A stretch of 64,000 bases of DNA from positions 2,232,001 to 2,296,000 of the forward strand of contig NZ_CP051217.1 of the NCBI RefSeq assembly GCF_012516475.1. The letters are read 5' to 3'. A program made the translations under genes and the position numbers. Below, piece after piece: positions 1-64,000 of the stretch (its first letter is position 1; each line of letters begins with the position of its first letter). The stretch comes from Parasphingorhabdus halotolerans. Lineage in GTDB: Bacteria; Pseudomonadota; Alphaproteobacteria; Sphingomonadales; Sphingomonadaceae. Under the pieces are notes generated by a model, which saw nothing but the letters and a program-made list of their open reading frames with translations, did not search any database and had not been told where the DNA came from.

Positions 1-390
1 GCGGTCAGCACGGCCTCGGTGCATGACAGCCAGAAGCTAGAGGATGTGCTTGACCCTGATAACACCGCCAGCGGCGTGTCGGCCGATAGCGCCTATCGCA
101 GCAAAGAGAGTGAGGAGATGCTCGCCGAGCGCGCGATGAAGAGCCATATCCACCGGCGCGGCAATCGGGGCAAGCCGCTCACGCCGCGCCAGGAAGCCGC
201 CAACAAGACCCGCTCAAAAGTCCGTGCACGGGTCGAGCATGTGTTTGGCAACCAGCACAACAGCATGGGCGGAAAGTTTGTCCGCACCATCGGCATCATC
301 CGGGCAGGCGTGAAGATCGGGATGCAGAACCTAGCCTATAACATGCGCCGTCTGGTGGTGCTGGAAAGGGCGGCAGCCGTCGCCACATGA
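1..390 (+). CDS. IS5-family transposase, C-terminal part (partial)
   Basis: This is the last roughly 129 codons of the 352-residue transposase found complete at 29687-30745; base 1 corresponds to codon 224. The protein catalyses cut-and-paste movement of its element. The second and third acidic residues of the DDE catalytic triad are visible, the Asp in the SADSAYRS segment and the Glu in RVEHVFGNQ. The open frame runs to the window edge without a start, so the gene is partial only because of the window boundary. The amino-acid sequence is identical to that of the complete copy over the shared part. Confidence 0.9.
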   Translation, partial: AVSTASVHDSQKLEDVLDPDNTASGVSADSAYRSKESEEMLAERAMKSHIHRRGNRGKPLTPRQEAANKTRSKVRARVEHVFGNQHNSMGGKFVRTIGIIRAGVKIGMQNLAYNMRRLVVLERAAAVAT

Positions 391-529
391 GGCCAGAGGC
401 CAGAGACCCCACAGAAGGCCTGAACCACACCAAAACGGGCCGGCGCGTCCCGTAAATAATCGGGCTTCTTGGCCAGTGCGGGAACCAAATCGCTACTTCA
501 GCCCGAAATCGCCATTGTTCGAGGTGGCC
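1..529 (+). mobile_element. Right part of an IS5-family element (copy A, cut by window start)
   Basis: Bases 1-529 match 30356-30884 of the complete copy further right, with a single visible mismatch (523 G versus 30878 A). The element's left half lies outside the window. Its right end reads GAGGTGGCC, the exact complement of the left terminal repeat of the complete copy. Near identity of the two copies indicates recent transposition or gene conversion. The flank to the right differs from that of the other copy, so this is a separate insertion. Confidence 0.9.
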
Positions 530-541
530 TCCAGTTTAATA

Positions 542-1282
542 TCATGGTTTTGCGATGCGCCGCGTCAGGAGTTGGACGGAGGCCATGAAGATCCATGCCG
601 TTGCCGAAGCGATAGATTGCTCGAAGTCCTTGGCAAGGCGGCGGTTGCGGTTCAACCATGCGAAAGTGCGTTCGACGACCCATCGGCGGGGGAGAACGAT
701 GAAGCCTTTTGCGCGATCTGACCGTTTGATAATCTCGATGGTCCAGTCGCCGATTTTTGTCAGTGCCTTTCTGAGCTTGTCGCCTGCATAGCCGCCATCG
801 GCGAAGACATGACGCAGCCACGGGAAGGTGGAACGGATGTTGGCGAGCACAAGCGGCGCGCCATCGCGGTCTTGTATGTCGGCGCTGTGGATGACGGCAT
901 GAACCAGAAAGCCATTGGTATCGGTAATGATATGGCGCTTTCTGCCTTTGGTCTTCTTGCCCGCGTCATAGCCGCGTATCCCGCCGCTTTCTGTCGTTTT
1001 GACCGACTGGCTATCGATGACACCAGCGCTGGGCGAGGCTTCACTGCCTTGCGCTATTCGCGCATCCTGGATCAGGTAATGGTTGATCCGCGCCCATGTG
1101 CCATCGTCGCGCCAGAGGTAAAAATAGTGCTGCACCGTGGTTGCTGGGGGAAAGCCCGGTGGCATCATCCGCCAAGGCAGGCCACCGCGCAGCATATACA
1201 GCATTGCCTCAACGATCCGCCGCATCGGCCAATTGCGCGGACGACCGACATGGCTGGGCCGGGGGAAGAACGGTTCCAACAC
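542..1282 (-). CDS. IS5-family transposase (second element type)
   Basis: The product is a DDE transposase of the IS5 family, of a type different from its neighbours and probably the IS1031-like group. The Asp of VIDSQSVKTT, the Asp of FADGGYAGD and the Glu of VVERTFAWLNRNRR form the expected triad, so the catalytic core looks intact. The frame stays open upstream to a TGA near 1333 and carries sequence resembling the usual N-terminal segment (DGEWTVLEPFFP), but no ATG is present. The only start is a GTG at 1282, so the N terminus may be damaged. It sits directly beside the end of the first IS. No convincing terminal inverted repeats were found. Confidence 0.8.
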   Translation of the reverse strand: MLEPFFPRPSHVGRPRNWPMRRIVEAMLYMLRGGLPWRMMPPGFPPATTVQHYFYLWRDDGTWARINHYLIQDARIAQGSEASPSAGVIDSQSVKTTESGGIRGYDAGKKTKGRKRHIITDTNGFLVHAVIHSADIQDRDGAPLVLANIRSTFPWLRHVFADGGYAGDKLRKALTKIGDWTIEIIKRSDRAKGFIVLPRRWVVERTFAWLNRNRRLAKDFEQSIASATAWIFMASVQLLTRRIAKP

Positions 1283-1379
1283 CGTCCATTCCCCATCGGT
1301 CCTTTGCGAAGTTTTGTCACTTGCGTTGAATCAATGACTTGGGACGGCGTCAAGCTAAACCGCTGATACCACTCAACTT

Positions 1380-1680
1380 AGTTTTCGGTCAGTCACTAAA
1401 AAAGACCAGAAAATGAAGCCTACTGTCTGCAAAAGAATCAACTGTTGGGGTATCGGAGGAATGCGAGATAGACATGAACACGGCCGACCTTGTTCGGATG
1501 CACGGTGTTTGAGAAGCGATGCTAAATAGTTGGAAACTTGGAATGTTAAAGTCGATGTCTCAAAGGCCCGGCGGCTTAATGCGCTTGAATCAGAGAATAG
1601 GAAGCTCATCAGGGTTTGGCTGACCCGATGCCAGAGATGCGGATTCGAAAAGCCTACGCTCAAAATACCGCAGTGTCGGT
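1380..1680 (+). pseudogene. Decayed IS3-family orfA remnant
   Basis: No intact gene lies between 1331 and 1787. Translation of the plus strand from 1441 shows degraded pieces of an IS3 orfA helix-turn-helix protein: a TADLVRMHG segment, then a stop (TGA at 1510), then a WKLG piece. After a one-base shift follows VDVSKARRLNALESENRKL, which matches the usual DVSEAKRLKALEDEN leucine-zipper region. Stops and frameshifts mean it cannot be expressed. The matching orfB is absent. The call rests on recognising the family consensus by eye. Confidence 0.6.
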
Positions 1681-1812
1681 TGTCTCATATCTAAAAGCTA
1701 CGCATACGCACAAATCGAGCTCGGATTTGATACATTGACGCTCTTTGGTGTCAAATCGAAAAAGCAGGTGCTTTTGCGCTAATCTAGGCTCAGGACTCAT
1801 TGATCACAACCA

Positions 1813-2193
1813 TTAGCAGACGGTTGCTGCGATACAGATAGCAGAGAAGAAGGTGTGGGCGCATCTGTCGTATCTGGTGGCGACGCGTCTCCAGTCCTTG
1901 ATCCGGCCAAAGATATTCTCGATCTTGTGGCGCTGTTTGTAGAGGCTTTTGTCATAATGGTGCTGCACCTTTCGGTTGGAGCGTGGTGGAATGCACGCCG
2001 TAATACCACGTTCGGCCAGAGCGGACCGGAACCAGTCACTGTCATATCCCTTGTCCCCCAGCAGTTCCATTGCCTGTGGTAGCGATGAAAGCAGCAGGGC
2101 AGCACCCTTGTAATCGCTCATCTGTCCTTCCGTCAGCAGCAGGATGATGGGGCGACCTTCGCCGTCGCAGACGGCATGGAGTTTTGAGTTCAA
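1813..2193 (-). CDS. IS5-family transposase, frame B
   Basis: This is the C-terminal half of the transposase, with the second Asp (LLGDKGYDSD) and the catalytic Glu (KIENIFGRIKDWRR). It is expected to be translated mainly as a fusion with frame A after slippage on the A4G6 run. In-frame sequence equivalent to GRTKGG extends upstream of the apparent start, which supports fusion rather than independent initiation. It ends 25 bases inside the element's left end. Confidence 0.85.
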   Translation of the reverse strand: MNSKLHAVCDGEGRPIILLLTEGQMSDYKGAALLLSSLPQAMELLGDKGYDSDWFRSALAERGITACIPPRSNRKVQHHYDKSLYKQRHKIENIFGRIKDWRRVATRYDRCAHTFFSAICIAATVC

Positions 2194-2558
2194 CCCACCT
2201 TTGGTGCGCCCGATACGTCTGGGTAAAGCCCCCCTTTTAGGAGGCTGGCGGCGGTCCGGTGCGCTTTGAGATGGGTCGCATCGATCATGATCCGGTCAGG
2301 CTCGCCCGCCTTGCCCGCCAGCTCGGCAAAAATGCGGTTGAACACGCCAAGCCTGCTCCAGCGGATAAAGCGGTTGTAGATGGTCTTATGCGGACCATAA
2401 GCCTTCGGTGCATCACGCCACATCAGTCCATGCTTGATCACATAAATGATACCCGACACGATCCGGCGGTCATCCACTCTCGGTATCGCGTGGGACAAAG
2501 GAAAATATGGCTCTATCCGGCGCATCTGCGCCTCACTCAGCAAAAACAGATCATCCAT
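2190..2558 (-). CDS. IS5-family transposase, frame A
   Basis: This is the N-terminal half of the transposase, 122 residues. It holds the helix-turn-helix region that recognises the IS ends and the first catalytic Asp (IMIDATHLKAHR). Near its 3' end the coding strand carries AAAAGGGGGG (plus-strand CCCCCCTTTT at about 2229-2238), a typical slippery site. A one-base shift there joins it to frame B. In this group the active transposase is known to be made by such programmed frameshifting. The next frame overlaps it by 4 bases. Confidence 0.85.
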   Translation of the reverse strand: MDDLFLLSEAQMRRIEPYFPLSHAIPRVDDRRIVSGIIYVIKHGLMWRDAPKAYGPHKTIYNRFIRWSRLGVFNRIFAELAGKAGEPDRIMIDATHLKAHRTAASLLKGGLYPDVSGAPKVG

Positions 2559-2831
2559 GACAACACCTCCTTCGATGTCGTCATTGAATCATAAAAACCT
2601 AACGTTGGGAATCCCTTTAATACGTCCTGAGCCTAGCTAATGGCCAATTAAAGAAACCCTATGCTCCATCTAGGTATCGCGCAATAATCGACTTCAATCT
2701 CTCATATCAACTGCGTCATAGAGTTGGCCATAAATCTGTTCTCAATTTAGAAATCCATAATGTAACTTGAACTAACTAGATATTCCGGTTAGGCGCGCGA
2801 CCTAAACAATTCCCTGTTAAAGGATACGAAA

Positions 2832-3980
2832 TTGACGCGCAAATTGGTTTTTACTGGCTTGGCCGAGCAACGTGAAAGACTCAGGTCTGAGATTGATGCT
2901 AATATTGCTGTAGTTCTTGATCATGGCCGCTTTATTATGGGGCCGGAAGTTGGTCAATTTGAACAAGAGCTGGCGCAGTTTTCGGACGTAAAGCACGCTA
3001 TTGGCGTGGCCAATGGAACTGATGCAATCCAAATTGCAATGATGGCGGCTGGGATCGGCTATGGTGATGCTGTGTTCGTACCCTCATTCACTTATACCGC
3101 AACGGCTGAGGTCATTTTGATCCTAGGTGCAATTCCGGTGTTTGTTGAAGTCGATGCATCGACGTTCAACATCGATAGCGATGATCTTGTCAAAAAAATT
3201 GCCAAAGCAACTGCTGACGGTATGAGACCAAAGGCGATAATCTCGGTAGATCTATTTGGCTTGCCGCATGATTCTGACACAATAAATAGGATCGCAAAGG
3301 AACATGCTCTCTTTCATATCTCTGATGCCGCACAGAGCTTTGGTGCGCGCGATGCGAAAGGGCGACCGGTGGGTACACTTGCGCCGATTACGACAACGAG
3401 CTTTTTCCCGGCCAAGCCGCTCGGCTGTTTTGGCGATGGCGGCGGCATTTTTACGAATGATGATGATCTGGCGGCTACCATGCGCTCAATCAGAACCCAT
3501 GGCCAGGGCAAGGCAAAATATGAAACTGTTCGCGTAGGAATGAACAGTCGACTGGATACAATCCAAGCCGCTATTTTGCTCGCGAAGATTAAAATTTTCG
3601 CTGAAGAAATCGCGAACCGTAATTCGCTTGCAGATGCATATCACGATTGCCTCAAGGACCTTGTCACTACGCCGATAAAAGCTGAGGGTGTTGTTTCTGC
3701 CTGGGCACAATATACTATCCGCGTTGACAACCGGGATGCTGTAAAAGAACGGCTGGACGGGATCGGCGTACCAACGGCGGTCTACTACCCTAAACCCATG
3801 CATTTGCAGCCTGCTTATGCAGCTTTTGGCGACGGGCTAGGTTCGCTGCCGGTTTCGGAAATGCTAAGTGAGCAAGTTATCAGCCTGCCAATGAATCCGT
3901 ATTGGATACAAGCTGATGTGGACGCGGTTTTTGATGGGTTAACGAAGGCGTTGGCCACTCCCTCAATGGCTACAAACTGA
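2832..3980 (+). CDS. wbpE: WbpE-like PLP-dependent nucleotide-sugar aminotransferase
   Basis: This DegT/DnrJ/EryC1/StrS-family enzyme of 382 residues closely resembles WbpE/WlbC. Those enzymes transfer an amino group from glutamate to C3 of a 3-keto UDP-GlcNAc uronic acid, giving UDP-GlcNAc3NA. The PLP-stacking segment DAAQSFG starts at residue 165. The Schiff-base lysine is K195 in SFFPAKPLGCFGDGG. The long VRVGMNSRLDTIQAAIL-type segment is also family-typical. The start is a TTG with AAAGGA about 9 bases upstream. The wbpA-like dehydrogenase follows after 11 bases, so the two are probably one operon. The oxidoreductase and epimerase of the same route lie at 22.5 and 19.8 kb. Confidence 0.85.
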   Translation: MTRKLVFTGLAEQRERLRSEIDANIAVVLDHGRFIMGPEVGQFEQELAQFSDVKHAIGVANGTDAIQIAMMAAGIGYGDAVFVPSFTYTATAEVILILGAIPVFVEVDASTFNIDSDDLVKKIAKATADGMRPKAIISVDLFGLPHDSDTINRIAKEHALFHISDAAQSFGARDAKGRPVGTLAPITTTSFFPAKPLGCFGDGGGIFTNDDDLAATMRSIRTHGQGKAKYETVRVGMNSRLDTIQAAILLAKIKIFAEEIANRNSLADAYHDCLKDLVTTPIKAEGVVSAWAQYTIRVDNRDAVKERLDGIGVPTAVYYPKPMHLQPAYAAFGDGLGSLPVSEMLSEQVISLPMNPYWIQADVDAVFDGLTKALATPSMATN

Positions 3981-3991
3981 GAGTATATAAA

Positions 3992-5338
3992 ATGACAAAT
4001 ATCGAATCAGTGCCTTCGGAAGCGCTTTTTCAGCGTGTTTCAGAACGGGAGAGCAAAGTTGGCATCATCGGGATGGGCTACGTTGGCCTGCCACTAGCTG
4101 TTGCCGCTTTTGACGCCGGTTTCTCAATTTTTGGTTTTGATGTTGACCCATCCAAAATTGAAAGCATTAATAATGGTGTGTCTCCGATTGGACGGATAGG
4201 CAATGCTAAGATCCAAGCAATGCGCGATGCAAAGCGTTTTGAAGTAACGTCTGAATTCAGCAATCTCGCCGAATGCGATGTAGTCATAATTTGTGTTCCT
4301 ACACCGTTGAACAAATATCGTGAGCCAGATCTTTCCTATGTAGTTGATACAACACGCAGCATTGCATCGAATTTGCGTCCCGGACAGATCATTTCGCTTG
4401 AATCGACCACTTATCCAGGAACAACTAGAGATGTTATGCGTCCGATCCTCGAGGAAGGGGGTTTGAAATCAGGTGAAGATTTTTTCCTCGCCTATTCTCC
4501 TGAGCGAGAAGATCCCGGAAACCCCGACTTCCACACTGCCTCTATTCCCAAAGTAGTTGGCGGTGACGGCCAAGCGGCAAGCCGGATAGCCGAGGCATTT
4601 TACGGCGCTGTGGTTGATATTGTCGTTCCAGTGGCGAGCTGCGAAGTTGCAGAAGCTGTAAAACTGACCGAGAATATATTCCGTTCTGTCAACATCGCGC
4701 TGGTGAACGAGCTAAAGGTTATTTACGACCGGATGGGCATAAACGTCTGGGAAGTCATTGATGCGGCAAAAACCAAGCCATTTGGCTTCATGCCATTTTA
4801 TCCCGGACCAGGGCTGGGCGGGCATTGTATCCCGATTGACCCCTTTTATCTTACTTGGAAGGCGCGAGAATATCACGTTCCGACGCGATTCATCGAACTA
4901 GCTGGCGAAATTAATACAAACGCGCCCTATTTGGTTGTTGATCAACTGATGGAATCTTTGAGCACACATAGAAAAAAATGCATGGCCGAAGCACGGATAT
5001 TGATGTTGGGCGTTGCTTATAAAAGGAATGTTGAGGATACACGCGAAAGCCCTGCGTTTTCGTTGATTGAAGAAATAGAAACTCGCGGTGGCGTCGTGGA
5101 TTTCCATGATCCATATGTCGCGGTAGTACCGCATATGCGCGAACATGAGAACATGTCTGGCCGTGAAAGTATAGACCTTACAGCAGAAAATGTCTCTGGC
5201 TACGACGCTGTTTTGGTCTGCACGGATCATGATGGAGTAGATTATAAAATGGTCGGCGATGCTGCGAAGTTGATCGTTGATACGCGGAACGTCATGGCCA
5301 AATTTGACAAAGGGGCGGCAACCGTTGTGCGTGCCTAG
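3992..5338 (+). CDS. wbpA: UDP-N-acetyl-D-glucosamine 6-dehydrogenase (WbpA-like)
   Basis: This is a 448-residue nucleotide-sugar dehydrogenase of the UDP-Glc/GDP-Man dehydrogenase family. It would oxidise UDP-GlcNAc at C6 with two NAD+ to UDP-GlcNAcA, the first step towards 2,3-diamino uronic acids. The Rossmann motif GMGYVG is at residues 27-32. The catalytic Cys is C279 in GLGGHCIPIDPFYL. Central and C-terminal nucleotide-binding domains are complete. It resembles WbpA more than the WecC copy at 34.3 kb, in agreement with its wbpE neighbour. Substrate is inferred from context; UDP-ManNAc is the main alternative. Confidence 0.85.
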   Translation: MTNIESVPSEALFQRVSERESKVGIIGMGYVGLPLAVAAFDAGFSIFGFDVDPSKIESINNGVSPIGRIGNAKIQAMRDAKRFEVTSEFSNLAECDVVIICVPTPLNKYREPDLSYVVDTTRSIASNLRPGQIISLESTTYPGTTRDVMRPILEEGGLKSGEDFFLAYSPEREDPGNPDFHTASIPKVVGGDGQAASRIAEAFYGAVVDIVVPVASCEVAEAVKLTENIFRSVNIALVNELKVIYDRMGINVWEVIDAAKTKPFGFMPFYPGPGLGGHCIPIDPFYLTWKAREYHVPTRFIELAGEINTNAPYLVVDQLMESLSTHRKKCMAEARILMLGVAYKRNVEDTRESPAFSLIEEIETRGGVVDFHDPYVAVVPHMREHENMSGRESIDLTAENVSGYDAVLVCTDHDGVDYKMVGDAAKLIVDTRNVMAKFDKGAATVVRA

Positions 5339-5404
5339 CGTTTGACCTGAGGGCTGTTTGCGGCGAATATCTGCTCTGTCGATCGAGTTGAGATATGCTT
5401 TAAT

Positions 5405-5419
5405 TCCATTTCAAATGGA
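5405..5419. promoter_or_regulatory. 15-bp palindrome upstream of wzx (possible operator)
   Basis: TCCATTTCAAATGGA is a perfect 7+1+7 inverted repeat in the 161-bp gap between the wbpA-like gene and wzx. Its position would suit a regulator site for the wzx-wzy-acyltransferase genes. No regulator gene lies nearby, and no clear -35/-10 pair was identified around it. Confidence 0.2.
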
Positions 5420-5499
5420 GACCAGCCGACTGTTTGAATATAAATTAGTCACAAGGATATGCTGCGCGTGCAATTTCTTGACATTTCCATGCCGGGATA

Positions 5500-6885
5500 G
5501 TGATTAAACAGTTTCGTCTATGGCTCTCGCAGGCGAGAGAAAATGAGATTGCGCGATCGATCTCAATTCTGGTCGGCGGGGCCGCATCAGCGCATGCCAT
5601 TACCGCACTCGCACTTCCTGTATTATCGAGACTTTATACACCGGAAGATTTTAGTACGCTGGCTGTTTTTAATAGTTTATTCGCCATTCTGACGGTTGCT
5701 GCTTGTTTGCGCTTTGATATAGCCATTCCTCTGCCCGAAGAGGAAGATGACGCTGCGAATTTGCTTGTGCTGGCACTGTGCATTGCCGGCCTCGTCAGCC
5801 TTTGCCTGAGCGTCGTTATCATGTTCTACACCGATGAGATCGCGGATATAATGGGGCGTCCCGCAGTTGCGCCATATTTATGGTTTATTCCATTCGGAGT
5901 ATTCTTTTCTGCAGGCGCAAGTGCGTTGCAAAATTTATATGTTCGTAAAAAAGCGTTCGGGATGATTTCAAAAAGCCGGATCATCCAATCCGGTAGCGCA
6001 GTATCTATGCAATTTGGCATTGCATCAATTATGGCTGGACCCACTGGCTTACTTGTCGGATCGATGTTCAACGTCGGGTCTTCGTTTTTCGTTTTGGGTC
6101 AGAATATGGTCCGTAAGAAAACAATAAGACTTTCGGTAATTTCGAAAGTCCGCATTCGCAAACTATTATCTCGATATCGAAACTTTCCCAAATATTCGGC
6201 GGCGGAGTCGTTGTGCAACTCGGCCTCGTTATTTATCCCGATTATAATGATATCAGCCTTGGCCGTTGGGCCTGAACCCGGATATATCCTCCTTGCAATT
6301 TCTGTACTGCAGGCACCAATGGCATTGTTCGGAATAGCCGTAGGGCAAGTGTATTTATCTCGTGCTCCCGATGAACACAGAAAGCATAACCTTGCTCAGT
6401 TCAGCGTAGACACGATTAATTTGCTAACCCGGTCTGGGGTCGGGCCGCTTTTGGCAGCAGGCATGGTGTCACCCTTTCTGTTCGGCATTATATTTGGAGA
6501 GGGTTGGGAACGCGCGGGCGTTATCGTTGCCTGGATGACGCCTTGGTTCATAATACAGTTTCTGACATCGCCAATTTCTATGGCGCTCGCCGTTACCGAT
6601 AATCAGGCGCGCGCGTTGATGTTGCAGATATTTGGTCTGTTTGTGCGCACCGGTTCTGTCTTTCTGGCTTGGAAGATTGATGTGACCTATATCTCTGAGG
6701 CATACGCAGCCTCTGGTTTTGTGAGTTATTTTGTTTACTATATTGTTGTGATGAAAACGATAAACGCGCCGGTCCACGCACTCCTATCTGGAATTGTCGC
6801 CAATATTAAAATTATTTTGGCGTGGGCTGCGCTCGCGATCATGGTAATAGCAACGATGCGTCTATTGATTGGCGGTGCGTTTTGA
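5500..6885 (+). CDS. wzx: Polysaccharide repeat-unit flippase (Wzx-like)
   Basis: This 461-residue, highly hydrophobic protein has about a dozen predicted transmembrane helices. The N-terminal segment (ARSISILVGGAASAHAITAL, then LSRLYTPEDFSTLAVF) is typical of Wzx/MVF-superfamily O-antigen flippases. It would turn undecaprenyl-diphosphate-linked repeat units from the cytoplasmic to the periplasmic face of the inner membrane. The GTG start has only a weak GGGA ribosome site. The Wzy-like polymerase follows 13 bases later, the usual partner. Which lipid-linked oligosaccharide it accepts cannot be read from the sequence. Confidence 0.8.
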   Translation: MIKQFRLWLSQARENEIARSISILVGGAASAHAITALALPVLSRLYTPEDFSTLAVFNSLFAILTVAACLRFDIAIPLPEEEDDAANLLVLALCIAGLVSLCLSVVIMFYTDEIADIMGRPAVAPYLWFIPFGVFFSAGASALQNLYVRKKAFGMISKSRIIQSGSAVSMQFGIASIMAGPTGLLVGSMFNVGSSFFVLGQNMVRKKTIRLSVISKVRIRKLLSRYRNFPKYSAAESLCNSASLFIPIIMISALAVGPEPGYILLAISVLQAPMALFGIAVGQVYLSRAPDEHRKHNLAQFSVDTINLLTRSGVGPLLAAGMVSPFLFGIIFGEGWERAGVIVAWMTPWFIIQFLTSPISMALAVTDNQARALMLQIFGLFVRTGSVFLAWKIDVTYISEAYAASGFVSYFVYYIVVMKTINAPVHALLSGIVANIKIILAWAALAIMVIATMRLLIGGAF

Positions 6886-6898
6886 TTTGGAATAGCCA

Positions 6899-8158
6899 AT
6901 GCTGAGTAAGATTCTTGATCCAAGGAGCGCAGTGTATTTATTTATAACTGCTCTCCTAATAATGTACATGGCCATTCCTTTGGGCGCCTACTATTGGGAC
7001 AATAGCGATAGTTACAACATCGATTTGGTAAACCAGTGCATCATTGCGTGCGCCATGATATTTATAGGTTTTACGATGCCCTTGTTTGACAAGGCGCAAA
7101 AATCAAACCAAATGAGAATACATATTGATCAGATAAAAGTATCTAACATAATCGTTATATTGTTCATGCTTTTCTTGTTACTTACATTCGCTACTGCAGA
7201 TAACATCCCTATCTTTTCCTTTTTTCAAGGCGCCGATGCAGGGCGGTTGAGCTCTGAGAGAGGTGAACTATTTAAAGCAAGGGAAGGCTGGCAATCTTTG
7301 CTTTTGTATCTTTTTGCGTTCTTTGCTCAGGCTCTAATGCCATACGCCATCGCGATACAGTTTATTCGCAAAAGCTCCGTTCGATATTTTTCATTGGCTC
7401 TTTTTTTCCTTTTCACGATCAGTTTCCTACAAAAGTTTTTGTTTGTAAACGCGTTCGTCCCACTCTTGTTCGCTTATTCTCTTTCAAACCATAAAAGCCG
7501 TAAAGCGTTTATAGTTGCGGCATTATCCATACCAATTGTGCTTTATATCATGACCATCTTATCGATGGGTAGCACCGAAACCTCTGGCGTTGGTTCAGAC
7601 TTTGGAATCTATTTTTCTTCAAGCTATGCGCCGGATGGACCAATAAGCACCATAATTTGGCGTATATTCGCAGTACCGGTATTTACAGCGACCGATACCC
7701 TTCACGTTTTTTACGAAAGATTATCAGGGGTTCCGCTGGGCGGCGCAACCAGCAGTTTCTTGGCATTTTTGCTTGGTGAGGAAAGGGTCAATCTTGAGCG
7801 TATGGTCTTTGAGTATCAATGGGGATGGAATGATACCGCCAATGCAAATACGGTTTTTTTCGTTGACGCGTTTGTTAATTTTGGTTGGGTTGGCTTGAGT
7901 GTAATTTCCTTTTTCATAGGCCAATCGCTGCGATGGTTCCGGACTACCAAAGATCTGGCACTGCAATCGCTCTGGCCGCTCTATTGCTTGGGACTTTTCA
8001 ATGCTACATTCATAGGAATGCTGCTGAGCAATGGGTTCCTCTTTATCTATCTGGTGCTCCTTTTCACTTCTCCTAAACCGATGCCTGATCGCACCATTTC
8101 TAAATCCCGAAATCGAACCGCTGTTGATACCCCTTTAAATTCCCAAAGGGCTTTTTGA
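6899..8158 (+). CDS. wzy: O-antigen/oligosaccharide repeat-unit polymerase (Wzy-like)
   Basis: This is an AT-rich gene for a 419-residue inner-membrane protein with about ten to twelve hydrophobic segments. There is a large central periplasmic loop (about residues 230-300) and a cationic tail. Wzy proteins share little sequence identity, so the call rests on topology and on its position directly after wzx. It would polymerise repeat units on the periplasmic side by block transfer. A second polymerase/ligase-type protein lies at 27.1 kb, so which of the two polymerises the main chain is open. It is followed by an 84-base gap and the acyltransferase gene. Confidence 0.65.
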   Translation: MLSKILDPRSAVYLFITALLIMYMAIPLGAYYWDNSDSYNIDLVNQCIIACAMIFIGFTMPLFDKAQKSNQMRIHIDQIKVSNIIVILFMLFLLLTFATADNIPIFSFFQGADAGRLSSERGELFKAREGWQSLLLYLFAFFAQALMPYAIAIQFIRKSSVRYFSLALFFLFTISFLQKFLFVNAFVPLLFAYSLSNHKSRKAFIVAALSIPIVLYIMTILSMGSTETSGVGSDFGIYFSSSYAPDGPISTIIWRIFAVPVFTATDTLHVFYERLSGVPLGGATSSFLAFLLGEERVNLERMVFEYQWGWNDTANANTVFFVDAFVNFGWVGLSVISFFIGQSLRWFRTTKDLALQSLWPLYCLGLFNATFIGMLLSNGFLFIYLVLLFTSPKPMPDRTISKSRNRTAVDTPLNSQRAF

Positions 8159-8242
8159 GGTGGTGAATTACAGTCCGGTTGTTTTACAATTCTGAATTGT
8201 AAGCTAGGTCAAAACTCACTCTAAGTATGCGAAAGTTCCGAT

Positions 8243-10069
8243 ATGCGTAACATGAAATATCGTCCCGATATCGACGGTTTGAGAGCTATTGCAGTTCTCT
8301 CGGTGATGCTATTTCATGCAGGAATTAGCGCTTTTGCCGGCGGTTTCATTGGCGTTGACATATTTTTTGTGATCAGTGGTTATCTTATTACAACAATCCT
8401 TATTTCCGAGATCGAAGGTGAAAAGTTTAGTATCATCAAATTCTACGAACGTAGAATACGACGAATTATCCCTGCCTTGATCTTCATGATGACGATATCC
8501 GTCGTGGTATTTTCATATATTTTAATTCCTGATGATTTGGAAAATTTTGGACAATCGATTGTCGCCACGACATTTTTCTCTAATAATATTCTACTATGGA
8601 TGACTGCGGGGTATTTTGATCCATCAATTGATTTGAAACCATTAGTTCATACCTGGAGTTTAGGCGTAGAAGAACAATTCTATCTGTTTTCTCCAATTCT
8701 GCTAATAATTGCGTATAAATTTTGGAATAAGATCGGTATTAATCGAGTATTAATATTTATAACAGTTACTAGCTATATATATTGTATTTATGCCTCTACT
8801 CGTTTTTTAGACGCCAATTTTTATCTTATATTTTCAAGAATTTGGGAGATAGGAGCAGGATCTATAATTGCGACGCAAGGAGTCAAGGCAGCGGCAGCGA
8901 AGGTTGACGATAAACTTGCAGCGGCATTAAGCAACTCGGGTTTGTTGATAATTCTTTTATCAAATTATTTTTATGGCTTCAGTGAATTTAATCCAAACGT
9001 TTTTACTTTGATATGCATTTTGGGTATTTGCGCGGTGATTTCCCTAAATCGGCAGGGATCGTTAGCTTACACTATTCTATCCAATCGAACGTTCGTTGTG
9101 ATTGGTGCGATGAGCTACAGTCTCTATTTATGGCATCAGCCGATATACGTTTTTACCAGAGTCGTTAGTTTGGAGGAACCGGCGCTTGCCATGTTTGGCA
9201 TTGGCATAATTGCTACATTTGTCATGGGCTACATTTCTTGGCGTTTCGTGGAAGTTCCTTTCCGGGATCGAGATCGAATAGGACCCGCTCGGTTGTATGT
9301 ATTTTCAGCAAGTTTTTCAGCTATCTTAATAGCGATCGGACTTGCGATGCACTTCACCTCGGGCTTCTATTCGCGCTGGCCAGAGCTGGCAAAAAACGAC
9401 AAGGACTTTGGCAAAGGTATGAACATCGCTTTTAACGAAGCGCCTTACAAATATTTGGACGTGCAATTTGATCCGGATGGACCGGGTAAAAAAGTCTTAG
9501 TCATCGGCAATTCGTTTGCGCGCGATTTCATTAACATGATGGATAAAACTCACCGTCTCGATACCAATCAAGTTGCTTATTCTGACGCAAAGCCATGTGA
9601 AATAGGAAATTCAGAACCGTATTTAACGAAAATATCCGCAACGGCTGATATTATTGTTATGGCAACTAAATTGAACTCAGAGAATATTCCTTGCATTCAT
9701 CAGCTTCGCGAAAAGCTTGTGACTCGAGATCATACTAGGTTTGTGGTCATTGGGACCAAAAACTTTGGCTGGAACAATAATGCGATCATGATGCTGGACC
9801 CAGAAGTCAGATATACTTACCAGACTAAAGTTGTACCGGAATATCTAGAGTCAAATGAGTTAGGTCTCAAGTCTTTTGAGAAAAGCGAGTATGTTGACGT
9901 GCTGGCGCTGATCTCTCAGCGAGAGGGTTATGTTCCCGTATTTACTGAGGATCGTAAATTTATCTCGCAAGATCGCGAGCATCTTACGCCTGCCGGTGCC
10001 AAATTCGTCGGTGAAAGAATTTTTCAAGGCCCGATACTCTCAGCCATTCGACCAAGCCAGAAAAATTGA
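8243..10069 (+). CDS. OafA-like membrane acyltransferase with C-terminal SGNH domain
   Basis: The 608-residue protein is a fusion of two domains. Residues about 1-370 are an acyltransferase-3 membrane domain that starts with the family signature YRPDIDGLRAIAVLSVMLFHAG. The C-terminal region is an SGNH hydrolase-like domain with GNS at 422-424 and a DREH segment at 577-580 supplying the Asp and His. Such fusions are known to acetylate O-antigen or capsule sugars in the periplasm. It would therefore decorate the polymer made by this island. The gene is clearly AT-rich. It is convergent with the N-formyltransferase gene across a 270-bp gap with no gene. Confidence 0.85.
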   Translation: MRNMKYRPDIDGLRAIAVLSVMLFHAGISAFAGGFIGVDIFFVISGYLITTILISEIEGEKFSIIKFYERRIRRIIPALIFMMTISVVVFSYILIPDDLENFGQSIVATTFFSNNILLWMTAGYFDPSIDLKPLVHTWSLGVEEQFYLFSPILLIIAYKFWNKIGINRVLIFITVTSYIYCIYASTRFLDANFYLIFSRIWEIGAGSIIATQGVKAAAAKVDDKLAAALSNSGLLIILLSNYFYGFSEFNPNVFTLICILGICAVISLNRQGSLAYTILSNRTFVVIGAMSYSLYLWHQPIYVFTRVVSLEEPALAMFGIGIIATFVMGYISWRFVEVPFRDRDRIGPARLYVFSASFSAILIAIGLAMHFTSGFYSRWPELAKNDKDFGKGMNIAFNEAPYKYLDVQFDPDGPGKKVLVIGNSFARDFINMMDKTHRLDTNQVAYSDAKPCEIGNSEPYLTKISATADIIVMATKLNSENIPCIHQLREKLVTRDHTRFVVIGTKNFGWNNNAIMMLDPEVRYTYQTKVVPEYLESNELGLKSFEKSEYVDVLALISQREGYVPVFTEDRKFISQDREHLTPAGAKFVGERIFQGPILSAIRPSQKN

Positions 10070-10339
10070 AGGCATCAGGCCCGACCAGTTGAATTTCGAT
10101 TTTGAAATTTAACAAATCGTTTTGAAATTAGATTCACAGCCTATTCTACTAAGGACTATGGACGGTAATGTTAAGGGGTACAATTTTCTCTAACCGTAGA
10201 AGTCGTATAACCATCTTCTACAAATCTGTGTGGATCGGTCTGTGGCGTGCCGAGCAACAAATGGGTTTTGCCACATCTGCACGTCAACAAAACTGCGGGT
10301 CAAATCCACACTCAGAAACACCCGGAAAACTCTCCCGTT

Positions 10340-11002
10340 TTAGCAGTATTTCGTTTTGTAGGCGTCAAAGGCCAGCAACATTTCCTGTTCAACCGTAATC
10401 GGCATCCGTTTTGTTGGATTACCAACTTCGAATTCCTCCACGGTGGCGCTTTTTATGACTGTATCGAAATTTCCGAGCATCCAAATTTCACTTTCATAGT
10501 GACGGACGGCAAAAGACTGCAACGTATCGCCAGAATAAATTGGCGTGCGAGAATGAGCGAGGACTACGCCTGCATCTGCGTACTCATCCAATTGATGCAA
10601 TGTATTCCCAATCGGCGATTGATTCAAAATAGCCCATTTGAACGAGTCCAAGCCACGCACAGCAGGAATCAAACCAGAGTGACAATTCAGGATTTTTCCC
10701 GAGTTGGCAAATTCGCGTTCGATGAGATTGGAACCGCAGACTATGAATTGGTCATATTGGTCTAGCACCTGTTGCCAGTTATCATAGTCATGAACCACAC
10801 GATCATAGGCGGCAGCTAATGTTCTTGGCGCAACTCCGACAAATTGTTCAGGCCTATGCTGAAACGCGACTTCTCGACCTGGACGCTCGATAAACGGCAT
10901 AAGCAGGAAATCTACATCCAGCATTTCTCTATTCTTAAGAACGTGAAAAACTTGAGACGTTTTTAGATGGGGCGCATCATAGGTTAAAATACAAATTTTC
11001 AC
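10340..11002 (-). CDS. Sugar N-formyltransferase (10-formyl-THF dependent)
   Basis: With the GTG start the protein has 220 residues. It shows the formyltransferase fold seen in methionyl-tRNA and sugar formyltransferases: the Asn-His pair N106/H108 in LNCHSGLIP, a following RG-x-WAILN segment, and the catalytic Asp D143 in EYADAGVVL. These enzymes move a formyl group from N10-formyl-tetrahydrofolate to an amino group. The GTG (11002) overlaps the stop of the ankyrin gene (GTGA) and has GGAGG 6 bases upstream, so it is preferred over the in-frame TTG at 11023. It is the last gene of the operon. The substrate is probably the 3-amino group of a UDP-diamino uronic acid, an inference from the absence of any WbpD-type acetyltransferase. 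Confidence 0.75.
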   Translation of the reverse strand: MKICILTYDAPHLKTSQVFHVLKNREMLDVDFLLMPFIERPGREVAFQHRPEQFVGVAPRTLAAAYDRVVHDYDNWQQVLDQYDQFIVCGSNLIEREFANSGKILNCHSGLIPAVRGLDSFKWAILNQSPIGNTLHQLDEYADAGVVLAHSRTPIYSGDTLQSFAVRHYESEIWMLGNFDTVIKSATVEEFEVGNPTKRMPITVEQEMLLAFDAYKTKYC

Positions 11003-11394
11003 TTTATACCTCCATTTGAACAAATAAATTTATGGACCTTCTCGGTCGCATTCTCGACGTATTCCAGAATTGTCAGCCCCGCATCATCACGGGCGTTGAT
11101 ATCGGCACCATGTTCTAGCACCAGCTTCATAATGTTCGTGTTACCACTGCCTAGCGCTGATGATTTTGCGTACATAAAGACCGTCGTACCATTTTGGTTT
11201 TTAGCATTTGCGTCAGCCCCGCGTTTCAACAGAAGGTTGCATAACTCAATATTACCAAGCCAGCATGCCACCATGAGCGGCGTGCGTTGTCTATCATCAC
11301 GACAGTTCGGTGAGAGACCCGTCGCCAGCAGCTCATCTACCAAGCTGGTTTTGCCCAATAGGCATGCATCGAAAATCTGGCGTTTATCGATCAT
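10999..11394 (-). CDS. Small ankyrin-repeat protein
   Basis: This 131-residue protein is made almost wholly of ankyrin repeats. Repeat units run at about residues 4-36, 37-67 (TPLMVACWLGNIELCNLLLKRGAD is the clearest), 69-104 and a short C-terminal one. There is no signal peptide or membrane segment. Its ATG overlaps the stop of the preceding glycosyltransferase (ATGA) and its TGA overlaps the GTG of the formyltransferase, so all three are translationally coupled. In the QdtF formyltransferase of Providencia alcalifaciens an ankyrin domain fused to the enzyme binds the sugar nucleotide. Here it may serve the same role as a separate chain, which is inference. A general scaffold role is the alternative. 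Confidence 0.8.
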   Translation of the reverse strand: MIDKRQIFDACLLGKTSLVDELLATGLSPNCRDDRQRTPLMVACWLGNIELCNLLLKRGADANAKNQNGTTVFMYAKSSALGSGNTNIMKLVLEHGADINARDDAGLTILEYVENATEKVHKFICSNGGIK

Positions 11395-12626
11395 TTTTCT
11401 ACGGCCTTGAGGCTAAATAAGTCACGTTCAATTCGATCAATGATTTTTTTCCGGTCGAAAACTTTATTTGAATATTCCTTGCTGGCTTTACCCATCGCGC
11501 GCAGTTCGGACTGTTCCATTGACATCATTGTCCGAATCGTAGCCGCCAATTCTGATGCATTGCTTGCTGGGACACTTATCCCCGCTCCGGAACTCTTAAT
11601 TACTTTTGCCCCTTCGCCGTCCAGCATAGCAATAATCGGTTTCCCCGCAGCGAGATAAGATTGTATCTTTCCGGGGATCGTACTTGCGAAAATTGGTTCT
11701 GCTTTTAGGGATACCAACATCACATCTGCGTGTTTGTAGAAGGAGGGCATGGTTTCGACCGGATGTCTTCCCAACATGATAATATTTGTCAGGCCTCGCC
11801 GATTGATTTCTTCTGCCACCCAATCGGAAACACGCCCGTCGCCTACAATGAGCCATCGCAATTGTGGTACATCCTTAAGCTGCTCAGCAGCTTCCAAAAT
11901 GGCCGGAAAATCCTGTGCTTCACCAACGGCTCCTGCGAACATTATGTCGAAGCTTTTTGGCACAGCCGTCACCTCGGGGCTAGGCTCCACCGAATTTAGT
12001 TCGGGTATGTCCTCCGACCAATTAGGTAAAAACTCTAGCTCTACGGGTTTCTTCGTGTGTTCCAGCACGTTGGGAATAAAGCCTTCTGACTGAACATAAA
12101 GCTTGTCCGTGCGGTGATAAACAAAACCCACAAGACGTCCGACCATGTTTAACAGTCGAGAAGATTTGATAATACCTAGGGCCTTTAATGTGTCTGGCCA
12201 TAAATCCAGTACCCACATTGCAAACTTGCGCTTGCGCACCTGCCGAATTAGCACCGCCGGCAGCATGGCCGTGATGGGAGAAAGTTGGGGCGAAAAAATA
12301 ACATCAAATTTGACGCGGCGAATTTTCCAGACTCCAATTGTACATCCTGAGATCGCAAAACTGGCGTAGTTTAAGAGCAGGCGTAGGCTTCCTTTGCCGC
12401 GTGAAATCAACGGAACCCGAATAACTTTTGCGCCCGCGTAAGACGAAAAAGCAGCGGGATCGTCGCGATAATCCTGGAAAATCTTTCCGGCAGGGTAGTT
12501 TGGTTGTCCCGTCAACACGGTCACTTCGTGTCCGCGGTTGACCAGTTCTGAAACCAGATCATTTATGCGGAAAGTCTCCGGCCAAAAATATTGCGTCACG
12601 ACCAAAACGTGCAGAGTTTTGGACAT
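11391..12626 (-). CDS. Family 4-type glycosyltransferase (WbjE-like)
   Basis: The 411-residue enzyme is of the GT-B fold. It opens with LVVTQYFWPETFRINDLV, typical of WbjE/CapM/WbuB glycosyltransferases that usually sit directly after the capEFG genes and are thought to transfer L-FucNAc. The UDP-binding half contains FAGAVGEAQDFPAILEA. The ATG at 12626 is preferred because it fits the family N terminus and lies just after the capG stop. An in-frame start at 12662 inside capG would add 12 residues. It acts on the cytoplasmic face of the inner membrane. Acceptor and linkage are unknown. Confidence 0.8.
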   Translation of the reverse strand: MSKTLHVLVVTQYFWPETFRINDLVSELVNRGHEVTVLTGQPNYPAGKIFQDYRDDPAAFSSYAGAKVIRVPLISRGKGSLRLLLNYASFAISGCTIGVWKIRRVKFDVIFSPQLSPITAMLPAVLIRQVRKRKFAMWVLDLWPDTLKALGIIKSSRLLNMVGRLVGFVYHRTDKLYVQSEGFIPNVLEHTKKPVELEFLPNWSEDIPELNSVEPSPEVTAVPKSFDIMFAGAVGEAQDFPAILEAAEQLKDVPQLRWLIVGDGRVSDWVAEEINRRGLTNIIMLGRHPVETMPSFYKHADVMLVSLKAEPIFASTIPGKIQSYLAAGKPIIAMLDGEGAKVIKSSGAGISVPASNASELAATIRTMMSMEQSELRAMGKASKEYSNKVFDRKKIIDRIERDLFSLKAVEK

Positions 12627-12630
12627 TATA

Positions 12631-13767
12631 TTAGCTTTTTTTCCACACCACTCGGTTAACATAACCCGTGTAGCTATGGATTATCCGGACCACTTTCTCT
12701 GAAACGTTCGGCATGGAGTAATCACCGACTAACCTGAGATCGCGATTTTTGCCACGCGCCTGAGACGTCAGGATCGAAAGACACTGACTGACACGCTTCG
12801 GATCCAAGCCTGTCATCATTACAGCTGCTTCTTCCATTCCCTCTGGCCGTTCATGGGCTTCCCGGATATTGAGGGCTGGAAAATTCAGGATCGAGCTTTC
12901 TTCCGTTATTGTACCGCTATCGGAAAGGACCGCGCGGGCGCTTTGCTGAAGCTTGATATAGTCAAAGAAACCCATAGGTTTTAACAGTTGGATTTTAGGA
13001 TGAAATTCGACGCCCTGTCTGTCAATATGCGCACGAGTGCGCGGATGGGTCGATACAATGACAGGCAGATCATAATCGGACGCAATCCCGTTCAAAATTT
13101 CCACAAGTTGGTTAAAGCTCTTTTCGGGTTCGATGTTCTCTTCGCGATGTGCACTAACCAGAAAATACTGACCTTCCGTCAAATCAAGCCGAGTTAAAAC
13201 ATCTGAACTTTCAATCTGCGGGAGATAATGATGGATTATCTCATACATCGGGCTGCCGGTCTTTATCACCTGATCAGGCGGCACGCCCTCTCGAAGCAGG
13301 TACTCACGCGCTATACTGCTATAAGTGAGATTTATATCTGCGACATGATCGACAATTCGGCGGTTTGTCTCTTCAGGCACTCGCTGATCAAAACATCTAT
13401 TACCCGCTTCCATATGGAAAATTGGAATTTTCCGGCGCTTGGCTGGAATTACTGATAGGCAGCTATTGGTATCGCCAAGCACCAACAAGGCATCTGGCTC
13501 TACTTCCGCTAACGCACTATCAACCGCAATAATAAGGTTGCCAATAGTTTCTGCAGCATTCGCGCTTCCCACGGCACAATCCAAAAAATAATCCGGTTTG
13601 CGAACACCAAGATCATCAAAAAAAACTTGATTCAGTTCGTAATCATGGTTTTGCCCAGTATGAATTAGGACGTGTTCACAATGAGCGTCCAAAGCGGCTA
13701 ATACCCTTGATAATCGAATAATCTCGGGTCTAGTCCCGATAACAGTGGCTACCTTCAATTTTGTCAT
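12631..13767 (-). CDS. capG: UDP-N-acetyl-L-fucosamine synthase / C2 epimerase (CapG/WbjD/FnlC)
   Basis: The 378-residue protein is of the non-hydrolysing UDP-GlcNAc 2-epimerase fold ([11 protein letters not shown] near the N terminus, [19 protein letters not shown] in the C-terminal half). In the CapEFG route it makes the last change, C2 epimerisation of UDP-L-PneNAc to UDP-L-FucNAc. Its ATG overlaps the capF stop by ATGA. Order and overlap with capE and capF, more than sequence alone, separate it from the WecB copy at 33.1 kb and the WbpI copy at 19.8 kb. Confidence 0.85.
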
Positions 13768-14876
13768 GAATTGACTTTCATAGCGATCGTATCTGGCCGG
13801 TCTCTATCAAACACCTCGTTCGCCCACAACATTACGATCATCTCGTCGTCACCAATGTTAGTAATGTCATGCGTCCAGCCCGGCACTGTTTCAACGACTT
13901 GAGCTTTTTTACCGCTAGTGACAATATTGTGTGTCTCATTGGTTTCAATATGGCGAAAGCCAAAATTTGCTTTTCCTTTAAGAACAAGAAATTTTTCGGT
14001 TTTCGAATGATGATAATGTTCTCCCCGGGTGATCCCGGGGTGCGCCGTAAAATAGGAAAACTGTCCACAATCTGGGGTCTTAAGCATCTCCGAAAAAGTA
14101 CCTCTGGGATCGCCATGCATCGGCAAATCATAAGCAAATTGCTTTGGCGTAAACACGGATACGTAAGTGGAATATAATGCGCGAACAAGCCCTTCGCCAA
14201 CGGGGGGAGTAACGAGTGATGTTCGGCTTTCGCGGAAGCTTCTAATAATATCAGCGACCTCACCGACCGTCGTATCATATTCCGGTGTCACATCAAAAAA
14301 ACCGCTCGGTCGGGTATTCTCATTGAGTAAACCAATTAAGCTTGCGATCACATCATCAATATATACCAACTTCAAAGGTGCGTCGGGATTATTGACCGTG
14401 ATTGGCAGGTCGTTAGCGATATTATGACAAAATGTTGCCACGGCCGAATTGTAGTTCGGGCGGCTCCATTTACCAAACACGTTGGTAAGGCGAGATATCA
14501 TCACCGCAGCACCGGTTGTCTCGCCATGTTTAATCAATACATCTTCCGCCGTTTTTTTGCTGCCACCATATTCATTGTCGATCGCAGCTTGCGTGGATGA
14601 TGAAAACACAATCGCTGCTTTGGGAGCAACCCGTACCAATGAATCGCATATCAGCCCAGTAAACCCTACATTACCCTCGATAAATTCCGCCGGATCCTTT
14701 GGTCGATTCACGCCTGAAAGATGGAACACCATATCTACGTCAGTTAATGCGCTATCCAATTCCGCGCTTGTCAGTTGATGACTGATCTGACGGATGTCAT
14801 CATAACCAAGTTCAGTTAAGCGCACACGCAGGTTTCGAGCGATGAAACCTTTTGCTCCCGTGATTGCGACCTGCAT
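13764..14876 (-). CDS. capF: UDP-2-acetamido-2,6-dideoxy-L-talose reductase (CapF/WbjC/FnlB)
   Basis: The 370-residue protein matches the usual length of CapF. It has two domains: an N-terminal extended SDR reductase ([16 protein letters not shown]) and a C-terminal cupin with the zinc-binding run [18 protein letters not shown] at about residues 280-297. In CapF the cupin catalyses C3 epimerisation and the SDR domain reduces the 4-keto group with NADPH. Start and the preceding capE stop share one base (TGATG). It is the second of three enzymes giving UDP-L-FucNAc. Confidence 0.9.
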
Positions 14877-15913
14877 CAGTTCATGTCCTTATCAAAGGCC
14901 GTTTTTTCGTTCGCAATCTTTCGAATGAAGGGCAGCTTCAACAATAATTCTTGCATGCCATCGACATCAAGCCTGCTAGTATTATGTGAGTTATAGTCTT
15001 CCGAACTCGTGATGGTTGTTTCGCCTTCGTTGAAATATTTATCATAATTCAAATCTCGAGAATCCGCCGATACTCTAAAATAGTCGCCCAGTTCTTCTGC
15101 TGCAGCGCGCTCTTCCCGGCTAAGCAGAACTTCATATAGTTTCTCACCATGACGAGTACCGATTTCCTGCACCTCGTGATCAGGTTTTTTCATAATGTTC
15201 AAAATTGCCTTGATCAATACCGCGACCGTCGCTGCTGGTGCCTTTTGAACAAAAATATCACCATTCTTGCCATGCTCGAACGCGTAAAGCACTAGTTCAA
15301 CGGCATCATCCAATGTCATCATGAATCTGGTCATTTCCGGATCAGTAACGGTTATTGGCTTGCCAGCGGCAATTTGTTCAACAAATAACGGGATTACAGA
15401 TCCGCGAGATGCCATGACATTCCCGTAGCGCGTCCCGCAAATGATCGTTTTGTCATTTGCGTTTCGGGATGCGGCAACCATGACCTTTTCCATCATGGCC
15501 TTTGATATCCCCATTGCATTGATCGGGTAAACGGCTTTGTCAGTGCTCAGACATATTACCCGTTTGACTTTTGCTGCAACGGCGGCATTGATCACATTTT
15601 CCGTACCAAGCACGTTGGTCCTGACCGCTTCCATCGGATAAAACTCACAAGATGGCACTTGTTTCAAAGCCGCTGCGTGAAAAACATAATCTACGCCGTT
15701 CATTACACCGGCAACACTACCTGGATCACGAACATCGCCGATATAAAATTTGAGCTTAGGATGACTATACAGCTTGCGCATATCATCCTGCTTTTTCTCA
15801 TCGCGGCTGAAAACTCTTATTTCCTTCAAGTCGCTGTCTAGAAAGCGTCTGAGCACTGCATTGCCGAAGGAACCGGTGCCGCCGGTAATCAAAAGGGTGC
15901 GGTCTTTAAACAT
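14876..15913 (-). CDS. capE: UDP-GlcNAc 4,6-dehydratase/5-epimerase, inverting (CapE/WbjB/FnlA)
   Basis: This is a 345-residue extended SDR protein with the NAD(P)-binding motif GGTGSFG at residues 11-17. The active-site segment NAMGISKAMMEK has Met in place of the usual Tyr of YxxxK, as in CapE and FlaA1. It starts the L-FucNAc route by dehydrating UDP-GlcNAc and inverting C5. Its ATG overlaps the end of the hisF-like gene by 8 bases, tying the amidination genes to the L-FucNAc genes in one transcript. PseB-type activity is the main alternative but is unlikely beside capF and capG. Confidence 0.9.
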   Translation of the reverse strand: MFKDRTLLITGGTGSFGNAVLRRFLDSDLKEIRVFSRDEKKQDDMRKLYSHPKLKFYIGDVRDPGSVAGVMNGVDYVFHAAALKQVPSCEFYPMEAVRTNVLGTENVINAAVAAKVKRVICLSTDKAVYPINAMGISKAMMEKVMVAASRNANDKTIICGTRYGNVMASRGSVIPLFVEQIAAGKPITVTDPEMTRFMMTLDDAVELVLYAFEHGKNGDIFVQKAPAATVAVLIKAILNIMKKPDHEVQEIGTRHGEKLYEVLLSREERAAAEELGDYFRVSADSRDLNYDKYFNEGETTITSSEDYNSHNTSRLDVDGMQELLLKLPFIRKIANEKTAFDKDMN

Positions 15914-16673
15914 TGATCAACGAAGCTTTCTGTTGCTGGCTTGGATAGGTGATGAGAACGGCCTTATAGGGCCCTTTGAAAACGAAAAAACTTCCAGCGG
16001 ATGCGCCCACAATGCCGCACGCCTCAAACAACGCCGCCATATGATCGAGCGATCCTGCTCCACCCAAAATGGTGATGGGAATATCTACCGAATCGCGCAA
16101 CTTCGCTGCCAAAGAGAGATCATATCCTGCCATTTGACCATCATTGTCGATGGAATTGAAAATTATCTCACCCGCGCCCAATTGCGCGACCTCTTTTGCA
16201 AATGTAATAGGTTCCTTTTTCGCACCGCGCGTTCCGTTGTGGGTGTAAACCTCATATCCACGACCAAAAGATTTCTTATGTGTATCAATAACGACGACGA
16301 CACTTTGACGGCCAATTTGGGCGGCGACCTCGGAAATTAGCGACGGGTCTTCTACGGCGGCAGAGCTGACCGCAACTTTTTCAACGCCCAGCGAGACTAT
16401 CCGGCTTGCTTGTTCCGCTGTTTTCACACCGCCGCCATAGCATAAAGGCATACGGCTTTCATTGGCCAGATTGCGGATCATATCATAATCTGGTTCAGAC
16501 CCATTAACGGTTGCGTCAATGTCTAAGACAACAAGCTCGTCAGCTTCTTTCTCGTTGAAAATCTTTACAGCGTTAATGGGGTCGCCCACATATTTTGGTG
16601 TGGAAAAGCCGACTGTTTTCACCAAGCCACCTTTGTGAACGAGTAGGCATGGCGTAATCCTAGGTCTCAACAC
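15906..16673 (-). CDS. hisF: HisF-like cyclase subunit of the sugar amidination system
   Basis: This is a 255-residue TIM-barrel protein of the HisF family, starting VLRPRITPCLLVHKGGLVKTV. The GTG at 16673 fits that N terminus and has GGAG upstream. An upstream in-frame ATG at 16739 would lie inside hisH. No other histidine gene is nearby, while a WbpG-type amidotransferase and HisH are directly upstream. The expected role is to channel ammonia released by HisH to WbpG, so that an N-acetyl sugar becomes an acetamidino sugar. This matches HisF2 of Pseudomonas aeruginosa and WbuZ of Escherichia coli O145. Confidence 0.85.
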   Translation of the reverse strand: MLRPRITPCLLVHKGGLVKTVGFSTPKYVGDPINAVKIFNEKEADELVVLDIDATVNGSEPDYDMIRNLANESRMPLCYGGGVKTAEQASRIVSLGVEKVAVSSAAVEDPSLISEVAAQIGRQSVVVVIDTHKKSFGRGYEVYTHNGTRGAKKEPITFAKEVAQLGAGEIIFNSIDNDGQMAGYDLSLAAKLRDSVDIPITILGGAGSLDHMAALFEACGIVGASAGSFFVFKGPYKAVLITYPSQQQKASLINV

Positions 16674-17290
16674 CCGCCAATCTCCGCAAAATTTTTGAGC
16701 AACTGGGCGCCCCAGCGATGACTTTTCTCGGGGTGACATTGGACACCATAAACGTTTTTCAAATTGACCATAGCTGTGAAATTAAAACCGTAATTCACAG
16801 TCGCTAGGGCGGTATCTGACGTCGCGGATTCGAAATAGTAACTATGCAGAAAATAAAATCGAGCGTCAGATTCCAAGTTTCGCATCAATGGTGAAGCTTT
16901 TGTCGCATGGACGTCGTTCCAGCCCATATGCGGCAGCGGATCATTTCCAAAATCAGGGTTCGTTTTCAGGTTGCGGACTTGGCCTGGTACCCATCCAAGG
17001 CCCTGCAAATCTCCCTCATCGCTTCCATTGGCGAGCAATTGCATTCCTACACAAATACCGAGAACAGGAACCTCGCGCTTTACAACGAGCTCTTCAAGCA
17101 TTGGCCTAAAACCAGATTCAGCAAGCATTTTTACTGCGTGGTCAAAAGCACCGACACCGGGTAATATTATACCTTTGGCATTTTCCAGTTCCTCAGCCGA
17201 GGAAACAACACAAGCCTCTATCCCAAGTCTTTTGTAGACATTGGCAAACGCCTGAACATTGCCTAGCCCATAGTCAACAATGCTGATCAT
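16667..17290 (-). CDS. hisH: HisH-like glutamine amidotransferase of the sugar amidination system
   Basis: This is a 207-residue class I glutamine amidotransferase. The nucleophile is C80 in LGICVGMQ, and H186 and E188 in QCHPEKSH complete the triad. It hydrolyses glutamine and passes ammonia to its HisF partner, whose gene overlaps its 3' end by 7 bases. Its ATG overlaps the wbpG stop (ATGA). The wbpG-hisH-hisF order is the conserved acetamidino module, so a role in histidine synthesis is unlikely. Confidence 0.85.
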   Translation of the reverse strand: MISIVDYGLGNVQAFANVYKRLGIEACVVSSAEELENAKGIILPGVGAFDHAVKMLAESGFRPMLEELVVKREVPVLGICVGMQLLANGSDEGDLQGLGWVPGQVRNLKTNPDFGNDPLPHMGWNDVHATKASPLMRNLESDARFYFLHSYYFESATSDTALATVNYGFNFTAMVNLKNVYGVQCHPEKSHRWGAQLLKNFAEIGGC

Positions 17291-18429
17291 CTAAACAGCC
17301 GCTTTTCAAGGCCCATAGCTTGCATTGCATCGGCCCCAAGTTTTATCATCCAGCGTTTGTTTTTATATTCCCGATATGTCTTGTTGGGCCCATCAAAAAT
17401 ATCTTGTAGCTCTTTTGATGTGATCCCGAGTTTGCTCGCAACATAATCAAATTCTTCCTTCAGAAAATGACCATCTAATTCAGGCGCAGATATCCGCTTC
17501 AGCGCGGCATCCCGTGTCATTTCACCGGTCATAATTAGGCTTGAAAAATGCGCGCGGCGCTTCTCATATCCGAATTTTTTTGGCAACCAATAGTCTTCAT
17601 AAAATCGGGTAAATCGCGATTCATGGTGCTTATGCTGAAATGGTTTCCAACCGTATTCCTTTGCAAGAGTAGTTTCAGCTTCCGCCTTTGTATATTTTAT
17701 CAAGTCGAGCGGTTTGTACACCTTCATGCCTAAAATATATCGGTAGTAGAGTTTATAACGCATGATATCGATTAGTTGCAGATTATTGAGCTTCTTACGG
17801 CCGAACTTTTTCATAATATCCTGAAAAAGCAGTTTATCAATTCCAGGATAACCGCCCCATTCCTCGGGCTCACGGCAACATTCGGTTTGGTGGTTTGCAC
17901 CAGTCACAATGTGTTTTACGCCGTATTTGCGAGCAAATTTGTACAAACCAGAGAAAAAGGATGCATCCTGAGGCAGGTCCTGATCGGGAATTTGTGCTTT
18001 GAAAAATGCAAGTTGCAAATCCTTCATTTCTCCCCAATCTACCACATCAGTATAAAGATCTGCACCCAGGCCATCCACCAATTTTTCGATGTTGCCTACC
18101 GCTTGATCAGTATTCCAGCCAGCATCGACATGGACCAGAAGCGGACGTAGCTTCATTACTTTGGTTACAATATGGGCAACATAACTGCTGTCCAAGCCAC
18201 CAGACAAGCCGATAATACAGTCAAAGTCCTTACCTTTACCTGCCGTTCGAATTTCGTCTGTTACCTTATCCAGCTTTACAGAATTTGCTTTGTCTGCATT
18301 CCATGCGGGTTGCATGACCTCATCAAAATTTACGCAATAGTCGCAGCGTCCTGCACCATCGAAGATAATATTGGGATCACTAGTATCCATTATACAGCGT
18401 GTGCAAATTTGGTATTCGCGATCAGCCAT
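17287..18429 (-). CDS. wbpG: N-acetyl sugar amidotransferase (WbpG/LfnA/WbuX family)
   Basis: The 380-residue protein is of the PP-loop ATPase superfamily. Two CxxC pairs near the N terminus (C9/C12 and C29/C32) look like a metal site, and the PP-loop SGGLDSS spans 76-82. The family replaces the acetamido oxygen of an N-acetyl sugar with nitrogen in an ATP-dependent step. LfnA and WbuX act on L-FucNAc to give L-FucNAm; WbpG acts on ManNAc3NAcA. Both potential substrates are predicted in this island. The ATG at 18429 is chosen because AAGGA lies about 10 bases upstream; a TTG at 18450 is less likely. Confidence 0.85.
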   Translation of the reverse strand: MADREYQICTRCIMDTSDPNIIFDGAGRCDYCVNFDEVMQPAWNADKANSVKLDKVTDEIRTAGKGKDFDCIIGLSGGLDSSYVAHIVTKVMKLRPLLVHVDAGWNTDQAVGNIEKLVDGLGADLYTDVVDWGEMKDLQLAFFKAQIPDQDLPQDASFFSGLYKFARKYGVKHIVTGANHQTECCREPEEWGGYPGIDKLLFQDIMKKFGRKKLNNLQLIDIMRYKLYYRYILGMKVYKPLDLIKYTKAEAETTLAKEYGWKPFQHKHHESRFTRFYEDYWLPKKFGYEKRRAHFSSLIMTGEMTRDAALKRISAPELDGHFLKEEFDYVASKLGITSKELQDIFDGPNKTYREYKNKRWMIKLGADAMQAMGLEKRLFR

Positions 18430-18457
18430 TGTCGCGGAGTCCTTTTTCAATTCTAAG

Positions 18458-19792
18458 TCAATTTTTTGTAGGAAAAACCATGCTTTTCATCAATTCCATA
18501 TACTGATCCGCGGCGAACTTGCGAGATAAATTATTCGCGATCAGAGAGGGTTTGGAAGGTCCAGGCGATAGAAAGCCATCCGACAGTAGAAATTCTTCAA
18601 AATGATTCGGGTCTGTCGAAATTACATGGCTAGCATCTGCTTTTGCAACCAATCCACCAGCGAGAGTTTGCTTGTCGATATCGGCCACGATTCGGCGGCC
18701 CGAGGCTATATACTCAAATAACTTTGTAGTCAGTATTCCTTGCGCACTTAGATTATGTTTCGATGACGTTTCACAAAACAAAAGATAGTCCGCCGTCAAC
18801 ATAAGGCCCAATGCCTGTCGATATGGTATGTTGGAGTTGAAATGGAACAGCTCGGCGATATCCGGATATTCGGCGTCCAAAGTTTTACGCATTATGTCGC
18901 CGGGACCATAATATTCAAAGCGAAGCCGTTCCAGCAGTTCTGGTTTCGCGCGCACAGCTTTTGTCAGTGCTGCCAGTAAATTATGCGGCACTCGGCCCGG
19001 TGACACCAGCCCCATATAGCGCAGGACTATAGGATCTTGCGCGCTCTTCGCCTGCCAAATATTATCTAAAGCGACTTGCTCGATAACCTCGTGGTCGTAC
19101 CCGTTCATAATAACAGAAGTCTTAGGATTGAAATTCCGATAATATTCAGCCATCGGCCCGGAAATAGCCACCACAGCATCAGCGCGGCGGACAAGAAATT
19201 TATCGACGACCTTCTCGACAAATTTGGCAAAACGACCGCCGGGCATTTCATGGCAATCACTGAACGGATCGCGGTAATCCATAATGCATAGCGGACCGAA
19301 GCGCTTCGAAACGATCAGCGAGGCCAAAACCAACGGCCACGGCGGGCAAGAACCCACTACAACATCCGATTCTCGCAGAGCCTGCTTCACTTCCGGTGCT
19401 AAAAAAGGACTGCCAAACCCCAGCGCAAACGGCAATCTTGGGTCGGGCAACTGGCCGAAAAGGTCCATTACTATGGCTTTTAATCTGCGGCTGAACGAGG
19501 GCTTGTCACTATACATGTCCTCGAATTGCCTTTTGCCTTGTTCGGACGGGCTAATCCTACCTAGCCGGTCAAGTTCAAAAACAGCTACGCCTTTGGGCGT
19601 CTCTTCGGTAAACTCGCCATCCGATCCGGATTTACTAGTGGTGCAGACAGTCACTGTATGCCCCGCGCGCGCGAAGAATTTGGTCATGGCTTCAAAACGT
19701 TTGGCGCCCGAACTGTTTATTGGCGGATAGTAATGAACGAGTATTGCTATTTTGAGATGGATTGGATTCAATTCAGCCACGATTGCCCTCAC
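18458..19792 (-). CDS. Glycosyltransferase (GT-B fold, family 4-like)
   Basis: The 444-residue protein has the N-terminal run IAILVHYYPPINSSGAKRF common in family 4 glycosyltransferases, and a C-terminal donor site region (TTKLFEYIASGRRIVAD). It would add one sugar to the lipid-linked repeat unit at the inner membrane. The GTG at 19792 lies 20 bases inside the wbpI-like gene. Internal starts near the conserved KIAILVHYYPP segment are possible. Donor and acceptor cannot be assigned; its place between wbpI and wbpG suggests the diamino uronic acid. Confidence 0.8.
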   Translation of the reverse strand: MRAIVAELNPIHLKIAILVHYYPPINSSGAKRFEAMTKFFARAGHTVTVCTTSKSGSDGEFTEETPKGVAVFELDRLGRISPSEQGKRQFEDMYSDKPSFSRRLKAIVMDLFGQLPDPRLPFALGFGSPFLAPEVKQALRESDVVVGSCPPWPLVLASLIVSKRFGPLCIMDYRDPFSDCHEMPGGRFAKFVEKVVDKFLVRRADAVVAISGPMAEYYRNFNPKTSVIMNGYDHEVIEQVALDNIWQAKSAQDPIVLRYMGLVSPGRVPHNLLAALTKAVRAKPELLERLRFEYYGPGDIMRKTLDAEYPDIAELFHFNSNIPYRQALGLMLTADYLLFCETSSKHNLSAQGILTTKLFEYIASGRRIVADIDKQTLAGGLVAKADASHVISTDPNHFEEFLLSDGFLSPGPSKPSLIANNLSRKFAADQYMELMKSMVFPTKN

Positions 19793-20849
19793 CCACTAAG
19801 CGTTGGGTTATCTGATTGGAAGCATCTCCTGCGCCATATACTTCTGTAATTTGTTCGATTGAACGAGCGTTGTTCATGGATTGGGCAATAAGAGCAGCAT
19901 CAGCGCCAGCTAATATGTTCACACCAAGGTCAACTAATTCGGTCCACTCCGTTTCATCTCGAAAAGTGACGCAGGGAACCTTTTGGAAATAAGCTTCCTT
20001 TTGTATCCCGCCGCTGTCTGTGCCGATAACACCGGCGTAACGCTGAAGCGTTATCATATCTAGGTATCCAACAGGCTCTATTATGCTAATGTTGCTTGGC
20101 AGAGTTGCATCGGTCTTTTTCAGGATCATCTTTGTGCGCGGATGTAGAGGCAAAACAATTCTCAAGTCAACTTGACCTAAACCATCGATAATCGCCTTGA
20201 GGCGATCGCTATTGTCGGTATTCTCTTTTCTGTGAAGCGTGCAAAGTGCATATCCGCCTGTATCAAGAGACAAGCGCTCCATCACTTTTGACTTTGCTTC
20301 AGCAATTGGGTTAAACAACCGGATCGCATCGTACATCACGTCACCGACATTTTGGACCATCTCGCCCTTGATGCCTTCCGTTGCAAGGTGGGTCATCGCG
20401 ATCTCTGATGGCGCGAATAAAATAGAGGAAATATGATCGGTAAGTATCCGATTGATTTCTTCCGGCATAGCCCGGTTGAACGAACGTAACCCAGCCTCGA
20501 CATGAGCTACTTTAACCCCTAATTTCGCAGCCGCTAAAGACCCCGCGAGGGTAGAGTCCGTATCTCCGAAAACAAGGACAAAGTCAGGTTTTTCATCGAG
20601 AATTTTTTGCTCAATTCCTTCCATCATTTTGCCGGTATTGCTTGCATGAGACATACCACCGACACCTAAGTTGTATTTAGGATGAGGAATGCCCAACTCA
20701 TCGAAAAATATGGTGGACATATTATCATCAAAATGCTGGCCAGTGTGCACAATGACTTCGGAGAGTTCCGGGGTCTCGTTAATAGCCCGGCTGACGACGG
20801 CAGCCTTAACAAACTGTGGCCGTGCTCCAACAACGGTTAGAATTTTCAT
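19773..20849 (-). CDS. wbpI: UDP-GlcNAc3NAcA-type 2-epimerase (WbpI-like)
   Basis: This is a 358-residue non-hydrolysing 2-epimerase. Features shared with WbpI rather than WecB include VVGARPQFVKAAVVSRAI at the N terminus, VIVHTGQHFDDNMSTIFF, and FGDTDSTLAGSLAAAK. WbpI converts UDP-GlcNAc3NAcA to UDP-ManNAc3NAcA. It fits with the wbpA-, wbpE- and oxidoreductase-like genes in this island. It is the first gene of the 11-gene minus-strand operon. Only about 55 bases separate its ATG from an IS element oriented the same way, so the native promoter may have been displaced. Confidence 0.8.
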   Translation of the reverse strand: MKILTVVGARPQFVKAAVVSRAINETPELSEVIVHTGQHFDDNMSTIFFDELGIPHPKYNLGVGGMSHASNTGKMMEGIEQKILDEKPDFVLVFGDTDSTLAGSLAAAKLGVKVAHVEAGLRSFNRAMPEEINRILTDHISSILFAPSEIAMTHLATEGIKGEMVQNVGDVMYDAIRLFNPIAEAKSKVMERLSLDTGGYALCTLHRKENTDNSDRLKAIIDGLGQVDLRIVLPLHPRTKMILKKTDATLPSNISIIEPVGYLDMITLQRYAGVIGTDSGGIQKEAYFQKVPCVTFRDETEWTELVDLGVNILAGADAALIAQSMNNARSIEQITEVYGAGDASNQITQRLVGEGNRG

Positions 20850-20973
20850 GGATTCCCTAAAGCTCTAAGAAAAGATACAAGTTTATTCTGGATGAAAACG
20901 GTCTCTAGGGTGACTCTCGAGCGACGTCAAAAATATTTTTTGAAAAAGAAAAATATGCAACTATGATCCGTAC

Positions 20974-21399
20974 TCATTTGAGCCACCAGATGACGGTAGC
21001 CGCTATGGCGATGGTGGCCATGAAGTTTTTGATATTTCGGTCGAAGCGTGTGGCAACCCTACGCCAGTCTTTGAAGCGGCAGAACATGCGTTCAATGACG
21101 TTGCGCTGTCTGTAGATGGCAGGATCACAGTCGAGCTTGACCTTGCGGTGACGCTTGGGCGGGATGACCGCCATAGTGCCTCTTGATGCCAGCCAGGCTC
21201 TGAGTTCATCGCTGTCATAGCCTTTATCGCCAACCAGTTCAGCAGATGGCGGCATGGCCGCAATGCACTGTTTGGCAACCCGCATATCGTGTGCGTTGCC
21301 GGGTGTCAGCAGCAGGACAAGGGGCCTGCCTTTCACATCGCAGATAGCGTGGAGTTTGGTGTTCCGACCCCCGCGCGTTTGGCCGATACCATTGGCCAA
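20974..21399 (-). CDS. IS5-family transposase, frame B
   Basis: This is the C-terminal half of the transposase. It carries the second Asp (LVGDKGYDSDELR) and the Glu (VIERMFCRFKDWRR) of the catalytic triad. Its own apparent start lies just downstream of the A4G6 slippery run in frame A, so the natural product is probably the frameshift fusion. It ends about 65 bases inside the putative left end of the element. Confidence 0.85.
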   Translation of the reverse strand: MANGIGQTRGGRNTKLHAICDVKGRPLVLLLTPGNAHDMRVAKQCIAAMPPSAELVGDKGYDSDELRAWLASRGTMAVIPPKRHRKVKLDCDPAIYRQRNVIERMFCRFKDWRRVATRFDRNIKNFMATIAIAATVIWWLK

Positions 21400-21731
21400 G
21401 GCCCCCCTTTTGCGCCTCCGGCTGTCCGGTGGACCTTGATGCAGCTACTGTCGATAAACAGCCGGTCAGGTGCATCTTCGGCCCCAGCCAATGCGCTGAA
21501 GATGTCTTCCCATATCCCGCGCTCGGCCCAGCGCACAAAGCGGTTGTAGAGCGTCTTCTTTGGACCATAGACCGGCGGGCAATCACCCCAGCGACCACCG
21601 CTTTGCAGCGCATGGACAATCCCTGAGAGCACCCGGCGATCATCCACCCGCCTTGCGCCCTTGCCGTTCACTGGCAACAATGGCGCAATCCGTGCCCACT
21701 GCTCATCCGAAAACCAAAAGAAATCCGCCAT
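21333..21731 (-). CDS. IS5-family transposase, frame A
   Basis: This is the N-terminal half of the transposase, beginning MADFFWFSDEQWARIAPLLP; an in-frame ATG at 21737 would add two residues. The first catalytic Asp is in LFIDSSCIKVHRTAGG. A run of A4G6 on the coding strand (plus-strand CCCCCCTTTT beginning at about 21402) allows slippage into frame B. It is related to, but not the same as, the element at 1.8-2.6 kb. Confidence 0.85.
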   Translation of the reverse strand: MADFFWFSDEQWARIAPLLPVNGKGARRVDDRRVLSGIVHALQSGGRWGDCPPVYGPKKTLYNRFVRWAERGIWEDIFSALAGAEDAPDRLFIDSSCIKVHRTAGGAKGGPWPMVSAKRAGVGTPNSTLSAM

Positions 21732-21943
21732 ATCCAATGCCTCCTCGATGAAAGCATTGAATCACATTCACGCCGCCTTGGGAATCCCCTTATTGGGTCC
21801 GGACCCTAGTAGATTGGTTTTCGACCAATGTAGTTCCGTGTCGGCAATTGTGATCCTTGCACTTACTCTTCCGTATCGTTAAACCCCAAAATATTTATCG
21901 ATATCTCCAAAAGGTAAGGATGTTTAATGGTTAGGATCACAGC

Positions 21944-22504
21944 TTGAAACGATTGATTGATATGTTGCTCTTGGCGGCGGCACTGCCATTTGTTTTACCA
22001 CTGTCTGTTGTGGTCGCATTTGCGGTAAAACTAACATCCAAGGGACCTGCACTTTACTGGTCAAAACGGTCCGGCAAGAATGATATAATTTTTCTTATGC
22101 CCAAATTTCGGACAATGCGGATCGATACGCCAACGGTGGCGACGCATCTGTTAGATGAACCCGGACGGTGGCTTACGTCGGTTGGACCATTTCTCCGGCG
22201 CACCAGCTTGGACGAAATCCCTCAACTCTTTTGTTTGTTAACAGGGGAAATGACCATGGTCGGCCCGAGGCCAGCGCTTTTCAATCAGGATGACTTGATT
22301 TCCTTGCGGCGAGAGAGAGGGATTAACGTGTTGACTCCCGGTATCACCGGCTGGGCCCAAATTAATGGGCGGGATGATCTGCCGATTCCGACCAAAGTTG
22401 AATTTGAATCTGAATATATGAACAGACGATCGCCTTGGCTCGACCTCAAAATAATAATACTGACCTTTTGGAAAGTAGTCCGTCCGAGCAACGTGAGCCA
22501 CTAA
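21944..22504 (+). CDS. Initiating phosphoglycosyl transferase (bacterial sugar transferase)
   Basis: The 186-residue protein is a minimal bacterial sugar transferase (PglC/WcaJ catalytic-domain type). It has one N-terminal hydrophobic re-entrant segment (DMLLLAAALPFVLPLSVVV), then PKFRTM, LRRTSLDEIPQL and MVGPRPAL, which hold the catalytic Asp-Glu pair. It would start repeat-unit synthesis by moving a sugar phosphate from a UDP-sugar to undecaprenyl phosphate. The start is TTG with AGGA 7 bases upstream. The gene follows an IS element and is convergent with the oxidoreductase gene 37 bases downstream. It lacks the membrane extension of WbaP-type proteins. Confidence 0.85.
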   Translation: MKRLIDMLLLAAALPFVLPLSVVVAFAVKLTSKGPALYWSKRSGKNDIIFLMPKFRTMRIDTPTVATHLLDEPGRWLTSVGPFLRRTSLDEIPQLFCLLTGEMTMVGPRPALFNQDDLISLRRERGINVLTPGITGWAQINGRDDLPIPTKVEFESEYMNRRSPWLDLKIIILTFWKVVRPSNVSH

Positions 22505-22541
22505 GACGAGTTCGTTTTGCCGCTGGCGGCAGAACTAAAAA

Positions 22542-23546
22542 TTACTCCTCCGCTATAAAATCTTCAGACTTGACCCATTTATTGTCGTTCTCCAGCGAAG
22601 ACTCGGCGCATTGTAACACCGCCAGAACACGTGTGGCTTCCGCAGCGTCCGTCCGCGGGCTTTTGGACTCGGCAAGGCAATCAATGAAGTGTTGCATTTC
22701 CATTTTCAAAGGCTCCGCCTGCGGGACGTCAACCATGTCTGCCGCACCTTTCACAGCCTTGGGGCGTCCATCAACATATGTGACTTCATTTCGATATATG
22801 GTCAGTTTTTCTTCCCACGGCATCGTATCCGAAAATACTGCCATTGCCTTGTCGCCAACCACGACCAATTTTTGTTCTTTTTGCGGGCTAAGCCATGAAG
22901 ACGTTATATCTGCGCGCAATCCATTTTTCCAAACCAGGTGGATTGTTCCGTTATCAGCTATCTTTTGTGGTAATACGAGAGTTCCTATTGCGCTAACTCG
23001 CTCTGGTATCGTTCCTGCGATTCCTAACACCATGGAAATATCATGTGGTGAGAAGCTCCAAATAACATTTTCTTCGGTTCGGATCATTCCCATGCTCAGT
23101 CGGCTGGAGGCCATATATTTAATATCGCCCAATTCGCCTGCTTCGCTCAGCTCCTTTAAGCGAAGGTAGACGGGATGATATTGGAGTAAATGCCCCACCA
23201 TCAATACCTCACCGGTATCGCTGGATATTTCACGCAATCTTTCTCCTTCTTTAGTTGAGAGTGCAATCGGCTTTTCAACAAAGACGCCTTTGCCGGCGAG
23301 CATTGCACGCTCTGCAATTGCAAAATGCGTTGGAGCAGGCGTGGCAATAGCGATGCCGTCTATTGACGGATCGTCAATCGCATCCGCAAGATCTGTTGAA
23401 CAGCGGACGCCTAAACTCTTTGCCAACTCGGCAGCATTTGGTGAGGGATCAACAATCAATACCAACGCACCCAATTCATGTAAATTTCGAGCGAGATTTT
23501 TGCCCCAGCCACCACAGCCAATCAAAGCAATTTTTCTATTTGTCAT
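22542..23546 (-). CDS. Gfo/Idh/MocA-family sugar-nucleotide oxidoreductase (WbpB-type role)
   Basis: The 334-residue protein has an N-terminal Rossmann domain (ALIGCGGWGKNLARNL), the FVEKPIAL segment typical of the family, and a C-terminal alpha/beta domain. In diamino-uronate pathways such an enzyme (WbpB/WlbA) oxidises the 3-hydroxyl of UDP-GlcNAcA to give the keto substrate for WbpE. It is not closely similar to WbpB itself, so the role is inferred from the other pathway genes. Its ATG overlaps the stop of the exported TPR-like gene (ATGA), placing it at the end of the wza-wzc transcript. Confidence 0.75.
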   Translation of the reverse strand: MTNRKIALIGCGGWGKNLARNLHELGALVLIVDPSPNAAELAKSLGVRCSTDLADAIDDPSIDGIAIATPAPTHFAIAERAMLAGKGVFVEKPIALSTKEGERLREISSDTGEVLMVGHLLQYHPVYLRLKELSEAGELGDIKYMASSRLSMGMIRTEENVIWSFSPHDISMVLGIAGTIPERVSAIGTLVLPQKIADNGTIHLVWKNGLRADITSSWLSPQKEQKLVVVGDKAMAVFSDTMPWEEKLTIYRNEVTYVDGRPKAVKGAADMVDVPQAEPLKMEMQHFIDCLAESKSPRTDAAEATRVLAVLQCAESSLENDNKWVKSEDFIAEE

Positions 23547-24748
23547 AATTTGTCCAATTTAATATCATAGATAGTTGAAATGAGGCCGAATTGGCCATCA
23601 CTCGCACGAATTTCTATAGTCATGTAATATGCAATGCATGTGCTTGGCAGTTCGACAGTTTTGAGTATGGGTTTGGGAGAAATGGTATACCGCATCAATT
23701 CTCCGTTGGGTCGGCCAGACGCGCATGACAAGATTGCGAAAGCACCGGATCCTTCCCCATCATCATCCACTTCGCCAGTTGCACTCACCTGATAGCGACC
23801 AGGGGTTAGAAACAGTAACTTTCGGGCAATTTCGCCCCTGCCTGTTGGGGCAACTTGTCCTTGAAGATCCAAGCTTTTTCCGTCTTCAGAAGAGGTGAAA
23901 TTGCCCTCTGACATATGCCCGGTCAGGATGCCCCATGTCATTGGAGCAGTAGCAGGATTCACGTTTCTTGAAAAAAAACGGGTGTTGGACAAAATAGCGT
24001 TATTTTTAGCATCGAGCGAAAGAAAATATTTTTTAGCCGTCTGTATATCGCCTTTACCTATAAGCCGGTTTATCACTTTTCCCTCGATCGCCCTGAACAC
24101 GTCACCTTCGGGCAAACCGCCTGCAAGCATCAATGTATCCGCTACATGGGCGGGATTTTCAATTTCGCTAAGAATCTGATTTATAACTTCCGGCAACCAT
24201 ATCGGTTTTTGTCGAATATAGTTTCCAAATACGGCCTGTACTTCTGGTTCCGAAATTGCGCGCGTTAGCTGAGGTATCATTATCGAATTGCTCTGTGCAT
24301 TGACTGTAAATGCAATGTCAGAATGCTCGAAGTATTTTTCGATTTTTCCTTCCCTTGCAGCTTGCTGAGAAAGCCAGAACTGCGCAATTAAATCACGACG
24401 TGATAATGTTTGCGACAATGACATGGCTTCCAGAGCAAGGCTCTGCTGGCCTTCATTTTCGTAGTTCAAGCCTAAATGAACGAGTCCTCGGGATGCAATG
24501 GGATCTTCCCTTAAAGCTGATCTCGCGAGTTCGGTGATCTTGTTCCACGGGATATTATCTGGTTGCGTCAACAACATCACGTTTGCAGTCTTTTGTCGCG
24601 ATGTCGAGTTTGGCATGATTTGCAATGCTTGCGCGGGATTGGTTAACGCAACGACGGTCGAAAGCGCCTGCAAAGCAGCTTGGCCCGATAGAAAAACCAA
24701 AACAACTATGGCCATTACACGCAAAATAAGCTGAGAAACTTTGATCAT
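23543..24748 (-). CDS. Exported or membrane-anchored unknown protein in the polysaccharide cluster
   Basis: The protein is not recognised. With the ATG at 24748 it has 401 residues. There is one hydrophobic segment near the N terminus (VMAIVVLVFLSGQAALQAL). A helical region with TPR-like spacing follows (about residues 70-160, ALREDPIASRGLVHLGLNYENEGQQ), then a C-terminal region that looks beta-rich. The C-terminal half could be a carbohydrate-binding or jelly-roll domain, which is only a guess. It starts 10 bases after the wzc stop and overlaps the oxidoreductase start by 4 bases. Context implies an envelope role in export or assembly. A longer in-frame start inside wzc at 24829 is unlikely. 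Confidence 0.6.
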   Translation of the reverse strand: MIKVSQLILRVMAIVVLVFLSGQAALQALSTVVALTNPAQALQIMPNSTSRQKTANVMLLTQPDNIPWNKITELARSALREDPIASRGLVHLGLNYENEGQQSLALEAMSLSQTLSRRDLIAQFWLSQQAAREGKIEKYFEHSDIAFTVNAQSNSIMIPQLTRAISEPEVQAVFGNYIRQKPIWLPEVINQILSEIENPAHVADTLMLAGGLPEGDVFRAIEGKVINRLIGKGDIQTAKKYFLSLDAKNNAILSNTRFFSRNVNPATAPMTWGILTGHMSEGNFTSSEDGKSLDLQGQVAPTGRGEIARKLLFLTPGRYQVSATGEVDDDGEGSGAFAILSCASGRPNGELMRYTISPKPILKTVELPSTCIAYYMTIEIRASDGQFGLISTIYDIKLDKL

Positions 24749-24758
24749 AGAAACTGAA

Positions 24759-25085
24759 CTATGTCTTGTAAGGATCTTTCGGATTCTCGTCACCTCTAGT
24801 TCCATATCCATAGTGATAACCATAACCATAACCTGAAGCGACTTCCTGAAGCTTAGTTACGATAACTCCAAAGACATGGGAATGGGAAGCCTGAATTCTA
24901 GCCAACGCAGTCTTAATCTCTCGAATGGGCACGCCTTCAGCCTCTGATACGAAAACCACCCCTTCTACTATTCGGGATAAAAGTGGCGCATCTGCCAAAC
25001 CAAGGACTGGAGGTGCATCGATAATAACATGATCGTAAATTTGAGTTAGATGTTGAATCAACATCTTGGCCCTGTCGCTACTCAA
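24759..25085 (-). CDS. Wzc-like kinase, C-terminal fragment with tyrosine cluster
   Basis: The 108-residue frame continues the kinase. It has Walker B in HVIIDAPPVLGLADAPLLS, the rest of the ATPase fold, and a tyrosine-rich tail (SGYGYGYHYGYGTRG) where autophosphorylation is expected. A TTG overlaps the stop of the upstream frame (TTGA), so re-initiation is possible. A single extra C in the run at 25102-25107 would join both frames as PAPPSAAELLSSDRA, the usual sequence at this point. It may be a broken gene, a phase-variable switch, a programmed frameshift or a sequencing error. Confidence 0.8.
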   Translation of the reverse strand: MSSDRAKMLIQHLTQIYDHVIIDAPPVLGLADAPLLSRIVEGVVFVSEAEGVPIREIKTALARIQASHSHVFGVIVTKLQEVASGYGYGYHYGYGTRGDENPKDPYKT

Positions 25086-27007
25086 TAGCTCTGCCGCACT
25101 AGGGGGGCAGGGCCAGCCGGTAATATTGTCACAAAATCATTGGTGGTTGGAATCAAAAGATTCTGCCAATCATCTTCCCCTGCCAAATAGTTGCTCAATC
25201 CTCGATCGTTTTGGAGTCCAAAAAGGCCATTTATAGAGGGCGACCGCATATCAGCATCAAGGAGCAGCACTTTTTTACCAGTTCGCGCCAAAATGGTAGC
25301 CAACACGGTACTGCTGGTACTTTTGCCTTCGGCAGACCGTGTACTGGTGACCATAAATGTCCGTGGCACGCCATGATCAGTGGAAAATGCCAGATTGGAT
25401 CTGACAGTGAAATAGGCTTCCGATAATACAGACTTGGTGTCGCTCATCATCTCTTGTATATTTTCCGGCGGTATGCTTGGGACGCCGCCCAATAACGGCA
25501 GATGAAGTAAGCGGTTTACTTGAGATGGATCCCGCAAACCTTCCTCGATCTGGTCCAACCCAACCACTACGACGACGGACAATCCAAGCCCGAGCATAAG
25601 AGATAAAACCAAATTGAACGGCAAATTTGGCGATGATGGGCTGTTAGGAATGTTGGCTACGTCGACAATTGCGACATTATTAGATCCAATTCCCGCAACC
25701 CCAATTTCCTTGTAGCGCTGCAGAATGGCATCATAAAGTTGTCGATTATTGTCAACTTCACGGAGGTAGATATTATACTGGATAATATCCCGTTGCTGCT
25801 GACTGAACCGTTTTTTCAACGTATTAACTCGTCGCGTGAGTCCACTTTCGCGATTTAATGCCGCACGGTAGTCCGTTATGCGATTGTTTGACGCGCGAGC
25901 GGCTTCCCGATTAGTCAGTCGGCCTTCCTCCTTGGCGATGCCGTCATCGAGGACACGTATCTCTTCTGCAAGCACTTTGACTGAAGGATATTCAGGTTCA
26001 AACTGCACCATCAGTTTAGCCATTTCTGCCCTCAATTCAGCCCGTTTCTGCCTGAGCTGGGCACTAGCGCCATTGATAATCAGCGGATCTGGCGTCAATT
26101 CTCTATTTGCTTTAGCATTGAGTCTGGATTCAGACGCAATCCTATCCGCAGTTGCATCTGCGAGTTCTTTGTTGAGTCCCTCCAATTCAGCAGTGATTAA
26201 CGTCCTTTCTGATGTGGTTTTCCCGTCAGTATCTCGTTCACGGTTAAGTGACACGATATCTTTTGCCGAAGCATAATTAACGAGATCACGTTCGGACGTC
26301 TCAAGACGCATGCGAAGCTCTTCTAGACGCCCCTCTAGAAATTTTCTTGCGTCTGCCGTTGAAGCAAACCGACGCGCCATGCTTTGTTCAATGAATTGCT
26401 GAGTCCAGGTATTTGAGATATCAGCAGATATTTTCGGAGAACTACTGGTATAGCTCACATCCACCAACGCTGAACCGCGAATGGGAGATATGCTCACATT
26501 AGCCAATAGAAATCCCACTGCCAATTTCTCACGCTTATCTAGTTCTTTCTTTGATAAGGTACCTAGTGAGTCTGTGGAATTTAGTAGGCCATCGCCATTG
26601 TCGAGCCCATGCGCAGCAAAAAAAGCTTCACTTTTTGCGAGCTTCAATTGGCGAGCAACGCGTTCCGCAAGTGTGCGGGCGGACAAAAGTGAATATTGAG
26701 TTTGATAAAATTCAACATCTCTACCGGAAGATTCTAATTCTAGTCCTTCAACTTTTGTCACGTTAGTTTGTGTTCGACTAATCTCGACCCGTGCAGTGGC
26801 TGTGAATTTTGGAGTCATCAACAACGTAGCGACCAATCCAATGATCAAAGAAGAGACAATTATACCTAAAACTACCCATCGCCAACGGAGCGCAACTTGC
26901 CAATACTGCAGTAGTATTGGCGGAGCAGTCCATTCACTCGTTTCATCGCCATAGCCACCCGCGCCCGCGCCTAAGGACACGGTGGACCCTGAATTAGTTT
27001 GCAACAT
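25082..27007 (-). CDS. wzc: Wzc-like chain-length/tyrosine kinase, N-terminal part (frameshifted)
   Basis: The 641-residue frame contains a Wzz domain with two membrane helices (about residues 44-65 and 455-475), a long coiled-coil periplasmic region between them, and the start of a BY-kinase domain. Walker A is TSTRSAEGKSTSS with K562, and Walker A' is KVLLLDADMRSP. It ends early after ILPAGPAP because a C run on the coding strand has 6 instead of 7 bases. Walker B and the tyrosine tail are in the next frame. Wzc controls polymer length and export with Wza. As read, this product lacks a complete ATPase site. Confidence 0.8.
   Translation of the reverse strand: MLQTNSGSTVSLGAGAGGYGDETSEWTAPPILLQYWQVALRWRWVVLGIIVSSLIIGLVATLLMTPKFTATARVEISRTQTNVTKVEGLELESSGRDVEFYQTQYSLLSARTLAERVARQLKLAKSEAFFAAHGLDNGDGLLNSTDSLGTLSKKELDKREKLAVGFLLANVSISPIRGSALVDVSYTSSSPKISADISNTWTQQFIEQSMARRFASTADARKFLEGRLEELRMRLETSERDLVNYASAKDIVSLNRERDTDGKTTSERTLITAELEGLNKELADATADRIASESRLNAKANRELTPDPLIINGASAQLRQKRAELRAEMAKLMVQFEPEYPSVKVLAEEIRVLDDGIAKEEGRLTNREAARASNNRITDYRAALNRESGLTRRVNTLKKRFSQQQRDIIQYNIYLREVDNNRQLYDAILQRYKEIGVAGIGSNNVAIVDVANIPNSPSSPNLPFNLVLSLMLGLGLSVVVVVGLDQIEEGLRDPSQVNRLLHLPLLGGVPSIPPENIQEMMSDTKSVLSEAYFTVRSNLAFSTDHGVPRTFMVTSTRSAEGKSTSSTVLATILARTGKKVLLLDADMRSPSINGLFGLQNDRGLSNYLAGEDDWQNLLIPTTNDFVTILPAGPAPLVRQSY
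25102..25107. repeat. Six-base G homopolymer at the wzc frameshift
   Basis: The plus strand reads A-GGGGGG-C (C6 on the coding strand). Seven bases would restore one continuous kinase reading frame. It lies between the Walker A' motif and the Walker B motif. Confidence 0.8.
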
Positions 27008-27084
27008 TCATATTTCTCAATTCATCAAACGCACAGATAAGAGCTAACCTATGATAATCGATCATTCCGGATTGTGCACGACCA

Positions 27085-28482
27085 CTAGACCAACCCTTTG
27101 TCAGCATCCACTCTTTTTTTGCCCGATTCATCGCGTTTGATCATCCAAATGGACGCGATTACAAATAGGCAAGAAAGGGAAGGTGTTCGCAACGGGTAGT
27201 CGCCAATACTCCCAAGCGCCAGCATAAAGACCATTATTGCTCCCAACCTCATATACTGAATCGAAGAACTATCCTTTTTAGATGCAACGAATGCCCGATA
27301 GGTAGCAATCGCGAATGCTACTATGCAGAATAAAAGGATCAATAACCCAGGTAAGCCGGCGGTCATAAATACCTCAAGCCAGTCATTGTGTGCATGATTG
27401 ACATAGCTTCTGGCCAACAGGTTATAGGGTTCATCGATTTGATAAACCTCCACAAAAGACCCAATGCCTGAACCGGTTGGGAAATATTTCCAACTTGTTT
27501 CAACAATGATGGGCCATATCTTGAAGCGTAGATCCTCTGTTTGATCTGTAGCGAAAAGCCGCTGCAATGCCTCTCCCCGAGACATTAGTGCAGTTATCGC
27601 ACCCAAACTAAGAGTGCCAAATCCAACAACAATTCCGAATATGCGCCATTTACCTACTTTTCTTATTTCAGACCTGTTCGATACTGATTTACTATAGAAT
27701 AAGAAGGCTGCCATTAGGCCAAATGTGCCGAGTACCAAGCCCGCTCTGGATCCTGTCACCAATAACAATGGGATCAATACTGCTCCGGCAGAGATCATAA
27801 TTCCGTTTCGGAACTTAGTTTTATTTAGCTCCCTTCTTCCACCTGCCGAAGCGTAAACTGCAAGCATCGGAAAAAGCATGGCCAGTAGGATAGCTTGATG
27901 ATTACGATTTGAGAAAAGTCCTACAGCGGACCCGTTGTTTGTAATCCGGTAAAAATAGAGAGAGCCGTCCGGCGCGCCCATTATTTGTAGCAGTCCAACG
28001 AAAGCACTGAGCAATCCGAATATTAGTATAAATGGCAACAAGCTAAAACTCTCTTCCGCTGAAATTTGTGAACCAAGTAATAAAACAGCCAAAGGAACAA
28101 ATAGACTATAGAAAGCGTTCAATGTAGTTGATGGAACCATTGAAAGCGGTCTCCAGACTTCTCCAATTCCGGCAAGCTCATACACTTTGGAGACTAGCTC
28201 CCCGCTCGGCAATGCGCGCCAAATAGAAGGCGGCAAAGGCACAAGATGCGAACCTACCAGCAAGAAAATTATTGTCGCAATAACAAACAAGTAGCGATAT
28301 GCTTTTATATGCTCCAATTTGAGCGTCAATAAAGCGAGGGCGCACATAATGATTGCGGCCGGACGCAATATAACTAGAGATTGAATATCGGCACGGCTTC
28401 CACCCCCTGTAATAAATGTCAGGATCAAAAATCCTACTAGTGCGAAATATGGTAGGGGTTTGTTCTTCAATTTACGACTCAT
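27085..28482 (-). CDS. O-antigen ligase/polymerase family protein (Wzy_C domain)
   Basis: The 465-residue inner-membrane protein has about twelve hydrophobic segments. It has the Wzy_C/WaaL-type signature NHAHNDWLEVFMTAGLPGLLILL (at about residues 355-377) preceded by the GSGIGSF motif, both features of the periplasmic loop of O-antigen ligases and EPS polymerases. Lying between wza and wzc, it is more likely an exopolysaccharide polymerase than a lipid A ligase, but sequence alone cannot decide. A 290-bp gap with no gene separates it from wza; it is AT-rich and could hold a promoter. Confidence 0.75.
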   Translation of the reverse strand: MSRKLKNKPLPYFALVGFLILTFITGGGSRADIQSLVILRPAAIIMCALALLTLKLEHIKAYRYLFVIATIIFLLVGSHLVPLPPSIWRALPSGELVSKVYELAGIGEVWRPLSMVPSTTLNAFYSLFVPLAVLLLGSQISAEESFSLLPFILIFGLLSAFVGLLQIMGAPDGSLYFYRITNNGSAVGLFSNRNHQAILLAMLFPMLAVYASAGGRRELNKTKFRNGIMISAGAVLIPLLLVTGSRAGLVLGTFGLMAAFLFYSKSVSNRSEIRKVGKWRIFGIVVGFGTLSLGAITALMSRGEALQRLFATDQTEDLRFKIWPIIVETSWKYFPTGSGIGSFVEVYQIDEPYNLLARSYVNHAHNDWLEVFMTAGLPGLLILLFCIVAFAIATYRAFVASKKDSSSIQYMRLGAIMVFMLALGSIGDYPLRTPSLSCLFVIASIWMIKRDESGKKRVDADKGLV

Positions 28483-28772
28483 AAAACCCAGCCCTCTCAG
28501 ATTTCCCTATTGAATAGCACTCGATTCCGGATGAGCAATTAAGATATATTTAAATATCTTTTTGGTCATTGCGTCGGTTCAATCAACTTTGAATTTGAAC
28601 TTGCTCTAACATTATCCGTAAAGATAAACATAGTGCGATGAAAGACTCTTGGTTCCAGCCGAAAGTCCTAAACCGGTTTATAGTTTTCGTTGTTTCATTC
28701 AATACTAATGTCTATGTGTAGATATCCAATGCAGGCCCAAGAGCCCGATTTTGCCGAGTGATTCGCTATTTT

Positions 28773-29483
28773 TCAATTCTGGAATAAAATAATCAGCGGC
28801 GTTGTGAGCAACGGTGACGCTTGCAATATGTCCTTAAATAAGCGGCGAGCCTGAGAATCACCGACCATTATGACATCATTCGCAAAAACTTCCGGGTCAG
28901 AATAATTACCCTTTCTGATCGCCTTTAAATCAAACAATCCCGCCATTTGCTGACCGTTAACCGTCCGGAAAACGACTACATTTTTCAGTTGGGCAAACTC
29001 ACTCGTCCCTCCTGCAGTTGCGACGGCACGCATCAGCGTCATACGACCAACAACAGGGTACAATCCTGGTTTATTCACTTGTCCATCGACCGTTATTACC
29101 TGACTAACTGTATCTTCCAGATTCACAGTTATTTGAGGATTCTTAACGAACCGATCAGCCAACTGGGTTTCTAAATGATCGGCCAATTCATCAGGTGTCA
29201 AACCGGCGGCTTCAACAACTCCAATCAAGGGGAAAGATAATCGCCCACTGGCGTCAATTTGAACCTTTCGCGACAAGTCTTCAATTCCAAATACATCAAT
29301 TCCCAATTTGTCAAACGGCCCGATTAAATAGGCACGATTATTTGCGAGAACGTCTCCACGGTTTGGAGGAGGGAGTGACACTTGAGACGACAATTGGATA
29401 TCTTTATCCAGCCCCATTCGCCCGTTGCCTGCGCAACCAGTCAAAAGAAAAATACAAACAAATATAGGAGAGAAAAGCTTCAT
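28773..29483 (-). CDS. wza: Polysaccharide export outer-membrane lipoprotein (Wza family)
   Basis: The 236-residue protein has a lipoprotein signal peptide with the lipobox LLTGC (C17). A polysaccharide-export (Poly_export) domain follows at about residues 50-125 (YLIGPFDKLGIDVFG), then a SLBB domain (VDGQVNKPGLYPVVG). It is shorter than E. coli Wza (about 380 residues), as is common in alphaproteobacteria. It would form the outer-membrane exit for the polymer and work with the Wzc-like protein. It is the first gene of the minus-strand export group. An IS element begins 124 bases upstream of its ATG. Confidence 0.85.
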   Translation of the reverse strand: MKLFSPIFVCIFLLTGCAGNGRMGLDKDIQLSSQVSLPPPNRGDVLANNRAYLIGPFDKLGIDVFGIEDLSRKVQIDASGRLSFPLIGVVEAAGLTPDELADHLETQLADRFVKNPQITVNLEDTVSQVITVDGQVNKPGLYPVVGRMTLMRAVATAGGTSEFAQLKNVVVFRTVNGQQMAGLFDLKAIRKGNYSDPEVFANDVIMVGDSQARRLFKDILQASPLLTTPLIILFQN

Positions 29484-29607
29484 GTTTCAAACTCAAACAG
29501 TGATATCAAGCGATTTAATAGACTATTGAATCAACTACGTAAACTGTCAAATTTTCCCGAAACATTTTTATGACAATCACATTATCAAACAGATGGAATA
29601 ACCTATA

Positions 29608-30884
29608 GGCCACCTCGAAATATAGTCCTTCCCAGAGCGATCAAAATCCGATTCAAGGGTTCTGACGCAACGGGGGAATTTGGATCATGAGCCAGCGGGG
29701 ATTTTTTGATTTGGAGCATCGCTATGAGGGGCTGGACGCGAAGTCTGATCCTTTGGTGGCGATATTGGCGGCGGTTCCCTTTGAGCTGTTCCGGGTCAAG
29801 CTGAAGTCAGCTCTGGTGAAGGGCGGGTTGCAGCGTGCAGACGCTGACCGTAAGAGTTTGGCGGGCCGCAAGCCTTGGGATGAGGTGCTGATCTTCAAGG
29901 CATTGGTGCTTCAGGCGCTCTACAATCTGTCGGACGACGCGATGGAATATCAGTTGCGCGACCGGCTGTCGTTCATGCGGTTCGTCGGGTTGGGACTGGA
30001 AGATGCGGTGCCAGATGCCAAAACGCTGTGGCTATATCGGGAAGCGCTCGGCAAAGCCGGGGCGGTTGAGGGGCTGTTCAATCAGTTTGACAGCTACCTC
30101 AAAGCAAAGGGCTATCTTGCGATGGGCGGTCAGATCATCGATGCGACCATCGTTCCGGCCCCGCGCCAGCGCAACACGCGCGATGATAATATGACGGTCA
30201 AAGCCGGGAGAACGCCAGCAGACTGGGAGGCACACCCCGCCAAGAACCGCCAGAAAGACAAGGATGCGCGCTGGACGAAGAAGCATGGGAAGTCGCACTT
30301 CGGCTACAAGAATCACATCAACATCGACCGTCGGCACAAGCTGGTGCGGCGTTACGCGGTCAGCACGGCCTCGGTGCATGACAGCCAGAAGCTAGAGGAT
30401 GTGCTTGACCCTGATAACACCGCCAGCGGCGTGTCGGCCGATAGCGCCTATCGCAGCAAAGAGAGTGAGGAGATGCTCGCCGAGCGCGCGATGAAGAGCC
30501 ATATCCACCGGCGCGGCAATCGGGGCAAGCCGCTCACGCCGCGCCAGGAAGCCGCCAACAAGACCCGCTCAAAAGTCCGTGCACGGGTCGAGCATGTGTT
30601 TGGCAACCAGCACAACAGCATGGGCGGAAAGTTTGTCCGCACCATCGGCATCATCCGGGCAGGCGTGAAGATCGGGATGCAGAACCTAGCCTATAACATG
30701 CGCCGTCTGGTGGTGCTGGAAAGGGCGGCAGCCGTCGCCACATGAGGCCAGAGGCCAGAGACCCCACAGAAGGCCTGAACCACACCAAAACGGGCCGGCG
30801 CGTCCCGTAAATAATCGGGCTTCTTGGCCAGTGCGGGAACCAAATCGCTACTTCAGCCCGAAATCGCCATTGTTCGAAGTGGCC
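29608..30884 (+). mobile_element. Complete IS5-family element (copy B)
   Basis: The element is about 1.28 kb with short terminal inverted repeats, GGCCACCTCGAA at the left end and the complement of GGCCACTTCGAA at the right end. It encodes one transposase. It has the same orientation as the partial copy at 1-529 and is nearly identical to it. No unambiguous target duplication was seen next to the repeats (left flank TATA, right flank AATA). The two copies enclose the polysaccharide island. Confidence 0.85.
29687..30745 (+). CDS. IS5-family transposase (complete)
   Basis: This 352-residue transposase has an intact DDE triad: Asp in IIDATIVPAPRQRN, Asp in SADSAYRSKE and Glu in RVEHVFGNQHN. The N-terminal helix-turn-helix region starts MSQRGFFDLEHRYEGL, the usual IS5-group opening. 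The frame is uninterrupted, unlike the two-frame IS427-like elements in this window. Near identity with the copy at the left edge suggests recent activity. Confidence 0.9.
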   Translation: MSQRGFFDLEHRYEGLDAKSDPLVAILAAVPFELFRVKLKSALVKGGLQRADADRKSLAGRKPWDEVLIFKALVLQALYNLSDDAMEYQLRDRLSFMRFVGLGLEDAVPDAKTLWLYREALGKAGAVEGLFNQFDSYLKAKGYLAMGGQIIDATIVPAPRQRNTRDDNMTVKAGRTPADWEAHPAKNRQKDKDARWTKKHGKSHFGYKNHINIDRRHKLVRRYAVSTASVHDSQKLEDVLDPDNTASGVSADSAYRSKESEEMLAERAMKSHIHRRGNRGKPLTPRQEAANKTRSKVRARVEHVFGNQHNSMGGKFVRTIGIIRAGVKIGMQNLAYNMRRLVVLERAAAVAT

Positions 30885-30949
30885 AATAGCATCTCAAGAT
30901 TTCAAAAAACTGCTAAAACTAATCTACCGCCCAACTCCGAAAAAGCGCG

Positions 30950-32860
30950 CTAAGTTGCAGAGACTTGCGCCGCGTTGTCTCGATTATGTTCAAACTCGGG
31001 CACCAGGTTTTCCAAAAGACTTATCGTTTCTTCGCGGTCGCGGCATTTTTTCAATGCATGGAGCAATTTGAGAAGTTCCGGCCAGGGTGTAAAATTTTCA
31101 TGTGCCATCATGATGCGTTCATGCTTTGTAGCCTCAGGATTATTTCCGATAATCAGCTCTTCGTAAAGTTTCTCACCCGGACGAAGGCCAACTTCCACAA
31201 TTTCGATATCACCGTCAGGACGAGCTTCGTCTCTCACGGAGAGCCCTGATAGTTGAACCATCGTCCGCGCCAGATCAATGATCTTTACCGACTTGCCCAT
31301 ATCCAGAACGAAAACTTCACCTCCTTTAGCCAATCCTCCTGCCTGTATAACCAGCAGCGCTGCTTCGGGAATTGTCATGAAATAGCGCGTAACGTCCCGA
31401 TGTGTCAGCGTGATTGGGCCGCCCGCCTCGATTTGCTGGCGGAATAGCGGGACAACCGATCCGCTTGATCCCAGCACATTACCAAACCGGACCATCGAAT
31501 ATTTGGTATTTCCGGCTTTGGCCGCAAAGGCTTGCAAAATCTGTTCAGCACCCCGTTTGGTTGCGCCCATTATATTCGTGGGGCGAACCGCCTTGTCGGT
31601 GCTGATCAGGATAAAATCCTTTATTCCAGCCATATGTGCAGCATTCACGACTTCGAAAGTACCCAAGATGTTGTTGCGGACCCCTTCAACCGGATTGGCT
31701 TCAACCAATGGCACATGCTTGTAAGCTGCAGCATGGAAGACGGTCTCGGGCTGCCAGCGCCCGAAAACAAAAGCAAGTCGCTGGGCGTCGGTCACCGATC
31801 CGAGCAACGGCACTATGTCTATATGCTGATGGCCTTGTTCGCTCGCATAGGTTTGCAGCTCCTGGTCGATCGCGTATAAGGAAAATTCCGAAATTTCATA
31901 TAGCACCAGCCGTCGTGCGCCGATTCTGACAATTTGCCGGCACAGCTCGCTGCCGATGGAACCGCCTGCTCCGGTTACCATAACAGTTTTGCCGACAATC
32001 GTTCGACCCAGCAAAAGTTCATGGGGTGCCACGGGTTCCCGTCCAAGAAGATCCTCGATATCCAGTTCGCGAATATCATTGAATGACACCCGGCCATCCA
32101 TGATCTCTTTCATATTGGGCAAGGTTTGCACATGCACTTTGAACTGCTGGATCTCTTCAACAATCATCCGGCGTTTTTTGCGGGAAATATTGGGGAGCGC
32201 CAGCAAGATATCGGTGATGTCGTGTTTTTCTATTAGTGTTGGTAATCGACCACTCCAGAAGACCTTGTTGCCATCAAGTTTCTGACCGTTAAGCCTCTTG
32301 TCGTCATCGACAAATCCGTGCAACCGCATCGCCGGTTCGGATTGAATAGAAGCAGCAAGCTGTTGTCCGGCATTGCCAGCACCGTAGATCAGGACGTTTT
32401 TTGTTTCCCCGCCAAACCGATTGCGGTTAAGAATATCCAGCATCAAATATCTGGCAGTAACTCTCGAAAACCCAACCAATATGAAAAAGATAGTCGGCTG
32501 GATCATCCCGATAGTGCGAGGCACTCCGTCAATCCCAACAATAACAAAAATCACCAAAATTGGAACGGAATAAAAGAAGAATGCGCGCACCAGCGTCTTC
32601 ATCATGCCCGCTCCGGCATATCGGAAAATGGCCTTGTAGACACCGGCAAAATAAAATGTCGGGATCATCGTCAGCAGCGCGCCGAGGACCACTTTCTCAA
32701 CCGCGTAATCCCAGTAAATCCAAACGCCAATCCGCAAGGAATACGCAATCCAGATCGACTGGATGCATAATATGATATCCAGCAAAAAGACGATAGCCTG
32801 CTTCTGCCAACGCGGAATGCCTGCGATTCGCTCGAGAATGGAGGTGATAACGGCGGTCAT
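30950..32860 (-). CDS. Membrane-bound UDP-GlcNAc 4,6-dehydratase (WbpM/CapD-like)
   Basis: The 636-residue protein has four N-terminal membrane helices (about residues 20-130), a CoA-binding-like domain with GAGNAGQQ, and a C-terminal SDR domain with TGAGGSIGSELCRQI. The active site reads NIMGATKRGAEQ, with Met at the YxxxK position as in WbpM. WbpM-type enzymes make UDP-4-keto-6-deoxy-GlcNAc, the precursor of QuiNAc and D-FucNAc, often the first sugar of a repeat unit. It lies just outside the IS-bounded island, in more GC-rich DNA. It is divergent from wecB. Confidence 0.85.
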   Translation of the reverse strand: MTAVITSILERIAGIPRWQKQAIVFLLDIILCIQSIWIAYSLRIGVWIYWDYAVEKVVLGALLTMIPTFYFAGVYKAIFRYAGAGMMKTLVRAFFFYSVPILVIFVIVGIDGVPRTIGMIQPTIFFILVGFSRVTARYLMLDILNRNRFGGETKNVLIYGAGNAGQQLAASIQSEPAMRLHGFVDDDKRLNGQKLDGNKVFWSGRLPTLIEKHDITDILLALPNISRKKRRMIVEEIQQFKVHVQTLPNMKEIMDGRVSFNDIRELDIEDLLGREPVAPHELLLGRTIVGKTVMVTGAGGSIGSELCRQIVRIGARRLVLYEISEFSLYAIDQELQTYASEQGHQHIDIVPLLGSVTDAQRLAFVFGRWQPETVFHAAAYKHVPLVEANPVEGVRNNILGTFEVVNAAHMAGIKDFILISTDKAVRPTNIMGATKRGAEQILQAFAAKAGNTKYSMVRFGNVLGSSGSVVPLFRQQIEAGGPITLTHRDVTRYFMTIPEAALLVIQAGGLAKGGEVFVLDMGKSVKIIDLARTMVQLSGLSVRDEARPDGDIEIVEVGLRPGEKLYEELIIGNNPEATKHERIMMAHENFTPWPELLKLLHALKKCRDREETISLLENLVPEFEHNRDNAAQVSAT

Positions 32861-32899
32861 GCTATTTTCTTACTCTATATTTTACGTTTGCGCGACACC

Positions 32900-32915
32900 G
32901 TTAACTTCCGTTAAC
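32900..32915. promoter_or_regulatory. Tandem GTTAAC boxes between wbpM-like gene and wecB
   Basis: Two GTTAAC hexamers, each itself a palindrome, are separated by TTCC in the 233-bp divergent intergenic region. They lie about 40 bases upstream of the dehydratase start. An operator is possible. No other feature was recognised in this gap. Confidence 0.2.
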
Positions 32916-33093
32916 AGCCTGTTGTTCCAAAGGAAAGCCAAATTCGAATGAAGCTCGGCAAGTGATGCATTTGTAATGTCTGAACTATCGTCAATCCTGT
33001 TGCGGAAAGATGTTCAGCCCTGTTGATCCCAAAATTTAACTCACACAGGGACAATTATCAAAATATTTAAACATAATCTGATAGTCAGCGCTC

Positions 33094-34239
33094 ATGAGTA
33101 AAACATCTGGCATCACGCCCAAAGTTCTTGTCGTGTTTGGCACACGACCAGAAGCGATTAAATTATTTCCTGTGGTCCGCTCCCTTGGTGAGCGCTCCGA
33201 TGTTGATACGCTGACCTGTGTGACTGCACAGCATCGTGAAATGCTGGACCAGGTGCTGGATATTGCTGCGATCAAGCCGGATTTTGATCTTGATATCATG
33301 CGGGCCGATCAAAATCTGGATGAACTAACCGGCAGGCTTTTATCCGGAATCGGTGGGATTCTCGATCAGGCCAAGCCAAGCCGGGTCGTTGTGCAAGGCG
33401 ATACCGCAACCGCCATGTGCGGCGCGCTGTCGGCCTATTATCGCAAAATCCCGGTAAGCCATGTCGAAGCCGGCTTGCGTAGCTATAATATCTATCATCC
33501 TTGGCCCGAGGAAGTGAACCGCAAGATTATTGGCAGCATCGCCGACCAGCATTTCGCGCCAACCGAAACCTCGGCCAACGCGCTGCGCAAGGAAAATATC
33601 GCCGAAGAGCAGATTTCCGTGACTGGCAACACCGTGATTGATGCTTTGCTGATAACAGCTGGGAAAACGCAATCGGATCAAAAGCTCAATCCGGAACTCA
33701 CATCTCTGTTTGCCAAATATGCTGACAAAAAGATCATTGGCGTAACCAGCCACCGGCGTGAGAATTTTGGTGATGGTTTGACCAATATTGCCGCTGCGCT
33801 AAAAGAAATAGCTGCGCGTGACGATGTAGCGCTGATTTTTCCCGTTCATCTCAATCCCAACGTTCGCGCGATCATGAACGACGCGCTTGCAGGCATGGCC
33901 AATGTGGCGATGATCGAACCGCTCGATTATCCCAATTTTGTCGCTTTGCTCAATGCTTGCACCTTCATGTTAACCGATAGCGGCGGTGTGCAGGAGGAGG
34001 CGCCAGCGCTTGGAAAACCGGTGCTGGTGATGCGTGACACGACGGAACGGCCCGAAGGCATCGAGGCGGGGACGGCAAAACTGGTTGGTACGGACAAAGG
34101 GGCTATAGTCTCGGAAGCGATGAGGCTGCTGGATGATCAGGAATATTATCAAGGCATGGCCATGGCGCATAACCCGTTTGGCGATGGCAAGGCCAGCCAG
34201 CGGATTGCTGATATTATTGTGAAAAGCCTAGTGGGCTAA
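33094..34239 (+). CDS. wecB: UDP-N-acetylglucosamine 2-epimerase (non-hydrolysing)
   Basis: The 381-residue protein has the hallmark segments of WecB/MnaA: VVFGTRPEAIKLFPVV, VTAQHREMLDQVL, VSHVEAGLRSYN, VTSHRRENFG, and TDSGGVQEEAPALGKPVLVMRD. It interconverts UDP-GlcNAc and UDP-ManNAc. The dehydrogenase that would oxidise UDP-ManNAc follows 75 bases downstream on the same strand. This is the third member of the fold in the window. It is GC-richer than the two island copies and may be the core enzyme. Confidence 0.9.
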   Translation: MSKTSGITPKVLVVFGTRPEAIKLFPVVRSLGERSDVDTLTCVTAQHREMLDQVLDIAAIKPDFDLDIMRADQNLDELTGRLLSGIGGILDQAKPSRVVVQGDTATAMCGALSAYYRKIPVSHVEAGLRSYNIYHPWPEEVNRKIIGSIADQHFAPTETSANALRKENIAEEQISVTGNTVIDALLITAGKTQSDQKLNPELTSLFAKYADKKIIGVTSHRRENFGDGLTNIAAALKEIAARDDVALIFPVHLNPNVRAIMNDALAGMANVAMIEPLDYPNFVALLNACTFMLTDSGGVQEEAPALGKPVLVMRDTTERPEGIEAGTAKLVGTDKGAIVSEAMRLLDDQEYYQGMAMAHNPFGDGKASQRIADIIVKSLVG

Positions 34240-34314
34240 TTCGTCGTCAAACTTATTCGAAGTTACCGAAATATTTACATTATTCTCATAACAATAAGCC
34301 GGAATTGCAGCGCC

Positions 34315-35643
34315 ATGACGGCGCGATGTGGAGTTTTGGCACCGATGTTATCTGAAGAAAAACCGTCTGTTTGCGTTTTGGGCCTGGGTTATATTGGCCT
34401 TCCAACCGCCGCCGTCATCGCACGCTCCGGCTGTCCGGTTGTAGGCGTCGATGTTACTGAGCATGTCGTTGACACAATCAACAGCGGTAAAATCCATATC
34501 GAAGAAGTGGATCTTGATGGTCTCGTCCAGGGCGTTGTGGCCCGCGGCACATTGCGCGCATCCTTGCATGTCGAACCGGCAGATGTATTTGTGATCGCTG
34601 TGCCGACGCCATTTGGCGACAACCATGTCCCTGATACAAGCTATGTGATGGACGCAGCGACCAATGTGGCGGCGGCGCTCAAGGCCGGTGACACAATCAT
34701 ATTGGAATCCACCTCTCCTGTCGGCACGACCGAGAAAATGCGGGATCTGATCGCAAAGCTGCGGCCCGATCTGAAAATACCGGGCATTGTCGACGAGATT
34801 CCTGATATTTCCATCGCTTATTGCCCAGAGCGGGTATTGCCGGGGAAAATTCTCGAAGAGCTCATCCAGAATGACCGCAGCATCGGCGGTATTACGCCCC
34901 GTTGCGCGCGCAAAGCTCTCGGCTTCTATCGTAGGTTTGTGCGCGGTGAATTGGTAACCACAACCGCGCGGGCGGCAGAAATGACCAAGCTCGTTGAAAA
35001 CAGCTACCGCGATGTAAACATCGCCTTTGCCAATGAACTGTCGATTGTTGCCGATCAGATGGATCTGGACGTGTGGGAAGTCATTCGGCTCGCCAATCGG
35101 CATCCCCGGGTGAACATTCTCCAACCCGGGCCTGGTGTTGGCGGCCATTGTATCGCGGTCGATCCGTGGTTCATAATCCACAGCGCGCCCGATCATACGC
35201 CGCTTATCCGAATTGCCCGCGAGGTGAACGACGGCAAAATCGATCACGTGCTGGAAAGAGCATCGCAGATGATCGACGAATTGCCGCATCGGTCTGTTGC
35301 GTGCTTTGGATTGGCATTCAAGGCCAATATCGATGATTTTCGCGAGAGTCCGGCACTGAAAATTGCCGTGAAACTGGCGCGGCGCTATGGTTCGCGCATC
35401 AAGATTGTTGAGCCCTATGCCAGCGAATTGCCTGCGGCGTTCGAGGATACAGGTGCCGAACTCATCGATATCGACCAAGCGTTGGAAACTTGCCCGATCA
35501 TGATCACATTGACCGACCATGATGTGTTCAAGTCCATTCCGCTGGAGGAACGGGCCAACAAGGTCGTTTATGATACGCGCGGTATTTGGCCGGATCAGCC
35601 CGATAATTTGCAAGCCATAGAAGTGGTGCGGCTGGCCAGCTGA
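34315..35643 (+). CDS. wecC: UDP-N-acetyl-D-mannosaminuronate dehydrogenase (WecC-like)
   Basis: The 442-residue nucleotide-sugar dehydrogenase has the Rossmann motif GLGYIG near residue 22 and the catalytic Cys in GPGVGGHCIAVDPWF. The GVGGHCIAVDPWFI form is typical of WecC, which oxidises UDP-ManNAc to UDP-ManNAcA. The preceding wecB supplies that substrate. The ATG at 34315 is used here; an ATG at 34345, followed directly by the conserved domain, is an equally good start. ManNAcA could enter the same polymer or a different glycan. Confidence 0.85.
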   Translation: MTARCGVLAPMLSEEKPSVCVLGLGYIGLPTAAVIARSGCPVVGVDVTEHVVDTINSGKIHIEEVDLDGLVQGVVARGTLRASLHVEPADVFVIAVPTPFGDNHVPDTSYVMDAATNVAAALKAGDTIILESTSPVGTTEKMRDLIAKLRPDLKIPGIVDEIPDISIAYCPERVLPGKILEELIQNDRSIGGITPRCARKALGFYRRFVRGELVTTTARAAEMTKLVENSYRDVNIAFANELSIVADQMDLDVWEVIRLANRHPRVNILQPGPGVGGHCIAVDPWFIIHSAPDHTPLIRIAREVNDGKIDHVLERASQMIDELPHRSVACFGLAFKANIDDFRESPALKIAVKLARRYGSRIKIVEPYASELPAAFEDTGAELIDIDQALETCPIMITLTDHDVFKSIPLEERANKVVYDTRGIWPDQPDNLQAIEVVRLAS

Positions 35644-35768
35644 TCTGGTTCGCGGGTGCCATTTTTTGATAGTTAATCATTTTCCTCAAAAATATTTCTG
35701 AGCTGACTTCCGCGCGCTCTTGCCATCCTCGCCACCCGGTGTCAGGTGACCGGCAGGAGAAATAGCTC

Positions 35769-36539
35769 ATGAATGTTAAAGACAAAATCATTGTAATTAC
35801 TGGCGGCGGCAGCGGGATTGGTGCGGCCATGGCGCGGCGTTTTGCCGAAGCGGGCGCGAAACATATTATCTGCGCCGACCGCAATCTGGAAGGCGCGCAA
35901 GCGGTTGCCGAGGAAGTGGGCGGCACGGCCTTTCACACAGATGTATCGCTTGGTGCAGATATCGTGCATTTGATTGAAACGGTCGAGGCCGATATTGGTC
36001 CGATTGATCTGTTTGTTTCCAACGCGGGCATCGGTCTTGATGGCGGTGTCGAGGTGCCGGATGAGGGCTGGCAGATGATCTGGGATATTAATGTCCAAGC
36101 GCATATCCGTGCAGCCCGGGTGCTGGTGCCCAAAATGCTGGCGCGGGGCGGTGGCTATATTATGAGTACGGCTTCGGCGGCGGGGCTGCTCGCACAAATT
36201 GGTTCCGCGCCCTATTCGGTGACCAAACATGCCGCGGTGAGTTTCGCCGAATGGCTTGCAATTACCCACGGCGCAGAGGGGCTCAAGGTGTCGGTGCTCT
36301 GCCCGCAAGGTGTCGCCACGCCGATGACCGCGCATATGGATACCGCCAGCGTCGATAAAGATGGCATGCTGTCCGCCGAAGCGGTGGCGCAAGACGTGCT
36401 CGAAGCGATCGAGGAAGAGCGCTTCCTGATCTTGCCGCATCCGCAGGTCGCCGACTATATGAAGCATAAAGCCGGTGATCCCGAACGCTGGATTGGCGGG
36501 ATGCAACGTTGGCAGGCGAAACTGACGGGCAAAGCTTGA
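35769..36539 (+). CDS. SDR-family oxidoreductase
   Basis: The 256-residue classical short-chain dehydrogenase has the cofactor motif TGGGSGIG near residues 12-19, the NAG segment (SNAGIGLDGG), and the active-site run ending in YSVTKHAAV (YxxxK). It has a good ribosome site (GGCAGGAGAAATAGCTC before the ATG). The substrate is not evident. The neighbouring NmrA-like gene is 110 bases downstream, so the two may not be one operon. It marks the change from surface-sugar genes to general metabolism. Confidence 0.85.
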   Translation: MNVKDKIIVITGGGSGIGAAMARRFAEAGAKHIICADRNLEGAQAVAEEVGGTAFHTDVSLGADIVHLIETVEADIGPIDLFVSNAGIGLDGGVEVPDEGWQMIWDINVQAHIRAARVLVPKMLARGGGYIMSTASAAGLLAQIGSAPYSVTKHAAVSFAEWLAITHGAEGLKVSVLCPQGVATPMTAHMDTASVDKDGMLSAEAVAQDVLEAIEEERFLILPHPQVADYMKHKAGDPERWIGGMQRWQAKLTGKA

Positions 36540-36649
36540 TCACCGTATCGGGAAGTCATCCTAACAAAAATGACCTGATAAAATGGAGCATTGGGCGAAA
36601 GCGTCTGCGCCACTAGCTTCCTCCCCAAAGATAAAGAGGAGAGCGAATC

Positions 36650-37582
36650 ATGTCGTTGGTATCGGTGGTCGGCGCAACAGGGCGTCAGGGTCTGGCACAA
36701 ATACGGCAACTCGCCGCTTCAGGTCATAAGGTCCGAGCGCTTTCGCGAAGTGAAAACCCGGATCTGGGTGGTAGCAACGCCGCTGACGAGGCGCGGATTT
36801 TTGATCTCTATGACGAATCCACCTGGGTTCCCGCTTTTGAAGGCTCTGATGCGGTATTTTACACCCATCCGTTGCAGGCCCGCGAAGACCGCGCCACGCT
36901 GACGGGACGGGTTGCGGCGGCAGTCAAGCAAGCCGGAAGCGACCGTTTCATCTGGAATACGTCCAGCTGGATTCCCGACAAGCCCGGCGATCCGTTCACC
37001 TACGGCAATAATACGGTCGCAATTAACGAGATTTTCCGTTCCGGCGTTCCGGCAACCATCTTTGGTTCGGTGCTGTTTATGGACAATCTGCTCACCAACT
37101 GGGCGCGTCCATTCATCGTTCATGAAAAGCGCTATGTTTATCCGCACAAGGCCCATCTGCTAGCCAACTGGATCAGCCTCGACGACGTAGGCAAATGCAT
37201 GGTCGCTGCCCTCGATCGGCCCGATTTTGAAGGCTCCTGGCTCAACATTGGTGGCCCGCAAAGACTGCATCCACCGGAAGTCGCAGCAACACTCTCGAAA
37301 GTGTTTGGTCATGAAATCAAATATGATCCCTGCACACCGGAAGAATTTGGCGACCTTTTGGTCGGCGCTTTCGGTGACGAGATGCCGGAAGAGAATCGCG
37401 CGGCAACCTCAGCGGGTATCGCGGCTTTCTACACCTATAATAATGAGTCCCCAACGCAGCCCTTTGTTGTGAATACCGATTATATGCAGGAACGCCTGCC
37501 AGAAGTTGAGTTTGAAACACTCGAGCAATGGGCGATGCGGCAGGATTGGTCTGACGAAGCGCACCGTCCTCCGGCGGGATAA
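36650..37582 (+). CDS. NmrA/atypical-SDR NAD(P)-binding protein
   Basis: The 310-residue protein begins with VSVVGATGRQGLAQIRQLAASG, the nucleotide-binding motif of NmrA-like and related atypical SDR proteins. The usual catalytic YxxxK is not evident, so it may be a redox sensor or a quinone/isoflavone-reductase-like enzyme. AGAGGAGAGC precedes the ATG. No functional link with the neighbouring sigma factor is visible. Its substrate is unknown. Confidence 0.75.
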   Translation: MSLVSVVGATGRQGLAQIRQLAASGHKVRALSRSENPDLGGSNAADEARIFDLYDESTWVPAFEGSDAVFYTHPLQAREDRATLTGRVAAAVKQAGSDRFIWNTSSWIPDKPGDPFTYGNNTVAINEIFRSGVPATIFGSVLFMDNLLTNWARPFIVHEKRYVYPHKAHLLANWISLDDVGKCMVAALDRPDFEGSWLNIGGPQRLHPPEVAATLSKVFGHEIKYDPCTPEEFGDLLVGAFGDEMPEENRAATSAGIAAFYTYNNESPTQPFVVNTDYMQERLPEVEFETLEQWAMRQDWSDEAHRPPAG

Positions 37583-37597
37583 TTTTTTTGCCATTTT

Positions 37598-37623
37598 GAA
37601 CCTTTTGCCCCCTTGCTCCGACT
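37598..37623 (+). promoter_or_regulatory. Putative ECF-type promoter of the sigma factor gene
   Basis: GAACC (37598-37602) and CGACT (37619-37623) are 16 bases apart. They resemble the GAAC/CGTC-like boxes of ECF sigma-dependent promoters and lie about 22 bases before the sigma gene. ECF factors commonly drive their own gene. Confidence 0.4.
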
Positions 37624-37644
37624 ACAGGAGTAAAAGGGCACGAG

Positions 37645-38202
37645 GTGTTCATGCGTTACAGTGATACCGACAGGATATTTGACGAGCTATTGCTGACGCG
37701 GGTGCAGGCCGGTGATCGACGCGCAGGAGAGCGGCTGGCCGCGCGCTGGTATCCCCGGTTGATGCGTACCGCGTACCGATTGCTCCGCGACGAAGAGCAA
37801 GCGTGTTCCGCCGTGCAGGAGGCATGGAGCAGTATTTGCAGAGGCTGGACCGGCTTGCGGGATACGTCGCGATTTCCGGCTTGGGCTTACACGATCTTGC
37901 ACCGCAAATGTGCCGACCGGATTCGCAAAAATCAACGCAGCCGGGAACATTTTAAGGCGGCTACTGAGCACGATGAGCCTTCCATTGGGCCGAGCGGCGA
38001 AGACAAGGTGACGATTGATCAGGCTTTTGCCCGGCTCAGCGATGAACATCGCTCAGCGGCCACGCTCTATTTCAGTGAAGGTCTGACACTGGCCGAAATT
38101 GCCGAAGTAACAGATACGCCGGTTGGCACGGCTAAGTCCCGACTGTTCCATGCGCGCAGGCAATTGAAAGAGATTTTAAATGATGACGATCAAGGAGAAT
38201 GA
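37645..38202 (+). CDS. ECF-type RNA polymerase sigma factor
   Basis: The protein has about 185 residues with region 2 at about residues 20-95 (LARWYPRLMRTAYRLLRDEEQA-like) and region 4 at about 120-175 (LSDEHRSAATLYFSEGLTLAEIAE, then VGTAKSRLFHARRQLKE). It directs RNA polymerase to alternative promoters. The start may be the GTG at 37645 or, more likely, the ATG at 37651. The next gene starts just after its stop. No classical anti-sigma gene with a zinc-binding HxxxCxxC motif is present; the small membrane protein downstream may take that place. Confidence 0.85.
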   Translation: MFMRYSDTDRIFDELLLTRVQAGDRRAGERLAARWYPRLMRTAYRLLRDEEQACSAVQEAWSSICRGWTGLRDTSRFPAWAYTILHRKCADRIRKNQRSREHFKAATEHDEPSIGPSGEDKVTIDQAFARLSDEHRSAATLYFSEGLTLAEIAEVTDTPVGTAKSRLFHARRQLKEILNDDDQGE

Positions 38203-38203
38203 C

Positions 38204-38578
38204 ATGAGCAATTTTGATAATGACTTGAGTGCAGCCCTGAGCGCCGATGACAAGGCGTTTCTCGACGATCTGGAGGGTGGCCGGGGGCTTTTTGATCAGC
38301 TGGGAGCAACGATGCGCGGCCCGATGCGGTTCTGGTCTTATCTGATCACGGTTGTCACGTTTCTGTGGTTTCTGGGTGCATTATATTGCGGCTGGCAAGC
38401 GATCCAGGCGGAACAAGTTCGCGAGACTATTTTATGGTCAGCCGGTTTACTGCTCTCGTTTCAGGCGGTTGGGCTGCTCAAAATGTGGATGTTTGACCGG
38501 ATGAACCTGCTGTCACTTCTCGCGGAGATGAAAAAGATCGAACTACGGGTCGCGCAGCTTGGCGAGCCTCGATCCTGA
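38204..38578 (+). CDS. Small membrane protein paired with the ECF sigma factor (DUF6768-like)
   Basis: The 124-residue protein has an acidic cytoplasmic N terminus, then two membrane helices (about residues 44-66 and 78-98), and a helical tail with an MKKIELRVAQL segment. It resembles, from memory, the DUF6768 family, which occurs beside sigma factors. The ATG at 38204 has AAGGAG 8 bases upstream and is preferred over the ATG at 38180 inside the sigma gene. By position it could hold the sigma factor at the membrane, but no known anti-sigma motif is visible. Confidence 0.7.
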   Translation: MSNFDNDLSAALSADDKAFLDDLEGGRGLFDQLGATMRGPMRFWSYLITVVTFLWFLGALYCGWQAIQAEQVRETILWSAGLLLSFQAVGLLKMWMFDRMNLLSLLAEMKKIELRVAQLGEPRS

Positions 38579-39565
38579 TCAGGCAATCATCCGCTCGATA
38601 AACCAGTACGTCGCGATAATGCCGATGCCATAGGCTGACGCCGTCTTTACCGGCTGCGTCAGGCTGTCCTGATATTTCCGGATCAACCAAAGAACGAGCA
38701 ACCCTGCCGCAACGATCAACAGCTGACCGATTTCGACGCCGAGATTAAACGTCAGCAGCGCCATTGGGACATCGCCTTGGGGCAGTCCAATTTCGGCCAA
38801 GGCTCCGGCAAAGCCGAAACCGTGCAGCAGGCCGAATAGGAAAGCGACGACCCACGGAAAGCGCTCCGATAGCCTAAACTCTCCCGGTTTCGCCTTGACG
38901 ATTTCAACTGCGAGGAAGACAATCGATAGCGCAATGACCGCTTCAACTGGCTGTTGGGGTAAGGATAAATAGCCCAACGTGGTGCCGATTAATGTGATGC
39001 TGTGCGCAACGGTAAACGCGGTCACCGTCTTGGCGACCAGCCAGCCGCCTTTGAGCAAAAGCACTAATGCCAGCACAAACAGGAGATGATCGAAACCGAG
39101 CACGATATGTTCAACCCCGATAACTGTATATGTCCATGCAACATTGGCAATTTCGTCTTTACCGGCAATGGTCGCGATGGGCTGGTCGGGTGTCAGCCGC
39201 AATGTCTGCGTCTCTCCACCTAGCGGTGCTACGCGAACCAGCGCATCGGTTGAAGATAACTCCAGCGCTTTCAGGCCAATATTCTGCCCTTCCAGATTGC
39301 CATTGCAGCTTAGCGTGAGCGTCGTCAGAATATTGGTATTGGCAAAACGTTTTTGCGGCGCACCGCGGACCTCGCAATTTTCCGGCACAATGGCTTCGCC
39401 CGTCGCACCCAGTCGCGACTGGGCAGAGGCTTTCCATAACAATGTCCATTGCTTTGCACTTTGCTGGGTCAGCTCGACATAAGCAGGCCGCAATTCGTCG
39501 GCGCGGGCTGGCGTGTTGGTTACAAACAATACAACAATTCCGCTCAAAATAAAGGCTAGTCTCAT
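38579..39565 (-). CDS. HupE/UreJ-2 family membrane protein
   Basis: The 328-residue protein has a signal peptide, a periplasmic beta-rich domain (about residues 24-140), and six to seven membrane helices. It carries family-typical His segments: GVEHIVLGFDHLLFVLAL, FTVAHSITLIG, and FGLLHGFGFAGAL. HupE and UreJ are known or suspected nickel/metal transporters, but this longer subfamily is uncharacterised. No urease or hydrogenase genes are here. Its ATG overlaps the stop of the parvulin gene (ATGA), so both are coupled. Confidence 0.8.
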   Translation of the reverse strand: MRLAFILSGIVVLFVTNTPARADELRPAYVELTQQSAKQWTLLWKASAQSRLGATGEAIVPENCEVRGAPQKRFANTNILTTLTLSCNGNLEGQNIGLKALELSSTDALVRVAPLGGETQTLRLTPDQPIATIAGKDEIANVAWTYTVIGVEHIVLGFDHLLFVLALVLLLKGGWLVAKTVTAFTVAHSITLIGTTLGYLSLPQQPVEAVIALSIVFLAVEIVKAKPGEFRLSERFPWVVAFLFGLLHGFGFAGALAEIGLPQGDVPMALLTFNLGVEIGQLLIVAAGLLVLWLIRKYQDSLTQPVKTASAYGIGIIATYWFIERMIA

Positions 39566-40398
39566 TTCCGGCCCGCCACTTCTATATCATATTGCGCTTT
39601 GTAGCGGTCCAGCGCTTTTGTTTCGCTAGCCGCGGTTTGGGCGGCCCGCCAGTCGTTTGTGACCTGTTGACGGACTTCATCCAAAGCGGCGGCTTTGCCC
39701 GGAGTCTTGCTTGTTATTTTTACCAGATGCAGACCGAATCCTGATGGTACCGGGCCCCGCCATAGGCCAGGTTTGAGTGCTTCCAATCCATCCGCAAACT
39801 GTTCACCGAACTGACGGCTGATGTCCGACATGCTTGCTTTGGACAATGTGGCGGGGAGCGAGATTGGCCGTGCAACATCCGCCGGTTTTACCGTGCCCTT
39901 GTTCAATTGCTCGACAATTTGATTTACGCGATCTGCATTTCCTGAGTCACCCTGTCCGAGATAGATTTGTTCCAGATTATATAGTGACGACAGTACATAT
40001 TGTTCGGGATTTATATCCATCCATTTTTGCAAATCTGCATCGGATGGCTCTTCATTTGCAGCATCTTCATTGTTCAAAAACCGCATCTTTGTGAACAGCC
40101 GCCGCCGGATTACGGGGTCACCTTGGTCCAGTCCCAATCGCAATGCCTCGCGATAATAGATTTCTTCGGTAATTTCCTGATTAATCAACCCCTCAAGTTC
40201 TTCGTTCGTTGGCGGTCGCCGGAAGTTTTGTTCCCAGCCGGTTTTTAACCGCTGGATATCCGCGTCGGCAATTGTGATCGCATAATCGGCAGGATCGCGA
40301 TTGGTTCCGGTGGCCCAGAAGAAACCGAACACAAGCAATGCGCCGCCGAGGAAATGGATCAGGGGTTCTTTGAGTAGTTTACGCATTTTGCCGACCAT
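39562..40398 (-). CDS. Membrane-anchored parvulin-type peptidyl-prolyl isomerase
   Basis: The 278-residue protein has one N-terminal membrane anchor (PLIHFLGGALLVFGFFWATG) and a periplasmic SurA/PpiD-like body. A helical chaperone part lies at about 60-130 and a PpiC-like rotamase part at about 135-250 (EALKPGLWRGPVPSGFGLHLVKI). It would assist folding of exported proteins. It is coupled to the HupE/UreJ-type gene by a 4-base overlap and follows the DUF3604 gene after 100 bases containing a stem-loop repeat. Confidence 0.8.
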   Translation of the reverse strand: MVGKMRKLLKEPLIHFLGGALLVFGFFWATGTNRDPADYAITIADADIQRLKTGWEQNFRRPPTNEELEGLINQEITEEIYYREALRLGLDQGDPVIRRRLFTKMRFLNNEDAANEEPSDADLQKWMDINPEQYVLSSLYNLEQIYLGQGDSGNADRVNQIVEQLNKGTVKPADVARPISLPATLSKASMSDISRQFGEQFADGLEALKPGLWRGPVPSGFGLHLVKITSKTPGKAAALDEVRQQVTNDWRAAQTAASETKALDRYKAQYDIEVAGRK

Positions 40399-40411
40399 GA
40401 ATTCCAGTTAC

Positions 40412-40473
40412 CGTTCGGGCTGAGCTTGTCGAAGCCATTTCGTCATTATCCTTCGACAGGCTCAGGATGAACG
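40412..40473. repeat. Palindromic intergenic repeat (CGTTCGGGCTGAGC type)
   Basis: The left arm (40412-40434) and right arm (40451-40473) pair at 19 of 23 positions around a 16-base loop. The core CTGAGC-TGTCGAAG with its complement is a REP-like sequence common in sphingomonad intergenic regions. A second copy lies at 51440-51529. In RNA it would form a long hairpin between the DUF3604 and parvulin genes and could modulate read-through. Confidence 0.75.
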
Positions 40474-40498
40474 GACTACAACTTGATGCCAAGTATAA

Positions 40499-42397
40499 CT
40501 AAGCTTTCGGGCTATACCAGATCGGCGACGAATAGGCGCGTTCCTGCTGGATTTTGATCACTTCGTCCGGCAACGTCAAACCGAATTTCAGTGCATCATA
40601 AACCGGCCATGTCGGGGTTGGAATCTCGAGTACGCGGACGTAATAGAATGCATTTTGCCCCGCATCGAAATCCGGGTCCTGCCAGAATGAAACCAGTTCG
40701 GGTGCGCCGATGCCGTTATCCCATTTTCCGGTGGACAGATCGACGGTGTTGCCGGCTGGAGCGAGCTTGCCGTCTGCGCCAAGGGTGCGGGTGTCTTCCA
40801 TGCTCCAGCTGACGTTATAGATTTTTTCCTGAGACTTCCCTCCGGCATCAACCCAGCCCTTGACCACCTGAATTCGGTCAAGGCTCGCACTTTCGGGGTC
40901 CATCATTGCGCTGATCAGGAAGGTTGGTGTTTTGCCCTCCCCGCCAGTCAGGTCACCACCCATTGGCACGCCCTTGGCATAGCCTGTTTTCACCAGATCG
41001 CCCGTATCGCTTTCGGAAAAATCAAACCCGCCAAAGAACCGCACGGTCATTCGTGGGCCGGTTGTGGCATAGACCTCACGGCGCATGAAAGCGTCGAAAA
41101 TGGCTTCGCGTGAATTGCTCGTCGCCCATGCTGCAGCATAGCCGCTGGAGAGATAATGCCAGCCAAACCGGCCTTCGCGCGTACCCAGATTCTGCGGTTG
41201 CATGGCACGGTCTTTGTTGTTCAGTTCGTTTTGGCTATGCTTGCCGAAGAAGTTGTTCTCGTCTGCCGTCGCAAGTGACGTGTGGCTGTCGGTCGAGCCG
41301 ATCATGCCGAACTTGAACGGGTTGGCACCGATAGTGTGCATCAATTCAAGCCCGCGCTTCAGGGCTTCGCGCGTATAGCTACCGGCATATTGCTCAGGCT
41401 TGGTTTTCCCGCCCGTACAGCTCAAGTTGCATTGATCCCAACCGGTATCGCCAAACGCCGCAAACTCATCATTGGGAGAAAGAAACGGATGCGCCTCGCT
41501 GTCACCCTTGATCTGGGTTGCTTCGACCACCGGCTCATATTTCGCCCGGGTTTCAGCATAGGCTTTATCAATCGGGCTGCCGTCATATTTCTGCATTTCA
41601 AACATGCGCCCGTTCGACACATTGCTGTTGTGCGGCATCGCCAGAATTTTCCCGCCGGTTTTCTTTTCATAGGCGGCCATATATTCCCACAGCTTTTCCG
41701 GATTTCCGGCAAAACTTTGTGATGAATAGGGTAGAACCTGATTCGCCTTTTTTGCACCATCGCGGAACATCACCACGCGGTGAAGATTGTCGCCGCCGGG
41801 CATCGGGGTATATTCAAAGCCCATGAAGGCGGTGAACTTGCCGGGCTCGTTATATTTGTCGACCGTCTCGCCATGCGCCTCCCAAAGATCCTTCGTTCGC
41901 TTGGCCTGTTGTTTCGGGTCGGTCAGTTCTGGCGGCAATGTGCCTTTGGCGGCGCCATCAATCAGCTCGGCTGTAACGCGCAGCGCACCTTCATCGCTTT
42001 CGTTGAGCATATCATGCCAGCGGAGCAGAAATTCATTGCCCAAGAGCGCAATGCGCGGGGCGTCCTTGATCGCCTTGGTCGCACCCATGGCGTCGCTGTG
42101 ATCGGCAATCACCAGAAAATCGAGTGGTCGGGAGAGTTTGGCCTTTGCGCCCTTGGTTGCGGTAACTTCTTCGCCGCGGGCAAAGCGCAGCGCCTGTTCC
42201 GCATTGAGCCGATTACCGAAACCAAAGGCATCTACGCTGTTATCGGTATGGAGATGGGTGTCACCCCAGAAAACCTGTTCAGGATATTCGGTGTTTTCAA
42301 CTTTTTCGCTCATCCGGTCGGGATCATCGCCAACATATTTGCAGCCGGCAACCGCCAGAGCGGTTGTGCAGGCGGCAAGCAATAATATCTTACGCAT
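40499..42397 (-). CDS. DUF3604-family secreted lipoprotein
   Basis: The 632-residue protein has a lipoprotein signal (LAVAGC, C19). It begins its mature part with [19 protein letters not shown], a PHP-like metal-binding signature that defines DUF3604 proteins. Further His/Asp clusters ([19 protein letters not shown]) suggest a binuclear metal hydrolase. The substrate is unknown; phosphoesterase-type activity is only inferred. It is divergent from acs. The downstream parvulin and HupE/UreJ-type genes recur beside DUF3604 genes in marine bacteria, as far as recalled. Confidence 0.85.
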
Positions 42398-42532
42398 TTC
42401 GTTGTCTCCCCAAAACCGTTAGCTAGTCAGTTAACACGCAAGTATCAGAGCGGCAAGCGCGACATTTCAGCACTATGCCAGCAAGCCGTTCGTCTGCTAC
42501 GAAAAGCCCAACGATTCTCAGGAGAGCAGTTT

Positions 42533-44470
42533 ATGAGCGACATGATCCAGCCTGACACCAAGGCGACTGCGAACACGAACTGCAGCGCGGAGGAGTATCA
42601 GCGGCTCTATGATGAGAGCATTGCCAACCCCGATGCGTTCTGGGCGAAGCAGGCGGAGCGGATTGATTGGGAAACCGCTCCGAGTACAATATCCAACTGG
42701 TCCTACGACCCTGTCGATATCAAATGGTATGAAGATGGCGTGCTTAACATCTGCCACAACGCCGTGGACCGGCATATCGCGGCGGGCAATGGAGATGTGA
42801 TCGCGCTAATTTTTGAACCCGATGATCCCCAGTCTGAAGGCCGGAAGCTCACATATTCGGATTTGCTCCGTGAGGTCATCAAAATGGCGGGCGCACTCAA
42901 GAAAATGGGTGTCAAAAAGGGTGATCGCGTCACTATTTATATGCCGATGATCGTTGAGGGCGCTGTCGCGATGCTGGCCTGCGCACGGATTGGGGCGATC
43001 CATAGTGTCGTGTTTGGCGGCTTCTCTCCTGACGCGCTGGCGGGACGGATTGAGGATTGCGAGAGCAAATTTATTGTCTGTGCTGATGGCGGACTGCGCG
43101 GCGGAAAGCCGGTACCGCTGAAGGCCAATGTTGATGCAGCGCTGGAAAAACCGGGGGCGGATGTCGATGCGGTGTTGGTGATTAATCACACCGGTACCGA
43201 CATCGAAATGACTGAAGGTCGTGACTACTGGTATCATGAAATCAGCGCAGATGTACCCGCTGAATGTCCCTGCGAGCCAATGCAAGCAGAAGACCCGCTG
43301 TTCATTCTCTATACCTCTGGTTCGACCGGCAAGCCCAAGGGCGTGCTTCATACCACAGGCGGCTATGCCGTTTGGGTCGCGACCACCTTTCACTATGTAT
43401 TCGACTATAAACCGGGCGAGGTGTTCTGGTGCAGCGCTGACATCGGCTGGGTCACTGGTCACAGCTATATTGTCTACGGCCCGCTGATAAACGGCGCGAC
43501 CGAGGTGATGTTTGAGGGCATTCCCAACTATCCCGATTTTGGCCGTTTCTGGGAAGTCGTGGCCAAGCATAAGGTCAATATCTTCTACACAGCGCCTACT
43601 GCTATAAGAGCATTAATGCGCGAAGGCGACGGGCCGGTAAAAGTGCATGACCGCAGCTCGATCCGGCTGCTCGGCACGGTTGGCGAACCGATAAACCCAG
43701 AGGCCTGGCGCTGGTATCACGAGGTCGTGGGCGAGAAGAAGTCGCCGATTATTGACACCTGGTGGCAAACCGAAACCGGCGGCACGATGATAACAACATT
43801 GCCCGGCGCGCATGGCATGAAACCGGGCAGCGCGGGCAAGCCGTTTTTTGGCATCCAACCGCAGCTGGTCGATGGCGATGGCAAGGTTCTGGAAGGCGCA
43901 ACCGACGGCAATCTCTGCATCACCGCCAGTTGGCCGGGCCAGGCGCGCAGCGTCTATGGCGACCACGAACGTTTCATCCAGACCTATTTTTCGACTTATA
44001 AAGGCAAATATTTCACCGGTGATGGCTGTAAGCGCGACGAGGATGATTATTACTGGATCACCGGCCGTGTCGATGATGTGATCAATGTTTCCGGCCACCG
44101 TATGGGAACGGCAGAGGTTGAAAGCGCGCTCGTTTCCCATCCCAAAGTCGCCGAGGCGGCGGTGGTTGGCTATCCACACGATATCAAGGGGCAGGGCATT
44201 TATTGCTATGTCACGTTGAACGCGGGTGTGGAATCTTCAGAAGAACTGGTTGCTGAACTGCGCGGCCATGTCCGCAAGGAAATCGGGCCCATCGCCACGC
44301 CCGATCATCTGCATCTGACACCCGCACTACCCAAAACCCGTTCGGGAAAAATCATGCGGCGGATTTTGCGTAAAATTGCCGAGAATGAGCATGGCGCATT
44401 GGGGGATACTTCGACACTGGCTGATCCGTCTGTTGTCAATGCGCTGGTTGAGGGGCGATTGAACAGATGA
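42533..44470 (+). CDS. acs: Acetyl-coenzyme A synthetase
   Basis: The 645-residue protein matches the usual Acs length of about 650. It has the AMP-binding signature [29 protein letters not shown], and the C-terminal acetylation site [15 protein letters not shown] with the conserved catalytic K606. It activates acetate to acetyl-CoA through acetyl-AMP in the cytoplasm. CAGGAGAGCAG lies just before the ATG. A probable acetate-type symporter pair is encoded 1.2 kb downstream on the opposite strand, which suggests an acetate uptake and use locus. Confidence 0.95.
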
Positions 44471-44617
44471 GCCAGACTTGGCTGTCAGACGCGACTATGG
44501 CGCTCTTTTCAACGCGCGTACTGCGGCGACCGAGGACAACGTCATCAAATTGCATGGAATGCTCCGTTTAAAATTGTTTGTCGTTGGCAAGTGGAGATAC
44601 GCAAAGTACGGTTTTTA

Positions 44618-45631
44618 TCAAACCCAGTACGGGTCTGTTTTTTTAAACGGGAAAACTTTAGCGTATCCATCACTATTTGGCGCGCCAGAATAGCAGAGGG
44701 CTTTTGGTGGTGAGACATTGGCAACGCCGACATTGCTGCCTCCGATGGATCGATGTCTTTTGCCCAGCGGCTGCGATATAGATTCAATACCCTGCCAAAG
44801 CTCTAATAGAGGTGGTCCCATTATTAACTGCAAATGGTTATTAGGGCTCAAGCCCTTCCACCATGGAGAACAATCGAATGTGTCTTCGGTCAGCCCGGCA
44901 TAAAAAGCATTAAAAACGATGGCAATTTTTTCTGCTGCGATCATTACAGCTCTTAGTTTCTTGGGATCTCTCGCTAGCTTGGCCTTCAATTGAAATTCGA
45001 TGCTACCTGATCGAAATTCGGTTCGTTGATACCCGAGTTTAAAAGCGAAATTTGAGAACATATAGCTTACGGGAGTCTTACCAATCCAAAATGGTGGATC
45101 GTCGTTCGTCCATCGTTCAAGAAACGCTTCACGTCCGCCGTCATCCCAGCGCCATTGTGCGGGTTCAAAGTGGCCATATCTATGGGGAAGCGCTTCAGGG
45201 AGTTCTGCTTCCAATATATCAAGCAACTGACCGATCTTATCGACGCCTACTTTGTCCGCATTTTCAAAAAATATTTGTAGACTAAAACCCCGTTCTTCGC
45301 TCTCTTGGCTATCAATGGAGATTACGGGTTGTGTCCCATCGCCGTCTGACAATTGATCAGCTTGAGGATCATAGACCAGCGCGCCATGATTTTCGATGAG
45401 TTGATGTCTTAGATTTTTCCAGGCCTCCAACGCTTCGGTAGTAAGGTTTCCTTCCACATTAATATCTGTCCGCCATTTACGGCCTTTAAGGTAAGGCAAC
45501 AATTCTTGCGCAAAATCATCTTTTATGACGCGCATTGGTGTAGTCGAGTTGATGATCCAGCCCGGCCCTTCCGTTAATGTCTCAGGCAATTTTGGCTTGG
45601 ACCGAAAATAGGCTTCAAAATCAATACTCAT
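44618..45631 (-). CDS. Unknown protein coupled to the symporter gene
   Basis: The protein is not recognised. It has 337 residues, looks soluble, and lacks signal or membrane segments. Aromatic and charged residues are frequent (for example AQWRWDDGGREAFLERWT), and the C terminus reads FKKTDPYWV. The ATG at 45631 overlaps the symporter stop (TGATG), so it is probably translated after the symporter. Base composition is somewhat more AT-rich than that of acs or the symporter, which may point to later gain. Its 3' end is convergent with acs across about 150 bases holding no gene. Confidence 0.65.
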   Translation of the reverse strand: MSIDFEAYFRSKPKLPETLTEGPGWIINSTTPMRVIKDDFAQELLPYLKGRKWRTDINVEGNLTTEALEAWKNLRHQLIENHGALVYDPQADQLSDGDGTQPVISIDSQESEERGFSLQIFFENADKVGVDKIGQLLDILEAELPEALPHRYGHFEPAQWRWDDGGREAFLERWTNDDPPFWIGKTPVSYMFSNFAFKLGYQRTEFRSGSIEFQLKAKLARDPKKLRAVMIAAEKIAIVFNAFYAGLTEDTFDCSPWWKGLSPNNHLQLIMGPPLLELWQGIESISQPLGKRHRSIGGSNVGVANVSPPKALCYSGAPNSDGYAKVFPFKKTDPYWV

Positions 45632-47388
45632 CAAGTAACCCGCGGCACCCGAATATCCTCAATCAATTTCCCGACCGCATCTGGCGGCGCGCTGGTAAAC
45701 CGTGCCACCGCTATCGCGACTGCGAAATTCAGCACCATCCCGATCACACCGATACCTTCAGGCGATATGCCAAACAGCCAGTTGGCCTCGATATTGCTCT
45801 CCGGCGACCAGAGTTTGAACCAGCCGATGTACAGGAACGTAAACGTCAATCCCGTCACCATCCCGGCAATCGCGCCTTCGCGGTTCATCCGTTTGGAGAA
45901 TATGCCCATGAAGATCGCGGGGAAGAGCGAAGCTGCAGCCAACCCGAACGCAAAGGCTACAACCTGCGCGACCCAGCCGGGCGGATAGATGCCGAGATAA
46001 CCAGCGACGAATATGGCCGCTGTTGCCGCCAGCCGCGCAGCCAGCAATTCGCCTTTCTCGGTAATATTGGGCCGGAAGGTTTGCTTGAGCAGATCGTGGC
46101 TGATCGACGAACTGATCACCAGCAGCAACCCTGCTGCCGTCGACAGCGCCGCCGCCAGTCCGCCCGCTGCAACCAAGGCAATCACCCATCCGGGAAGATT
46201 GGCAATCTCCGGATTGGCGAGCACCATAATATCGCGGTCGACATAGACTTCGTTTACGTTGTCATCCGCTGCTTCGTTGGTGACAACCCGCTCGCCATTG
46301 GCACCGGCTCCCGCGTCAAATTCCGGCGCGCCTTTGAACGCGTCGCCTTTGCCAAGCTGCATCTTGCCGTCGCCGTTTTTATCGCGCCATGCGATCAGGT
46401 CATTGCTTTCCCAATTCTTGAACCACTCGGGAGCCTGCGAATATTCAACATTGTTTACACTGTCGATAAAGTTGAGCCTTGCGAAGGCTCCGACGGCAGG
46501 CGCGGTAGTATAGAGCAAAGCAATAAAAACCAACGCCCAGCCCGCAGATTTACGAGCATCGGAAGCTTTGGGCACGGTGAAGAAACGCACGATCACATGG
46601 GGTAATCCAGCCGTCCCCACCATCAGCGCAGCGGTGATGCAGAATACGTCAATCATCGATTTATCGCCGCCGGTATACGCGCCAAAGCCCATATCCTGCA
46701 GCACCAGATCCAGCTTTTGCAGCACATAAAGCCCCGAACCATCATCGACCGTCGAACCCAGCCCGAGTTGCGGAACAGGGTTGCCGGTCACCAAAAAGCT
46801 GATGAAAAAGGCGGGCACCATATAGGCGAAGATCAGCACGCAATATTGGGCGACCTGCGTATAGGTAATCCCCTTCATTCCGCCGAGCACTGCGTAGAAA
46901 AACACTACCGACATCCCGATTAAAACGCCCATCGTAATGTCAACGTCTAGAAACCTTGAAAAGACAATCCCCACGCCGCGCATCTGACCCGCGATATAGG
47001 TGAAGCTAATGAAGATCAGGCAGATCACGGCAACCACCCGTGCGGTCTTGGAATAATAACGCGCGCCGATAAAATCCGGCACCGTATATTGACCAAATTT
47101 ACGGAGGTAAGGCGCGAGCAGGAGCGCCAGCATGACATAGCCGCCGGTCCAGCCCATCAGATAGACACTGCCGTCATATCCGGCGAATGCGATAATCCCG
47201 GCCATCGAGATAAAGCTGGCCGCACTCATCCAGTCGGCAGCAGTGGCCATGCCGTTGACGATCGGGTTAACGCCGCCGCCTGCGACGTAAAACTCGTTGG
47301 TCGAACCGGCGCGCGACCAGATCGCGATACCGATATAGAGCACAAAGCTGGCGATGACGAAGATGTAGATGAGGGTTTGGGTGGTCAT
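45631..47388 (-). CDS. Sodium:solute symporter (acetate/monocarboxylate type)
   Basis: The 585-residue integral membrane protein has about 13 helices and belongs to the sodium:solute symporter family. The segment GMATAADWMSAASFISMAG near the N terminus is typical of the ActP-like branch. An insertion with an EF-hand-like DKNGDGKMQLGKGD run (about residues 333-350) is typical of the VC_2705 subgroup that pairs with a DUF4212 protein. The small partner gene is 43 bases upstream. With acs nearby, acetate or a related short acid is the likely substrate. It imports solute with Na+ across the inner membrane. Confidence 0.85.
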   Translation of the reverse strand: MTTQTLIYIFVIASFVLYIGIAIWSRAGSTNEFYVAGGGVNPIVNGMATAADWMSAASFISMAGIIAFAGYDGSVYLMGWTGGYVMLALLLAPYLRKFGQYTVPDFIGARYYSKTARVVAVICLIFISFTYIAGQMRGVGIVFSRFLDVDITMGVLIGMSVVFFYAVLGGMKGITYTQVAQYCVLIFAYMVPAFFISFLVTGNPVPQLGLGSTVDDGSGLYVLQKLDLVLQDMGFGAYTGGDKSMIDVFCITAALMVGTAGLPHVIVRFFTVPKASDARKSAGWALVFIALLYTTAPAVGAFARLNFIDSVNNVEYSQAPEWFKNWESNDLIAWRDKNGDGKMQLGKGDAFKGAPEFDAGAGANGERVVTNEAADDNVNEVYVDRDIMVLANPEIANLPGWVIALVAAGGLAAALSTAAGLLLVISSSISHDLLKQTFRPNITEKGELLAARLAATAAIFVAGYLGIYPPGWVAQVVAFAFGLAAASLFPAIFMGIFSKRMNREGAIAGMVTGLTFTFLYIGWFKLWSPESNIEANWLFGISPEGIGVIGMVLNFAVAIAVARFTSAPPDAVGKLIEDIRVPRVT

Positions 47389-47431
47389 GCTTTATACCTC
47401 ACACGAACGGAGAGTGTATGTTTTTAACACC

Positions 47432-47728
47432 TTAATCATTGAGATCATATTTGCGCTCAATTTTGCGCATCTTGATAGTGTAGTAGATGATCAGCATTAT
47501 GAACCCGTAAATCGACCCTTGCTGCGCGAACCAGAAGCCTAGCGGATAGCCGCCAACCATCCACTGATCGAGAAACGACCGGAACAAAATCCCAGCGCCA
47601 AAGGAGATCACAAACCAGATGGTCATCAGGACGCCGAGCAGACGGATATTCTCCGACCAATAGGCATTTTGATTTGCGGATTTTTGCTCGGTTGTTTCGC
47701 CTGGCTCGTCTTCTGCCATGTCCACCAT
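47432..47728 (-). CDS. DUF4212 small symporter subunit
   Basis: The 98-residue protein has two membrane helices (about residues 31-52 and 64-86) and a conserved pattern: AYWSENIRLLGVLMTIWF, then GYPLGFWFAQQGSI. DUF4212 proteins are encoded directly before VC_2705-type sodium:solute symporters and are thought to be needed for their function. The start may be the ATG at 47728 or a later ATG at 47719. It forms an operon with the symporter and the unknown 337-residue protein. Confidence 0.85.
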   Translation of the reverse strand: MVDMAEDEPGETTEQKSANQNAYWSENIRLLGVLMTIWFVISFGAGILFRSFLDQWMVGGYPLGFWFAQQGSIYGFIMLIIYYTIKMRKIERKYDLND

Positions 47729-47863
47729 CCCCCATATTATGTCTTTGCATCGTCTTTAACCGGCAGGAGAAACGGCGCAAGGGCTTCTATGGCATTTGTG
47801 CAAACCGGTGTCAGCTGTTACGGAATAGCGATAAAGAATCTCAGTAACAAAGGGTCCTGATTC

Positions 47864-49684
47864 ATGAAACGCATTTTCCTGCTCACTACTTCTGCCATGA
47901 TAGCCGGGTGCTCAATCAGCCCCATAGCAACCGTTAGCGCGCAACCCGTCGAAGCGGCGGACGCATCTGCTGATATCAATGCCGAACTGGCCACGTTCTT
48001 TGAGGAATACGATAAAACCGAGCTCGCCAATTCGCCAATGTCAAAAGCCTATCGCGGCGTGAGAGATGCCGATTATGGCCGATGGGATGACCCCAGTGAA
48101 GCGGCAGAACTGGAGCAATATCAACGCGGTGAGGCAGCGCTGGCGGAGATGGAACAGAAATTTGATTCTGCCCAACTGGATGAAGCAGGACAGCTGAGCT
48201 ATCGGCTGTTTCAGGCCCGCGCCGAGCGCGCCAGAGAGGCGTTCCCGTTTCGCCGCAACAGCTATATTTTCGATCAGATGAATGGTGCGCAGAGCCAGAT
48301 TCCGGCCTTTCTGATCAACATTCACCGGGTCGACAGCAAGGCTGATGCGGGTGCTTATGTGAGCAGGCTCTATGCAGCCGGACCATTGATCGAGGCCCTT
48401 GTTCTGCAATCGGCAGAGCGGGCGAACGATGGCGTTATCGTCCCGGGCTGGGTGTTCCCCTATGTCATCAGCGATGCGAAAAACGTCATCAGCGGCGCTC
48501 CTTTCGAGGAAGGCGATGATTCGCCGATTTATGCCGACTTGAAGAAAAAAGTGAATGCGCTGGACATACCCCACGAAGAAAAAGCCGATTTAATAGCGCG
48601 AGGCGAAGAGGCGCTGACTGATAGTCTGGCCCCCGCTTATCAGAAGCTCGTCGCCGAAATGGAGCGCCAGCAGAAAATGGCTCCCGAAGGCGACGGGATA
48701 TGGCGCTTCAAGGATGGGGAGGCCTATTATGCCGAGCGATTGAAAAATTACACGACAACCGATTTGAGTGCCGATGAAGTCCACCAGATCGGCCTGGATA
48801 ATGTCGCGCGGATTCACGGCGAAATGCGAAAAATCATGGCGCAAGTCGGTTTCAAAGGAAACCTGCAGGATTTCTTCAAGCATCTGCGGACCGATGATCA
48901 ATATTATTACGACACGCGGGAAGCCTATCTTGCTGATGTGGATGTGAAGCTGGCGGCGATGAAAACCAAACTGCCTGAATTTTTCAATACGCTGCCGGAA
49001 GCACCCTTGGTGATCAAGCCGGTAGAAGCCTTCCGCGAAAAATCGGCAGGCAAGGCCTTTTACCAAAGCCCTGCGCCAGATGGATCCCGACCCGGCACCT
49101 ATTATGTCAATCTCTACAATCTCAACGATATGTCCAAAACAGAACTGGAAGCTTTGGCCTATCATGAGGGCCTGCCGGGCCATCATTTGCAGCGCGCAAT
49201 CCAGACCGAATTGGGCAATCTGCCACCGTTCCGTAAATTCGGTGGCGTGACCGCCTATTCCGAAGGCTGGGGCCTTTATTCGGAGGAACTGGGCAAGGAT
49301 ATGGGATTCTATACCGATCCCTATTCCGACTTTGGCCGACTGGGTATGGAGCTATGGCGCGCTTGCCGGTTGGTGGTGGATACGGGAATTCACGACAAGC
49401 GCTGGAGCCGGGAACAGGCGATTGCCTATTTGACCGAAAACACGCCGAATCCGGATGGTGATATCCGCAAAGCGATCGAGCGTTATATTGTCTATCCAGG
49501 TCAGGCGACGGCTTACATGATTGGGAAGCTGAAAATACTGGAATTGCGCGAACGGGCGCAAAGCAAGCTGGGTGAAAAATATAAAATGGGCGATTTCCAT
49601 GATGTTATTTTGCGCAGTGGACCTGTCCCGTTGAAAATCATGGAGGAACGGGTCGACCAGTGGATTGCGCGCGAAAGTCAATAA
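47864..49684 (+). CDS. DUF885-family secreted lipoprotein (metallopeptidase-like)
   Basis: The 606-residue protein has a signal peptide with a likely lipobox (IAGC, C16). DUF885 spans most of the mature chain and contains YHEGLPGHHLQ, where H434, E435 and H439/H440 resemble a zinc site, and later SEGWGLYSEELG with a further Glu. These features suggest a periplasmic or outer-membrane metallopeptidase. The substrate is unknown. It is monocistronic. A strong terminator is found 165 bases after its stop. Confidence 0.85.
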   Translation: MKRIFLLTTSAMIAGCSISPIATVSAQPVEAADASADINAELATFFEEYDKTELANSPMSKAYRGVRDADYGRWDDPSEAAELEQYQRGEAALAEMEQKFDSAQLDEAGQLSYRLFQARAERAREAFPFRRNSYIFDQMNGAQSQIPAFLINIHRVDSKADAGAYVSRLYAAGPLIEALVLQSAERANDGVIVPGWVFPYVISDAKNVISGAPFEEGDDSPIYADLKKKVNALDIPHEEKADLIARGEEALTDSLAPAYQKLVAEMERQQKMAPEGDGIWRFKDGEAYYAERLKNYTTTDLSADEVHQIGLDNVARIHGEMRKIMAQVGFKGNLQDFFKHLRTDDQYYYDTREAYLADVDVKLAAMKTKLPEFFNTLPEAPLVIKPVEAFREKSAGKAFYQSPAPDGSRPGTYYVNLYNLNDMSKTELEALAYHEGLPGHHLQRAIQTELGNLPPFRKFGGVTAYSEGWGLYSEELGKDMGFYTDPYSDFGRLGMELWRACRLVVDTGIHDKRWSREQAIAYLTENTPNPDGDIRKAIERYIVYPGQATAYMIGKLKILELRERAQSKLGEKYKMGDFHDVILRSGPVPLKIMEERVDQWIARESQ

Positions 49685-49848
49685 ACCGAGGATAAAAACC
49701 CGGATTTTGACCTATTTTGTCAATAATCAGATCAAAATGCGTCGTTTTTGTCCAATATCTGGCGCGTGATTCGGGTCCATAGACATTGTGCGACCCGAGG
49801 GACTCACGACATCGGATATTCCGTGTGAATAGAGTCCTTTTCCTTCAT

Positions 49849-49882
49849 GGCCTGGCTGTTTTTTCAGCCAGGCCTTTTTTTT
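49849..49882 (+). terminator. Rho-independent terminator
   Basis: GGCCTGGCTG and CAGCCAGGCC form a perfect 10-bp stem around a T6 loop, followed by eight T residues. It lies 165 bases beyond the DUF885 stop and 34 bases before the AraC-type gene. It ends either the DUF885 transcript or an independent short RNA. Confidence 0.9.
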
Positions 49883-49915
49883 CACTATATTTTTCAGCTA
49901 TAAAGGCGCATCCAT

Positions 49916-50800
49916 GTGGATATCGGCACGTCAGAATTGCCGTTAAAGGGATCGCAATTGGTTAGTCTGAGATATTTCGCGCCTGCAGAAGACGTCCGGG
50001 ACCTGGTTTCGGTCTACTATCTGTTTGAAGTCGATCAGCCGCGTTTCGATGATAATGAACGCGCTGCAATCGCCCAAATGCGGTTCATTCTGGATGGTAC
50101 TGCAACATTGAGTTTTGCCAATGAAACCAGCTACCCTTGCGAGAACGCAATGCTGGTCGGCCCGTCTACCGGTGCTATGCATTTCGACGTTAACGGCCCT
50201 TTCCGGATGTTCGGTGTCGGCTTGTTGCCGTGCGGCTGGGCCGCCCTGACCAAGCAGTCAGCGGCAGGTTATACCGACAAGGCAGTGCCCGCTGACGAGG
50301 TGTTTACCAGTGAAGTCGACAAACACCTCGTATATCTGCGTGGTTGCAAGACGGCAGAGGAGATGACCAGTTGGGCCGACAAGGTCTTCAGCGTTTTCAA
50401 ATCCAAAGTGAAACCCGAAGTGGTGGAGTTTAGCCATATGGTTGACCAATGGTTATCCTCTGAGCCGTCCCCGCCGGTCAGCGCGTTGATGGAGCGATCG
50501 CCGCAAAGCTCCCGGCAAGTGTTGCGTATGGTCAACAAGCTCTATGGCATGCCGCCGAAATATCTCGCGCGCAAATATCGCGCGTTGCGGGCCGCGCGGG
50601 CCTATGCCGAGCATAATGAGGAAGAATTGCTGGCGCTGGAAGATGCCTTTTATGATCAGTCCCACATGATCCGCGAAGTCAAGTTTTTCGCTGGGGTAAC
50701 ACCGACCAAATTGCGCGTTTCCGAAGGGGAAACAGCGACCCTGATCGACCAGCGCGGACGGCTCAAGGGCAATATTCCATCGATTGTTTCCGATACCTGA
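49916..50800 (+). CDS. AraC-family transcriptional regulator
   Basis: The 294-residue protein has an N-terminal ligand/sensor domain (about residues 15-150, resembling DUF6597) and a C-terminal AraC-type DNA-binding domain (about 185-275) with two helix-turn-helix units. The second unit reads FYDQSHMIREVKFFAGVTPTKL, the usual family signature. The start is GTG. The domain order is standard for AraC activators. Target genes cannot be read from context, since it stands alone between the DUF885 gene and the suf regulator. Confidence 0.8.
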   Translation: MDIGTSELPLKGSQLVSLRYFAPAEDVRDLVSVYYLFEVDQPRFDDNERAAIAQMRFILDGTATLSFANETSYPCENAMLVGPSTGAMHFDVNGPFRMFGVGLLPCGWAALTKQSAAGYTDKAVPADEVFTSEVDKHLVYLRGCKTAEEMTSWADKVFSVFKSKVKPEVVEFSHMVDQWLSSEPSPPVSALMERSPQSSRQVLRMVNKLYGMPPKYLARKYRALRAARAYAEHNEEELLALEDAFYDQSHMIREVKFFAGVTPTKLRVSEGETATLIDQRGRLKGNIPSIVSDT

Positions 50801-50888
50801 TGGAGGCGATGGAGGCCCGACAGGCTTGATTATTTTGGGTTTTTGCCCAGCTTTCTTGCCCGGCTTTCTTGCAATGTTGGATAAATGC

Positions 50889-50901
50889 GACTAAATTAGT
50901 C
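50889..50901. promoter_or_regulatory. IscR/Rrf2-type operator upstream of the suf regulator
   Basis: GACTAAATTAGTC is a perfect inverted repeat that fits the core of the E. coli IscR type 1 consensus (GACTRWWWYAGTC). It lies 57 bases before the ATG of the Rrf2-type regulator, suggesting autoregulation. A second imperfect inverted repeat, GATTC-GCCG-GAATC, is at 50924-50937. Confidence 0.6.
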
Positions 50902-50958
50902 TTGTTTAAGCGATCCAATGTTTGATTCGCCGGAATCGAAGGTAATATCCAGGATAAT

Positions 50959-51414
50959 ATGCGTCTTTCCAATCTTGCCGATTATGCCGTTGTCATCATG
51001 TCCGCCGCTGCGCGGCATTGCGGCGCTGCGCTTTTGGCAAAAGGAAAGCTGAACGCATCCAGATTGTCGGAAGAAACCGGCGTGCCCCTGCCTACGGCGC
51101 AAAAGCTGGTGAGTAAATTATCCGCTGCAGGATTGATCGAATCCACCCGCGGCGTCGGCGGCGGTATCCGGCTGGCGAGGCCTCCAGCCTCCATCAGTCT
51201 TGCAGATATTGTCGAGGCCGTGGAAGGCCCGCTGGCAATTACGAGTTGCACGATAAATGGCAACCATGACTGCAAACTGGAAGATGGCTGCACCGTCAAA
51301 CCGCATTGGGGTGTGGTCAACAAAACTATACGCAAGGCGCTTGATGATGTCAGCCTGGCCAGCCTGTCGGATATTCCGACTGCTTCTAAAATTCGAACGA
51401 TGGAAAAAGCATGA
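50959..51414 (+). CDS. Rrf2-family Fe-S regulator of the suf operon
   Basis: The 151-residue protein has the winged helix of Rrf2 regulators (MRLSNLADYAVVIMSAAA, then TGVPLPTAQKLVSKLSAAGLIESTRG). Three Cys (C97, C105, C111; spacing CX7CX5C) are suited to hold an Fe-S cluster. Proteins of this type (SUF system regulator) sense cluster supply and control suf genes. An IscR-like palindrome lies in front of it. sufB follows after 123 bases that contain a palindromic repeat. Confidence 0.9.
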   Translation: MRLSNLADYAVVIMSAAARHCGAALLAKGKLNASRLSEETGVPLPTAQKLVSKLSAAGLIESTRGVGGGIRLARPPASISLADIVEAVEGPLAITSCTINGNHDCKLEDGCTVKPHWGVVNKTIRKALDDVSLASLSDIPTASKIRTMEKA

Positions 51415-51439
51415 TGATTAGAAACCTCTCAATATCTGC

Positions 51440-51529
51440 CGTTTGTCCTGAGCCTGTAGAAGGGCCATTTCATTATTCACGCTGCTGTCTGCGGATAGAG
51501 GCTGGCTCCGACAAGTTCAGCCCGAACGG
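51440..51529. repeat. Palindromic intergenic repeat, second copy
   Basis: Left arm CGTTTGTCCTGAGCCTGTAG (51440-51459) and right arm CTCCGACAAGTTCAGCCCGA (51506-51525) are variants of the repeat at 40412-40473, with a longer loop. It fills most of the gap between the regulator and sufB and ends a few bases before the sufB start. It may influence sufB leader structure. Confidence 0.65.
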
Positions 51530-51537
51530 AAATTGAT

Positions 51538-53049
51538 ATGAGCGAGCTAATGAAAACCGAAGAAGTAAAAATGGACGAGCGCACGGAAATGAACCGTGAG
51601 GCGCAAGAGGCTGTCGACAAGGCGAGCACCTATGAGTTCGGCTGGTCGTCCGATATCGAACAGGATTTCGCGCCCAAGGGGCTGAATGAAAGCACGGTGC
51701 GTTTCATCTCCGACAAAAAGGGCGAACCCGAGTGGATGCTCGAATGGCGGCTCAAGGCTTTCCGTATGTGGCAAAAAATGGAATCGCCCGATTGGGCCAA
51801 GCTCGATATCCCGATGATCGACTATCAGGACGCTTATTATTACGCCGAGCCGAAGCCGAAGGAAAAGCTGGGCAGTCTCGACGAGGTCGATCCGGAAATC
51901 CTGCGTGTCTATGAGAAGCTTGGCATACCGATTGAAGAACAAAAGGTTCTCGCGGGCGTTGAAGGCGCACGTAAAGTGGCTGTGGACGCTGTGTTTGACA
52001 GCGTTTCGGTGGCGACTACTTTCCGCAAGGAGCTGGAAGACGCAGGCGTGATTTTCCGCTCGATTTCCGAAGCGATCAAGGAATATCCCGAGCTGGTGAA
52101 GAAATATCTCGGCAAGGTTGTGCCGATGAAAGATAATTATTTCGCTACATTGAACTGTGCGGTCTTCTCCGACGGCACGTTTGTCTACATTCCCAAAGGC
52201 GTGAAATGCCCGATGGAGCTGTCCACCTATTTCCGGATCAACGCGGAAAATACCGGCCAGTTTGAACGCACGCTGATTATTGCCGAAGCGGGTAGCTATG
52301 TGAGTTATCTTGAAGGCTGCACCGCGCCGATGCGTGATGAGAACCAGCTCCATGCGGCGGTTGTTGAACTGGTCGCGATGGATGATGCGGAAATTAAATA
52401 CTCTACCGTGCAAAACTGGTATCCCGGCGATGAAAATGGTTTGGGCGGTATCTACAACTTCGTGACCAAACGCGGGCTGTGTCAAGGCAAGAATAGCAAG
52501 ATCAGTTGGACGCAGGTGGAAACCGGCAGCGCGGTGACGTGGAAATATCCGTCATGCGTACTCAACGGCGAAGGCAGCGTAGGCGAATTTTACTCCGTCG
52601 CGCTGACCAATAATTACCAGCAGGCCGATACCGGCACCAAGATGATCCACAACGGCAAGAACACGCGCAGCACGATTATCTCGAAAGGGATCAGCGCGGG
52701 CAAGTCCGACAATACCTATCGCGGTCTGGTCCGCGTCGGCGCGAATGCGGAAAATGTTCGTAACTTTACGCAATGTGATAGCCTATTGCTCGGCGACCAA
52801 TGCGGAGCGCATACCGTGCCCTATATCGAGGTGAAAAACCCGACCGCAACGATCGAGCATGAAGCGACCACGAGCAAAATCTCCGACGACCAGATGTTCT
52901 ACGCCCAACAACGCGGGCTGGACGAGGAAGAAGCGGTGAGTTTGATTGTGAACGGTTTCGCGAAAGATGTGCTGAAGCAGCTGCCGATGGAATTTGCTGT
53001 TGAAGCGCAGAAATTGCTGGCGATAAGTTTGGAAGGTTCGGTTGGATGA
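51538..53049 (+). CDS. sufB: Fe-S cluster assembly scaffold protein SufB
   Basis: The 503-residue protein is of usual SufB length. It has the conserved core ([34 protein letters not shown], and the C-terminal [20 protein letters not shown]). SufB forms the SufBC2D scaffold on which Fe-S clusters are built in the cytoplasm. sufC, sufD and sufS follow, but the DUF559 gene and a small membrane-protein gene are placed between sufB and sufC. Translation of the DUF559 frame overlaps the sufB stop (ATGA). Confidence 0.95.
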
Positions 53050-53621
53050 TTGACTCCCCCACCCCAACCCCTCCCCTGAAGAGGAGGGGCTATTCTTCTA
53101 AAACCCCTCCCCTTCAGGGGAGGGGCAAGGGGTGGGGCATACCAAAAGAACGCCTTGCTATCCTTCAAGAACACGCCCGCCAAATGCGCAATAACCCAAC
53201 CGAGCCTGAAAAGCGCCTGTGGAGACACCTCTCCAACGGCCAGTTAAACGGCCATAAATTCCGCCGCCAATCCGTAATCGGATATATCATCGCCGACTTC
53301 GTCTGTCCGCAACGCAAGCTGATCGTCGAAGTTGATGGCGATACGCACGATGAAGCCAAAGACCGGGTTCGCGATGATATACTGGGCGAGCATGGCTACC
53401 ACGTAGTCCGCGTTACCAATCAGGATGTGATGGGCAATTTGGACGGAGTCTTGGTGTTTATCTCTGGAGCATTGCGCGCAGACGATAGCCCCCACCCCAA
53501 CCCAGTTTCAGGTAAACAGTCCCCCGGACTATTTAGGTCATGCCGGGGGCATGACCGACCTGAAACTCCTGAAGTAGAGGGGCTTAGAGAGGTGATTAGT
53601 CTTAAGAGGAATACTCAGTGA
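53046..53621 (+). CDS. DUF559-type endonuclease-like protein inside the suf operon
   Basis: The 191-residue protein has a DUF559 domain at about residues 45-150 ([20 protein letters not shown], then [19 protein letters not shown]) with D84, E95, D97 and D99 resembling a PD-(D/E)XK/VSR nuclease site. Residues 1-35 and the last about 45 are translations of palindromic repeat DNA, not of the domain. The exact 15-mer CCCCCACCCCAACCC occurs at 53056-53070 and 53489-53503, bracketing the domain. The domain therefore looks like cargo of a repeat-bounded element inserted after sufB. It has no known suf role. Confidence 0.75.
53056..53580 (+). mobile_element. Repeat-bounded DUF559 element (putative)
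   Basis: Left boundary DNA holds CCCCTCCCCTTCAGGGGAGGGG-like hairpins (53064-53085 and about 53103-53125). Right boundary DNA holds nested inverted repeats: AGTTTCAGGT (53504) with ACCTGAAACT (53558), and GGTCATGCCGGGGGCATGACC at 53536-53556. A 15-bp direct repeat brackets the DUF559 domain. Insertion was in frame to read through from sufB. Confidence 0.5.
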
Positions 53622-53872
53622 TGGGCGTGTTTCTTTTTCTATTGCTGGGTGCTCTGGTCGTATCTCCGTTTGCATTTTTATGCATCAAAAGTTTCTTTTC
53701 TGGGACAGTAAGAGGTGTTGGACCTTTCGAAGGTTTGATAGACGTCGATAGAAATCAGAAGCCTAAGCAATTTTGGTCGCTCTGGATTCTTTTGTTTGGT
53801 GCCGGCTTGATACCGTTCGTGGCTAACATATTTCTTCTTTCCAAATTTCTTTTTTTCCGAGAGTCAGTATAA
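53621..53872 (+). CDS. Small membrane protein between DUF559 gene and sufC
   Basis: The protein is not recognised. It has 83 residues with two hydrophobic segments (about residues 2-22 and 50-72) joined by a polar loop with VRGVGPFEGLIDVDRN. The ATG at 53621 overlaps the DUF559 stop (TGATG), and its TAA shares a base with the sufC ATG, so it is coupled to both. Its codon use is more AT-rich than that of the suf genes. It may have come in with the DUF559 element. Confidence 0.55.
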   Translation: MGVFLFLLLGALVVSPFAFLCIKSFFSGTVRGVGPFEGLIDVDRNQKPKQFWSLWILLFGAGLIPFVANIFLLSKFLFFRESV

Positions 53873-54633
53873 TGCTAAAAATTGAAAACCTCTACGCCAC
53901 CGTTGCCGACACAGAAATTCTCAAGGGACTTTCGCTTGAAATAAACGCGGGCGAGATCCACGCGATCATGGGCCCCAATGGCGCGGGTAAATCGACGCTC
54001 GCTTATGCGCTGGGCGGGCGGCCCGGTTATGAAGTGACGCAGGGCTCGGCGACGTTCAATGGTCAGGACCTGCTCGATATTGATCCGCACGAACGCGCCG
54101 CCGCTGGGCTGTTCCTCGGTTTCCAGTACCCGGTTGAAATCCCCGGTGTCAGCAACCTGCAATTCCTGCGCGAAAGCCTGAATTCGCAGCGTAAGTTGCG
54201 CGGTGAGGAGCCGCTCAACGGCGCGCAGTTTATCAAGCTGGCCAAGGAAAAGGCTGCGCTGCTCAAAATGGACATGGATATGCTGAAACGCGCCGTGAAT
54301 GTTGGTTTTTCCGGCGGCGAGAAAAAGCGCAACGAGATGGTGCAGATGGGCATACTCGATCCCAAGCTGGCTATCCTCGACGAGACCGATAGCGGACTTG
54401 ATATTGATGCTTTGCGCATCGTCGGCAACGGGATCAACGCGATCATGCGTAAGCCGGACAAAGCGGTGCTGCTGATTACCCATTACCAACGCCTACTCGA
54501 CGAAGTGAAGCCGGATTTTGTGCATGTTCTGGCGAACGGGCGTATTGTGAAAACCGGCGGGCCGGAATTGGCATTGCAGCTGGAAAGCGAAGGATATGAA
54601 TCGACTGTTCAGGAGGCGGCGGAGGCGGCGTGA
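53872..54633 (+). CDS. sufC: Fe-S cluster assembly ATPase SufC
   Basis: This is a 253-residue ABC-type ATPase. Walker A is GPNGAGKST at residues 34-42, the signature is NVGFSGGEKKRNEMVQ, and Walker B is LAILDETDSGLDIDAL. SufC hydrolyses ATP to drive conformational change in the SufBCD scaffold and has no membrane domain. Start and stop overlap both neighbours, in keeping with one transcript. Confidence 0.95.
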   Translation: MLKIENLYATVADTEILKGLSLEINAGEIHAIMGPNGAGKSTLAYALGGRPGYEVTQGSATFNGQDLLDIDPHERAAAGLFLGFQYPVEIPGVSNLQFLRESLNSQRKLRGEEPLNGAQFIKLAKEKAALLKMDMDMLKRAVNVGFSGGEKKRNEMVQMGILDPKLAILDETDSGLDIDALRIVGNGINAIMRKPDKAVLLITHYQRLLDEVKPDFVHVLANGRIVKTGGPELALQLESEGYESTVQEAAEAA

Positions 54634-55184
54634 TGGACCGGACGGCAACCGTGGAACAGCTGCAAACGCATTTTCGGGAAACCGGCACTATGTCCATGCC
54701 TATCGCAGGAATGATCTGCTGGGCATTACTGGGCGGATTGGCGTTGGTTCTGCCAGACCGCACCGTTGGAAGCTTGGCGCTTTATATCATGGCGGGCATA
54801 TTGCCGTTGGCATTCCTGCTCGACAAGGCGAAGGGCGTGAACCTTTTTTCCGGTGGCGATAATCCGTTGACCAAGATGTTCCTGCTTTCGATCGTCGGTA
54901 TAGCGGTGACCGTTCCAGCCATATTGATCGGCGCGCAAGCTGCAGGCGAGCCTGACATTATTGTCCTTGGCATGGCCATTTTGGCGGGCGTGATCTGGAT
55001 TCCTTATGGCTGGGCGGCAGATGATAAAGTTGGTGTCATCCATGCTGTTGGCCGGGCCGTCGGCTGTTATGTGGCCTATGCCCTGATTGAAGAACCTTAT
55101 CGCGCAACAGCGATCTGCGCGGTTGTAGTGCTCAGCTATCTTTACTCACTGATCTTTATGAAGAAAGTGGGAGGCGCGGCATGA
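54633..55184 (+). CDS. Membrane protein between sufC and sufD
   Basis: The protein is not recognised. It has 183 residues with five or six hydrophobic segments and a short polar N terminus. It overlaps sufC at its start (TGATG) and sufD at its end (ATGA), so it is firmly part of the operon. GC content is like that of the suf genes, which argues against recent arrival. No known SUF component is an integral membrane protein. It could be unrelated to clusters and simply co-transcribed. Confidence 0.7.
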   Translation: MDRTATVEQLQTHFRETGTMSMPIAGMICWALLGGLALVLPDRTVGSLALYIMAGILPLAFLLDKAKGVNLFSGGDNPLTKMFLLSIVGIAVTVPAILIGAQAAGEPDIIVLGMAILAGVIWIPYGWAADDKVGVIHAVGRAVGCYVAYALIEEPYRATAICAVVVLSYLYSLIFMKKVGGAA

Positions 55185-55945
55185 CGACTCTCCCGCTCCC
55201 TACGCGCCGTGACGAGACATGGCGCTATGCCGATCTGGACGCGATCAAACCGGTCTGGCCGTTGCCGGAGCCGGAACGGGTTAATGTGCCAGCCGGAGCC
55301 TATTGGGATAAGGTAATCATCCTTGAAGGCGCGGCGGATAAAGTGACCACGCGCCGCATCAATATGCATATCGATCATGAGGCGAAGGCCAATATTCATA
55401 TTCTCAATCTGGGCGGCCATTATAGCCGTTTTGAATTAAATGTGACGATGGATGAAGACGCCCGGTTTAATCTGGGAGCCGCGCAAATTGGCGGGGATGC
55501 CCGCAATCTGGAAATTGTCACCAATGTGCGGCATACCTTGCCAGGTAGCGTGTCACGGCAGGTCGTCCGATCGGTGCTGGCCGGCAAGGCCACGGGTACT
55601 TTCCTTGGTAAAATTGACGTGCTGCGCGGCGCACAAAAGACGGATGCAGAGCAATCGGTCAAAGCCATGCTGCTCGACCGTACCGCTGCGGCAAACGCAA
55701 AACCGGAGCTGGAAATTTTTGCCGATGATGTGAAATGCGCGCATGGTGCCACGGTCGGCGAGCTGGATAAGCAGGCGCTTTTCTATATGGCCTCACGCGG
55801 CTTGCCGCCGCCAGTTGCCAAGAAATTGATGTTGCAGGCTTTTATCGGGGATGCGTTTGTCGGTATCAGAGATGACGACAAGCGCGCCGAGATTGAAGAG
55901 AATGCGCTGGCGGCGTTGGAAGCGCTGAGTGAGGGCAAGTCATGA
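55181..55945 (+). CDS. sufD: Fe-S cluster assembly protein SufD
   Basis: The 254-residue protein has the SufBD beta-helix core (about residues 60-220) with a conserved C-terminal part (FADDVKCAHGATVGELDKQALFYMASRG). It is much shorter than E. coli SufD (423 residues), mainly in the N-terminal region; short SufD forms are common in alphaproteobacteria. It is the partner of SufB in the scaffold. ATGA overlaps link it to the membrane gene before it and sufS after it. Confidence 0.9.
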   Translation: MTTLPLPTRRDETWRYADLDAIKPVWPLPEPERVNVPAGAYWDKVIILEGAADKVTTRRINMHIDHEAKANIHILNLGGHYSRFELNVTMDEDARFNLGAAQIGGDARNLEIVTNVRHTLPGSVSRQVVRSVLAGKATGTFLGKIDVLRGAQKTDAEQSVKAMLLDRTAAANAKPELEIFADDVKCAHGATVGELDKQALFYMASRGLPPPVAKKLMLQAFIGDAFVGIRDDDKRAEIEENALAALEALSEGKS

Positions 55946-57153
55946 ATGCGCCTGCCAACATAAAGACCAACTATCGCGCCGATTTTCCCGGCATACCGGC
56001 GGATTGGCATTATCTCGATACCGCCGCCACCGCCCAAAAGGCCAAGCCGGTGCTCGACGCTATCGCCCGCGCCTATGGGCCGGATTACGCCACCGTTCAT
56101 CGCGGCGTTTACGCACGCTCGGCCAATATGACGCTGGCTTATGAAGCCGCGCGCAAGCGGGTGGCGGGTTTTCTCCACGCCGCATCCGAGAACGAGATTG
56201 TCTTTACCAGTGGCGCGACGGACAGCATTAACTTGGTCGCCGAAAGCTGGGGCAATGCCAATGTCGGCGCCGATGACAGGATTATGTTGTCACAATTGGA
56301 GCACCATTCGAACATCGTGCCTTGGCAAATGCTCGCCGAGCGGAAAGGCGCGCATATTGATGTCGCACCGCTGACAGACGATGGCCAGATCGATCTGGAT
56401 TGGATCGAAGAGAATATTACCGGGCGGCACAAGTTGGTTGCATTGGCCCATGTGTCCAACGTGCTGGGCTCACTGATCGACGCGAAGCGCGCGGCGGCGA
56501 TTGCTCATAAAGTTGGTGCGAAACTATTGCTCGACGGCTGTCAGGCTGCCCCGCGTGTGCCCGTTGATGTGCAGGATCTAGGCTGCGACTTTTACGTGTT
56601 TTCCGGGCATAAAATTTATGGCCCGACCGGTATCGGCGTGCTTTGGGCGCCTTATGCAATTTTGGACGTCATGCCCCCGTGGAAGGGCGGCGGGTCAATG
56701 ATTGACCGCGTGAGTTTTGAAGGCACAACTTATGCCCCTGCGCCGGGCCGGTTTGAGGCAGGCACGCCGCATATTGCCGGTGTAGTCGCGCTGGATGCCG
56801 CGATCCAATATGTCGAGAGCATTGGCCTAGACGTGATTTCGGATCATGAAAATGCAACGCTGGCGAAGGCGCGGGAAGCGCTCGCGCAAATCAACAGCGT
56901 CCGTGTATTCGGCCCCGATAAAAGCATGGGCATTTTAAGCTTCGCGGTCGGTGACGTGCATCCGCATGATGTCGCCACTATATTGGATGAAGGCGGCGTA
57001 GCAATCCGCGCAGGCCATCACTGCGCGCAGCCATTGATGGATTATCTCGGCGTCCCTGCAACCGCGCGGGCGAGTTTCGGGATTTACAGCGATGATAGCG
57101 ATGTCGATGCGCTGGTGCAGGGCATTGAACGGGTCAGAAAGATTTTTGGGTGA
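55942..57153 (+). CDS. sufS: Cysteine desulfurase SufS
   Basis: The 403-residue class V aminotransferase-fold enzyme has its PLP lysine at K224 (FSGHKIYGPTGIGVLW) and the catalytic, persulfide-forming Cys at C361 (RAGHHCAQPLMDYLG). It takes sulfur from cysteine for cluster assembly. The GHHCAQP form is typical of group II desulfurases (SufS/CsdA). No sufE was found in the window, so the sulfur acceptor must be encoded elsewhere. Confidence 0.95.
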   Translation: MNAPANIKTNYRADFPGIPADWHYLDTAATAQKAKPVLDAIARAYGPDYATVHRGVYARSANMTLAYEAARKRVAGFLHAASENEIVFTSGATDSINLVAESWGNANVGADDRIMLSQLEHHSNIVPWQMLAERKGAHIDVAPLTDDGQIDLDWIEENITGRHKLVALAHVSNVLGSLIDAKRAAAIAHKVGAKLLLDGCQAAPRVPVDVQDLGCDFYVFSGHKIYGPTGIGVLWAPYAILDVMPPWKGGGSMIDRVSFEGTTYAPAPGRFEAGTPHIAGVVALDAAIQYVESIGLDVISDHENATLAKAREALAQINSVRVFGPDKSMGILSFAVGDVHPHDVATILDEGGVAIRAGHHCAQPLMDYLGVPATARASFGIYSDDSDVDALVQGIERVRKIFG

Positions 57154-57681
57154 ATGAACATGAATGAAGAACGCAAAATATTGGTCGAAGAAGTGGACTC
57201 GGTTGAGAAGCCGAAGCTAGCCAAGGTCGATGACGCCGTGGATGACAAGTCCGAGCCCGTCCTCGCGCCATCTCCCTTTGAAGCGGAGAGCGATGCCAGC
57301 AAACTCAATCGCAAGAAGGATTATTTGGAAGGATTTCTTGCGCAGAAGCCCGAAGCGGAGCCAGCGGGCGAACCCGGCGGCGATCTTTATGAAGCGGTTA
57401 TTGATACGCTGAAGTCCATTTACGATCCGGAAATTCCGGTGAACATCTATGATCTCGGGCTGATCTACGGGGTCGAGATTACACCGGAAAACCACGCAAT
57501 TGTAACCATGACGCTGACCACACCGCATTGTCCGGTCGCTGAATCCATGCCCGGCGAGATTGAGCTGCAAGTCGGCAGCGTCCCCGGCGTGGGGCATAGC
57601 GAAGTCAATCTTGTCTGGGACCCACCGTGGGATCCGCAAAAGATGAGCGATGAAGCGAAGCTTGAGTTAGGAATGTTATGA
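57154..57681 (+). CDS. sufT: SUF-associated DUF59/MIP18-type protein (SufT-like)
   Basis: The 175-residue protein has an acidic, low-complexity N-terminal extension of about 75 residues, then a DUF59 domain: DPEIPVNIYDLGLIYGVEI at about 92-110 and TTPHCPVAESMPGEIE with the conserved Cys. SufT proteins help mature Fe-S proteins. It starts directly after the sufS stop and overlaps the A-type carrier gene by 4 bases. A start at the second ATG, two codons later, is possible. Confidence 0.9.
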   Translation: MNMNEERKILVEEVDSVEKPKLAKVDDAVDDKSEPVLAPSPFEAESDASKLNRKKDYLEGFLAQKPEAEPAGEPGGDLYEAVIDTLKSIYDPEIPVNIYDLGLIYGVEITPENHAIVTMTLTTPHCPVAESMPGEIELQVGSVPGVGHSEVNLVWDPPWDPQKMSDEAKLELGML

Positions 57682-58055
57682 TGACTGACACAAAAACCAA
57701 ATCAGCCCCCAAAAAGAGGGAGATTCCCGCAGCGATCATCCTGACACCTGCGGCAGAACAGCGGATCACCGATTTAATGGCCAAAGCGCCTGATGACGCC
57801 ATCGGTGTAAAGCTCTCCACCCCGCGTCGCGGGTGCAGCGGGTTGGCTTATTCGGTCGATTATATCACCGAAGAAGTCCCGTTCGATGAAAAAATCGTGA
57901 CGCCGGGCGGCGTGTTTTACGTCGATGGCCCCAGCGTATTATATCTGATCGGTAGCACAATGGACTGGCAGGAGGATGATTTCACCGCCGGTTTTGTGTT
58001 TGAAAACCCCAATGCCAAGGGCGCTTGCGGCTGCGGGGAAAGCTTCACCGTATAA
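57678..58055 (+). CDS. sufA: A-type Fe-S carrier protein (SufA/IscA family)
   Basis: The 125-residue protein has the three conserved Cys of A-type carriers: C53 in RRGCSGLAY and C117/C119 in GACGCGESF. A short Lys-rich N-terminal tail (about residues 1-17) is extra. It would receive clusters from the SufBCD scaffold and pass them to targets. It is the last clear suf gene of the operon. Confidence 0.9.
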   Translation: MMTDTKTKSAPKKREIPAAIILTPAAEQRITDLMAKAPDDAIGVKLSTPRRGCSGLAYSVDYITEEVPFDEKIVTPGGVFYVDGPSVLYLIGSTMDWQEDDFTAGFVFENPNAKGACGCGESFTV

Positions 58056-58061
58056 GGAATC

Positions 58062-58568
58062 ATGATGTTCACGAAAACCACGGGCTTGGCGCTGATTGCG
58101 ATGATCGCTCTCGCCGGATCAGCGGCGGCGGAGGATGTGACACCGGCTCTTTCCTCGTTTGAACAAATGTCTGCACTGGCAGGGGACTGGAAAAGGGAAG
58201 GCGAAGACGGTAAAAAATTCCATATCGAGTTTGAACTGACCGCCAACAACAGTGTGCTGGTCGAACGCTGGATCAGCCGCGGCAAAACCCATTCGCTCAC
58301 GCTGTATCATCGCGACAAGGCCGATGTCGTCGCCACCCATTATTGCCCGCAAGGCAATCAACCCCGCATGAAAATGAGTACGCCCGATGGTGCGGCGAAA
58401 ATCACGTTCGATTTCTGGGACGCGACCAATTTGGTGAAACCGACAGACAATCATCAGCATAGCCTGTCGTTTGATTTGTCGGAGCCTGACCGCGTTAAGC
58501 GAGCGGAAGTCTATTTGAGCGGGGCGGGTGAACAGCCATCCGAGATGGTTTTGGTGCGGGTGCGTTAG
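58062..58568 (+). CDS. Exported small unknown protein
   Basis: The protein is not recognised. It has 168 residues with a clear signal peptide (LALIAMIALAGSAAA, cleavage near residue 23 before EDVTP). The mature part is probably a small beta barrel or lipocalin-like fold, judging from alternating hydrophobic strands and an ALAGDWKREG start that recalls such proteins. It lies 6 bases after sufA and may be co-transcribed, but a SUF role is not implied, since it is periplasmic. Confidence 0.65.
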   Translation: MMFTKTTGLALIAMIALAGSAAAEDVTPALSSFEQMSALAGDWKREGEDGKKFHIEFELTANNSVLVERWISRGKTHSLTLYHRDKADVVATHYCPQGNQPRMKMSTPDGAAKITFDFWDATNLVKPTDNHQHSLSFDLSEPDRVKRAEVYLSGAGEQPSEMVLVRVR

Positions 58569-58668
58569 TTGTTGAAAACACTATGCCACAGGTGGTCGTG
58601 GATGATACTATATTAGTGAAGTCCAACTTAATTGAAACCGCAGATAAAACGCCTTTAAAGAGCACCAA

Positions 58669-59901
58669 ATGAGCGAGAATAGAATACGACTTATTGAAAG
58701 AGTTGTGGATCTGGAAAACCTAGAGTCAATTTCAGCGAGTCAATTGCTGGATTTTAATAAAGGTCGCGAAGTTCGAGCTAAGGCTGACAAGAATAAGCGT
58801 TCAAAATGCCCTATTGTCTGCGCAAGATGTGAAAACTCGGTCGTCGTTCCTATGCATTGGCAGACCGGAGAATATTATTTCAAACATTTCGATAAGTTTG
58901 TTGAGTGTCCATGGACCAGTGAAGGATCAATCTCTATTGATCAGGCAAATGCGAGAATATTTCAAGGGCAACAGGAAGGCCCGCTTCATAAAAAGTTGAA
59001 GGAAAAAATGGCTCTTTCGCTAGCAGCATGCCCAGATGTGCCAGACATTTGGGTTGATGAAATATACAACAGCAGAAAATTTAAAGAGCACAAAAAACCT
59101 GACATCAGGTTCGTTTACAAAGACCGGACCTTTGTATTTGAAATCCAACTAGCCACCACTCAACGCCCAATCATCACCAAAAGAAACAAGTTCTATCAAA
59201 GAGAAGGTTTCTCGCTTTTATGGATAACCTCAAATCCAGAACCGAAAGCTCTTGAGGCACACAAAGCTTCTGTTGTGGACATCATTACAGATCACAACGA
59301 CAATCTGTTTTCAGTCGATGACGAAACATTCAGAAGAGGTGATGCCGAAAACACAATTGTGCTTCGGGTTCATTGGTGGGAAGGCTCTGAGTGTAAAAGC
59401 AAAATCGTTAAACTTGATGATCTTATATATCCAGAGGACGGGTTACCTTATGCTATTGAGAAACCCAAGCCATGGAATGAGCGGTGGAAAGATAGCTGGG
59501 TATCAATAACGCCTACGAGTGGATCAATATATCGAGACAGAATTGAACTATGGGAGTCACTCATTGGCAAATACGATCTTGATACCAACGCAGATGATCT
59601 TGAGCAAAATCACTATGGCCTGATCTATCTTCTAAATTTGTTGCTTTCAATTGAACGAAAAATGCTCGTTGGAACCAAGCAGAAAAACTTAACTGAAGTT
59701 CTCAACACCTTTTTCTCCACCGAATCACGACAACCGTTTGCACGTATTGCCGAGTATTTTCTCAAAAAAGCCAATGAAGGTAGCTATTTGACAATTCAAT
59801 CGACGCAGCAAAAGCTGAATGAAGCAAGGCAAACCGAACAGATCGATAAGACCTCTCTCGAGGCAAAGATTGTGCGTGTTCTTTTTCCTAAGTGGACTTA
59901 G
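58669..59901 (+). CDS. CoiA-like / DUF6035-type nuclease-domain protein
   Basis: The 410-residue protein has an N-terminal zinc-binding region (C47, C51, C54, H63, H73, C80). A PD-(D/E)XK-like core follows: KPDIRFVYKDRTFVFEIQLA with D145, E158 and Q160. The arrangement resembles competence protein CoiA and the DUF6035 family, whose members are putative nucleases. The gene is distinctly AT-rich compared with suf and etf, has a long region of unknown helical sequence after residue 240, and is followed by intergenic repeats, all signs of transfer. A defence or DNA-processing role is possible but unproven. Confidence 0.6.
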   Translation: MSENRIRLIERVVDLENLESISASQLLDFNKGREVRAKADKNKRSKCPIVCARCENSVVVPMHWQTGEYYFKHFDKFVECPWTSEGSISIDQANARIFQGQQEGPLHKKLKEKMALSLAACPDVPDIWVDEIYNSRKFKEHKKPDIRFVYKDRTFVFEIQLATTQRPIITKRNKFYQREGFSLLWITSNPEPKALEAHKASVVDIITDHNDNLFSVDDETFRRGDAENTIVLRVHWWEGSECKSKIVKLDDLIYPEDGLPYAIEKPKPWNERWKDSWVSITPTSGSIYRDRIELWESLIGKYDLDTNADDLEQNHYGLIYLLNLLLSIERKMLVGTKQKNLTEVLNTFFSTESRQPFARIAEYFLKKANEGSYLTIQSTQQKLNEARQTEQIDKTSLEAKIVRVLFPKWT

Positions 59902-59937
59902 AAAACCCCAGCGCTTTCACGCCGGAGTTTCCTATTT

Positions 59938-60060
59938 CGTCATCCTAAACTTCTTTCAGGATCTATTTCGCGGTCCGCGCCTGCCTCTCGGTGGATGCTG
60001 AAACGCTCAGCTTTGGTTTGATGCCCCGCATCAATCGTCGCCTGCGCTCAGCATGACGAG
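59938..60060. repeat. Intergenic inverted repeat (CGTCATCCTAAACTTC type)
   Basis: CGTCATCCT...TTTCAGGATC at the left and CTCAGCATGACG at the right form partly matching arms, with GGATGCTGAAAC between. This resembles a repeat unit widespread in alphaproteobacterial intergenic DNA. It begins 37 bases after the CoiA-like gene. No gene lies in 59902-60249; this repeat and the next one fill most of it. Confidence 0.55.
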
Positions 60061-60068
60061 TAAGATAT

Positions 60069-60246
60069 CCCTCTCCCTTGAGGGAGAGGGTTGTGTAGAC
60101 TTATGAGTGAAGCGAATTAGTCGTAGCTGGGTGGGGGTGTACTGGCCGTATGGTGCGCGGACCTATGGCGTTGAGCACCCTCATCCAACTTTGCCTAATC
60201 AGCAGAGCTGATAAGGCGGCGTATCCTTCTCCCTCAAGGGAGAAGG
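60069..60246. repeat. MITE-like repeat with CCCTCTCCCT palindromic ends
   Basis: It starts with the palindrome CCCTCTCCCT-TG-AGGGAGAGGG (60069-60090) and ends with CCTTCTCCCT-CA-AGGGAGAAGG (60225-60246). In between, GGGTGGGGGTG and CACCCTCATCC face each other, so the whole 178-bp unit is an imperfect inverted repeat. It ends 3 bases before the etfA stop codon region on the opposite strand and may act as its terminator. Confidence 0.6.
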
Positions 60247-60249
60247 GAA

Positions 60250-61179
60250 TCAGACTTTCGAAGTCAACTCCGGAACGGCGTCAAACAAATCCGCAACCAG
60301 CCCGATATCGGCAACCTGAAAAATCGGTGCGTCTTCGTCTTTGTTGATCGCGACGATGGTTTTGGAGTCTTTCATGCCCGCCAGATGCTGGATCGCGCCG
60401 GAAATGCCGATGGCGATGTAGACTTCTGGCGCGACGATTTTGCCGGTCTGGCCGACTTGATAGTCGTTCGGAACATAGCCCGCGTCGACCGCTGCACGGC
60501 TCGCACCAATGCCTGCGCCGAGTTTATCTGCCAATGGCGTGATGACTTCCTCGAACTTTTCGGATGAACCCAAAGCACGACCACCGGATACGATGATCTT
60601 GGCTGAGGTCAGTTCAGGCCGTTCGGACTTGGCGATTTCTTCGCTGACGAAGCTGGACAAGCCTGCATCGTTGGCGCCGCTCACAGCTTCAATAGAAGCA
60701 CTACCGCCTTCGGTTGCCGCTTTATCAAAAGCCGTCCCGCGAACGGTAATGACTTTCTTGGCATCGGATGATTTAACCGTGGCAATCGCGTTACCGGCAT
60801 AGATCGGCCGGGTGAACGTGTCTTCGCTTTCGACCGAGAGAATATCGCTAATCTGCATTACGTCGAGCAAAGCCGCAACGCGTGGTGCTATGTTTTTGCC
60901 GGTAGTGGTTGCAGGCGCGAGGAAGGCATCGTGGCTTTCCATCAAGGTCGCAATCAATGGCGCAGCATTTTCCGCAAGCTGGTTAGCCAGCGAAGCATCA
61001 TCCGCGACATGCACGGTGGCAACGCCAGCGACTTTCGCCGCCTGTTCGCCAACGCTGGCGCAGCCGGAGCCGATGACCAGAGCATGGACTTCACCCAATT
61101 GCGACGCGGCGGTGACGACGGCCAGCGTCGCGTCTTTCATGTTCGTGTTATCATGTTCTACGAGTACGAGCGTTTTCAT
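60250..61179 (-). CDS. etfA: Electron transfer flavoprotein alpha subunit
   Basis: The 309-residue protein has an N-terminal alpha/beta domain and a C-terminal FAD-binding domain with the family signature ([22 protein letters not shown], then [16 protein letters not shown]). ETF carries electrons from acyl-CoA and other dehydrogenases to ETF:quinone oxidoreductase. Its ATG shares one base with the etfB stop (TAATG). The gene ends at a strong intergenic palindrome. Confidence 0.95.
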
Positions 61180-61925
61180 TAGATGGCTCCCACAGCTTTA
61201 AGTTTCGCGACCAGCGCATCGACGTCTTCGACCTTTTCACCGGCCTGACGAACCGGAGGCTCGGCGACGGTGATGGTGGTGAGACGCGGGGTGATATCAA
61301 CGCCATAATCGGCAGGCGTTTTCTCATCCATCGGCTTTTTCTTCGCCTTCATGATGTTTGGCAGAGACGCATAACGCGGCTCATTGAGACGCAGGTCGGT
61401 GGTCACGACTGCGGGCAGCGCCAATTTAACCGTTTGCAGGCCGCCATCAATTTCACGCTTCACGGTGATGCTGTCGCCGTCAATTGCAACGGTATTGGCA
61501 AATGTACCCTGACCCCAACCGAGCAATGCTGCGAGCATCTGGCCGGTCTGGTTGCTGTCATCGTCAATCGCCTGCTTGCCGGTGATCACCAGCTTCGGCG
61601 CTTCTTCTTCGACGATTTTGGCAAGGATTTTGGCAACCGCGAGTGGCTCGACTTCTTCGTCCGTCATAACTAAAATGGCACGGTCCGCGCCCATGGCGAG
61701 TGCGGTACGCAATGTTTCCTGCGCCTTTTGCGGGCCAACCGAAACCGCGATAATTTCTTCCGCCTTGCCGGCCTCTTTCAGGCGGATGGCTTCCTCGACG
61801 GAAATTTCATCGAACGGGTTCATCGACATTTTGACATTGGCGAGATCAACACCGCTGCCGTCGGATTTGACCCGCGGTTTTACGTTATAATCTATGACCC
61901 GTTTGACAGGTACCAGGATTTTCAT
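61179..61925 (-). CDS. etfB: Electron transfer flavoprotein beta subunit
   Basis: The 248-residue protein begins [20 protein letters not shown]. It contains the ETF-beta signature region ([25 protein letters not shown]) that binds AMP and contacts the alpha subunit. It forms a heterodimer with EtfA, whose gene follows by one-base overlap. GGAAAC lies just before the ATG. The promoter should be in the 122 bases between it and the small gene upstream. Confidence 0.95.
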
Positions 61926-62047
61926 TGCTGTTTCCTTCTTTAAACTCTGAACACTCTATAGCTTACGTTCACGTAAACGTCAAATATCTCTATTGCAGTG
62001 CAGCATAGCCATCCGGCTAACCGGGGCTAGCTGCGCATTTGTGCATG

Positions 62048-62320
62048 CTAGACGTGGGGCAAATCAAAATCACCGGCTGAAGCAGCCTTGTAGGCAAACT
62101 CTCTCAACACCTTCGGAGCGATCCACGTCTTTTCTGTCAAATGGATTATCCAAGCCAGCAGCTTATCTGTACTATTACACTGCGAAATGGGGATTTCGTA
62201 GGGATATTTGACATTTATCGTGATGGTAGTTTCGTCTACTTCAACGTAGTATTTTTCATCTAATAACTCATCCATACCGTCGGCAAGAGTAGTCAGTTTT
62301 TCGTTCTCAGCGTCATCCAT
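62048..62320 (-). CDS. Small unknown protein after sucC
   Basis: The protein is not recognised. It has 90 residues, an acidic N-terminal half (MDDAENEKLTTLADGMDELL), a beta-like middle (YYVEVDETTITINVKYPYEI) and a C-terminal helix. It starts one base after the sucC stop, so it is probably co-translated. It sits where sucD would be expected in many genomes, but it shows no resemblance to SucD. GC content is lower than that of sucC. Confidence 0.55.
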   Translation of the reverse strand: MDDAENEKLTTLADGMDELLDEKYYVEVDETTITINVKYPYEIPISQCNSTDKLLAWIIHLTEKTWIAPKVLREFAYKAASAGDFDLPHV

Positions 62321-62321
62321 A

Positions 62322-63521
62322 TCAAGCCGCCTCTTTCACTTGCGCGACAATCTTCTTCGCTGCATCGCCCAAGTCATCGGCTGACACGATAGGAAGACCG
62401 CTATTCGCCAGGATTTCCTTACCCTTCGCAACATTGGTTCCTTCTAACCTGACGACCAGAGGCACCGAAAGGTTCACTTCTTTTGCTGCGGCCACAATGC
62501 CTTCGGCAATAATGTCGCATTTCATGATGCCGCCAAAGATGTTGACCAAAATGCCTTCCACTGCGGGATCAGCGAGAATAATCTTGAAAGCAGCCGTCAC
62601 TTTTTCGGTGGTCGCGCCGCCGCCTACGTCAAGGAAGTTTGCTGGAAACGCGCCGTTTAACTTGATGATGTCCATCGTCGCCATCGCCAACCCTGCGCCA
62701 TTGACCATGCAGCCGATATTACCATCGAGCTTGATATACGCGAGGTCATATTTCGATGCTTCCACTTCGGCGGGATCTTCCTCGGTTTCGTCACGCAATT
62801 CGACCAGATCGGGGTGACGCATGAGCGCATTACCGTCAAAGCTCATTTTCGTATCGAGCACGATCAGCTGCTGGTCTTCGGTCACCACCAGCGGGTTAAT
62901 CTCGACCATCTCGCAATCCATCGCCATGAACGCATCATAGAGTTTCTTGCCCAGCTTCTGCGCTTGTTTGTTCAAATCGCCTTTCAACTGCAACGCAAAA
63001 GCAATCGTGCGGCCGTGATGGGGCATAAAGCCCTGCGCCGGATCAATCGTGATCGTGCGAATTTTCTCAGGCGTGCTGTGCGCAACTTCCTCAATATCCA
63101 TGCCGCCTTCGGTGGAAACCACCATCGCCACCCGGCCACTTGCGCGGTCGACCAGCATCGAGAGGTAAAATTCTTTCTCGATATCCACGCCGTCGGTGAC
63201 ATAAAGCCGGTTCACCTGCTTGCCCTCATCACCGGTTTGAATGGTGACCAGCGTATTGCCGAGCATTTCTTCGGCATTGACGCGCACTTCATCGACGGAC
63301 TTCGCAAGCCGCACGCCGCCTTTGGCATCGGGGCCGAGTTCCTTATATTTACCCTTGCCGCGACCACCTGCATGGATTTGCGCCTTCACCACATAAAGCG
63401 GTCCGGGCAATTTCTCTGCCGCTGCGACAGCTTCGTCAACGGTGAGTGCTGCATAACCAGCGGGAACGGCAATGCCGTGTTTTGCGAGCAGTTCTTTGCC
63501 CTGATACTCATGGATATTCAT
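62322..63521 (-). CDS. sucC: Succinyl-CoA synthetase (ADP-forming) beta subunit
   Basis: The 399-residue protein has an N-terminal ATP-grasp domain ([20 protein letters not shown], then [18 protein letters not shown]) and a C-terminal ligase domain ([19 protein letters not shown]). It converts succinyl-CoA to succinate with ATP formation in the TCA cycle, with SucD as the alpha subunit. sucD is not in the window. GGAAAAAG occurs 10 bases before the ATG. Confidence 0.95.
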
Positions 63522-63650
63522 GTGAAGGAAAAAGACCTTTCTTTGATCGTACGATTGTCGATTCTTGCGTAAGGCTAAAGCATAGACGCGGGAGAATTGG
63601 AAGCATTGAAGACTCCCATTTTCGATGATTGTTGCGCGTAACGTAATTTC

Positions 63651-64000
63651 TTATCTGGGTTTTTTGGGTTTGGTGTAGGGAATAAATTCGCCCAGTCGGC
63701 AAATCGGGCCGGAAAAACCGGTAAATCGATCAACGGGTTCAATCGGATCGCCCTTGCAGAGTTGCGCTCCTGATCGTCTGGTTAGAATGAAGTCATCATC
63801 GTCCAGACCGGGACACCGGGAGGGCAAGTTGTTGAGATATGCTGTCCGGCCACTGCCGCTGTAGATGATGGTTTGGCTGCCATAGACAACCGGTTGCCCT
63901 AACCGGCTAGCAGACACGCATTTTTCCGGTGTGCCCGCGATTCGATTGTCCAGGCGTTTTGCCAGATCTGCCGCATCCTTCTGATTGATGGTCGCCTCAT
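63651..64000 (-). CDS. Unknown, probably exported protein, 5' end beyond the window (DUF6491-like)
   Basis: The frame is open on the minus strand from the window end to 63651, giving at least 116 residues of C-terminal sequence, so the start is outside. It contains CVSASRLGQPVVYGSQTIIY, YLNNLPSRCPGLDDDDF and QLCKGDPIEPVDRFTG, ending ICRLGEFIPYTKPKKPR. Four conserved-looking Cys and the CPGL and LGEF-P segments recall DUF6491, small secreted proteins of alphaproteobacteria, from memory. An internal GTG at 63917 is not the real start, because coding sequence clearly continues upstream of it. Confidence 0.6.
   Translation of the reverse strand, partial: EATINQKDAADLAKRLDNRIAGTPEKCVSASRLGQPVVYGSQTIIYSGSGRTAYLNNLPSRCPGLDDDDFILTRRSGAQLCKGDPIEPVDRFTGFSGPICRLGEFIPYTKPKKPR

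Follow-up and report, generated by a model that had tools for sequence, protein, structure and literature searches.

A small gene for a free-standing ankyrin-repeat protein (ANK) adjoins the gene of a sugar N-formyltransferase-like protein (FT) in Parasphingorhabdus halotolerans and in a few other bacteria, where the two stand in either order, and this recurrence suggests that the enzyme has ANK as a separate partner. In the window, the whole stretch of 64,000 nucleotides that was analysed, the pair closes a run of eleven genes on the minus strand (20849 to 10340), which ends with a glycosyltransferase gene, ANK and FT (Table 1). The initial annotation had described a 131-residue ankyrin protein whose stop codon overlaps the GTG start of FT as GTGA, and both the coordinates and the frames were right. 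Its interpretation of the pair stood only in part. The overlap is real, but it is ordinary, since 9 of the 10 junctions from WecB to FT overlap when the listed starts are used (8 if translation of the glycosyltransferase begins at its second ATG), and the stop of the glycosyltransferase likewise overlaps the start of ANK as ATGA. Therefore, the ANK/FT overlap by itself shows no more than the tight packing of an operon, and we dropped translational overlap as the chief argument. The GTG start of FT was preferred to a TTG seven codons earlier in the program-made list of open reading frames, because GGAGGT precedes the GTG and the relatives begin there; a 172-aa plus-strand ORF across FT (10247-10765) was taken as antisense and not counted as a gene.

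Table 1. Positions of the ANK-FT pair, its operon and the Wbp-like genes in the window
Feature	Position	Strand	Remarks
FT, sugar N-formyltransferase-like, 220 aa	10340..11002	-	GTG start, N106/H108/D143; last gene of the operon
ANK, free-standing ankyrin-repeat protein, 131 aa	10999..11394	-	Pfam Ank_2; member of the FT-linked family
GTGA overlap, ANK stop TGA and FT start GTG	10999..11002	-	Read from the sequence
GGAGGT, ribosome-binding-site-like	11008..11013	-	Within the coding end of ANK, five bases ahead of the GTG; read from the sequence
Glycosyltransferase (group 1), same operon	11391..12662	-	PF13692/PF00534
UDP-N-acetylglucosamine 2-epimerase family protein, WbcJ-type reductase and FnlA/PseB-like dehydratase	12631..15913	-	UDP-L-FucNAc-type route; TIGR00236 223.8 bits (cutoff 210.15), NF047837 556.9 (cutoff 500), FnlA 596.6 (below cutoff 730)
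AglZ/HisF2-type, HisH2-type and WbuX N-acetyl sugar amidotransferase genes	15906..18450	-	Amidino modification; NF038364 368.8 bits (cutoff 310), TIGR03573 270.6 (cutoff 203.2), Pfam GATase match
UDP-N-acetylglucosamine 2-epimerase family protein, first gene of the operon	19773..20849	-	WbpI role possible; TIGR00236 296.1 bits (cutoff 210.15)
DegT-family aminotransferase, WbpE-like by context	2832..3980	+	PF01041 337.3 bits; no NCBIfam model above cutoff
Nucleotide-sugar 6-dehydrogenase, WbpA-like by context	3992..5338	+	TIGR03026 414.5 bits (cutoff 189.8)
Gfo/Idh oxidoreductase, WbpB-like	22542..23546	-	PF01408; best NCBIfam description UDP-N-acetylglucosamine 3-dehydrogenase, 127.1 bits (below cutoff 450)

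The polysaccharide cluster was probably acquired, because its G+C content (46.5%) deviates from that of the window between 33 and 64 kb (53.2%) and IS5-type transposase genes surround the cluster (542-1282 and 29687-30745). Split transposase-like ORFs, named by eye, were also seen around or inside the cluster (1813-2558 and 20974-21737).

FT matched Pfam PF00551 at 39.7 bits, above the gathering cutoff of 26.1, and its residues N106, H108 and D143, which we take to be the catalytic triad of the formyltransferase family, were invariant across 30 aligned rows including that of the window, so that the earlier assignment to a formyltransferase with an intact Asn-His-Asp triad was borne out. Modelled alone, FT gave a confident formyltransferase fold (pLDDT 95.8). 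Among formyltransferases of solved structure, PurN, PseJ, WlaRD and WbkC match FT in sequence across the catalytic part, and PurN, WlaRD and WbkC have the same fold at low identity (14-22%); unlike these four proteins, the FT family carries an N-terminal H..KT motif of its own in the alignment. To our knowledge, none of the four has an ankyrin partner. FT represents a distinct 220-aa formyltransferase subfamily, and 356 proteins, own included, matched it at E up to 0.001. Beyond its own genome nothing scored above 33.6 bits in a set of 98 relatives that included that genome, only the own genome matched at E 1e-30 among 298 genomes of the family, and matches at E 1e-20 were found in 4 of the 385 genomes of the class, own included. 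FT matches occurred in 3 of 394 genomes in the family of genome G100 and in 2 of the 391 genomes of the family to which Nitrobacter (G098) belongs, where one locus (L142) has its place in genome G1528 inside the coordinates of the already scanned L056 and was taken as the same site. The loci from the class, own-family and G100-family searches held no further ANK pair, and a search of plasmids for FT returned one weak match (27%).

The recurrence of the pair was examined in 85 FT loci, 78 from genome contigs and 7 from viral contigs (IMG/VR), a count that includes L092, in which no FT ORF was found. At 7 of the 85 loci an ankyrin ORF either overlapped FT or stood no more than 82 nt from it, which correspond to 5 distinct sites besides the window: L016 (Nitrobacter), L017/L018/L021 (a Rhizobiaceae MAG), L019 (Hoeflea), L022 (Hyphomicrobiales) and L025 (Maricaulis). 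The initial annotation had called for co-occurrence in other genomes to be sought, and this is where it was found. Several FT loci end near FT (e.g., L029, L083, L086), so an ANK past the contig end would be missed there. ANK precedes FT at three sites, L022 (ATGA overlap), L017 and L025 (82-nt gap), and FT precedes ANK at two, L016 and L019 (14-nt overlap). The earlier description of two separate genes in reverse order relative to QdtF is thus correct as to the separation, but the order is not general. At L017 the FT frame follows the ANK stop directly, with none of the codons ATG, GTG and TTG at that point. A model of the read-through of both ORFs had a pTM of 0.67 with block means of pLDDT 60-79 in the ankyrin part (the ANK rows, misplaced by MAFFT, were left out), values that lend an interface no support and, from so poor a test, speak neither for nor against a complex. 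On this Rhizobiaceae MAG contig (G099) the pair exists in three copies, around 5464-6687 in L017/L018/L021, in stretches that are 99.9-100% identical, and the same contig holds two copies of a second FT (L110, L111).

With a generic ankyrin query, no further full ankyrin ORF was found in the 85 FT loci (915,331 bases); the 7 IMG/VR loci among them had no ANK. The family profile added only a partial ankyrin repeat with which the WbpB-like ORF of L022 (4627-5721) closes. This repeat is in frame, the ORF adjoins ANK and FT, and the repeat is a genuine tail or else what is left of a decayed ank duplication. Ankyrin genes are scarce here: the number of Ank_2 rows per genome was 1 to 5 in the five linked genomes and 2 in the own genome. 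Using each genome's own count of ankyrin genes, we estimated the probability of six such neighbours by chance at about 3e-9, a rough figure that presupposes 950 genes per Mb as well as independence and is too small because of shared descent. The Nitrobacter locus (L016, with the pair at 5998-6979) had no relative of the other cluster genes of the window in the 12.7 kb around FT-ANK.

ANK itself matched Pfam Ank_2 at 91.1 bits (cutoff 27.3). When an ANK profile was run against the 385 class genomes at E 1e-14, matches appeared in 95 genomes, the own protein scoring 198.1 bits and all others at most 91.4; because this profile holds the linked sequences, the test was redone leaving each of them out. 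In these leave-one-out profiles, the best domains of seven ANK members scored 114-147 bits against at most 90 for background ankyrins, namely the ORFs of 19 loci (L116-L134) with the best ANK matches outside the own genome in the 385 class genomes; the genomes of these 19 loci had no FT match in the class search. Whole-protein sums of some multi-repeat background ankyrins reached 156 bits, more than several linked ANKs, so the separation of the family rests on best-domain scores. One of the seven members, P0165 (49% identical to ANK), is known from its protein sequence alone and was removed as well from the profile used for the window; P0166, also known only as a protein sequence, scored 95 bits with the ANK family profile. 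On this measure the FT-linked ANKs form one coherent family. C44, T70, M74, K77 and Y112 were kept in eight aligned ANK proteins (P0166 included), and the third repeat of ANK has four extra residues relative to designed ankyrins, which come first in PDB sequence searches with ANK. The conserved residues lie outside the usual ankyrin consensus and would fit a conserved binding surface.

No ANK was seen at 78 of the 85 FT loci, some of which end close to FT. In a quick tree of 80 FT rows, from which L018, L021, L101, L105, L106 and L108-L111 had been left out beforehand as repeat sites or second FT copies and for which eight fragment or weak rows were set for removal, FT of the window fell in a supported clade of 8 (SH-aLRT 99). 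Five of these 8 rows are linked to ANK, and the linked L025 lies outside the clade; L020, L023 and L107 within it have no ANK adjoining FT, and the Ank_2 proteins in the genomes of L020 and L023 reached only 41-49 bits with the linked ANK family profile. The ANK label requires 4 changes on the tree, 3 of them forced by supported branches, and repeated gain or loss of ANK is probable. Given the 78 loci and the 3 clade rows without it, ANK is dispensable to the FT family.

In the ankyrin-bearing sugar formyltransferases known to us the ankyrin part is built in. W305 of QdtF and FdtF lies in the ankyrin domain, whose pocket binds a second dTDP-sugar and affects activity. The pair resembles QdtF of Providencia alcalifaciens and FdtF of Salmonella enterica O60 (PDB 4xcz/4xd1, 5uij-5uin), as well as the Pantoea ananatis enzyme, in joining a formyltransferase fold with an ankyrin element, and the PDB titles name W305A variants of both QdtF and FdtF. 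Unlike in QdtF and FdtF, the catalytic and ankyrin parts are here two genes with a stop between them, FT is about half as long (220 aa against chains of 397-398 residues) and its substrate is probably a UDP-sugar acid rather than a dTDP-sugar. The identity of FT to QdtF and FdtF is 14% over 189-195 structurally aligned residues, and the idea that FT is the catalytic half of a split QdtF gives way to the distinct subfamily described above. Fusions of the two parts, which the initial annotation had also proposed to look for, were absent from the best 120 of the 245 matches of a joint ANK and FT search. Some ankyrin proteins have glycan-binding pockets, according to PMC7828330, which refers to the work on the enzyme of Pantoea ananatis. 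In the open-licence literature, covered by title and abstract start, a scope outside which the main structural papers of the field fall, we found no report of a sugar formyltransferase with a separate ankyrin partner.

For the substrate of FT, the window contains WbpA-, WbpB- and WbpE-like genes and possibly a WbpI-like gene, named after the Wbp route to UDP-ManNAc3NAcA. Only general models (TIGR03026, TIGR00236, Pfam) were over cutoff, the WbpB-like and aminotransferase proteins stayed below the equivalog cutoffs, and we chose the names WbpA, WbpB and WbpE from context together with these general models. WbpD, a hexapeptide protein, was not found in the own genome, where the best match to the hexapeptide side of a fusion protein (P0132) was a 455-aa frame at 27.8 bits. 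In the known route, UDP-GlcNAc3NA is the substrate that WbpD acetylates, as stated in a passage of PMC10622841. From the WbpA/WbpB/WbpE-like set and the lack of a WbpD match in the genome, FT probably formylates UDP-GlcNAc3NA in place of WbpD; like WbpD, it is predicted to acylate the 3-amino group ahead of 2-epimerisation, but as a formyltransferase it would add formyl where WbpD adds acetyl. The genomes G099, G100, G102 and G104 likewise have a WbpB-like protein at 43-51% identity and no match to the hexapeptide side of P0132 above 39.4 bits. At L022, L026, L032, L047 and L079, FT has a WbpB-like gene on one side and an aminotransferase gene on the other. The Nitrobacter genome has a WbpD-like protein at 59% identity and a WbpB-like match of only 35%, and a WbpD-like protein (E below 1e-40) lies inside 12 of the 85 FT loci; FT is therefore not always a substitute for WbpD. 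The two kinds of protein thus occur together in some FT relatives, and in others they are fused: FT and a hexapeptide (WbpD-like) part form one chain in L049 (6001-7170) and in three of the best 120 of the 245 joint-search matches (P0132, P0151, P0153), perhaps a two-acyl enzyme. Because of this co-occurrence and these chains we grade the substrate as probable. In addition, the amidotransferase genes of the operon suggest that the formylated sugar also receives an amidino group, or that a different sugar of the repeat does. WbuX-type amidotransferase genes were also observed in the FT loci L058, L062 and L050 (Helicobacter, an Oscillospiraceae genome), and formylation and amidination may go together.

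We propose that the WbpA/WbpB/WbpE-like enzymes would make UDP-2-acetamido-3-amino-2,3-dideoxy-glucuronic acid, that FT would N-formylate the 3-amino group of this UDP-sugar acid, the WbpD N-acetyltransferase being missing, and that ANK, a separately encoded partner subunit, would bind FT and probably a sugar nucleotide and tune FT activity in trans, as the fused ankyrin domain does in QdtF and FdtF. Given the 5 distinct sites that share the pair with the window, a separate partner subunit of FT is the best reading of ANK. The recurrent pairing, the ANK family, the PF00551 match with its triad positions, the fold model and the lack of a WbpD match are observations; the complex, the FT substrate, ligand binding by ANK and the regulation are inferences, and we lean slightly towards the proposal as a whole.

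The pair may be functional with FT acting on an amino sugar other than UDP-GlcNAc3NA, which we regard as possible if rather unlikely: the WbpD-like proteins of Nitrobacter and of the 12 loci, the chains of FT and hexapeptide parts, and the UDP-L-FucNAc-type and amidino-transfer genes of the window point that way, but the own genome has WbpA/B/E-like enzymes and no WbpD match, and the position of FT between WbpB-like and aminotransferase genes at five loci argues for the Wbp-route substrate. Ankyrin repeats mostly bind proteins, the loci L019, L022 and L025 have WbpB-like genes close to the pair, and in L022 the WbpB-like ORF ends in the partial repeat beside ANK and FT, all of which would agree with ANK as a scaffold or assembly factor that joins FT to another enzyme of the route, such as the WbpB-like dehydrogenase, without binding a sugar nucleotide. 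We consider this unlikely, as the L016 locus is devoid of relatives of the other genes of the route and the L022 tail may be a mere decayed duplication.

It is improbable, in our view, that ANK only stabilises or chaperones FT, a chain shorter than many known sugar N-formyltransferases: the length difference from QdtF and FdtF would allow it, but most FT loci show no ANK and FT alone is modelled with high confidence. We give equally little credence to a co-transferred pair without common function. The deviating G+C content and the IS5-type transposase genes around the cluster, the lack of an FT match at E 1e-30 in 297 of the 298 sampled family genomes, and the repeats common to three loci in which the G099 pair sits are consistent with co-transfer, yet the pair persists while its order, its spacing (4-nt overlap, 14-nt overlap, 82-nt gap) and its neighbours vary. 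The boldest form of the partner-subunit reading is only tentative: a detachable, sugar-nucleotide-sensing ANK might switch or tune a formyltransferase that belongs to a subfamily which took over the step of WbpD and leads to 3-formamido uronic acids in surface polysaccharides, the QdtF-type fusion being a second ankyrin recruitment.

We know of very few enzymes with small-molecule-binding ankyrin repeats, and in these the repeats are fused. The two-gene version, found in both orders, means that the ankyrin part can be added or removed in vitro and its role asked directly. If the assignment of FT is true, the missing acylation step would be filled in genomes that have WbpA/B/E-like genes and no WbpD, and a 3-formamido uronic acid is predicted. 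If the tuning reading is also true, the QdtF fusion and the separate subunit would be two recruitments of ankyrin repeats to one control task.
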